Origin: a virus
Direction: 5' to 3' (one strand)
Virus record (IMG/VR): IMGVR_UViG_3300024346_008877
Location: 1 to 39,895 of that record
DNA length: 39,895 bases
Shown: positions 1 through 39,895 of the stretch, piece after piece
Layout of the letters: each line of letters opens with the position of its first letter
How positions within the stretch are numbered: position 1 is the first letter of the stretch
Position numbers and translations under genes: made by a program
The notes under the pieces: model-generated
What the model was told of the DNA's origin: nothing
Database searches by the model: none
Seen by the model: only the letters and a program-made list of their open reading frames with translations

Positions 1-3000
1 TGAAGTATTAGAATTTATTAGCGACCAAACTGAAAAACAATGGATACCTGTTTCACCTTTTGATACAATCATATATAATAAAAATAGTCCTTATAGTGTT
101 TTAGAACAAGATGGTAATGTACATGATTATATAAGATTGTTAATGTATAGATTGATTACTATCAATTCTTTTACAAATAGTAATTTAAGTGAAAGTGAGT
201 TAAAATCTTTCGCTAATATTGAAGCTAATAACATCTACAATTCAATTAAAAATGGTGTAATTAAAAATACTATAGGTAGTTTAACCTTAACAGGTGTAAA
301 TGAATTACTTACTGGTATCAATGGTGAAGTAGGTTTAAATAATTATTCATTAGATAAAAATAAAATATTAAAACTTAACGGTGATAAATATGAGTATGTT
401 TATACACCAGACACCTATATTTCTAGTGGTAAGAAGTATTATGATTTAGATAGAGAAAATATTTTAATTAATTCAAATAGTAAGGATGAGTATAATGGTA
501 ATGTTTTTACCAATACAACTAGGGAGGAGAGAATTTCTTTAAGAAATGAAGGTTCTCTATTGTTTTTAAGTGATTTTTCTTATGATAATAGTGTTGCGTG
601 TGTTAATGGTGTTGTTGATAATACTGATAACGGTGCTACGTTTATAGATATAATCGATACTAATCTTTTCAACACTATATCACCATCATTACCAGAATAT
701 TCTTTAAGTGATGTTGATAGTAATTCTAGTGATTTAAGTATAACGAATTATGAATCCGAATCAACGGTTTCTGGTGGTTTATTTGCTGGTAAATTTGGTA
801 TCAACCAATTTGATAAAATTAATAGAAAAGTGGGTAGTTCAACAATTACAACTAATTCGTTTGCATCAACAATCACTAATTTTAGTGATGTACCATTTTT
901 CTCCTATTCTAAAGATGTTAAAACACTTAAAACTGAACAAAAGAATAACGCTTATTTCTTTGTAGGTGATACTGGTATTATAAAATCGGTTAATACTGAT
1001 TTAACTAAATTAACTGTTTATAAAAGTCTTCCAGATAACTATCAACAATTCGCTGGTGATAATAATCCAAAAGTTAAATCAATTAAAACTTATAATGCAT
1101 TATCGATTGATGATTTAAGTAATAGATTATTGGAAAGAAAGTATGATGATATTCATATACCATTCGTTGGCTTTTCTGTAGATGGGGGGGAAACTAATGG
1201 ATATAGTAATTATTCATTATTTGGTAGTGATATATACTATAATCAAGATGATTTTGGTAAGGCTTTATTATTTTTAGGTTGTACCCCATTAACTAGAGGT
1301 GTAATGGGTGAGTCTAATGAGTTTGAAATTATAAGATTCTTTGATACCAAAACATTGGCATTATTCAATGATAGAGGTGGTTTTATTGAGCTACCATATG
1401 CTTGGATATTAAGTTTAGGTTCACTAATTTATAGAATGGAAGAGGGTAAAAATTTAAAATTCACATCAACTATTGGTAATATCAAATATCATCTAGTTCC
1501 AGAAAAAGAATTTGATGATGATAACTCAAATACTGACCAACATATATTCATTACCAATCAAGTTTTTTCATTTGGTGGGAATAAGATAGATTCTAATATA
1601 CTTACATCAGTTACCAGCGAAAAATTAGATAAAGTAATTAGATTCTTACCAAAACAAATCAAAGATAAATTCAAGTTAGAATTTACTAATTGGGTTGAGG
1701 GTGGTTTCCAAGATATTAAAAATGAATTTGAGATATTCAAACCAAATACAACTACTGAAGCTAGATATGATTTCTGGGTTAGATTAAATCAAGGTTTAAA
1801 TTCAGACCTTAATGTTATTTTACGTGATTCAGTGTTGAGTGATAATTTTTTACGAAATTATGATATGATTATTAGTGATTATCCTTTCTCGAAAGATTTA
1901 TTAGGTGATGGACCTGGCGGTGGTATTAAATTCCCAAGTAGTGTTAGTGAAGCTAAAGAAGCTTTTAATGATGAATTCTCACCTTTTAATTTCTTTTTAA
2001 GTAATAAAGAGGGTAGTAGTGGTGTTAGTAAGTTAAAGGATTTTATGTTTAGTAGTAAAATTGTTGTTAATGCAACCCCTCATGTGTGGAAAAATTATAC
2101 TGAGTTAGACGAAAAAGGTTTAGTTATTAGTAAGAATAGTTATGAAACTTTTTTTAAGAATTTTATTAGTAAATTTAGTGAATTAAATAAGGATAAAAGT
2201 AAAAATATTGAAAAGGAGAATGAAGTTAAAGAACAATTATTCAATTCAATTGATAATGATGATATTAAACTCAACATTTATAAAAAATTAAAATTAATTT
2301 ACGATAAATGGGTTTGTGGTACTGAAGTTACATATGAAGATATTGGTGATGAGTTATTTAAAAGTTTTAAATTTATAGATAGAGGTTATAACGACATTAC
2401 TGACACGTTCTTAATCAACCCAGTTGTTATGAATGAATATTTAATTGGTAATTACAATCAAAGTATGTATTCATACATTGGTAAGGTATTACCAGATAAT
2501 AATATAGATTTTTTCGCATTACCATCGTATGTTAATTATGATAGTCCTAGTGAATTAGCTAAGGTATTTACACCATTTGATTATAATCACACACCGAAAG
2601 TTGTTGGTCCGTCATTTATCTGTATGTATATTGGTGAAAGGTCAAGTCAATTAAATTTAACTGATGATGATGGTTCATTTATGAGTGATTCATTTAATAT
2701 AAATATGAATGGTAGTGAGGTTGATATTAGTGAAGTTCCAGCTGACATGGTTACCAAAGGTGATAATAAATTACCTGTATTCATGGTTAATTATGGTGAT
2801 GAAAACCAAAGCGTTTTTAATGATATCCAATTGGACCAATCAGAATTTACTGCTACTGATGAATACTTAACAACTGTTGATGAATTAACTAATACTCGTG
2901 GTATTGGTCAAAATCTTTTTGATATATACAACACTAGAGCTTATACAGCTAATATTGAGATGTTAGGTAATGCTATGATACAACCACTTATGTATTTCCA

Positions 3001-3898
3001 ATTAAATGGAATACCTATTTTTAGAGGTATGTATAATATCATCAAGGTTAAACATGAGATAAAACCTAATTCAATGAAAACTAATTTCACTGGTGTTAGA
3101 GCTCGTAAAACGAAAAGTAAGTTAGTTGATAAATCTACTATATTTTTAAATATATTAGGTTCTATAACTGATATAGTTACTGATGGGGTTACACTAGATG
3201 ATAAACCAAGAAAAGGTGGTAGTGTTGATGGTAAATATATTATTCATAATCTTGACCAACCTTTAGGTTTAAAATGTCAAGATGGTGCGAATAGTAAAGA
3301 AGCTTATTGTCTATTCCCAGTGAAAGAATTTTTAACTGAATTAGGTAGACGCTGGTATCAAGAAATGCATATTCCGAACCCAGATAAATTCCCAAACCAT
3401 TTGTTATATAATGATTTATCGTTATATAATGGTGGTAATATTGAAGGTCATGCTTCACATGAGAATGGTATTGATGTTGATTTCAGACCATTAGGTTTAA
3501 ACCCTAGTGATTATAATGGTGTGATATCTGTAAATTCAACTAATTATTCATCTGGGAATAATTTAGAGTTATTTAATTTCATTAAAAAGGTGAATGATGA
3601 TAAAAAATGGACTCCTTGGAAAAAAACTAATGGGGATAGGTCTCCAATTGAGGTTATTTTCTTTAATGACCAGTTGGTTATAGATGCTTTTAAGAATGAT
3701 AATAGTTTTAAAGTTAAAAAAGAATCTAACCATGATAACCATTTCCATATTAGGTTTAACATCCCAGATAAATATTTAACTAATTCTGGTAGTGAGGATG
3801 ATTTACTTGATAAAGATTCTATCCCAACTGAATCTGGTTTACTAGGTATACAAGGTAACATTCCAAGTAATATTGACCTTTATTTAGGTAAAATTTAA
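1..3898 (+). CDS. Tail hub-like protein with C-terminal MepA-type (M74) murein endopeptidase, 5' partial
   Basis: The reading frame is already open at base 2, so the true start lies upstream and at least 1298 codons are present. Most of the protein is unrecognised virion-like sequence. Around 2930-3110 there is a stretch (IEMLGNAMIQPLMYFQLNGI, then FRGMYNIIKVKHEIKP) that resembles the end of gp27/gpD-type tail hub domains. The C-terminal ~220 residues look like a LAS-family zinc peptidase of the MepA/M74 type: GHASHENGIDVDF at 3446-3484 gives the H-x6-D zinc pair spacing and NHDNHFHIRF at 3728-3757 gives the final HxH. MepA cuts D-Ala-mDAP cross-links in peptidoglycan. I infer a tail-tip protein that opens the cell wall during DNA injection, functionally like T4 gp5. 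The next gene follows after 12 bases and is also a wall hydrolase. The peptidase call is strong; the hub call is moderate. Confidence 0.72.
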   Translation, partial: EVLEFISDQTEKQWIPVSPFDTIIYNKNSPYSVLEQDGNVHDYIRLLMYRLITINSFTNSNLSESELKSFANIEANNIYNSIKNGVIKNTIGSLTLTGVNELLTGINGEVGLNNYSLDKNKILKLNGDKYEYVYTPDTYISSGKKYYDLDRENILINSNSKDEYNGNVFTNTTREERISLRNEGSLLFLSDFSYDNSVACVNGVVDNTDNGATFIDIIDTNLFNTISPSLPEYSLSDVDSNSSDLSITNYESESTVSGGLFAGKFGINQFDKINRKVGSSTITTNSFASTITNFSDVPFFSYSKDVKTLKTEQKNNAYFFVGDTGIIKSVNTDLTKLTVYKSLPDNYQQFAGDNNPKVKSIKTYNALSIDDLSNRLLERKYDDIHIPFVGFSVDGGETNGYSNYSLFGSDIYYNQDDFGKALLFLGCTPLTRGVMGESNEFEIIRFFDTKTLALFNDRGGFIELPYAWILSLGSLIYRMEEGKNLKFTSTIGNIKYHLVPEKEFDDDNSNTDQHIFITNQVFSFGGNKIDSNILTSVTSEKLDKVIRFLPKQIKDKFKLEFTNWVEGGFQDIKNEFEIFKPNTTTEARYDFWVRLNQGLNSDLNVILRDSVLSDNFLRNYDMIISDYPFSKDLLGDGPGGGIKFPSSVSEAKEAFNDEFSPFNFFLSNKEGSSGVSKLKDFMFSSKIVVNATPHVWKNYTELDEKGLVISKNSYETFFKNFISKFSELNKDKSKNIEKENEVKEQLFNSIDNDDIKLNIYKKLKLIYDKWVCGTEVTYEDIGDELFKSFKFIDRGYNDITDTFLINPVVMNEYLIGNYNQSMYSYIGKVLPDNNIDFFALPSYVNYDSPSELAKVFTPFDYNHTPKVVGPSFICMYIGERSSQLNLTDDDGSFMSDSFNINMNGSEVDISEVPADMVTKGDNKLPVFMVNYGDENQSVFNDIQLDQSEFTATDEYLTTVDELTNTRGIGQNLFDIYNTRAYTANIEMLGNAMIQPLMYFQLNGIPIFRGMYNIIKVKHEIKPNSMKTNFTGVRARKTKSKLVDKSTIFLNILGSITDIVTDGVTLDDKPRKGGSVDGKYIIHNLDQPLGLKCQDGANSKEAYCLFPVKEFLTELGRRWYQEMHIPNPDKFPNHLLYNDLSLYNGGNIEGHASHENGIDVDFRPLGLNPSDYNGVISVNSTNYSSGNNLELFNFIKKVNDDKKWTPWKKTNGDRSPIEVIFFNDQLVIDAFKNDNSFKVKKESNHDNHFHIRFNIPDKYLTNSGSEDDLLDKDSIPTESGLLGIQGNIPSNIDLYLGKI

Positions 3899-3910
3899 AA
3901 AAAAAAGAAA

Positions 3911-4456
3911 ATGACTAATAAAGAAAAAGCTATTTTAGATATGATAGCATATGCTGAGGGTACACTAGGTGTTTCACAAAATGGGTATGATATTGCGTTT
4001 GACCATCGAATAATTGTTGGTTGGATACCAGAGACTACAATGAAACACGGTGGTTTATTATGGAAGGAACAATTAAGAGGTGAGGGTAAAAGATTATCTA
4101 CTGTGGGAGGTAGATATCAATTCAAACAGGAAACGTGGGTTGAGGTTGTAGGTGATATCCCATTTAATAAAAATAATCAAGATATTGGTGCTTTGAAATT
4201 ACTTAATAGTGTTATAAAAATGACTATTAGAGAAAAAAAAAGCGTTAATATAGAAACGATGAGTAATAAAAATGAGTTTATTATATTATTAAATAAAATT
4301 GCATCAACTTGGGCTTCAATACCTTATGAGTATAATGGTTTTAAATCTTATTATAAATACACTGATGATAAAGGTGAAAAAGTTCCACAACCTAGTAAAT
4401 CCGTTGATGAATTATATACTATTTATAATAAGGCTTTAGATTTATATGGAGGGTAA
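3911..4456 (+). CDS. Lambda R-like (GH104) muramidase / endolysin
   Basis: 181 residues, matching the length of lambda endolysin R (about 158) with a short C-terminal extension. The family cuts the glycan strand of peptidoglycan as a lytic transglycosylase. Visible matches to lambda R are AYAEGT at residues 13-18 (the Glu16 position corresponds to catalytic Glu19 of lambda R), GGRYQF at 66-71, NNQDIGALKLL at about 88-98, and ASTWASIPY at 131-139 against lambda SNIWASLPG. There is no signal peptide or membrane segment, so export would need a holin or tail delivery. It sits 12 bases after the peptidase-bearing hub gene and uses an A-rich leader with no Shine-Dalgarno sequence. It could be the endolysin or a second tail-associated lysozyme; its position beside the hub favours the latter, but the sequence cannot decide. 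Confidence 0.8.
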   Translation: MTNKEKAILDMIAYAEGTLGVSQNGYDIAFDHRIIVGWIPETTMKHGGLLWKEQLRGEGKRLSTVGGRYQFKQETWVEVVGDIPFNKNNQDIGALKLLNSVIKMTIREKKSVNIETMSNKNEFIILLNKIASTWASIPYEYNGFKSYYKYTDDKGEKVPQPSKSVDELYTIYNKALDLYGG

Positions 4457-4471
4457 TTAGATAATTTTTAG

Positions 4472-4484
4472 TATATTTGTAAAA
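4472..4484 (+). promoter_or_regulatory. Bacteroidota-type promoter (-7 element TATATTTG) predicting a leaderless mRNA
   Basis: TATATTTG at 4472-4479 fits the TAnnTTTG -7 consensus of the Bacteroidota primary sigma factor. The ATG of the next gene begins only five bases after the final G (TAAA spacer), so a start site about 5-7 bases downstream would fall at or just inside the ATG. No convincing TTG/TTTG -33 box is seen at the usual distance. The same TATATTTG-NAAA-ATG arrangement recurs at 38939-38953. Confidence 0.65.
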
Positions 4485-5083
4485 TGATAGGAAATATAGT
4501 AAGTGATGTGGAAATAGATATTGGTTGTGAATTTAACTACTCTAAGAATTTAGATGGGTTAGATTTACAGCTACCTACATTGGTTATTGGTTTTGATTTG
4601 GCGAAAGAATTGTTAGGTGAAACAGATGTCCTAAAGCGTTCAATTAACGATAAATTATTCTGGACATTCACAAAAAAAGAATATCGAAAATTATTTAATA
4701 ACGATTTTGAGGATTTTCAACAATTTTGTTACACCAATTCAATTAGTAAAATAAACTATGTTTATATTGATTTTATTCAAATGGCACCGAGTACTCTAAT
4801 TAAAATATATCGTAAGATAAATTCACTAAATAACTTATATTCATACGAATATGATAATAAGATAGTTTATATTTATTCAGATAATTTAATTTTTGGGGTT
4901 GATTTGGAATTATATGAGTTTGTTGGAGGTAACCTAGATAAGATAAAAAATAAAATAAAAGAAAAAAGTTTGGTCTTTTTAAGTGGTAACGAGGTATATA
5001 TAGAGTATACGAATTATATGGAACGGTTGAATCATGAAGCTAAGTACATACCATACCTAGAACACTTAAAAGAAAATGAATAA
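4484..5083 (+). CDS. Phage protein of unknown function (199 aa)
   Basis: I do not recognise a named family. The 199-residue product is mixed alpha/beta in character, with hydrophobic strand-like segments (LPTLVIGFDLA at 31-41, INYVYIDFIQM near 89-99, KIVYIYSDNLIFGVDLELY near 125-143), no signal peptide and no membrane helix. That pattern suggests a soluble globular protein. It follows a TATATTTG promoter with essentially no leader, and its last eight bases overlap the next gene as ATGAATAA, so the two are probably co-translated. Its separate promoter and position between lysis/hub genes and the replication module leave its role open. Confidence 0.8.
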   Translation: MIGNIVSDVEIDIGCEFNYSKNLDGLDLQLPTLVIGFDLAKELLGETDVLKRSINDKLFWTFTKKEYRKLFNNDFEDFQQFCYTNSISKINYVYIDFIQMAPSTLIKIYRKINSLNNLYSYEYDNKIVYIYSDNLIFGVDLELYEFVGGNLDKIKNKIKEKSLVFLSGNEVYIEYTNYMERLNHEAKYIPYLEHLKENE

Positions 5084-5483
5084 AACACTATTATTAGCAT
5101 CTTTTGTTTTTTTAGATACATTAGAATCTAGAAAAGAACATTTGAAGGAAAACTTTAACATCGATGAAAAGAACATTTTCATCTATGAAATTGAGGGTGA
5201 GAAAGAAAAATTTCTTTTTACCTTTAAAATCATTGTTGAAAATGGTGAGAGATTAGATATAAAAAAACATTTTAAAAATACAATTCTTATTCATAAAAAA
5301 TCATCTACATTATACACTATCAATGCGTTAAATGAGATTATTATCAGTGAACATAGTTTAAACCCTTTATTAAAACACAATTTTAAGGATTATAAAATAT
5401 CATGGGAAAACCATAAAGATAAATTATTAATGATTAATAATAATAATTTAGTATCATTAACATTAAATCGAATTTTTCCTTAA
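5076..5483 (+). CDS. Phage protein of unknown function (135 aa)
   Basis: A 135-residue protein without a family I can name. It starts inside the end of the previous gene (ATGAATAA overlap), so translational coupling is likely. The N-terminus is mildly hydrophobic (LLLASFVFLDTLES), but too short and interrupted to be a clear signal peptide. The middle contains strand-like runs such as KFLFTFKIIVENG, and ILIHKKSSTLYTINALNEII at about 71-90. Lys and Glu are abundant. Its job is probably linked to the preceding gene because the two form a tight pair. Confidence 0.75.
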   Translation: MNKTLLLASFVFLDTLESRKEHLKENFNIDEKNIFIYEIEGEKEKFLFTFKIIVENGERLDIKKHFKNTILIHKKSSTLYTINALNEIIISEHSLNPLLKHNFKDYKISWENHKDKLLMINNNNLVSLTLNRIFP

Positions 5484-5528
5484 TTCTGTATATTTATTAT
5501 TAAATAACGAATTACAAAAAAAAATGTT

Positions 5529-5690
5529 ATGTCAGATAAAAAATTAGAAAAAAACTTAGATAAATTTCTAGATTCAGATTCACTTGAAAAATGTGAAGGT
5601 GATGAATGTGTTATCAAGTCAGATAAAAGTATTGTTGAAAGAATAAATAAAAAAGTTGTTACTGAAGACGGTAGAGAATTATTAACTTAA
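5529..5690 (+). CDS. Small charged protein (53 aa) of unknown function
   Basis: A short reading frame of 53 codons from ATG 5529 to TAA 5688-5690. The product is very rich in Lys, Asp and Glu and contains a close cysteine pair (CEGDEC at residues 22-27). The start was chosen because the ATG at 5524 hits a stop after seven codons, while this one stays open until 2 bases before the next gene. The leader ends in AAAATGTT, similar to the AAAGTT found before several other starts. A weak promoter-like TATATTTA lies at 5489-5496. Tight spacing to the acidic protein downstream suggests the two work together, perhaps as small virion or assembly proteins; that is inference. Confidence 0.6.
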   Translation: MSDKKLEKNLDKFLDSDSLEKCEGDECVIKSDKSIVERINKKVVTEDGRELLT

Positions 5691-5691
5691 T

Positions 5692-6414
5692 ATGAAAAAG
5701 GTAAAAGATTTATTAAGTGAGGAAATAAAAAGATTCCAACAAATATCAGAGTACGATTTCTACGTTCCAGAAAATTATCATGAGGATGATTTAATTATCG
5801 ATGAGGATGATGAGGAAATGGGTGGTGATATGGGAGAACCAGAAGGTGATTCTGAAATGGGTCTTGATGGCGATGCAAGTGCTGAACCTGAAATGGATGC
5901 TGAACCAGAAGGTGATGTGGAAATGGGTATTGACCCAGAAGCAAGTGCTGAACCAGAAATGGGTGGTGATATGAGTGGTGAGGAAGAAGTTGAAATTGAT
6001 ATTACTCAATTAGTACAAGGTACTGAGGATGCTAAAATGATGGCTCAACAATCTAACCAAAAAATTGACACATTAACAGCTCAACTTAATGATATTACGA
6101 ACAAGTTAACCAATATGGATTCGATATCAAATAAAATTGAGGGTTTAAGTGCTGAAATGGAGAAAAGATTACCTACTGACCAAGAAAAATTGGAAATGAG
6201 GTCTTTAGATTCTTATCCTTATAGTCAAAAACTTACTGATTATTGGTTTGATAAAGAGGGAGCTTACGATGTAATAGGTAATAAAGAAGAACAAAAACCT
6301 AAAGAGTATGTACTAACCAAAGATGATGTGGATAGTGGATATAATGACGGTTCAATAAAAAATACATTTAACTCAGACGATGATAACGAGTTTGAGGAGG
6401 AAGATATCTACTAA
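5692..6414 (+). CDS. Acidic repeat protein with coiled coil, possible head scaffold/core component
   Basis: 240 residues, strongly acidic. It begins with a basic amphipathic stretch (KVKDLLSEEIKRFQQI, residues 3-18), then an Asp/Glu/Met-rich region of about 60 residues built partly from a 22-residue tandem repeat (two copies, 5836-5901 and 5902-5967, with EPEGD and ASAEPEM in each). A likely coiled coil follows (about residues 110-163) and then an acidic tail ending in EFEEEDIY. No enzymatic motif is visible. Low complexity, charge and coiled coil recall phage scaffolding or prohead-core proteins, but this is by composition only. It is the last gene before a strong terminator at 6441-6468. 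Confidence 0.75.
   Translation: MKKVKDLLSEEIKRFQQISEYDFYVPENYHEDDLIIDEDDEEMGGDMGEPEGDSEMGLDGDASAEPEMDAEPEGDVEMGIDPEASAEPEMGGDMSGEEEVEIDITQLVQGTEDAKMMAQQSNQKIDTLTAQLNDITNKLTNMDSISNKIEGLSAEMEKRLPTDQEKLEMRSLDSYPYSQKLTDYWFDKEGAYDVIGNKEEQKPKEYVLTKDDVDSGYNDGSIKNTFNSDDDNEFEEEDIY
5836..5967 (+). repeat. 66-bp in-frame tandem repeat, two copies
   Basis: Two adjacent 66-base units (5836-5901 and 5902-5967) within the acidic protein gene. Each begins GAACCAGAAGGTGAT and encodes 22 residues of the pattern EPEGD-x-EMG-x-D-x-x-ASAEPEM. Flanking ATGGGTGGTGATATG copies at about 5818 and 5959 suggest the duplicated block was originally a little longer. Repeats of this kind can expand or contract in number. 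Confidence 0.85.
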
Positions 6415-6440
6415 CAAGTAGGAAAACATATACTAATATT

Positions 6441-6468
6441 AAAAAAACTGTCTTTGGCAGTTTTTTTT
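6441..6468 (+). terminator. Rho-independent terminator
   Basis: AACTGTC-TTT-GGCAGTT forms a 7-bp stem (one G-U pair) with a 3-base loop, preceded by A7 and followed by T8. It closes the 4484-6414 transcription unit just before the replication-module promoter. Confidence 0.85.
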
Positions 6469-6487
6469 ATCTTTTTTTTAATTTAAC

Positions 6488-6519
6488 TTGCAAGTAGAGA
6501 GAAAAAATTAGTATATTTG
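6488..6519 (+). promoter_or_regulatory. Bacteroidota-type promoter for the replication module
   Basis: TTG at 6488-6490 and TATATTTG at 6512-6519, separated by 21 bases, fit the Bacteroidota TTG-N(19-21)-TAnnTTTG promoter. Predicted start is near 6525, leaving an A/T-rich leader of about 107 bases before the SSB gene. It lies between a terminator and gp32, the natural position for a middle/early promoter. In contrast with the other two TATATTTG sites here, the mRNA would have a long leader. Confidence 0.75.
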
Positions 6520-6631
6520 TAGAAAGTTAAAATAAGAATAAAAAATTCTATTAAGGTAATACAAATTATTTACTTTTCCAAATTTTTAGTTATATTTTAA
6601 CAAATAAATAAAATAAAATAAAATTATCATT

Positions 6632-7501
6632 ATGAGTTCATTAGATGCTATATTAGCGCAGTACGAAAAAAACGAAAAACCATCAACTGGGAGAAAAGTT
6701 ACAGATTTAAAAGATTACTTTACGACTTATTTACCTGATGGTCAAAATTCAAAAACTAAAACAATTAGAATCCTACCTATGGCTGATGGTTCATCACCAT
6801 TCGTAGAAGTTTACGGTCATTCAATTCAAGTTGATGGAACATGGAGAAAATTTATGTGTCCAAAACACCAAAAAGATGAGGCTTGTCCATTCTGTGAAGC
6901 TAGAGAACTTTTATTAACTTCTGGTAAAGAAAGTGATAAAGAATTAGCTAAGAAGTACAACGCTAGAAAGATGTACATTGTAAAATTAATTGACAGAGAG
7001 TTCGAAGAAGAAGGACCTAAATTCTGGAGATTTAATCATGATTTTAGAAAAACTGGTGTTTTTGATAAAATCGTTGATTTACTTAAATCAGGTGTTGGTG
7101 ACATCACTAACCCACAAACTGGTAGAGACTTATCAGTGAACATATCAAGAGACCAATTAAAGAAACCATTTGTTTCAACAATTATCCACAAAGATAGTTC
7201 ACCTTTATCAACTAACGAAGAGTTAGCTAAAACTTTCTTAGAAGATACAAGAACATGGGAAGATATCTATTCTGTAAAATCTTATGATTATTTACATATC
7301 ATAGTTACAGGTGGTATTCCAGTTTATGATAAGGAAAGTAAGAAATATGTTGATAAGAAAAGTATCAAAGAAGGTAACGACTTATCAGATGCGGATTATG
7401 GAAGTGAATTAACTATTTCACAAGCTACTATAGCTCCAAAACCTACAACTGAAAATGTTTCAAATGAATCTACGGATTCAGTAGACGATTTACCATTTTA
7501 A
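6632..7501 (+). CDS. 32: gp32-like single-stranded DNA-binding protein
   Basis: 289 residues, close to T4 gp32 (301). It coats single-stranded DNA at the fork and organises replication and recombination proteins. The diagnostic feature is a zinc-binding cluster inside the DNA-binding core: C76-x2-H79-x5-C85-x2-C88 (CPKHQKDEACPFC), like the His/Cys zinc site of gp32. The N-terminal ~20 residues are charged, and the C-terminus is acidic and ends in DDLPF, resembling the protein-interaction tips of SSBs. It is the first gene after a TTG/TATATTTG promoter with a ~107-base leader, where T4 gp32 is autoregulated by binding its own mRNA; whether that occurs here is unknown. A terminator follows 22 bases after the stop, fitting a need for more SSB than downstream enzymes. 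Confidence 0.88.
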   Translation: MSSLDAILAQYEKNEKPSTGRKVTDLKDYFTTYLPDGQNSKTKTIRILPMADGSSPFVEVYGHSIQVDGTWRKFMCPKHQKDEACPFCEARELLLTSGKESDKELAKKYNARKMYIVKLIDREFEEEGPKFWRFNHDFRKTGVFDKIVDLLKSGVGDITNPQTGRDLSVNISRDQLKKPFVSTIIHKDSSPLSTNEELAKTFLEDTRTWEDIYSVKSYDYLHIIVTGGIPVYDKESKKYVDKKSIKEGNDLSDADYGSELTISQATIAPKPTTENVSNESTDSVDDLPF

Positions 7502-7523
7502 GGTAAATAATTTAATATAAATT

Positions 7524-7556
7524 AAGGTAAAACCGTTATGGTTTTGCCTTTTTTTA
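7524..7556 (+). terminator. Terminator/attenuator after the SSB gene
   Basis: AAGGTAAAACC-GTTAT-GGTTTTGCCTT forms an 11-bp stem (one G-U) with a 5-base loop, followed by T5 to T7. No TATATTTG promoter is visible between it and uvsX, so uvsX and downstream genes probably depend on read-through, making this a likely attenuator. Confidence 0.85.
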
Positions 7557-7598
7557 TCTTAAAATTTTAAAAATAATATATAAGAAAAAGAAAAAAAA

Positions 7599-8705
7599 AT
7601 GGCTAAAGCTCCAAAAAAAAGTAATATTATTAATAAAAGTGATTTCGATTTAGATTCATTTTTAGAATCAGAAAATTTAATAACAGAAACACAAGATAAA
7701 GAATTATCATGGGTACCATTATCTAAAGCATGGCATGATGCAATTAAATTACCAGGATTCCCAAGAGGGTTTGTTAGTCTTGTTAGAGGTTATTCAAATA
7801 CAGGAAAATCAACAGCGTTTTATGAAGCTATTGTTGGTGCTCAAAAAATTGGTGATTTACCAATTGTAATTGAAACTGAAGGTAATTGGAATGTTGACCA
7901 CGCTAAAAAAATTGGTGTTAAATTCAAAGAGGTAGTTGATGTGTTAACTGGTGAGGTAACTGAAAAACCAGATGGTTTTATCTTGATGAGAAGTAAGGAT
8001 ATTTATGAAAAATATAAATGTTACAATCACCAAGATAGTAAGATGATGAGTAAAGCTACTAGAGGTGAACCAGTTATTGAAGATGTGGCACTATTTATTA
8101 GTGAAATGATTCAAAAACAAGAAGATGGTTTAATCACTAAAAATATTGTTTTCTTATGGGATTCAATTGGTACTTTAAATTGTTATAAATCAGCTTGTTC
8201 TAATTCTAGTAATAATATGTGGAATGCTGGTGCTATGAATGCCTTCCAAGCTATTGTTAACTTCAAAATTCCAGCTAGTAGAAGTATTGATAGTCCATAT
8301 ATTAATACAATGATATGTGTTCAAAAAATATGGTTAGACAGTATGAATGGAACTGTTGTTAAACATAAAGGTGGTGAGTTCATGTTCTTTAATTCAAGAA
8401 TAATTGTTCACGTTGGTGGTATTTTAACTCACGGAACTAAAAAATTAACTGCTAAAGCTTTAAACCAAGATTTCCAATATGGTACTGAGGCTAAAATTAG
8501 ATGTGAGAAGAATCACGTAACTGGTATTGAAAGAAATGGTACCATTGCATCAACACCACATGGGTATGTTAACCCAGCTGAGTTGGATGAATATAAGAAA
8601 GAAAATAGACAATTCATACATGATGCTTTAAATGTTGATTATGATACAGTTATTGAGTATGTTAATGTTGAAGGTACGTTAGAGGGTGATGATATTAGAG
8701 AGTAG
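7599..8705 (+). CDS. uvsX: UvsX/RecA-like recombinase
   Basis: 368 residues, near T4 UvsX (391). The protein would form filaments on single-stranded DNA and carry out ATP-dependent strand exchange. Walker A is GYSNTGKS at residues 64-71 after FPRGFVSLVR, and Walker B is IVFLWDSIG at 181-189. The region KGGEFMFFNSRIIVHVGG (about 255-272) fits the RecA-fold core following the Walker B strand. The C-terminus is acidic (LEGDDIRE). It follows SSB and precedes FEN nuclease and helicase, as expected for a T4-type recombination-dependent replication set. It is the only gene here ending in TAG; a TAA lies two codons later. A RadA/Sms-like identity is less likely because no zinc finger or Lon domain is present. 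Confidence 0.85.
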   Translation: MAKAPKKSNIINKSDFDLDSFLESENLITETQDKELSWVPLSKAWHDAIKLPGFPRGFVSLVRGYSNTGKSTAFYEAIVGAQKIGDLPIVIETEGNWNVDHAKKIGVKFKEVVDVLTGEVTEKPDGFILMRSKDIYEKYKCYNHQDSKMMSKATRGEPVIEDVALFISEMIQKQEDGLITKNIVFLWDSIGTLNCYKSACSNSSNNMWNAGAMNAFQAIVNFKIPASRSIDSPYINTMICVQKIWLDSMNGTVVKHKGGEFMFFNSRIIVHVGGILTHGTKKLTAKALNQDFQYGTEAKIRCEKNHVTGIERNGTIASTPHGYVNPAELDEYKKENRQFIHDALNVDYDTVIEYVNVEGTLEGDDIRE

Positions 8706-8726
8706 TATTAACTAAAAAAAAAAGTT

Positions 8727-9776
8727 ATGAGAAGAGCACCTAGAAAGGGTAATCTTGAGAAAGAAATAAAAACATTGTTGATAGATGGTAATGCGTTATT
8801 CAAAACTGGTTATCATGGTGCTATTAACGAATATAACGACTCTGGAAGAACTATTGGGGGTATATACCAGTTCATAGTTATTATGAAAAAATTAATTGAA
8901 GAGAAGTATTATGATAGGGTTTTTGTTTTTTGGGATGGTAAATTCAGTGGGAAATTAAGATATGATATTTATTCTGATTACAAAGGTAATCGGAATAAGG
9001 ATTATATAAATGGCACAATACCAGATGATAAGGACCAAATTTTACAACGTTTAATAGTACAAGAATACCTAGAAGAATTATTTATTCGACAATTAGAAGA
9101 TGAAATAGTTGAAAGTGACGATTTTATTTCGTATTTTTGTAACACTAAGGGAAAAAATGAAAAAATAACCATTTGCACCAACGATAGAGATTTATGTCAA
9201 TTGATAAATGAAGATATTACAATTTATTTATGTGACAAAAAAAGATACGTTACAATTGGTAATTATAATGAGTTTTTTAAACATCATTATACAAATTCAG
9301 CTTTAGTTAAAATTATAAGTGGTGATAATAGTGATAATATTAAAGGTATCAAAGGGGTTAAAGAACCTTCGCTTTTAAAATTCTTCCCATTCATCGCTGA
9401 AAGGAACTGCACCTTACTAGAAATCCTAGAAAACGCTAGTAGATTACAAGAAGAGAGGGTTAAAAACAAAAAGAAACCTCTAAAAGTTTTTGATAATCTA
9501 ATTAATAGTGTTACCGATGGTATACAAGGTAAGGACATTTATAAAATTAATACTAATTTAGTTGATTTAACAACACCACAAATTACAATGAGTGGTATTG
9601 AAAAATTAGAAAACCTTAAGGATGGTGTTATCGACCCGAATAATAGAGGTATTAAAAATATTATTAATTTAATGAAGAGAGATGGGATAGATAAAAAGTT
9701 TTCTGATGTATCAGAATATTTAATTCCATTTAATAGATTGATTGAGAGAGAAAAAAAAATGTTTAACAAAAATTAA
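8727..9776 (+). CDS. rnh: RNase H / FEN-family 5'-3' exonuclease
   Basis: 349 residues, slightly longer than T4 RNase H (305). The family removes RNA primers and 5' flaps on lagging strands using two metal ions. Acidic residues lie where expected: D20 in LLIDGNALF, D70 in FVFWDG, E129/D131/D132 in VESDDF, D153 and D155 in CTNDRDL, and D200/D203 in the helix-hairpin-helix region GDNSDNIKGIKG at 199-210. This full set argues for an active nuclease. The start ATG is preceded by AAAGTT and poly-A, a leader shared with three other genes here. It lies between uvsX and a small unknown gene in the replication operon. An A9 run (9751-9759) close to the 3' end precedes the next gene. Confidence 0.88.
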   Translation: MRRAPRKGNLEKEIKTLLIDGNALFKTGYHGAINEYNDSGRTIGGIYQFIVIMKKLIEEKYYDRVFVFWDGKFSGKLRYDIYSDYKGNRNKDYINGTIPDDKDQILQRLIVQEYLEELFIRQLEDEIVESDDFISYFCNTKGKNEKITICTNDRDLCQLINEDITIYLCDKKRYVTIGNYNEFFKHHYTNSALVKIISGDNSDNIKGIKGVKEPSLLKFFPFIAERNCTLLEILENASRLQEERVKNKKKPLKVFDNLINSVTDGIQGKDIYKINTNLVDLTTPQITMSGIEKLENLKDGVIDPNNRGIKNIINLMKRDGIDKKFSDVSEYLIPFNRLIEREKKMFNKN

Positions 9777-9780
9777 AGTT

Positions 9781-10275
9781 ATGAAAAAAAGTGTTGAGAA
9801 ACCATTGTTTGAGTTTTCGTTGTTTATTAATAATAACATCATATGTCAAAGAAGTTTTGATATTTATGGTTTCAATGAGGATTGTTTCGGTTCATATGAA
9901 CTAAAGGAAATGATGAATGAAATTTCAGGGGTTAATAATGAACTAGGTAGACTAGGAATCATCCCTAAATTTTTAAAGCGTAAAAGCGATGATTATTTGT
10001 GGGAGAATTATGACCCACACAAACCACAAAAAGAGGGTGATATCTTCATCCAAGATATCAACGAAAGGGATGATAATTTCCAATTCGAGGTTAGATACGA
10101 TGGTAGGTTAGTAGCCTCATCTAATTTTAGTGGAAATCTTTTCCCACCAAAAGTTAGATACCAAGTTAATATTAGAGAGATAATCTATGATATTATCGCT
10201 GAAATTAGAGAATATCTAACAAGGAAAGAATACACTTCAGTTGAAAGTGTGTATAAAATAACGTTATTAGATTAA
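9781..10275 (+). CDS. Unknown protein of the replication operon (164 aa)
   Basis: 164 residues with no family I recognise. A non-ATG reading frame extends upstream to 9742, but ATG 9781 is preferred: it lies 4 bases after the RNase H stop and carries the recurrent AAAGTT leader. The N-terminal part contains strand-like FEFSLFINNNIICQRSFDIYGF (first 20: FEFSLFINNNIICQRSFDIY), the middle is rich in charged and aromatic residues (YLWENYDPHKP), and the end is a long amphipathic helix region (NIREIIYDIIAEIREYL). Wedged between the primer-removing nuclease and the replicative helicase it may be a small replication accessory protein, for example in the place of a gp59-type helicase loader, but no sequence similarity supports that. 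Confidence 0.72.
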   Translation: MKKSVEKPLFEFSLFINNNIICQRSFDIYGFNEDCFGSYELKEMMNEISGVNNELGRLGIIPKFLKRKSDDYLWENYDPHKPQKEGDIFIQDINERDDNFQFEVRYDGRLVASSNFSGNLFPPKVRYQVNIREIIYDIIAEIREYLTRKEYTSVESVYKITLLD

Positions 10276-10284
10276 TAGTATTTT

Positions 10285-11670
10285 ATGTCTAAAATAGATA
10301 AGAATAATTTAGGGTTTTTAGGTGAGGACTATCAGTTAAGGCTGATAGCTCAGCTAATAACTGATAAAAAATTCGCTAATGACATATTAGATATTGTGGA
10401 TGTTAATTTTTTTGGGGATGAGTATTTAAAATTAATAGCTGTTGAAATTAAAAACGCATATAATCATCATCAAGTGATTCCAGATTTCGATAGTTTGGAA
10501 TTTAGACTTAAAGAGAGGTTAAGTAATGTCCTACAAAGAGAATTTGCCATTGGTCAATTAAATAGAGTTAAAGATGTTAATTATAATGATAGTTATAAAG
10601 TTCAAGAGATAGCTATGAAATTTTGTAAACAACAAGCTTTAAAAAAATCAGTTGCTGAAATAAATGTAATATTAGATAGAGGTGATTATGAAGAATACGA
10701 TGAGTGTGAAATTATATTAAAGAAAGCACTTTCAGTAGGGGATAACAAAGATTTTAGTATTGAATTGGATGATGATATTGATGGTGTTTTAGCTGATGAT
10801 TTCAGAGACCCAATCCCAACAGGTATTAAAGGTTTTGATGAATATATGAATGGTGGTTTAGCTAAGACTGAATTAGGTATTATTTTAGCTCCATTTGGGG
10901 TTGGTAAAACAACTATGATTACAAAGATAGCTAATAGTGCTATGAATGAAGGTAAAAATGTGTTACAAATATTTTTTGAAGATAACCCAAAGGTAATCCA
11001 ACGTAAACATTATTCTTGTGCTACTGGTATCGAATTAAATGATTTACCAAACCACAAACCATTTGTTAAAAATGTTATTAGGGAGAAATTAGAAAAAGGT
11101 GGTCATTTAAAACTATTAAAATTAAATAGTGATGGTATTACAATACCTAAAATTAGACAAGTAGTTAGAAAATTCATAGGAAATGGTTTTAGACCAGATA
11201 TGATTTTAATTGATTATATTGATTGTGTTGAACCATCTAGAAAAGTAGATGATACTAATGTTGGTGAGGGTAGAGTAATGAGAGAGTTTGAAACCATGCT
11301 TAATGAATTTGATATGGCTGGATGGACAGCTGTTCAAGGTAATAGAAGTTCTATTAAATCAGAAGTCGTTGAATCGGACCAAATGGGTGGTTCAATAAAG
11401 AAAGCTCAGATTGGGCATTTTATAGTTTCTGTTGCTAGAAGTAATGAACAAAAAGATAGTGGACATGCTAATTTAGCTATCCTAAAATCTAGATTTGGTA
11501 GAGATGGTATTGTTTTAAATGATTGTATTTTTGATAACTCTAGAGTACAAATTGAGATTACTGAACAAGAGTCAAAAACATTTTTACAAAACTCAATAGA
11601 TAAAAATGATAGAGATACTGATAGAGTTAGAATAGTTATGAATGCAAGTAAATTAATAAAAGAACCTTAA
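10285..11670 (+). CDS. 41: DnaB/gp41-type replicative helicase
   Basis: 461 residues, matching DnaB (471) and T4 gp41 (475). It would form a hexameric ring unwinding DNA 5'-3' at the fork. The N-terminal ~120 residues resemble the DnaB N-domain that contacts primase. In the RecA-like C-domain, Walker A is APFGVGKTT at 202-210, the catalytic Glu lies in IFFEDNP (E232), Walker B is MILID at 306-310, a VQGNRSS segment occupies the sensor position, and KSRFGRDG near 412-419 fits the arginine-finger region. It sits 9 bases after the preceding gene and 10 before nrdB. The primase partner is probably the zinc-finger/TOPRIM gene at the end of the window, far from the helicase, unlike the adjacent 41-61 pair in T4. 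Confidence 0.88.
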
Positions 11671-11680
11671 AATAAAATAT

Positions 11681-12667
11681 ATGAGTGAAATAAAAAAAGA
11701 GCCGATTTTAACGGAAAATCCAAATAGATTCGTTTTATTCCCAATTGAACATGATGATATATGGAAATTATATAAACAACAAGAAGCTAGTATTTGGACT
11801 GCTGAAGAAATTGATTTACAACAAGACTTAAAGGATTGGAATGATAAATTAAGTGATAATGAAAAACATTTTGTTAAACATATTTTAGCATTCTTTGCAG
11901 CCTCTGATGGAATTGTAAATGAAAATTTAGCTGAGAATTTTTTAAGTGAAGTCCAATACACAGAAGCTAAGTTTTTCTATGGATTTCAAATTATGATGGA
12001 GAACATACATAGTGAAACGTATTCACTATTAATTGATACTTACGTAAAAGATGAAGTTGAGAGAACTAAATTATTTAATGCAATAGAAACATTAAGTTGT
12101 GTTAAGAAGAAGGCTGATTGGGCCTTAAAATGGATTGAGTCAGATTCATTTGCAGAGCGTTTAATTGCTTTTGCAGTTGTAGAAGGAATTTTCTTCTCTG
12201 GAGCATTTTGTTCTATCTATTGGTTAAAGAAACGTGGTTTGATGCCAGGTTTAACTTTTTCTAATGAATTAATTTCTCGTGATGAGGGTATGCATACTGA
12301 TTTTGCGGTACATTTACACAATCACCACGTTATAAATAAAGTTCCTAAAGAAAGGATTACTGAAATTGTTAGGGAGGCTGTTGAAATTGAAAAAGAATTT
12401 ATCTTGGATGCGTTACCAGTTAAATTAATAGGTATGAATTCAGATATGATGTCACAATACATTGAATTTGTTAGTGATAGATTATTAGTTTCGTTGAATT
12501 GTGGTAAATTATATAACGTAAACAATCCATTTCCATTTATGGATATGATTAATTTACCTGGTAAAACTAACTTTTTTGAGAAAAGAGTTGGTGAATACCA
12601 AAAAGCTGGGGTTACTAATACAGATTCAAGTAAGACTATTAATTTTGGTGGTGATGATGATTTCTAA
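11681..12667 (+). CDS. nrdB: Ribonucleoside-diphosphate reductase, class Ia, beta subunit
   Basis: 328 residues. NrdB carries the di-iron/tyrosyl radical cofactor that activates NrdA to make deoxynucleotides. Metal and radical residues are in place: D45 in WTAEEIDL, E107 and H110 in ENIHSETY with the radical Tyr at Y114, a third Glu in [10 protein letters not shown], and E/H in [10 protein letters not shown]. The C-terminal tail ends in FGGDDDF, the docking peptide for NrdA. The sequence is of the eukaryote-like/Bacteroidota-like R2 type ([27 protein letters not shown]), which suggests acquisition from a Bacteroidota host. It precedes nrdA, with a 96-base gap that contains a hairpin. Confidence 0.95.
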
Positions 12668-12683
12668 ACCTAATTTAAAATAA

Positions 12684-12720
12684 ATTATATGGTGGGGAGT
12701 ATTTTTACTTACCCACCATT
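12684..12720 (+). other. Stable hairpin between nrdB and nrdA, no U tract
   Basis: ATGGTGGG...AGTA pairs with TACTTACCCACCAT around a T-rich loop (about 12689-12719), giving some 12 base pairs with one small internal bulge. It is not followed by a T run, so it is not a standard terminator. It could protect the nrdB message 3' end, act as a processing site, or tune the NrdB:NrdA ratio; these are guesses. Confidence 0.55.
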
Positions 12721-12763
12721 ATAATTATAACTGTATAATAATAATATAAAAAAAATATAAATA

Positions 12764-15136
12764 ATGAAAGTAGTAAAAAGAGATGGTGTTACCAAAGAAG
12801 ATGTAAACTTCAATAAAATTAGCACTAGGATTAAAAAATTATGTTATGGTTTAGACACTAATTATGTTGACCATGATGAGGTTTCAAAAAAAGTTATAGA
12901 TGGTCTTTATGACGGAGTTACAACAATTGAGTTAGATAGACTTGCGGCGGAAACTGCTGGGTCTTTAGTTTCTTATCACCCAGATTATTCTTTATTAGCG
13001 TCAAGAATTGAGATTACTTCGCTACATAAAAGTACTGATAAGTATTTCACTAAAACTATCGAAAGATTGTATAATTATATAAACCCTAAAAATGGTAAAT
13101 ATTCCCCACTAATTAGTGATGAAGTTTATGAAGTGGTTAAAAAGCATGGTAAAAAATTGAATTCAGCTATTATTAGCGATAGAGATTTTGGTTATGATTA
13201 TTTTGGTTTTAAAACTTTAGAGAAATCATATTTGTTAAAAATTGATGATAAAGTAGTGGAAAGACCTCAACATATGTTGATGCGTGTTTCTTTAGGTATT
13301 CATGGTAGTGATATTGAATCAGCTATCAAGACCTATAATTTAATGAGTGAGAAATATTTTACCCATGCAACTCCAACGTTGTTCAATTCAGGAACTCCAA
13401 AACCTCAAATGTCATCTTGTTTCTTATTGACGATGAAAGATGATAGCATTAATGGTATTTATGATACATTAAAACAAACAGCTTTAATTTCACAATCCGC
13501 TGGTGGAATTGGGTTAGCAACACATAATATTAGAGCTGTAGGTTCTTATATTGCTGGAACTAACGGAACTTCAAATGGTCTTACTCCAATGTTACGTGTA
13601 TTTAACGATACAGCTCGTTATGTAGACCAAGGTGGTGGAAAACGTAAAGGTAGTTTTGCTATCTATATCGAACCATGGCATGCTGATATCTTAAGTTTCT
13701 TAGATTTGAAAAAGAATCATGGTGTTGAAGATATGCGTGCTAGAGATTTATTCTATGCAATGTGGATTCCAGATTTATTCATGAAACGTGTTGAAGAAGA
13801 TGGTGATTGGACATTAATGTGTCCTAACGAATGTCCTGGTTTAGATGAAACGCATAGTGAAGAGTTTGAAGCTTTATACACATCTTATGAGAAAGCTGGT
13901 AAAGGTAGAAAAACTATTAAAGCTATGGAAATTTGGTTAAAAATTCTTGAATCTCAAATCGAGACTGGAACACCATATATGTTGTATAAAGATTCTGCAA
14001 ATAAGAAATCAAATCAAAATAATTTAGGGACTATTCGTTCTTCAAATTTATGTACTGAAATCATTGAGTATACATCACCAGAAGAGGTTGCTGTATGTAA
14101 TTTAGCTTCATTAGCTTTACCTAAATTCGTTGAAATTAAAGATAAACGAGCTAAGAAAAATGTTGAGTATGTATTCAATCATAAGAAATTACATGAGGTT
14201 GTTAAATTCATAACAATAAACCTTAATAAGATTATTGATAGAAATTTCTACCCAGTAAAAGAAGCTGAATATTCTAACAAAAAACACAGACCAATAGGTT
14301 TAGGTGTGCAAGGTTTGGCTGATGTATTTCAAATGATGAAATTACCATTTGATTCTGAAGAAGCTAAAATGTTAAACGCTTCTATATTTGAAACTATGTA
14401 TCACGCTTCTATGGAATCTTCTATGGAATTAGCTAAGGTAGATGGTCCATATGAAACTTTTGAAGGTTCTATGGTTAGTAAAGGTATCTTCCAATTTGAT
14501 TTATGGGATGAACCAATTTTTAGTGGTATGTATGATTGGGATAAATTAAAAAGTGAAGTTATTGAACATGGTGTTAGGAACTCATTATTAATGGCACCTA
14601 TGCCAACTGCTTCTACTTCTCAAATATTAGGGAATAACGAAGCATTTGAACCATATACAACTAATATCTATACACGTAGAGTATTATCTGGTGAGTTTAT
14701 TTGTGTTAATAAACATTTAATTTTACATTTAATAGAATTAGGTTTGTGGGATGATGAAATGAGAGATAGATTAATGATTAGTAATGGTTCAGTTGCTAAC
14801 TTCACTGATTTACCTCAAGAAATTAGAGAAATTTATAAAACTGTTTGGGAAATTAAACAACGTCATGTTATTGATTTAGCCGCAGATAGAGGTGCATTCA
14901 TTTGCCAATCTCAATCGATGAATATTTTTATGGATAATCCAACTTTCCAAAAATTAACTAGTATGCATTTCCATGGTTGGCAAAAAGGTTTAAAAACTGG
15001 AATGTATTATTTAAGAAATAAACCAGCGGCGGAGGCCATCAAATTCACAATTGATAAGACGAAATATCTTGTTAAAGAAGTTGAGGAATTCTCAGCTGAG
15101 AATTCAGATTTTGACTGCGATAATTGTGGTTCATAA
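12764..15136 (+). CDS. nrdA: Ribonucleoside-diphosphate reductase, class Ia, alpha subunit
   Basis: 790 residues, close to NrdA (about 760-800). It reduces ribonucleoside diphosphates using the radical supplied by NrdB. An ATP-cone lies at residues 1-90 ([29 protein letters not shown]), so dATP feedback control is possible. The catalytic triad N428-x-C430-x-E432 is in SSNLCTEI; the redox cysteines are C219 (MSSCFLL) and C445 (AVCNLAS); the C-terminal CxxC at C785/C788 accepts electrons from thioredoxin or glutaredoxin. All key residues are present, so the enzyme should be functional. TATAAATA touches the ATG, but in such AT-rich DNA it is not convincing as a promoter. A strong terminator follows directly. 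Confidence 0.95.
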
Positions 15137-15165
15137 AAAAAAGGGAGTTTTACTCCCTTTTTTTT
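15135..15165 (+). terminator. Rho-independent terminator after nrdA
   Basis: An A8-GGGAGT-TTT-ACTCCC-T8 hairpin: a long perfect stem (GGGAGT core extended by A/T pairs) followed by T tract. It separates the replication/nucleotide module from the baseplate genes. Confidence 0.9.
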
Positions 15166-15215
15166 ATTTATAATGTAATTTTTATTTTTATTTATTATAT
15201 TTATTAAAAAAGGAT

Positions 15216-15599
15216 ATGGCATTACAAACTATAAACATAGATTTTCCATTTAAGAATAGTGTGAATGGAGATTTTGTAAAGTTAAATGATAATGATAATG
15301 AGGCGATAAAAGCTGATTTGATGCATTTAATTTTAACAAATAAAGGTGAGAGATTATACTTACCAGATTTCGGTACTAATTTAAGAAAATATATTTTTGA
15401 ACCAAATGATAGTCTAACTTTTGGAGACATCAAAGGAGAGATTAATGAGTCGGTTAAAAAATACCTACCTAAATTAAAAATAAAAACGATTACAGTTGAG
15501 GAATCAAATGAGTCGGAATACACTTCGATAGTTAGAATAGATTACATCGTAACTGATGATGTATTTGAAACTCAAGATTTTATAATATTAGAATTGTAA
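15216..15599 (+). CDS. 25: Baseplate wedge protein, gp25-like
   Basis: 127 residues, the size of T4 gp25 (132). gp25 is a conserved sheath-initiating baseplate wedge component in contractile tails. The hallmark stretch is TNKGERLYLPDFGTNLRKYI at residues 41-60, followed by FEP. It opens the baseplate cluster and is followed by a membrane protein and gp6. The leader contains AAGGAT just before the ATG, the nearest thing to a Shine-Dalgarno sequence in the window. No Bacteroidota -7 element is obvious upstream, so a different late promoter class may drive it. Confidence 0.9.
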   Translation: MALQTINIDFPFKNSVNGDFVKLNDNDNEAIKADLMHLILTNKGERLYLPDFGTNLRKYIFEPNDSLTFGDIKGEINESVKKYLPKLKIKTITVEESNESEYTSIVRIDYIVTDDVFETQDFIILEL

Positions 15600-15611
15600 C
15601 AAACTAAAAAA

Positions 15612-16073
15612 ATGAATAGAATAAATAGGTGGGAGTATAGCGTAAGGTTAATTATAATCTTACTAGCTATCTTTTCACCTTTTTTATTATTAATTCTACA
15701 TGGTTACGAATCTTCACTATCCAACTACTGGGAAACGGAAATGCAACCAATTTTCATATTATCAAACGCAACTACATCTTATTTTCTATATAGAATAAAG
15801 GGTTGGGAAATTCCAGCTCTGTTGTTATTACTATTAACAGCATTTTCAGTTGAATATTACGGTACCACCCATAATATGTTAGCAACAACGTTTTTCATTT
15901 CTTGTTTATTACCACTATATAGAAAGAAAGAAATGAGAATGATATTCTATTTATACGTTTCAAGTGTTATTTTCGTCCCAATCAGTTTATTTGTATTTGA
16001 AACTATCTCAGTAGTTTTATTATGTTCATACCATTTAATCATTTTAAATAGAGTTTATAGATTAAATAAATAA
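15612..16073 (+). CDS. Multi-pass membrane protein of unknown function in the baseplate cluster
   Basis: 153 residues with four to six predicted membrane segments: about 12-31 (LIIILLAIFSPFLLLILHGY), 66-82 (IPALLLLLLTAFSVEYY), 88-101, 111-130 (MIFYLYVSSVIFVPISLFVF) and 133-148, plus a weaker one near 45-60. Both termini carry Arg/Lys residues. I recognise no family. It lies between gp25 and gp6, where T4 has no membrane protein. Candidate roles are a holin-like or superinfection protein, or a membrane anchor for baseplate assembly. The gene starts 12 bases after gp25 behind an A-rich leader, so it is part of the same transcript. Confidence 0.8.
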   Translation: MNRINRWEYSVRLIIILLAIFSPFLLLILHGYESSLSNYWETEMQPIFILSNATTSYFLYRIKGWEIPALLLLLLTAFSVEYYGTTHNMLATTFFISCLLPLYRKKEMRMIFYLYVSSVIFVPISLFVFETISVVLLCSYHLIILNRVYRLNK

Positions 16074-16129
16074 TTAACCTTTATTTATAAAAAAAAATTT
16101 TTAAATTGTATTTATAAATAAAAATACAA

Positions 16130-17947
16130 ATGGCTAAAAAAATAAATTATTTTAATAGGAACTTCGCTGATGTTAGAGGTGAATTAATTAATTTCGTAAG
16201 ACAGTACTACCCAAATATATTCTCAGATTTTAATGATGCCTCAGTTGGTATGATGTTAATTGAGCTAAATGCGGCAGTATCTGATATGTTATCGTTCCAC
16301 ACTGATAGAACTTTTCAAGAAACTCAAATAGATTACGCACAAGAAAGAGCTTCAATTTTAGCTATGGCTAGAACCTTTGGATTAAAAATCCCTGGTAAGA
16401 GACCATCAATAAGTATTGTTGATTTTAGTGTTAATGTACCAGTAAATGGTGACACTTTTGATATTTCTTATTGTCCTATTATTAGAGTTGGTGCTCAAGT
16501 ATCTGGTGCTGGTAAATCTTTTGAAACTGTTGATGATATTGATTTCGCTTCACCATTCACAACTGGTGGTGTACCAAATAGACTTATAATTCCAAATATT
16601 GATTCTAATTCAAATATTGTTAACTATACTATAACTAAAAGAGAGTTAGTTGTGAATGGTGCTACTAAGGTATTTTCTAGAACTATTGAATCATCTGATG
16701 TTAAACCATTTTTTGAGATAGTTTTACCAGATAGTGATGTTTTATCAATATCAAATTTAATTACTTTAGAAGGAACTAATTTTACCACCAACCCAAGTGT
16801 TGATGATTTCTACAATTTAGATAACAGATGGTTTGAGATGGATGCTTTAGCTGAGGATAAAGTTTTTATTGAGGATAATAATGTTGTGTCGGATAATTTC
16901 GGTATCAAGCCAGGTAAATGGCTTAGAGTTGATAAAAAATTCATTAAAGAATATACTGATAATGGTTTCACTAAAATAATTTTTGGTGGTGGTAATCAAG
17001 ATATAAGTTCGTTAAGTAATTTTGATGTTAATCCTAGTCTAGTAAATAGAATTGGTGATTTCATTAATAACCTATCATTAGGGACTACTTTAACTGCGAA
17101 TCAGACACTTTTTGTTCAATATAGAATTGGTGGAGGTAAAGCTAGTAATCTAGGTTCTAACACTATTAAAACGGTTAACACAGTTGATATGTTTGTTAAT
17201 GGTTTAGAAACTAAGAAAAATCAAGCTGTTAGAAATTCTTTAACGGTTAACAATCCAGTTCCAGCTATGGGTGGGAAAGATGAGCCTAGTGTTGAAGAAA
17301 TTAGAAATTTAGTTAGATATAATTTCGCTTCTCAAAATAGAGCAGTTACTATCAAAGATTATCAAACTAGAATTGCTTTAATGCCTGGTGAGTTTGGTGT
17401 ACCATTTAGATGTGGTGTTCATGAGGAACAAAATAAAATCGTTATTTCAATTTTAGGTCTAAATAGTAGTGCTAAATTAACTTCAAACGCTACAAGTACT
17501 TTAAAACAGAATGTAGCTGATTATTTATCTGATTATAGAATGTTAAATGATTTTGTTGAAGTTAGAAATGGTAGAGTTGTTAATTTAGGGTTTGAGATTG
17601 ATTTATTTATAGATAAAAAATTTCCACAGTCTCAAATAATGAGTGAGGTGATTTCAAATGTAAAAAGTTATATGGATATTAACAAACATGATATGGGTGT
17701 TAATATTTACCTTTCACAATTACTTGAGACTATCAATAATGTTGGTGGTGTGTTGAATGTTATTGATATGAGGATTTATAATAAAATTGGTGGTGGAACA
17801 TATTCATTAAATGAAATTTCACAACCATATCTAGATGATGTGACTAGACAAATTGATTTATTAGGTGAATTCACGTTATTTGGAGAACCAAATACAATGT
17901 TTGAGATATTAAATCCTGAAAAAGATATTAAAGTTAGAGTTAAATAA
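16130..17947 (+). CDS. 6: Baseplate wedge protein gp6-like (baseplate J family)
   Basis: 605 residues, close to T4 gp6 (660). gp6 forms the continuous inner ring of the baseplate. The N-terminus (DVRGELINFVRQYYPNIFSD, then MMLIELNAAVSDMLSFHTD) is typical of gp6/baseplate J proteins, and the region around residues 390-440 (NFASQNRAVTIKDYQTRIAL, then GEFGVPFRCGV) matches the core of the J family. The C-terminal third has the alpha/beta pattern of the dimerisation domain. It follows a 56-base AT-rich gap and leads straight into a small membrane protein gene. Confident. Confidence 0.88.
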   Translation: MAKKINYFNRNFADVRGELINFVRQYYPNIFSDFNDASVGMMLIELNAAVSDMLSFHTDRTFQETQIDYAQERASILAMARTFGLKIPGKRPSISIVDFSVNVPVNGDTFDISYCPIIRVGAQVSGAGKSFETVDDIDFASPFTTGGVPNRLIIPNIDSNSNIVNYTITKRELVVNGATKVFSRTIESSDVKPFFEIVLPDSDVLSISNLITLEGTNFTTNPSVDDFYNLDNRWFEMDALAEDKVFIEDNNVVSDNFGIKPGKWLRVDKKFIKEYTDNGFTKIIFGGGNQDISSLSNFDVNPSLVNRIGDFINNLSLGTTLTANQTLFVQYRIGGGKASNLGSNTIKTVNTVDMFVNGLETKKNQAVRNSLTVNNPVPAMGGKDEPSVEEIRNLVRYNFASQNRAVTIKDYQTRIALMPGEFGVPFRCGVHEEQNKIVISILGLNSSAKLTSNATSTLKQNVADYLSDYRMLNDFVEVRNGRVVNLGFEIDLFIDKKFPQSQIMSEVISNVKSYMDINKHDMGVNIYLSQLLETINNVGGVLNVIDMRIYNKIGGGTYSLNEISQPYLDDVTRQIDLLGEFTLFGEPNTMFEILNPEKDIKVRVK

Positions 17948-17954
17948 AAAAGTT

Positions 17955-18266
17955 ATGAGTTGTTGTAAAGAAAAATTAGATTCACCAAAAAATGATGGTG
18001 GTGGTAATATATTAGGTGGTATTTTATTTTTTATTGTAGGTTTTGTTGTAATAACAGTTTTACTACCATTTATTTGGTTAGCTGGTATCTATTTTTTATT
18101 TAATAGTGCTATCTTAAATAAAAGTAGTACTATTCTCCCATCAATGACTTTCTTTTATAATTTACTAAATAAAAATAAGGAGGTTGATGAAGATGAAGAG
18201 GTTGATGAATATAATGTTGATGACTATGAGTTAATGGATTACCAAATAATTGAGGATGATGAATAA
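17955..18266 (+). CDS. Small membrane protein with acidic tail, unknown
   Basis: 103 residues. The N-terminus starts MSCCKEK, followed by a Gly-rich linker, one long or two short hydrophobic segments at about 20-53 (ILFFIVGFVVITVLLPFIWL, then AGIYFLF), and a C-terminal tail of about 30 residues made mostly of Asp, Glu and Tyr. The organisation is of a small integral membrane protein with a charged tail. It lies between gp6 and a giant baseplate protein, and its last eight bases overlap the next gene (ATGAATAA). The function is unknown; two membrane proteins in one baseplate operon is unusual. Confidence 0.75.
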   Translation: MSCCKEKLDSPKNDGGGNILGGILFFIVGFVVITVLLPFIWLAGIYFLFNSAILNKSSTILPSMTFFYNLLNKNKEVDEDEEVDEYNVDDYELMDYQIIEDDE

Positions 18267-21200
18267 TAATTTAAGAATAAGAACGGATATAGGTAAAGAT
18301 AAGTATCTCAAGGTAAATTTAGAACAAGATTTCGATTTCCTTGAGATTTTGTCATTAAAGATTTCCCAAGAAGATGTTTATAGACGTTTTAACGCTAATT
18401 ACGGGGTTGTAGTTGGTAGAGTTATAGTAAATAATGGATTAGGTGTGCCTAATGCCAAAGTATCCGTATTTATACCTATTAATGATTCAGAATCAACCAA
18501 TTTAAAATCTTTATATCCATTTAAAACAATCAATGATAAAGATTCTGACGGTATTAGATATAATGGTCTACCTAAAGAATATCAAAGTGATTGTCACACA
18601 CCAGTAGGTACCTTCCCAAATAAGAGAGAGGTATTAGATAATGATATAGTTTTTGAAATGTATGATAAATACTATAAATTCACTACCACAACTAATGATG
18701 CTGGTGATTTTATGTTATTTGGGATTCCAGTTGGTAATCATATGTTAAATGTTGATGTTGATTTATCTGATATTGGTATTTTCTCACAAAAACCATATGA
18801 TTTTATCGAACAAGGTAATCCAGAAAAATTATTCAAATCTCCAACAGTATTTTTAGGTGGTAAAAACCTAAATAGATTAACCCAAATTAAAAATCAAAAA
18901 ATGGGTGTTAATGTAATACCATTTTGGGGTGAAGATGATGAAATCGGTATTTCTAGAATTGATGTAGATTTAAATTATAATCTACAACCATCCGCTATCT
19001 TTATGGGTAGTATATTTGGTGATAATGAGAAAAATTCGGTTAATAAAAACTGTAGACCTAGAAAAGATTTAGGTCGATTATGTGAAACTGTTTCCGCTAA
19101 AGGTACTATCAATATGATTAGAAAAGATATTGATAATAATATTGAAAAGTTTGATATTGAGGGTGGTAAATTAATTGATGAATTTGGAGCTTGGGCTTAT
19201 CAAATTCCGATGAATTTAGATTATGTTGTTACTGATGAGTTTGGTGAATTAATCCCAAGTGAAGATACTAGTAAAGGTATCCCAACTAGAGCTAAGGTTA
19301 GATTTAAAGTAGCTATGGATGATACAGGTGGTGATGGTAGATTAAGAACTAGAGCTAAGTTTCTTATACCACATAACCCCACATCGGTTAATGATATTGA
19401 TTATAATTTTGATGAAAATACTAAAGATAGTAGTTTTAGTGACTTATCGTGGAATAAAATATATACTGTTAGAAACCATATTACTAGAACCCAAGCGAAT
19501 TGTTCGTTTGCATGTGCTGATAATAGAAGAATGATTGGTATTAAAGATGTTGATGATTGTGTTGGTACTAAAAATCCTTTCCCATTTAATAGATTGGATG
19601 GTGATTTTAATCCATTATTCTCAATAATATGTATTATTATGGGTATTATTATAACCATAGTAAGTATTTTAAATGGTATATTAAGATTAATTAACGGAAT
19701 TAGAATACCAGTTATTAAAGTGTTCCCATTTAGAGGTGTGAAGTGTGTACCATTAAACTGTGATGGTGTTAGATATGCGCCAAATTGTAGTCGAAGAGCA
19801 TCACCATCAGGAACTCAAAATAGGTCTGGTGATGATTTACATGAGTGTTATAAAATATTATTAGCTGAATCACTTAATGTATTTGAGTTTGATTTTTATA
19901 ATGATTGGATTAATGGTACTTTATTTTCATTTTTATTAAAATATAAAAAGGTTAAGAATAATGAGAAATTCTGTAGTGTTGATAGAAGTGAAAGTGGTTT
20001 CATTGTTGATACTTTAGGTAGAGGTGATTTAAAAAGTCAATCTAGTGAAAGAATTTATAAAGGTTTCATCAAGAAATTCAACGGGGAATTGTTTTACGCT
20101 CCATATGATAGGGATAGAGATTATTTGTTATACGCAACTGATATTACTAGTTTAGGTGCTATCAATCAATGTGATTGGGAAGGTAAACCTAGTTTCCACG
20201 AACATCTTTTACCAACAACATATAAGATACCACCATTAACTAATGTTGATGAACCAAACGTAGCTAAAATGGCTGATAGCAAATCTAGTGAAGCGTTATT
20301 ATTCACTTTCACATGTGTTTCTATGAAAACTAATCAAACCCAAATAAATAACATAAAAAGATTATGTGAGATAGGTGTTGGGTTAGACGAGGATAGAAAT
20401 GATGAGCCAAATGGGGTTTCTAAAGACTATGTGATTGATGTTCAAGATATTGATGACCAATTTGTTAGAGATGGGTTAATAGTAGCTAATTCTAATTCAC
20501 TAACATTAACAACTGGTGGTTTAAATAGTGATTTTGTTGGGTCTGATTATAGTAATTTTAGAAATTTTTCAAATAGAACTATCAAGCAAGCTAAGGGTAA
20601 TTCATTCTACATGTATTTTGGTACTTCACCAAATAATAGTGCTGTGGATAAAATGAATAATAAATATTTCACACCATGTGAACAAGTTTTTGCACCACCG
20701 TTTATAATAAATGGTGTTGTTAGTGATGTAACATTTTTAGGTGGTAATGATGGTGGTATTGATATTAGTATTATTGGTGGTAGTGAGCCATTTACATATT
20801 CTTGGGATAATGGTCAAATAACTGAAGATTTAAATAATTTAATCGCTGGTGAATACACTGTTACTGTTATTGATGATAATGGTAGTACTAATAAAAGAAA
20901 ATTTACAGTTAGAGAACCTTCACCAATTAGAGTAGATTATACTACGAATACAACCAGTGGTCCAACAAATTCTGATGGTTCATTATGTATCACATCAATT
21001 ATTGGTGGTAATGGTAACTATTCAGTTAGTCTAATAGGTCCAACTGGGAATCCAACTACTATTGTGGTTAATAACCCACAACCTAATTTTTGTTTTACTG
21101 GTTTAACTGTTGGGACATATTATTTAAATGTTTCTGATAGTAGTACAATACCTTTAACAAATGATAGTGTTGTTGAGATAGTAGCACCTTCATTATTAAC

Positions 21201-22005
21201 TGCTGTGATTACTTTCACATCACCTTTTTGTTATGGACCTGATGATGATAATGATGCTTTTATTGGTATTGCACCTAGTGGTGGTACACCACCATATACT
21301 GTTGTAACTTCAGGACCTATCACTGGTGGTACTGAAACATACTCATCTTCATTATTAAATCAATATGGTTTGTATGAGGGTAATTACCTAGTTACTATAA
21401 CCGATTTATTTGGTCAAGTAGTTACTGGGTCTGGGTTTATAGATATACCATTAGCGTTAGAAATAGAAGTTTCATCAAACCAAGTGTTTGACCTTGGGGT
21501 ATTACCTTATCAAATGTCTTTAAATAATTTGGTGATAATATTAAATTATACTACACCATATGATTTAACTAATCAGAATAAAACATATTATATTAAATAT
21601 AGATATACATCAGTCATTGGTTTTAGATATGCTTATTATAGATTCACCCCAAATTCACCTAGTGATTACGGTGTTTATGAAAATGGTGGATTACAATTCA
21701 CATCTTCATTATTAACATTAGTTGGGACTACTAACAGCCCAAATACATTTACTAATGGGAAATATGGTAGAATAGTCGCTCCGTTATATTATCAAGCTAA
21801 TGGTTTCGGTAATAATCAATTATTCCATATTTTCAAAGAGGGTACTGTTGATGAAATTGGTAATTTTACAACTTCAAGATTAGTAGGTGGTTTAGGACCA
21901 ATAAACTATGAATTTACTATCCCATTAACAGCAACAGCTGGTGATACTATATTTATTACTAGTGAAAGAGATGGTTGTGAATCAAATAAAGAAATACTTG
22001 GATAA
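18259..22005 (+). CDS. Giant baseplate-region protein with SprB-like repeats
   Basis: 1248 residues from ATG 18259 (an in-frame ATG also lies at 18256; the frame opens at TTG 18250). It occupies the gp7 position after gp6. Near residues 45-185 a beta-sandwich resembling carboxypeptidase-regulatory-like domains is suggested (VVVGRVIVNNGLGVPNAKVS, later GIPVGNHMLNVDVDLSDIG). A strongly hydrophobic stretch lies at about 453-478 (IICIIMGIIITIVSILNGIL), followed by a Cys-rich part (CVPLNCDGVRYAPNC). Residues about 820-1071 hold three SprB-like repeats; the first reads GGSEPFTYSWDNGQ...LIAGEYTVTVIDDNGS. SprB repeats occur in Bacteroidota gliding adhesins. It is probably a baseplate or fibre-attachment protein. 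Coding identity is certain; function is inferred from position. Confidence 0.72.
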   Translation: MNNNLRIRTDIGKDKYLKVNLEQDFDFLEILSLKISQEDVYRRFNANYGVVVGRVIVNNGLGVPNAKVSVFIPINDSESTNLKSLYPFKTINDKDSDGIRYNGLPKEYQSDCHTPVGTFPNKREVLDNDIVFEMYDKYYKFTTTTNDAGDFMLFGIPVGNHMLNVDVDLSDIGIFSQKPYDFIEQGNPEKLFKSPTVFLGGKNLNRLTQIKNQKMGVNVIPFWGEDDEIGISRIDVDLNYNLQPSAIFMGSIFGDNEKNSVNKNCRPRKDLGRLCETVSAKGTINMIRKDIDNNIEKFDIEGGKLIDEFGAWAYQIPMNLDYVVTDEFGELIPSEDTSKGIPTRAKVRFKVAMDDTGGDGRLRTRAKFLIPHNPTSVNDIDYNFDENTKDSSFSDLSWNKIYTVRNHITRTQANCSFACADNRRMIGIKDVDDCVGTKNPFPFNRLDGDFNPLFSIICIIMGIIITIVSILNGILRLINGIRIPVIKVFPFRGVKCVPLNCDGVRYAPNCSRRASPSGTQNRSGDDLHECYKILLAESLNVFEFDFYNDWINGTLFSFLLKYKKVKNNEKFCSVDRSESGFIVDTLGRGDLKSQSSERIYKGFIKKFNGELFYAPYDRDRDYLLYATDITSLGAINQCDWEGKPSFHEHLLPTTYKIPPLTNVDEPNVAKMADSKSSEALLFTFTCVSMKTNQTQINNIKRLCEIGVGLDEDRNDEPNGVSKDYVIDVQDIDDQFVRDGLIVANSNSLTLTTGGLNSDFVGSDYSNFRNFSNRTIKQAKGNSFYMYFGTSPNNSAVDKMNNKYFTPCEQVFAPPFIINGVVSDVTFLGGNDGGIDISIIGGSEPFTYSWDNGQITEDLNNLIAGEYTVTVIDDNGSTNKRKFTVREPSPIRVDYTTNTTSGPTNSDGSLCITSIIGGNGNYSVSLIGPTGNPTTIVVNNPQPNFCFTGLTVGTYYLNVSDSSTIPLTNDSVVEIVAPSLLTAVITFTSPFCYGPDDDNDAFIGIAPSGGTPPYTVVTSGPITGGTETYSSSLLNQYGLYEGNYLVTITDLFGQVVTGSGFIDIPLALEIEVSSNQVFDLGVLPYQMSLNNLVIILNYTTPYDLTNQNKTYYIKYRYTSVIGFRYAYYRFTPNSPSDYGVYENGGLQFTSSLLTLVGTTNSPNTFTNGKYGRIVAPLYYQANGFGNNQLFHIFKEGTVDEIGNFTTSRLVGGLGPINYEFTIPLTATAGDTIFITSERDGCESNKEILG

Positions 22006-23693
22006 TGGATAATGTAAAAATAATTTTAAATAATAGTAGAAGTGTAGAAAGAGTTAATAAGGATTCTTTTGTTAAAATATCATTAGATAATACCAGTAGG
22101 TTATTACCAGTTGGGGATATTAATGAAATTATTAATGTTGGGGAAGTTTTCAATAAAGAAAGGCAGAACTCCAAGATATATCGTTTTAATTTTACTATAA
22201 ATTCACTTTTCAGTAATGTTCTAGTGAATGTTACTGGGGATAATAGTTACAGCACTTTTATGGGTGGTTTATTTAGAGATAGAAGTTACCCACCAAATGG
22301 AATTGATTTAGATGAAGATGAGGATTTAACATATAAAGAATCTATCGAAACTCATTTGATTGAGAAAGATGGTTGGTTTGGTTATTATGACCCAGATATT
22401 AGTAAGGTGAGTAATTGTTTATTTTATGATGTAAATCCAAATAGAGAATTGTTCTCACTATCACCTAAAAACAACGTTAAAAACTGGAATTTAACAATTC
22501 TTTACCCTAAAAGTGTTGTTAGTAATAATCTAACAGATGATGGGTTAAGAATTGTATTTAAGGGTAGTATTATGTTTAATGGTAGAGAGATGACTATTTT
22601 TGGTACCCCAGTTAAACACGGTTTAAAAGTAGGTTCAACAGTTAGGTTAAAAAATTTACAACAGTCTATATTCAATGTTGAGCATCAAGTTATTAGTTTA
22701 GGTTTGGCTAATGGGGATGATAGTGAGAATTATTTTATAATCGATTTAAACCCAAATCTAATTGATTTGACTGTTAATAGTAGAATGTCTAGAATATATG
22801 GTGGTCAAGAATCGAAATATTATTATAGAGTTTTTAGTAAAATTAAAACCAAATCAACTTTCATAATGGAAAATGATGATTATGAGGTTTATCCGTTAGC
22901 TTTTAGTAAAAATATTTATAACGATATTATCCATCAATTCAATATGAATGAGGATGTTGATATTAGTGGTTTGGTTGATAATCTAGGTAGACCGTTATCT
23001 GAAGTTTATTTCACATTTATTAAGAGTGATTCTGAAGGTGAATTCTCCGATGTAAAATCTGGTTTATTAATGCCTAAAATTGATGGTGTTGAGATTGATT
23101 TAACAATACCTGATATTAGAAGAATTTCAAACGCAACTAATAGTCACAGTTTTTTAGAGAGTGGGATTAGTATTAATGATAATGATTTTATTGGTGATGT
23201 TGTTGAATATAATAAATTTGAATTAAAAGAGAATGTACTTGCTGACGTTTGGCATCGTTTTAATACGAATAATAGGGATAATGGTGGTAGTGTTAGAGAT
23301 ACGGTAACCAATGTATCATTATCTTTAGGTAATAGGTATGAAGGTTATATGTATAAGGCACATCACCTAGTTAAAATAAGAGAATTCTCAAATTATATTG
23401 AGCAAGGTGATTCTAGTGTTGTTGATATACCAGATTACGCTGAGGATTTGGGTGATGGTAGAATAATTTGGAGAGATTTGTTAGATATTGGTTATAATGA
23501 TGTTAATATTAACGTTTTAGATTATCCATTTGTGAATGGGGTTCACTATATTCATGACTTGTTCAATTTCCAATTAAAAAGACAAGACCCATTTTCAGAA
23601 TATGGGTTGTATTATAAAACATTCCCTAGAGATGGTTTAGGAAGTATGATGGGTGATAAAGTAATAATTAAAACTAATAATGATGAGTGTTAA
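22005..23693 (+). CDS. Virion (baseplate/tail) protein of unknown family, 562 aa
   Basis: 562 residues, starting in a TAATG overlap with the giant upstream gene, so translation is probably coupled. No family is recognised. The sequence is dominated by short beta-strand patterns and Asn/Asp/Gly turns typical of baseplate and fibre proteins, with a conserved-looking segment DNLGRPLSEVYFTFIKSDSE near 325-344 and a C-terminal segment GVHYIHDLFNFQLKRQDPF. No catalytic motif, signal peptide or membrane segment is seen. The position after the gp7-like gene corresponds to T4 gp8, but I see no sequence support for that identity. Confidence 0.75.
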   Translation: MDNVKIILNNSRSVERVNKDSFVKISLDNTSRLLPVGDINEIINVGEVFNKERQNSKIYRFNFTINSLFSNVLVNVTGDNSYSTFMGGLFRDRSYPPNGIDLDEDEDLTYKESIETHLIEKDGWFGYYDPDISKVSNCLFYDVNPNRELFSLSPKNNVKNWNLTILYPKSVVSNNLTDDGLRIVFKGSIMFNGREMTIFGTPVKHGLKVGSTVRLKNLQQSIFNVEHQVISLGLANGDDSENYFIIDLNPNLIDLTVNSRMSRIYGGQESKYYYRVFSKIKTKSTFIMENDDYEVYPLAFSKNIYNDIIHQFNMNEDVDISGLVDNLGRPLSEVYFTFIKSDSEGEFSDVKSGLLMPKIDGVEIDLTIPDIRRISNATNSHSFLESGISINDNDFIGDVVEYNKFELKENVLADVWHRFNTNNRDNGGSVRDTVTNVSLSLGNRYEGYMYKAHHLVKIREFSNYIEQGDSSVVDIPDYAEDLGDGRIIWRDLLDIGYNDVNINVLDYPFVNGVHYIHDLFNFQLKRQDPFSEYGLYYKTFPRDGLGSMMGDKVIIKTNNDEC

Positions 23694-24525
23694 TAAATTT
23701 AAAATAAAAATAAGTGATTTGGATAATGGTGGGTACGTTAAAATCCCACTAGGTTTGGAATTTAATAGTTTCGACCAAGCTGAATTAGTTAATAGGGAGT
23801 TTGTTAGTGTTGAGGTTGATAAATCTATCAACCCAGTTATTGATTATGAAAAATTTAGGTTTATCCCAATTAATAATAACGGTGCTGATTTAGAAACTAT
23901 GAATTATCAGTTAAATTTTTTAAATGATACTAATACTTACAACCCTGATTCATATTTTTCTGATTTAGGTTTTACTAATGATGATTTAAAATTTAGGAAA
24001 AATAATTTCACAAAATCATTTATGAGGTTGAATTTCTACGATAGCGATATTGCCACCAATCAAAGGTTAATTTCATTTTTAAGTATTTTCTGTAGAGTCA
24101 CTAAAAAAGATATAATAAGTTCTGGTTCTGGAATTAATTTACCATTACCAGCTAATTCTTTTAAAGTAAATTTCTCCCTAAGTAACCCAATAAAATTACC
24201 AGATGGTTTTTCTGAAGGTTATTATATTTATCATTATAAAGATGAAGTTTCTTTCGGGTTACCAAAAGAATTATTTATGAGAGCTGAGTTTAATAACGCT
24301 AAAAGCGGTGAGATAACGCCTTTTATGACTAGTAACTTACCACAAGATATTTCTACTTTAAATAGTGTTATGTATACCAAGTACATCCTTACTAGGGATG
24401 ATACTGGTTTTTACTATAATGTTGATGATTCATACTCTAACAATGTTTATTATAGTAGTTTTACTGATAATGGTGTTATTAATGATGATTGTACTATAAA
24501 ATTATATGAAATACAAGTAACGTAA
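23683..24525 (+). CDS. Virion protein of unknown family, about 280 aa
   Basis: About 280 residues. Two in-frame ATGs (23680 and 23683) lie inside the end of the preceding gene, which stops at 23691-23693, so the genes overlap by 11-14 bases. The opening FKIKISDLDNGGYVKIPLGL resembles the opening of the upstream protein (VKISLDNTSRLLPVGD), hinting at related N-terminal beta domains that attach each protein to the same baseplate surface. No enzyme motif is visible. It ends in a TAATG junction with the next gene. The role is inferred only from the cluster. Confidence 0.72.
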   Translation: MSVNKFKIKISDLDNGGYVKIPLGLEFNSFDQAELVNREFVSVEVDKSINPVIDYEKFRFIPINNNGADLETMNYQLNFLNDTNTYNPDSYFSDLGFTNDDLKFRKNNFTKSFMRLNFYDSDIATNQRLISFLSIFCRVTKKDIISSGSGINLPLPANSFKVNFSLSNPIKLPDGFSEGYYIYHYKDEVSFGLPKELFMRAEFNNAKSGEITPFMTSNLPQDISTLNSVMYTKYILTRDDTGFYYNVDDSYSNNVYYSSFTDNGVINDDCTIKLYEIQVT

Positions 24526-25259
24526 TGGAAATAATAAGAAAAAAAATAAATTTAAATTCTTTTGGGTCTAATTCAAAATATGCTCCAAAGGATTTATATT
24601 TTAAAGTTTTACTGACGCAAAGTTTTGATAATATGGGTGAATTTACTGATTTAAATTTCACACCAAAAGAAATTGTTGATAGAGAACTGTCTATGTTAGA
24701 TAAGTTTTTTAGAATTGATGGTGTTGGTGTGGGTAGTTGGTATGTTGAAGCTGGGATAATTAAAGGTATTACCGACTCAAAACTGGAAGAGGTTAGAAAT
24801 TATAATGTATTATCCCCTTTTCTAGTTGATTTTAATGTTGATAATGAACAATACACTAATTTTGAGGGTGATTTGATAAATGGTGTTGATAGGATAACTA
24901 GAATTGAAGATGGTATAATTGATTATACTTTAGATGCTAATTTGGATACTTTAATTGGTACAGATAATCAAAATACTGGTATTTTTTATTCAGAACCATT
25001 TCCAGTTAACCAAGACGGTACCCCAACAAACATGAGGTTTAATGGTGAAGGGTGGAATCAAACAAACTCTTCTTTATCAGCTTTATATAAAGAAGAATAC
25101 CTAATGGGAATAATTTTTAGTCCAGAAGTTAAAAGTGATGTATTTATAGATAGGGGTAATGTTAATGTAATGGAAAAACATTTAAGAATGTCTGAAATTG
25201 AAAATTTAAATCATTTGGTTAATTATAATAATGGTTTTTTTAATATTATAAAATATTAA
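24525..25259 (+). CDS. Virion protein of unknown family, 244 aa
   Basis: 244 residues starting in a TAATG overlap. No family is named with confidence. The C-terminal segment VKSDVFIDRGNVNVMEKHLR followed by MSEIENLNHLVNYNNGFFNI looks like a short conserved attachment motif of the kind found at the ends of phage baseplate proteins. It is the last gene of the baseplate unit; a hairpin terminator lies 57 bases downstream. Probably a baseplate or tail-fibre connector. Confidence 0.72.
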   Translation: MEIIRKKINLNSFGSNSKYAPKDLYFKVLLTQSFDNMGEFTDLNFTPKEIVDRELSMLDKFFRIDGVGVGSWYVEAGIIKGITDSKLEEVRNYNVLSPFLVDFNVDNEQYTNFEGDLINGVDRITRIEDGIIDYTLDANLDTLIGTDNQNTGIFYSEPFPVNQDGTPTNMRFNGEGWNQTNSSLSALYKEEYLMGIIFSPEVKSDVFIDRGNVNVMEKHLRMSEIENLNHLVNYNNGFFNIIKY

Positions 25260-25315
25260 TTTTTGTTTTAGTACTTACTTATCGAAATTTTTTAATATAT
25301 TATTAAAATACAATC

Positions 25316-25343
25316 AACCCTGTTTTAGACAGGGTTAATTTTT
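25316..25343 (+). terminator. Probable Rho-independent terminator after the baseplate unit
   Basis: AACCCTGT-TTTAG-ACAGGGTT forms a perfect 8-bp stem with a 5-base loop, followed by AATTTTT. It lies in the 116-base gap between the 244-aa and 303-aa genes. The T run is short and interrupted, so termination may be partial. Confidence 0.7.
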
Positions 25344-25375
25344 ACACATAATAAATAAATTTAAATATAAATATA

Positions 25376-26287
25376 ATGGCTAACGGAGTTTATGGTACAG
25401 TAAGACCAGCAGATGTTTCACTTGATGATATTGAAGTATTTCTTCATTTCTCACCAAATAGAGGTTCTTTTGGAGATACTGGTTTAACCAAATTAAATAC
25501 TAATGAAGTGTTAGAGAAAATATCTAACCCAAATAACCCAAACACTTTCGAGATTTTTGGTGGTTTATATACACTTAAACTACCAGCAAGTGTTTTTGGT
25601 AGTAAAGGTATATATTCAATTGTTATCAAACCAATTGAAATTAGAACTAAAATTACTGATAGTGGTGTTTTATCATCACAACCAAACATCAAGGGTTTAT
25701 TATTTGACACATCTACTTTACCAAGTAATTTTGTTAGTAAATTCCAAAACAATGGTTTAATTGGTTATAGAATTGAATATATTAACTCTTCACCAACGGT
25801 GGATGATGTTAAAATTAATAATTTTTTTAGAATTATTACTTCAAATAATAAAGCTGAACCAGTAACTCAAAATTTAAATAATACTAATCAGAAAGCTGTT
25901 AGATATAGGTTTAATGATAATTCTAATTTAGTTTTTGTAACGGTTACCCCTAGTTCATCCAGCAATGTAAAACCAAATGTTTTACCTTATATTGGTGAGC
26001 CAAATCAAAGTGTTATTTTAACCAATACATTCTTCAATCCTATTATGTTAGAGATTGAAATGGTTGAGTATGATGATGAATCATTAGCAATTGGGTTGTT
26101 CGGTCCTCAAACTAAATCATTAGATGATGGTGTTTATACTATATACAATTTCCAAAATGAGATATTCAAACAATTTAATCTTTATGAGATTAAAGATGAG
26201 TTTACAGGAAAACCATTATTTGAGGTTAGAGAAATTAGAACTAACATTGATTTTACGAAAGGATTTGAAAATATAACTGTAATATAA
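25376..26287 (+). CDS. Virion protein of unknown family, 303 aa
   Basis: 303 residues, first gene after the terminator and the start of the distal tail/fibre unit. The sequence is rich in beta-strand patterns and Asn/Ser/Thr. It opens MANGVYGTVRPADVSLDDIE and ends in a strand-rich domain (FEVREIRTNIDFTKGFENI). There is no catalytic or membrane motif. It joins the 1047-residue tail protein gene in a TAATG overlap, so the two are probably made in fixed ratio. A role as baseplate or tail completion protein is inferred from position only. Confidence 0.72.
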   Translation: MANGVYGTVRPADVSLDDIEVFLHFSPNRGSFGDTGLTKLNTNEVLEKISNPNNPNTFEIFGGLYTLKLPASVFGSKGIYSIVIKPIEIRTKITDSGVLSSQPNIKGLLFDTSTLPSNFVSKFQNNGLIGYRIEYINSSPTVDDVKINNFFRIITSNNKAEPVTQNLNNTNQKAVRYRFNDNSNLVFVTVTPSSSSNVKPNVLPYIGEPNQSVILTNTFFNPIMLEIEMVEYDDESLAIGLFGPQTKSLDDGVYTIYNFQNEIFKQFNLYEIKDEFTGKPLFEVREIRTNIDFTKGFENITVI

Positions 26288-29200
26288 TGGGTAGAAAGAT
26301 AAAGGTAGCTGGATATGCTCAAAAAATTTCTTATGGAAATGGAATTGAGTATAGAAATTTTTCAGATGATTTAGTTGGGAATCAATTTACTAGTAATGGT
26401 GGGAATAGCCTATTCACTATTGGTAATTTTGAGATTACAACTAATTTGGATAGTAAAATTAGTAAGATATTTAACACTAATAATTTTAGTGGTTTCCTTA
26501 CGTTATCAGACCTTAAAAATGATGATAATGTAATCTTAAAAATTGATAATTCTAAAGTAACTCTTAACCTAAATAAAAGTAGGTTAAGTAATTATGCGTA
26601 TTTCGGTTCGCTAAGAGAATATATTAGAGTTTCGTTAGAGAATATAATTATAAACTGGCCAGCATCTTTATTAGTAACTCCATTAAATAATAACAATCCA
26701 TTAGTTAATGAGAACACTGTTGAGGATTATGTTTATGATAACGTAAATGGTGTTAGTTCTTTCAAGATTAATGTTAATCGTTTAGAAAATAAATTTAATA
26801 TTAATTTTTTAAAAAATGGTACTATAATAGATTCATTTTCCGAAGGTAATGATTTAAGAAATATTGTGATTAATTACGGTGGGTATGTTATTAATATTAA
26901 TGACAAATCTTATAAAATTATTGATTTTGTTGGAGCGGATTCAAATGCTAATGATTATATCTATTTAAAAGTTGAGGGTGATGTTTTTAATTCAATCTCA
27001 AATTTTAAAATAAGATATCATATCAGACCGAATGATTTAAATATTGAGAATTTCTTTTTTGGTTTAAATGATTTTGAGAATAACATTTTAAATAGATTAT
27101 CCAATCCAATTTATACTTCTAGTTATGATTATAATTATGAGACTGAAAATGGTAGTATAATTTTAGGTAAGAAAATAATAACTTGGCCAGTATCTGATGG
27201 TTATAACATTGATTTTCAAAGTGAAAGTTATGTTGAATTTGTAACTCAATTATTAGAGATTTCAGATGCTAGTGATTTAATCAAAACAAATTTAGTTAAC
27301 AGATTTTTTGTTAGTGAATCGATTTCAGAATTCGATACTTTACCAAATTATAATGTTGATGATTTCACGTCTGGTCAAAAAATGAACAGTACTCTTAAAA
27401 TTTACGGTAGAGAGTTTGATGAGGTTAAGAAATTTATTGATGGTATTGCATTCGCTAATGTTGTTACATATGATAAAAATGGTAACATCCCAGATTCTCT
27501 TATAAAGAATTTAGCTAAGGTTTTAGGGTGGGATTTAATTTCATCAATACTAGAGGTCGATTTATTGAAAAACTACCTTACACTTGATGAAAACACGTAT
27601 GATGGTCATTCAAGAGGTATGACAGCTGTTGAGAAAGAAGTTGAACTATATAGACGACTTATTCTTAATACACCGTGGTTATGGAAATCAAAAGGAACTA
27701 GAAAATCAATCGAGTTCTTATTTAAATTTATTGGAACACCAGATGGGTTAATTTCTTTCAATGAATACATTTATGTTGCTAATAATTCATTAGATATTGA
27801 TTTATTTAAGGATATCTTAACTAGTAATACTGGTGATGATGATTTGATTGGTTTAAACATAGACACTGAAGGTTTTCCAGTTGTTAATAGGAATAATAGT
27901 GAGATGTATTTCCAAAAAGCTGGTTTATGGTACAGAGAGACTTCGGGTGTTAACTCAAATATTGATATTTTAGTAGGTAATAATCCACATGTTGGACCAT
28001 ATGATGCTGGTCAAGAATATATGAATCAATTTAATTGCTTAATACCTGATTTTGAACCAGTAACCTTAATTAATGAGAAAATTAGGGTTAATACTGATAA
28101 TTTATTCACTAATTATGATGAAGGTACTTTTGATGATATCTATAATAATAACATTGTTGGTACAATCGATTTAAATATTGATTTTAGTGGTATGGTTAAC
28201 ACTCAAATGGTTGAAGATTTATTAGGATACCAAATACAACCAGACTTAAGTGGTTGTTCTGGAACTACTACTTGGGTAATGAATGGTTATCTAGATAATG
28301 AGTTAATTTACTCCAATCCACTAGTTAGTGGTGATTCACTATCTAATGGTGTTTTAATTAACTATGGTAATCTTGAGGGTAGTTTTATTGATAGTCTAAG
28401 TGGAATGTTAAATACTTTAAATGTTTATTATAGTCCTATTACTTCAATCACTTCAACAACTGAGTTTAATTTTGTTGAAGGAAGTGGTTTGTGTGAAGTT
28501 TATGAACCATACTATCTTAATAAAGATATTAGGGTTGAATTGAATTTAAATTTAGATTATTCTTGTTTAGGTGGTGATTGTTCACCATCGTCTTTACATG
28601 TTAGTGATATTAACACTGAAACTGGGTTTGTTTCCTTTAGTAATGTTACTAATAATGTGGTTATGAGTGCTGATTGTTGTACTAATTTAGGATTTAACAG
28701 CGTACCTGTTAATGGTGGGTTTAATTGTTATAATACGGGGACAACTTCATCATTTGGTTTAACTACCGATTTATATGTTTTCTTAGATAGTAATTTAGGA
28801 ACCAAGGTAATCCCATATGCTAAATCAATAATGAATGCTTGGTTTTCACAATATTTAACGGATAACCCAAGTCACACTGGTAATATTTATTTAATGGAAT
28901 CATTTGATGGTTTAAATTGGTTAGATTATATGATGCAACCATGGTACGGTAATTTTGAGATAAATGAACCAACACCACCACCATATTTAAATGATGATTT
29001 CTATACTATTGTGTTTACAACTAGTAGTTTAAATACTTATCATTACAATACAACTAATATGGTAGGTCAACCAACGGTAAATTATACTAGTAATTATGAT
29101 GCGTTAGTTAATTACCATCCTAATTTCACTAATTTTAAAGGTTTAATATTCCCAGTTAGTTATCAATTTGGTTCGGTAGATGTTGAAGAAGCTGTTACCA

Positions 29201-29430
29201 AACAAGCATTAGCGAGTATTGAAGGTAGATTAATACCTAATAATGAATTACCGAGTAGTAACGTTAACTTGAGTGAATTAACTACTAATAACCCATATAT
29301 AACACCTTCATTGGTAGCGTTAAAAGAATTTAACATACATGGAGTATATGATAAAATAGGAATTGAACCTACATCTATGTTCTATTCGCAAGCATTTATA
29401 GATGAATTAAATAATTTCATAAATAATTAA
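26287..29430 (+). CDS. Large tail protein with tail-protein-I-like segment and one CC-repeat
   Basis: 1047 residues, beginning in a TAATG overlap. At about residues 450-500 the segment VELYRRLILNTPWLWKSKGT, continuing RKSIEFLFKFIGTPDG, resembles the core of phage tail protein I / baseplate wedge proteins (an Arg-rich helix, then KGTxxAIxxLL). The protein is otherwise strand-rich. Near its C-terminal third (C760/C765, C797-C798, C814) it carries one unit of the cysteine repeat found in the next two genes (CC-x2-LGF-x9-C). I infer a baseplate-periphery protein to which the Cys-rich proteins attach, perhaps by homotypic contacts. Tail-protein-I similarity is moderate; the repeat is directly visible. 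Confidence 0.72.
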   Translation: MGRKIKVAGYAQKISYGNGIEYRNFSDDLVGNQFTSNGGNSLFTIGNFEITTNLDSKISKIFNTNNFSGFLTLSDLKNDDNVILKIDNSKVTLNLNKSRLSNYAYFGSLREYIRVSLENIIINWPASLLVTPLNNNNPLVNENTVEDYVYDNVNGVSSFKINVNRLENKFNINFLKNGTIIDSFSEGNDLRNIVINYGGYVININDKSYKIIDFVGADSNANDYIYLKVEGDVFNSISNFKIRYHIRPNDLNIENFFFGLNDFENNILNRLSNPIYTSSYDYNYETENGSIILGKKIITWPVSDGYNIDFQSESYVEFVTQLLEISDASDLIKTNLVNRFFVSESISEFDTLPNYNVDDFTSGQKMNSTLKIYGREFDEVKKFIDGIAFANVVTYDKNGNIPDSLIKNLAKVLGWDLISSILEVDLLKNYLTLDENTYDGHSRGMTAVEKEVELYRRLILNTPWLWKSKGTRKSIEFLFKFIGTPDGLISFNEYIYVANNSLDIDLFKDILTSNTGDDDLIGLNIDTEGFPVVNRNNSEMYFQKAGLWYRETSGVNSNIDILVGNNPHVGPYDAGQEYMNQFNCLIPDFEPVTLINEKIRVNTDNLFTNYDEGTFDDIYNNNIVGTIDLNIDFSGMVNTQMVEDLLGYQIQPDLSGCSGTTTWVMNGYLDNELIYSNPLVSGDSLSNGVLINYGNLEGSFIDSLSGMLNTLNVYYSPITSITSTTEFNFVEGSGLCEVYEPYYLNKDIRVELNLNLDYSCLGGDCSPSSLHVSDINTETGFVSFSNVTNNVVMSADCCTNLGFNSVPVNGGFNCYNTGTTSSFGLTTDLYVFLDSNLGTKVIPYAKSIMNAWFSQYLTDNPSHTGNIYLMESFDGLNWLDYMMQPWYGNFEINEPTPPPYLNDDFYTIVFTTSSLNTYHYNTTNMVGQPTVNYTSNYDALVNYHPNFTNFKGLIFPVSYQFGSVDVEEAVTKQALASIEGRLIPNNELPSSNVNLSELTTNNPYITPSLVALKEFNIHGVYDKIGIEPTSMFYSQAFIDELNNFINN

Positions 29431-31160
29431 TATGATTACAGGAAATATAAAAAGAGATATAACTATTGATTCAGATACTTTTGAAGTGTCTGGTGCTACA
29501 ACACCTATTAATATCGTTGTTGTGGATTCCAATAATTTAGATATCTCCGAATGTACTTTAGTTACTAGTGAGGTTATCAAGACCAACCCAGCTATTAAGT
29601 ATTTTGATGAATGTGGGTGTCCTATTGATGTTTGTCAAAAAGGGTCACTTAGAATTAAAATTAAGAAATTAGAACCAGAGTCTGCTAATTGTGATATTAA
29701 AGAGTTTGTTTTAGATGATAGTGGTCTGGTAATATTCATTACTGATGATGAAAAAACTTTCTTTATAGCTCCAGAATGTTGTGAAGCGTTAGGGTTTGAA
29801 CCAGAAATCAACCCAAAAACAGGCCTTTACCAATGTAGATGGAAAGAAGATGTTGTTGTTGATGATTGTGATAAATACACTGTTATTGGTGAATCTGAAG
29901 GTTTCGTTTATTTTCAAGATTCTAATGGTTCAAGTACAATATATGTACCAACTAAAGAATGTTGTCCTAACGATACAATCCCAGAATTAACCAATGATGG
30001 TTATCGTTGTACTGTGGTTAAACAAGTTGATTCGTGTTCTGATTATACTGCAACTGCACTTGAAGAAAATGGTTATGTTGTATTTACAACAGTAAATGGT
30101 GGAACCACTACGATTGTACCAACCAATGAGTGTTGTACGTCAATTGGGTACTCACCAACCCAAACAGCTAATGGGATTGCTTGTTTAATATGTAGAGATT
30201 ATGTTAGCTACACTTTTAATAATCTTGGTATAGCAGTGTTTGTTAATTCGAATGGTGATTCATTTGAAATAGTTAACAATACTACTTGTTGTCCAGCTAG
30301 AACCAACCCAATTTTAGAATCGGATGAAAATGGGTTAGAGGATGTAAGTGCGATTGTTAAATGTCGTTCAGTCAAATATAATGGTGGAAATGGTGATGAA
30401 ACTTGTAGATATTTAAAATCAATAAATGCAACTCCTAACCCTAGTGGTGGTTTCACTAGTATGACTGTTAGTGGTAAATATTGTAATGGCGCTGCTTTTG
30501 AGTTCTATTTTAATAATAATGATAATAATCAAAATATACATACTTTCCAAGTTGTTGAAGCGTGTGTTATTGAAAGTTCAATTGTTATATCACCATATAC
30601 ACCTCAAAGGGTTTTATATGATTGGTCGGCACAAAGTTGTTCAGCTCCAACAGCTTTTATCTCACCTATTAATAGTGGTGTCGTTGGTTGTACAGCTAAA
30701 AATATTAGAATTACTGGTACGCCAAATTCAATTGTTAAATATGATTTCACTACTTTAAGTAATGGTAATCATGGGTTTGTAAATGAATTTACATATGATA
30801 ATGGTAATGCGATAAGTGTAACTTCTGGTGATATTTATATCCCGAATTCTGGTGTTGTAAACTTAACTTGGAATTTATGTGCTAGACCAACTATTGTGGC
30901 GAACGTTGAGAATTGCGTTTCAGTTAAGTTAGACTTTAAATATAATAATAATATAATAGGTAGTTCAACATCTACCCCATGTAGTGATAGTTAATATGGA
31001 ATGTAAAAATATAAAAAATCAGGTGGTTAAATCGTTCCAATTAGGGGATGATGGAATTGTCTATGGTTATGATAATATAGAGGATAAGGCTTCAGTTGAT
31101 TTTGAATGTTGTACTTCTTTAAATTATCAATTTGACCCAGTTGATGGGGTTTGTTATTGG
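28560..31160 (+). repeat. Six-unit cysteine (CC) protein repeat spanning three adjacent genes
   Basis: Protein-level repeat with pattern C-x(28-34)-CC-x(14-23)-C. One unit lies at the end of the 1047-aa protein (CC codons at 28675-28680), four are in tandem in the 520-aa protein (first CC at 29777-29782), and one is at the N-terminus of the 708-aa protein (C3, C38-C39, C53). Several units share LG(F/Y) or LNY shortly after the CC and a Gly before the closing Cys. DNA identity between units is low, so the repeat is old or diversified. Confidence 0.75.
29432..30994 (+). CDS. Cysteine-rich repeat virion protein (four CC-repeats)
   Basis: 520 residues. Residues about 87-311 consist of four tandem units of 52-61 residues, each with a lead Cys, a GxVxF-like strand pair, a CC pair and a closing Cys: C87/C116-C117/C135, C146/C177-C178/C193, C202/C234-C235/C251 and C254/C286-C287/C311. 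Examples are ECCEALGFEPE, ECCPNDTIPE, ECCTSIGYSPT and TCCPARTNP. A CGC-x4-C cluster precedes them (residues 61-68). The C-terminal ~200 residues are strand-rich with scattered Cys. I know no family with this pattern. The cysteines could form disulfides once the virion is outside the cell or bind metal. It starts one base after the previous stop (TTAATATG). Confidence 0.78.
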   Translation: MITGNIKRDITIDSDTFEVSGATTPINIVVVDSNNLDISECTLVTSEVIKTNPAIKYFDECGCPIDVCQKGSLRIKIKKLEPESANCDIKEFVLDDSGLVIFITDDEKTFFIAPECCEALGFEPEINPKTGLYQCRWKEDVVVDDCDKYTVIGESEGFVYFQDSNGSSTIYVPTKECCPNDTIPELTNDGYRCTVVKQVDSCSDYTATALEENGYVVFTTVNGGTTTIVPTNECCTSIGYSPTQTANGIACLICRDYVSYTFNNLGIAVFVNSNGDSFEIVNNTTCCPARTNPILESDENGLEDVSAIVKCRSVKYNGGNGDETCRYLKSINATPNPSGGFTSMTVSGKYCNGAAFEFYFNNNDNNQNIHTFQVVEACVIESSIVISPYTPQRVLYDWSAQSCSAPTAFISPINSGVVGCTAKNIRITGTPNSIVKYDFTTLSNGNHGFVNEFTYDNGNAISVTSGDIYIPNSGVVNLTWNLCARPTIVANVENCVSVKLDFKYNNNIIGSSTSTPCSDS

Positions 31161-33122
31161 AGAAAACCATGTGAATTTGATGATGATATTAAAATTCTAG
31201 TTTCCCCACTTGGTGAGGACGGTCTTTTTTATCAGATAAATGAGGGTGATAAGTGTAAATTGAATATTGAGTTTGATTATTTAATAGAATTAGATTGTAA
31301 AGCTTTGAATAAATGTCTTGAGGTTAATGATATTAGAAAAAATCAATTCGGTTTGATTAATAGTAAGATTGATAATAATTCAGAACTAATAAATGATAAA
31401 GATACTACTATCTTATTATTAAATTCTGAATTAAAATTAGTTAATGATAATATTGTTGGTAAAATTACTGAGTATGATTCCCAATTGAAAATATTAAATA
31501 GTAAATTGGAATTTAACAATTCAGAACTTAAAAAACTTTATGAGTTATTATATTCTGAGACTGATTCGGTAAAAAAAATGAGTTATGAGAATAATTTATT
31601 GATTTTAAATAATGAAAATGAAATTCTTATCAGTCAGATTACTGAAAATAAAAACACAACCCAATCTTTAAAAAGTGAATTAACTAATAAGATTAATTAC
31701 TATAGTAATTCAATAAATTCTATTAAGAAAGAGAAATATTCATTAATAACGGATAATTCGGAATTAAATGCGAACCTAAATAGAATAAACCCTGAAGTAA
31801 CGTTAGTTGATATTTTAAGTAACTTTAAATTAACGATGACATTAGAAGTTTTATCGGATGTTGTTGATGATGATATACCATTTGAGAGTAGTCAAATATT
31901 TTCAAGTCTTTTAAGTGAAAAATTATTTGATGTTGATAATCTTATTGAATATTTCAATAACACTGAAAACACTGGGTTATTTTTAAATGATAATGGTAGT
32001 GATGATTGTAGTAGGGTAATCAAATTACTTTACGGTGGTTTAAATAGTGAGGTTAACTTTAATGTTTTGGAACAATCATTAAATTCTCAATGGTTACATT
32101 TTTCATTAGAGGTTGAGGATGAATATATTCTAAGTTTAATAGAGAATAAATTTATAAAATTAGGTTTTATAATTGAAAACAATTTATGTGAAACGTCATT
32201 ACTATTAGATAATATTGAATTTAATAGAACGTGTGAAGTAATTGAAAAAACTGAAACCTTCATAGCTACATGTCCGTCATTTGAATTAAATAGAGTTATT
32301 GATAATAAAAAATCTTGGGTTAGTAATAATGAGGTTGAGGATAGAGAGTTCCTATTAAAAAAGAGAGAAACTGGGTATGTTATAAATGATTCTAGGTTAG
32401 GTATTAATAGTAAAGAGATTGACATTAGTTTAAATCCAAGTTTGGCGATTGAAAGTGATTTTCAAAATTTTGTAATTGATAATCCATGTTTAATTGAATC
32501 GTTCTCTGGTATTTTAACTAGTAACATTTTTTCAGAAGGAATAACCATTAACGAATTTAAGGATATTTTATATTCTGAACTTATTGATGTTAAATCTAGA
32601 AAAGTAATTAGTGGTTACCCTGTGTTAAAAGCATTATACGATGCTTATTTAGATAGTTACGCAATTTGTGGTGTTAGTTCATCTAAATTTAATTATATGT
32701 CAATGAATGACTTTATATCGCTTATAGGGACCTATTGGGTTGATTTGATAGAGCAAGTAATTCCATCTACAACTATTTGGGGTTCAACATATAAATATAA
32801 TAACACAATTTTTGATAATAATAAGTTTAAATACAAAAAAAGTACGTTATTCGTATGCAAACCACCTAGCGAACCAGTTTCACCAATAATTGGTATGGAA
32901 CCATTAGTTAGTGCTGATATAACAACATATTACTACGATGATAATAGTGAATTGGTTGAGGAAAACACATCATGTGATGCAAGTTATGTTTTACAAATTA
33001 GTGATGGGTCTGAATTTATAGGTAATGTTAGTGTTATCGGTAATATTAAGGGTAACAAATTTGATGGTGATATGATAACACTAAATGAATCTGAAGATTC
33101 AACAATACAAAAAATAATTTAA
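30996..33122 (+). CDS. Fibre-like protein with N-terminal CC-repeat and coiled coil
   Basis: 708 residues from ATG 30996; a GTG 12 bases upstream is in frame but the TTAATATG junction matches neighbouring genes. Residues 3-53 form one CC-repeat unit (C3, C38-C39, C53; FECCTSLNY). Residues about 105-265 are a long Asn/Lys/Leu/Ser-rich heptad region (for example LNSELKLVNDNIVGKITEYD) that should form a coiled coil. The rest is globular with scattered Cys. The layout, attachment module then coiled coil then distal domains, suits a trimeric tail fibre or whisker. No receptor-binding family is recognised. Confidence 0.72.
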   Translation: MECKNIKNQVVKSFQLGDDGIVYGYDNIEDKASVDFECCTSLNYQFDPVDGVCYWRKPCEFDDDIKILVSPLGEDGLFYQINEGDKCKLNIEFDYLIELDCKALNKCLEVNDIRKNQFGLINSKIDNNSELINDKDTTILLLNSELKLVNDNIVGKITEYDSQLKILNSKLEFNNSELKKLYELLYSETDSVKKMSYENNLLILNNENEILISQITENKNTTQSLKSELTNKINYYSNSINSIKKEKYSLITDNSELNANLNRINPEVTLVDILSNFKLTMTLEVLSDVVDDDIPFESSQIFSSLLSEKLFDVDNLIEYFNNTENTGLFLNDNGSDDCSRVIKLLYGGLNSEVNFNVLEQSLNSQWLHFSLEVEDEYILSLIENKFIKLGFIIENNLCETSLLLDNIEFNRTCEVIEKTETFIATCPSFELNRVIDNKKSWVSNNEVEDREFLLKKRETGYVINDSRLGINSKEIDISLNPSLAIESDFQNFVIDNPCLIESFSGILTSNIFSEGITINEFKDILYSELIDVKSRKVISGYPVLKALYDAYLDSYAICGVSSSKFNYMSMNDFISLIGTYWVDLIEQVIPSTTIWGSTYKYNNTIFDNNKFKYKKSTLFVCKPPSEPVSPIIGMEPLVSADITTYYYDDNSELVEENTSCDASYVLQISDGSEFIGNVSVIGNIKGNKFDGDMITLNESEDSTIQKII

Positions 33123-33123
33123 T

Positions 33124-33366
33124 ATGCCATATTTAATAAAAAAAATAGAAGGGGAGATATTTGATAATTTCGTAGGTGAAATAGTTTTCTATAAAAAAAT
33201 TATTGGGGCTATTGGGTTAGAAGATTATGTGATAGTTAATAATTTCATAGGTTTTACTCAGAATTTTTCAAATGTTATTGAGGTTACGAATATTAGGGAT
33301 AATGGGAATACTAAGTATGGTCTTCACAGTAAAAATAATGTAATAAATTTAGAAATATCTTATTAA
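33124..33366 (+). CDS. Small virion-cluster protein, 80 aa, unknown
   Basis: 80 residues, starting one base after the preceding stop (TTAATATG) and ending in a TAATG overlap with the next gene, so it is a genuine member of the coupled array. The sequence is mixed strand-rich (EIVFYKKIIGAIGLEDYVIV) with no Cys, signal peptide or membrane segment. A short fibre connector or fibre-assembly chaperone is possible; nothing in the sequence decides. Confidence 0.65.
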   Translation: MPYLIKKIEGEIFDNFVGEIVFYKKIIGAIGLEDYVIVNNFIGFTQNFSNVIEVTNIRDNGNTKYGLHSKNNVINLEISY

Positions 33367-34805
33367 TGAGAAGACAAGAAAATATATACGTTCAAACATC
33401 ACATTCTTGTGTTAGAAATAAAGATATTGTTAATGTAAATACAAGTTCTGATATTTGTGAGTTTAAATTCTCAAATTTCATCATGAGCGGTGCGACTAAC
33501 GTTTTATCTGGGTTAACTAGCTCTAGTGATTCGGTACATATTATCGATGGTGAATCAAATATAGAATTATCTTTGATGTTTACCACCAATACCAGTGATT
33601 TTGAAAATAATTTAGACTTACTATTTAAATTTGATTTATATAAATTAAATGAGGTTGATATATTCAACACACCACCAGTATATTCATCGAATATTGTCTC
33701 TGGTGATGCTCTATATGATAATGGGTTCCTATTTGAAGAATTGGTACCAATTAATAGTTTAAATTTAGATGGGGAATACATTCTAAAGGGTAATTTTTCT
33801 TACCCAATATGTACTGATATTCTAAATAGATTAGGTTTGAGACATTCAACTGGTACATTCAAAATTGGTTTACCATATGGTAATTTTAACGATGAATTTG
33901 ATTACTATTTTGTTGCTATCAATAACGCTTACACCCCAATATTTAATCTTTCACCTAATGGTGGTGGTGGACCTGTTGGTTCTTTGAGTACTGAAACTTT
34001 TTATCCGTCAGGGCATACAGTTTTCGTATTATCTCAATCAGTTAACGGTGTTCCAATAGTAGTATTAAACGGGTTAACATTAACTTTAGATGAGGATTAT
34101 GAATTAACTAACGGTAATACGATTACGTTATTAGGTTCAACATATAAAGATGATATATTAACAATAATATTCATAGCTGGTTCTGTTGGGAATGGGTTAC
34201 AAACTAATACTATTCTAATTAATGGGATAACACCTAGTGGTGGTATGAATGGGGAAGGTGATAATTTAGTTTATTTCAATACTGATGCTGGTAAGTATGA
34301 GGTTTTCACCCAATCAACCCCAATTGATAATTCTAATGTAGTAATCATTTTAAATGGTGTTACCTTAGCGAATAATATCGATTTTTACCAATCTACTACT
34401 AACCCTAAAAGATTCATTCTAGAGGGTAGTTTATTGAGTGGTGATGTTATTACTATAATATATAACTCTTTTGGTAGTTATGTCGGTCCAGTTACGGAAC
34501 CAATATTTGATGTTAATTGGACAATTGAAAATGCTCCAATAAAAAATAATGGTATTTTTACTTTACAACTATCTGATTCAATTGATTTTACAACCATTTT
34601 ATTTTCAGCAACTACTGAGTATGAGGTTAGTGTTAAATCCTATGATTTAGAATTAGAGATTGTTGGTAATATAGGTGATAAACGATTTTATAGAGTTATT
34701 AATCAAAAAAATTATGTTACGTTGAGCGGTGATATAATAGAGTCAATCGCTTATAGTGAGGTCATTCCAATAACAATTAACACAAATTCATTAAATTCTT
34801 ATTAA
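33366..34805 (+). CDS. Tail fibre-like protein with duplicated beta module, 479 aa
   Basis: 479 residues, beginning in a TAATG overlap. Two copies of a module of roughly 45 residues are visible at about 228-272 and 323-368: VVLNGLTLTLDEDYELTNGN...DDILTIIFI and VIILNGVTLANNIDFYQSTT...GDVITIIYN. This (V/I)xLNGxxLxxxxDY...GDxIxIxY pattern is common in phage tail fibres. A Gly-rich linker (NGGGGPVG) separates the N-terminal part from the first copy. The C-terminus is strand-rich with ATTEYEVSVKSYDLELEIVG, resembling an Ig/FN3-like strand pattern. It closes the coupled array that starts at 25376. Confidence 0.72.
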   Translation: MRRQENIYVQTSHSCVRNKDIVNVNTSSDICEFKFSNFIMSGATNVLSGLTSSSDSVHIIDGESNIELSLMFTTNTSDFENNLDLLFKFDLYKLNEVDIFNTPPVYSSNIVSGDALYDNGFLFEELVPINSLNLDGEYILKGNFSYPICTDILNRLGLRHSTGTFKIGLPYGNFNDEFDYYFVAINNAYTPIFNLSPNGGGGPVGSLSTETFYPSGHTVFVLSQSVNGVPIVVLNGLTLTLDEDYELTNGNTITLLGSTYKDDILTIIFIAGSVGNGLQTNTILINGITPSGGMNGEGDNLVYFNTDAGKYEVFTQSTPIDNSNVVIILNGVTLANNIDFYQSTTNPKRFILEGSLLSGDVITIIYNSFGSYVGPVTEPIFDVNWTIENAPIKNNGIFTLQLSDSIDFTTILFSATTEYEVSVKSYDLELEIVGNIGDKRFYRVINQKNYVTLSGDIIESIAYSEVIPITINTNSLNSY

Positions 34806-34859
34806 ATATAATTTACTATTGAGTATTTATAAGTAAGATATAAAAACAAATTAAAAACT

Positions 34860-36971
34860 ATGAGTTATATAATAAACACAACTAACCCTTTTGTTAGCAC
34901 TAAATTAACTGAAAAAGGGCGTGAAAAATTATCTAAGGGTGAATTAACTTTCAACTCTTGGGCGATAGGTGATTCTGAAATAAATTATGACAGAGCAATC
35001 TTATCAAACACTTATCCTTTAGATGAAGCATATTCTAGAATTGATAAGATTATGAAACCAAAAGATAGACAACCAAATATTAAATATTTTGTTAATAATG
35101 GTAGTCTATCACCATTAAACACTCTTCAACAGTCAAATATTAAAACGATGAAAATTGTTGTTAATAATGAAGCTACTGAAAGAGGGTTTTTTGAGGGTGT
35201 TCCAGATTCTTATGTTACTTTAACAGGTACGCCTTACACGATTTTAAATGAAATTATACCAGCATCAAGTATATCTGGTGGTACTTCATTTGATATAGGT
35301 GTTACTGGTGCTACTGAAGGTAATCTTATTCTAATTAAATGTGGTGGTAATATAAACGGTAACGCAATTCCAGTCCCACACTTATGGTTCAAAGCTCAAA
35401 CAGTTAGTGGTTCAACTATTGATGTTGATAGAGAGTTACCAAATTTAACTTTAACTGGTAGTGTTCAAGTTATTGTTTATGATGGTGGTGAAATAGCTGA
35501 TAGTTCTTTTAGTGAGAATAATACAACAGCTTATTGGGATACTGGTACTCTTTCATTTGATAGTAGTTGTGATATTACTAGAGAAGATGTGCCTATTTTC
35601 AATATGAATAGTGTTTTCATGGAAACAATTTTAGGTATTTCTGGTGTTACTTATGAAGATTATAGTAGATATGGTTCATATGAGTACATAGGTTTAGGTG
35701 AACAATATTTAGAATTGGGTCAGAATAATAGTGATTTGAATAATCCTATTTTATTTACTTGTGATGAAATAACTGGTATAGGTGGTTTTGACGGATTTAA
35801 CAAATCGTTTGCTGTTATTCACTACACTAACAATACCATATCAAATTTATATGGTGAATTTTTCTATATTGATAACTCAAATAATAAACAATTAAAAGTT
35901 CACATGCCAGACTTAATGTACCATAGAAGAGATTCAGTTGGTAGTGGAAGTGGTACTACAATGGGAATGACTTTCGTTTCAAATGGTGATATTAAAACCG
36001 TTGGAACTTCAGATATTCAATATTATGATTTGATTGAGAATCCTAGTTTGATTTTAGATGGAACTCCTTTAGTTGTTGGTAAAGTTTATCCACAATTGAA
36101 AATAGTTGTATTTGAAGATGCTGAGATTATTGCTTGTATGTCATATAAATCAAACAGAAATTGGACTTTACCAGGTCTAATAACAAATTTAACTGCACCA
36201 TCAGGAGGTACTTCAACAGGTGTGTTACAAAATGGTGAAACTATGTACATTACTTACGGAATAGAAAATTCTAGTGGTAGTGGGTATACATCAGCATTAC
36301 CATCTCAAAAATATGGTAGAATTAAAAATACTTTATCAACTGGTAAAGATGTTCAATTCAGATTAGAAGGTACTAATTTATTACCTTATATGAAAAAAAT
36401 TGAAAGTGTTGGTTATGATGATACTGGGTTTTATGGTTACGAGTTTAAAGTTATCTACCAAATAGTTGGTGATGATTCTAGACCTACATCAGATGGGTGG
36501 AAAGAATTAGATTACACTTCTACTAACATTACTGGTGGTTTAGGTGAGACAATTGACCCATTATTATTGGAATCTCAAAATTCTAACGATAATAATCAAG
36601 TTATCACAATTTTAGACGATGCTTTAGCAACTCCATATAATTTGGTGAATAAATTAAATTTAGCTCCAATATTATTACCTGAAATATTACAATTCGGTGA
36701 TGAAAGATTCTTCTATGGTAATATAGAGACATATATTGGTGCTACCATATATAAAACAATATTTGATATTAGAATCGATTCAAGTCAATTCATAAAAACT
36801 ACCAACCCAACTAGAAGTAGTGATATTACTACTAACCCACCAAATATTAAGGTTAGTGAAATTGGTATTTATGATAATGATAATGAATTAGTTTTAATTG
36901 GTAAATTAAGTGAACCACTAGAATTAGGTGGTGGTAATTCAATAATGGTAGAGTTATCAATAGATTTTTAA
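34860..36971 (+). CDS. Tail collar/fibre protein A (paralogue of next gene), 703 aa
   Basis: 703 residues. The N-terminus (KLTEKGREKLSKGELTFNSW, then AIGDSEINYDRA) resembles tail-collar fibre N-terminal domains that attach fibres to the baseplate. The C-terminus (VSEIGIYDNDNELVLIGKLS) resembles the closing domain of the same family. The next gene has matching ends (LTPFGRQELL; SLGDSDANY; VSEVGLYNSLGNLIAIAK) but a different, shorter middle, so the two arose by duplication with swapping of central domains. A 54-base AT-rich gap precedes it, with no clear promoter. Role as fibre or collar is inferred from these ends. Confidence 0.72.
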   Translation: MSYIINTTNPFVSTKLTEKGREKLSKGELTFNSWAIGDSEINYDRAILSNTYPLDEAYSRIDKIMKPKDRQPNIKYFVNNGSLSPLNTLQQSNIKTMKIVVNNEATERGFFEGVPDSYVTLTGTPYTILNEIIPASSISGGTSFDIGVTGATEGNLILIKCGGNINGNAIPVPHLWFKAQTVSGSTIDVDRELPNLTLTGSVQVIVYDGGEIADSSFSENNTTAYWDTGTLSFDSSCDITREDVPIFNMNSVFMETILGISGVTYEDYSRYGSYEYIGLGEQYLELGQNNSDLNNPILFTCDEITGIGGFDGFNKSFAVIHYTNNTISNLYGEFFYIDNSNNKQLKVHMPDLMYHRRDSVGSGSGTTMGMTFVSNGDIKTVGTSDIQYYDLIENPSLILDGTPLVVGKVYPQLKIVVFEDAEIIACMSYKSNRNWTLPGLITNLTAPSGGTSTGVLQNGETMYITYGIENSSGSGYTSALPSQKYGRIKNTLSTGKDVQFRLEGTNLLPYMKKIESVGYDDTGFYGYEFKVIYQIVGDDSRPTSDGWKELDYTSTNITGGLGETIDPLLLESQNSNDNNQVITILDDALATPYNLVNKLNLAPILLPEILQFGDERFFYGNIETYIGATIYKTIFDIRIDSSQFIKTTNPTRSSDITTNPPNIKVSEIGIYDNDNELVLIGKLSEPLELGGGNSIMVELSIDF

Positions 36972-36992
36972 TAAAAAGAAACAAATAAAAAT

Positions 36993-38183
36993 ATGGGTTA
37001 TATACAAAGTGCTTCAACAGTAACGGTTGTTGCTAAACTAACACCATTTGGTAGACAAGAATTGTTATCAAATAGAAATAATATTATCACACACTTTAGT
37101 TTAGGTGATTCGGATGCAAATTATTATGTATCTGATATCTTAGCTAGTGGTGAGGTGCCAGCAATTACTGGTGAGTTAGGTGTGTTATCTAGTGTTAATA
37201 ATAGTTCGCCAACTAATTATAAGATTAAAGATAGGATTGTGGTTAATAACATTGGTGATTTAACTAAATTGGTTGAACCTAATGCTAGTAAATTATCTAG
37301 TACTTTAAAAAATATTGGTTTTAAGAATTTATCATCACCAGATGTTAAGTTTAAATATATCGATAGAACTGATTTAGTTTCATCTAGTGGTAACCTTTTC
37401 AATTCATTAGGTTTACCTATTACCGCAACTCAAAAAGCGTTATACACTACAGTTAAAGATATTAACGGTGGTTATTCAGATACTGGATTAACGGTTTTAA
37501 ATAATGATGAAGGTTTAGTTATTGATATCAGTAATTTAGAATATGGTGAGCTTATTGATGGTAAAACAGTTAAAATTGAATTAACAACATCAGCAACTAC
37601 ATACACTATTTACTCAACTTTCCAAGCATCATTAACTCCTACTACAACTCAGGATGTTAACATTAGAGAAACTTCAATTAAAAGTGGTTTAATTGGTAGC
37701 AACATCGCATTTTTATTCTGTGATGATATCAAAAGACCAAATAATAACCCACTTAAAAGTTGGGGAACTGGTTATAATCTAAACAAACCATTTAGTGTTA
37801 ATAACAAAGAGTTATTTAATTTAACTACTAACACTACTGTTCAAAAATATGCTGATATTCCAGTTGGTTTAATTCATTTAGATAAAGGTTTAATAGTTAT
37901 CAACAACCAAACCATTTTAAATAATTTAGATATTTCATTAAGTGCAACTGTTAGTTTTGATAGCTTTAGTACTGAAATTTCGCAAGATATTACTTGTATT
38001 GTAAATAGAGGTGAGTTCATTAGTTCTAAAAACCCAACATATAGCAATGGTGATTTAATCAGAGTTAGTGAGGTTGGATTATATAATTCATTAGGTAATT
38101 TAATAGCAATTGCTAAAACCAACAAACATATTACGATTGGGACCAATCAATTTATGGCATTAGGTATCAAGGTAACTACATAA
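36993..38183 (+). CDS. Tail collar/fibre protein B (paralogue of preceding gene), 396 aa
   Basis: 396 residues, 21 bases after its larger paralogue. The N-terminal 50 residues (VVAKLTPFGRQELLSNRNNI, then FSLGDSDANYYVSD) and the C-terminal 60 residues (ISSKNPTYSNGDLIRVSEVG) align with the 703-aa protein, while the centre does not. Both probably dock at the same virion site through the N-terminal domain. The protein contains no catalytic, membrane or Cys-rich motif. It ends in TAATG, followed by only a 12-codon frame, before the resolvase gene. Confidence 0.72.
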   Translation: MGYIQSASTVTVVAKLTPFGRQELLSNRNNIITHFSLGDSDANYYVSDILASGEVPAITGELGVLSSVNNSSPTNYKIKDRIVVNNIGDLTKLVEPNASKLSSTLKNIGFKNLSSPDVKFKYIDRTDLVSSSGNLFNSLGLPITATQKALYTTVKDINGGYSDTGLTVLNNDEGLVIDISNLEYGELIDGKTVKIELTTSATTYTIYSTFQASLTPTTTQDVNIRETSIKSGLIGSNIAFLFCDDIKRPNNNPLKSWGTGYNLNKPFSVNNKELFNLTTNTTVQKYADIPVGLIHLDKGLIVINNQTILNNLDISLSATVSFDSFSTEISQDITCIVNRGEFISSKNPTYSNGDLIRVSEVGLYNSLGNLIAIAKTNKHITIGTNQFMALGIKVTT

Positions 38184-38221
38184 TGGTAAAGTCTAAAGGT
38201 GTTTATAAAATAACAATATAA
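38183..38221 (+). other. 12-codon reading frame, possible gene remnant
   Basis: A TAATG junction opens a frame reading MVKSKGVYKITI before TAA. GVYKIT resembles the opening of GIY-YIG endonucleases, and IYIG is encoded in another frame at about 38245-38256. This could be the stub of a decayed homing endonuclease or pure chance in AT-rich DNA. Confidence 0.15.
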
Positions 38222-38267
38222 AAACTTTATTATTTTAAATAATGATTTATATTGGTTAAAAAAAGTT

Positions 38268-38909
38268 ATGGGAGATAAAAAATATATACTTGGGTTAGAT
38301 ATTAGTACTAAAACAATTGGGATTGCGTTATATGAAGATTTAGGTGGTTCTGGTGAATTAATCTTATTACATCATGTAACCCCAAAGGTTAAGACAATTC
38401 GTAATAATAAAATGGAAGAGTTATTTTTAAAGGGTGATATTTTTGAAAATGATTTTTTAAAAAATTACACTCATTTAAATATCCATAGAGTTATTATTGA
38501 AGAGCCACTATTAAGGTCTAACAATGTTAATACAGTTGCTACCCTACTTAAATTTAATGGGATAGTTTCTAGAGCAATTTATAAGATGTTAGGTGTTGTA
38601 CCAGATTATATTTCATCATATGATGCTAGAAAGTTTGGGTTTCCAGAATTGATGGCAATTAGGGAATATGATAAAAAAGGTGTTAGATATACTGATAAGA
38701 AAATATCTACTCAAAACCCAGTTTTATTCGGGGGTTTCAAATGGGATATTGATAAAAAAAGTGTTCTATGGGATAAGGTAGCTGAAATGTATCCACAAAT
38801 AAGTTGGATATATAATAAGAAAAATATTCTTACAAAAGAGAATTACGATATGGCTGATGCTGTTGTTGCAACACTAGGTTATATGAGAAAAATTGACGAA
38901 TGGAAATAA
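38268..38909 (+). CDS. RuvC-like Holliday junction resolvase
   Basis: 213 residues, slightly longer than bacterial RuvC (about 170). The RNase H-fold acidic residues fit RuvC: D11 in ILGLDISTKTIG, E78/E79 in VIIEEP, and D194/D197 in NYDMADAVVATLG. The enzyme would resolve branched replication intermediates before packaging, the task of endonuclease VII in T4. The insertion between the second and third acidic motifs contains basic residues and KWD. It follows an 84-base gap after the fibre genes, has the recurrent AAAGTT leader, and ends just before a terminator. Confidence 0.82.
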   Translation: MGDKKYILGLDISTKTIGIALYEDLGGSGELILLHHVTPKVKTIRNNKMEELFLKGDIFENDFLKNYTHLNIHRVIIEEPLLRSNNVNTVATLLKFNGIVSRAIYKMLGVVPDYISSYDARKFGFPELMAIREYDKKGVRYTDKKISTQNPVLFGGFKWDIDKKSVLWDKVAEMYPQISWIYNKKNILTKENYDMADAVVATLGYMRKIDEWK

Positions 38910-38910
38910 G

Positions 38911-38937
38911 AAAACCGCTTTAAGCGGTTTTTTTTTT
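38911..38937 (+). terminator. Rho-independent terminator abutting the next promoter
   Basis: AACCGC-TTTAA-GCGGTT hairpin (6-8 bp depending on loop closure) followed by T9-10, beginning one base after the resolvase stop. The T tract runs to 38937 and TATATTTG begins at 38939, so stop, terminator, promoter and next ATG fit into about 45 bases. Confidence 0.88.
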
Positions 38938-38938
38938 G

Positions 38939-38953
38939 TATATTTGCAAAATG
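38939..38953 (+). promoter_or_regulatory. Bacteroidota-type promoter (TATATTTG) predicting a leaderless primase mRNA
   Basis: TATATTTG at 38939-38946, then CAAA, then ATG at 38951. Spacing from the final G to the ATG is identical to the site at 4472-4484. A start site 5-7 bases after the element would fall at the ATG. The upstream -33 region coincides with the terminator stem-loop and shows no TTTG at the right distance. Confidence 0.7.
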
Positions 38954-39895
38954 TCGCAATTAGTTTTAGGTATATTAGGGAATTTTTTAGGGGATGATAG
39001 AGGTCATAACCACGAATCTGGGCAAATCAAATTTGATTGCCCTTCTTGTGCTGAACTAAATGGTAGTGAAAAAAGTAGAGGTAAAGGTAACCTTGAGGTA
39101 AATATTAATAAGGGCGTTTTCAAATGTTGGTCTTGTTACGAGACGAATAACATGAGTGGTTCAATCTCTAGATTAATAAAGCGTTATGGTAGTCGTAGGG
39201 ATTTTGAGGAATATACTATTATTAACCCTAATTATAATTACAATAAGGATTATGTTAGTGATGAGATAAAAGAATTGTCATTACCTGAAGGTTTCACACC
39301 ATTATCGACTTGTGACCAATCTTTATTTAGATTCCACCAAGCACTATCATATTTATCAAATCGAAATATAACTGAAGATATAATTAAAAAATATAATATT
39401 GGTTTTACAACTATTGGTGATTACGCTAATAGAATTATAATACCATCCTATTGTGTTGAAGATAAATTAAATTTCTTTGTTGGTAGAGCTTTCACCAAAT
39501 GGACCAAACCAAAATACCTTAACCCAACATCTAGGAAAGAATTAATAACTTTAAGTGAAAAGTTTATTAATTGGGATGCAACAATCTATTTGGTTGAAGG
39601 TGTTTTTGATGGGATAGTAATTCCTAATTCAATACCACTATTGGGTAAAGTATTACCTGAAGAATTACAATATAAATTACAAACTAAAGCCAAAGGGTTG
39701 GTTGTTGTGGTGTTAGATGGTGATGCTTATGAAGATGCTAAGGTTATTTATAAAAGATTAAATACTTTAAACCTATATAATCGCATTAGAATGATTAAAC
39801 TTAAAGAAGACTATGATTTGTCATTAATTAACGAAAAGTTCGGTAGAAAGGCTATAATTAGTGTTTTAAAGACTGCTATTAAGATTCCAGAGAGT
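38951..39895 (+). CDS. DnaG-type primase (zinc finger plus TOPRIM), 3' partial
   Basis: 315 codons are open to the window end. The N-terminus has a zinc-ribbon, C30-x2-C33 (FDCPSC) and C59-x2-C62 (FKCWSC), as in DnaG/T7 gp4/T4 gp61-type primases, used to read the priming site. The TOPRIM catalytic core appears at YLVEGVFDG (E216) and VVVLDGDAYEDA (D256, D258). The segment ISRLIKRYGSRRDFEEY resembles the linker after the zinc domain, and SYLSNRNITEDIIKKYNIGF resembles the start of the DnaG catalytic region. It would make RNA primers for the phage fork with the gp41-like helicase. It has its own leaderless-type promoter. Whether a helicase domain follows beyond the window is unknown. Confidence 0.82.
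   Translation, partial: MSQLVLGILGNFLGDDRGHNHESGQIKFDCPSCAELNGSEKSRGKGNLEVNINKGVFKCWSCYETNNMSGSISRLIKRYGSRRDFEEYTIINPNYNYNKDYVSDEIKELSLPEGFTPLSTCDQSLFRFHQALSYLSNRNITEDIIKKYNIGFTTIGDYANRIIIPSYCVEDKLNFFVGRAFTKWTKPKYLNPTSRKELITLSEKFINWDATIYLVEGVFDGIVIPNSIPLLGKVLPEELQYKLQTKAKGLVVVVLDGDAYEDAKVIYKRLNTLNLYNRIRMIKLKEDYDLSLINEKFGRKAIISVLKTAIKIPES

Follow-up and report, generated by a model that had tools for sequence, protein, structure and literature searches.

Phage virions assemble in a reducing cytoplasm, and the locus described here raises the question of what a cysteine motif repeated six times across three consecutive tail genes would do in such particles. The locus lies in a fragment of an uncultured virus (IMG/VR record IMGVR_UViG_3300024346_008877), the whole 39,895 nucleotides of which were analyzed and are referred to here as the window. 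The window encodes RNR, a helicase, and a UvsX-like protein together with gp25- and gp6-like baseplate genes, and the presence of the latter pair places the cassette that holds the three genes, designated P1, P2, and P3, in a contractile-tail module. A Bacteroidota host is likely for this virus: a Shine–Dalgarno-like sequence precedes 1 of 29 gene starts in the window, an SprB-type repeat falls just under the Pfam cut-off, and protein-level relatives include Cellulophaga and Flavobacterium phages.

Six cysteine units in three consecutive tail genes

P1 (26287-29430; 1047 aa) carries one unit, P2 (29432-30994; 520 aa) carries four in tandem, and P3 (ATG at 30996 to 33122; 708 aa, or 712 aa from an alternative GTG start at 30984) carries one at its N terminus, which is the placement that a sequence-only reading of this DNA had proposed. 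That reading gave the spacing as C-x(28-34)-CC-x(14-23)-C, a pattern that holds except for its lower bound after the CC pair: the six units conform to C1-x(28-34)-CC-x(13-23)-C4, with unit 6 supplying the shorter distance (Table 1). When residues were shuffled within each protein of the window, the pattern was matched 0.22 times on average and at most three times in 2,000 shuffles, compared with the six matches observed. Cysteine makes up 5.4% of P2 and 2.3% of P3 versus 0.79% of the remaining window proteins; P1, at 0.76%, is thus not cysteine-rich overall, and its unit is flanked by other domains rather than placed at the very end of the protein. The cysteines of unit 6 and W55 are invariant across 40 aligned P3 rows.

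Table 1. Features of the tail cassette in the window, with positions in the full stretch
Feature	Position	Strand	Evidence
gp25-like and gp6-like baseplate wedge genes	15216..17947	+	PF04965 GPW_gp25, E 8.8e-14; PHROG baseplate wedge, E 5.6e-20
P1 core, residues 1-620, N-terminal half of split structural protein	26287..28146	+	Conserved in relatives
CC unit 1, P1 tail (C765-x31-C797C798-x15-C814)	28579..28728	+	Pattern and profile
P1 C-terminal domain	28744..29427	+	tblastn, 27% identity over about 230 aa to Cellulophaga phage protein
P2 N-terminal domain	29432..29689	+	Homologous to P1 tail of P2-less phages, hhalign 93.8%, E 1.7e-7
CC unit 2, P2 (C87-x28-CC-x17-C135)	29690..29836	+	Pattern, profile, structure model
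CC unit 3, P2 (C146-x30-CC-x14-C193)	29867..30010	+	Pattern, profile, structure model
CC unit 4, P2 (C202-x31-CC-x15-C251)	30035..30184	+	Pattern, profile, structure model
CC unit 5, P2 (C254-x31-CC-x23-C311), 3' part degenerate	30191..30364	+	Pattern, profile; model confidence low there
P2 C-terminal region, about 200 aa	30377..30991	+	One close relative only
CC unit 6, P3 N terminus (C3-x34-C38C39-x13-C53, W55)	31002..31154	+	Alignment, structure model
P3 helical hairpin, residues 101-262	31296..31781	+	Structure model; SMC and EmrA arm matches
P3 core, about residues 265-680, C-terminal half of split protein	31788..33035	+	Fused to P1 core elsewhere

The units belong to one domain family

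We built a profile from the six units, the check that had been suggested for this repeat, and iterated it over the phage loci. The iterated profile collected 107 units in 78 proteins from 62 loci of uncultured phages, some of which overlap on one contig. Among 93 distinct CC-bearing units, two are truncated where their contig stops, and C1 is present in 91 of the remaining 91, while C4 is present in 92 of the 93, the exception having a longer insertion before the next cysteine. Distant P3 proteins initially read as having no C1 were misread, as their first cysteine sits further upstream. The CC pair belonged to one search pattern; in a scan repeated with the C4-W end pattern only, which is blind to CC, 37 of 37 matches carry the pair.

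Identity to one reference unit is low, about 11–47%, as would be expected if unrelated segments had converged by chance on the same CC spacing. We give this reading hardly any credence, since single units attain profile E-values of 1e-10 to 1e-16 in a range of proteins from different phages, and the units have in common a predicted topology and a conserved glycine in addition to the cysteines. For the P2 and P3 units, convergence is already contradicted by these profile searches, and least so for units of the group B proteins described below. On the profile evidence, the six units are homologous copies of one small cysteine domain of about 50 aa; the shared module first noticed in P1, P2, and P3 is borne out by this homology, by the conserved cysteines, and by like predicted topology in P2 and P3.

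The domain had gone unrecognized in the sequence-only reading, and profile searches of Pfam, NCBIfam, PHROGs, and PDB sequences agree, with no accepted match for the units or their proteins. When 26 units were searched against Pfam, isolated one-member matches alone were returned (best E 0.0068), none above a curated cut-off, and profiles of the unit, the fused protein, and P1 retrieved nothing useful from PDB sequences. A tblastn search of P2 and P3 against 50,697 annotated phage records found no match, the annotated collection yielded no phage with the split proteins, and P2 alone as query retrieved no related loci. A scan of one genome per species for 84,980 bacterial and archaeal species yielded chance-like matches only; the domain thus looks virus-specific within what was searched, and the units define a new and apparently virus-specific family that is absent from the libraries searched. 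The candidates dropped comprise 41 cellular-genome matches to the CC...C-W pattern, which look like chance (profile E 0.01 or worse), and a borderline match in Bacteroides phage C3_41T2LP, which lies in a short hypothetical ORF with no tail gene nearby. Finally, P1 tails of one locus (L026:7065-7817) and its relatives have a second module in which CxC (PDGCNC) replaces CC and which may be a sister form to the unit.

Predicted structure of the units and of P3

AlphaFold2 models of P2 and P3, computed as single chains on alignments of phage relatives, are of moderate confidence (mean pLDDT 63.5 and 72.3, respectively). The P3 unit and the well-modeled P2 units are predicted to adopt a strand-strand-(strand)-short helix-strand-strand arrangement in which CC starts the short helix. 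Comparison of the P2 model with the PDB gave TM-scores of about 0.1 only in Foldseek, and VIA-align gave no match at Z 2 or more, results that do not make the fold new. The matches of P3 in structure searches were filled by coiled-coil arms, so unit 6 itself was barely probed. The long P3 helices (residues 101-187 and 191-262) match the antiparallel coiled-coil arms of SMC (Z 13.1, rmsd 3.2 over 158 residues) and EmrA (Z 11.3). The earlier description of P3 as a coiled-coil protein needs adjustment on this point: the stretch, which is present in the window virus and its nearest relative, is missing from many P3 relatives (e.g., those at loci L018 and L099) and is thus predicted to be an inserted helical hairpin and not a fiber shaft.

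The P1 and P3 cores are one protein in other phages

When P1, P3, and the CC pattern were used as queries, more than 100 loci were retrieved, in which the P1 core is about 50% identical among relatives with separate P1 and P3 genes (split) and 31–42% identical to proteins in which the two cores are joined (fused). With each gene designated by the size of its product in the window, the cassette of split phages reads 562 > 281 > 244 > 303 > P1 > (P2) > P3 > 80 > 479 > 703 > 396 > RuvC-like, and the fused gene occupies the same slot (562 > 281 > 244 > 303 > P1+P3). Directly 3' of the fused gene in other phages lies a counterpart of the 1251-aa protein encoded upstream of P1 in the window (18250-22005), which shows an SprB repeat and a carboxypeptidase-regulatory-like match that both fall short of the Pfam cut-offs.

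The cores are fused, P1 first, in 36 distinct ORFs. A compact fused group (L010-L012, L048-L078, and others) comprises 30 distinct ORFs, each about 1000 aa long, and none of them contains a CC pair. Proteins of a second fused group, group B (L080, L081, L089, L091, and others), are 2640-2840 aa long; the linker that separates their cores spans 1300 aa and contains several CC tetrads, the homology of which to the unit is weakly supported. Outside the compact fused group, 67 of 69 P1 proteins have CC, nearly all past the end of the core (about residue 620), and the P3 of the split group usually starts with a tetrad unit, also at loci that were not found via the CC pattern. These phages provide a natural experiment, with the same structural protein made either as a single chain that lacks the domain or as two or three chains that carry it. 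In a midpoint-rooted tree of P1 cores, both fused groups fall outside the split clade, a topology that favors an origin of the split from a fused ancestor, with low support for the split clade and a root that is not independently known. No described split/fused baseplate protein was found in a literature search.

The best reading of P2 is that it is the P1 tail, enlarged and encoded by a gene of its own, since its N-terminal domain is homologous to that tail in P2-less phages, where the tail bears CC modules and an ECGC-like motif, and since two loci (L020 and L084) have P2-like sequence joined to P1. The region between the cores is highly variable in length and content, with repeats that multiply in one clade and another apparently mobile domain in the same P1 tail. 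These features would suit surface decoration, i.e., receptor-binding (adhesin-like) repeats that accumulate where variable domains are tolerated. The P3 unit, however, is strictly N-terminal and is kept in very divergent relatives, unlike a fast-evolving adhesin, and the unit is absent from all compact fused proteins; we regard decoration as unlikely.

A proposed cysteine connector between two halves of a tail protein

The location of the modules at the junctions of three tail genes suggests that they are joints, probably disulfide-stapled, of one tail structure. We lean, by a modest measure, toward a model in which the cysteine modules serve as a connector and bring the halves of a split baseplate/fiber protein back together, each unit with two disulfides. 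The six units, as copies of one ~50-aa domain, would constitute the connector in a baseplate/tail-fiber protein of two parts. In this lineage the connector is broken into the P1 tail, a separate P2, and the P3 N terminus, each bearing cysteine modules. Within the virion the modules would most likely pack together and thereby rejoin the P1 and P3 halves. That the three chains meet via the modules is argued by the existence of a fused version, i.e., a gene-fusion argument, and by the presence of modules on each side of the break. The original suggestion of a chain of three proteins linked by their repeats has strong indirect support, in that the P1 and P3 cores are one polypeptide elsewhere and the cysteine modules lie in the connector; the contact itself and the bonds we infer. 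Counted against the connector are the group B tetrads, given their weak homology, and the position of the P1 unit between other domains.

The two disulfides of each unit, to which we attach less weight than to the connector, would most likely link C1 to the first CC cysteine and C4 to the second, and they would form once the particle is outside the reducing cell. This pairing is suggested by a single natural variant, the P3 unit of L037 (L037:7821-12569), in which C1 and the first CC cysteine are lost together (KSSC) and the second CC cysteine and C4 are kept. This variant and the precedent of phage Milano discussed below make locking by disulfides plausible. Metal binding is the main chemical rival: each unit may instead be a Cys4 site for zinc or iron around which the domain folds in the reducing cytoplasm in which the virion assembles, with no disulfides and with placement in the connector unchanged. 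Four conserved cysteines per unit would suit one tetrahedral site, whereas the loss of two of the four in L037, albeit one variant only, is not what is expected of a Cys4 site, which should be lost whole; a metal site seems to us rather improbable. A broader version of the disulfide-bonded connector, which we offer tentatively, is that the virus-specific cysteine domain is a trans-docking, disulfide-snapped joint that allows one baseplate protein to be made as two or three chains and reassembled outside the reducing cytoplasm, the number of snaps depending on the lineage.

Relation to disulfide-stabilized tails and T4-type baseplates

Disulfide-stabilized tails are known in one small phage group, Agrobacterium phage Milano and its relatives 7-7-1 and OLIVR4, which likewise have a contractile tail and structural proteins high in cysteine (PMC10491603, PMC10811340). 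Intersubunit disulfides extend across the neck, tail, and baseplate of Milano (PMC10491603, PMC10811340), its structural proteins contain 2.1% cysteine (PMC10811340), and the baseplate part of the disulfide network must be reduced before contraction (PMC10811340, PMC10491603). The high cysteine content is found here as well, in P2 and P3 relative to the rest of the window. In those accounts, the disulfides of Milano form between cysteines that belong to the sheath, collar, neck, capsid, and baseplate proteins themselves, whereas in the window virus the cysteines are concentrated in a repeated, dedicated domain in a connector between two cores; covalent locking of tail parts, as reported for Milano, would be a shared feature. 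If the connector is as proposed, the idea of a disulfide-stabilized tail extends to a widespread, uncultured group of phages with T4-type baseplate genes. The existence of one-chain and multi-chain forms opens to direct test whether dedicated cysteine domains serve as joints of separately encoded tail parts and whether such joints are redox switches.

The T4-type baseplate wedge module contains gp25, gp6, gp7, and the genes that follow, and the window cassette also has gp25- and gp6-like genes, with P1 ~8 kb downstream of gp6 and several genes in between. In Microcystis phage Mel-JY01, a relative of the P1 core closely follows gp25-gp6; the central stretch of the P1 core matches this phage's 1336-aa protein (hhalign 95.8%, E 7e-9). 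Assignment of P1 as a T4 gp7 homologue has no support at the sequence level (hhalign probability 0.2% for the fused family). The P1 C-terminal domain is shared with gp042 of Cellulophaga phages phi4:1 and phi17:2, a 2289-aa structural protein that was detected in virions by MS according to its database record and that, unlike P1, is without a CC pair; this domain may be mobile among virion proteins. A sequence resembling it occurs twice inside the P3 of locus L125. Elsewhere in the window, a 1253-aa protein (137-3898) has a match to Peptidase_M74 (murein endopeptidase) near its C terminus and adjoins an endolysin-like gene (3911-4456).
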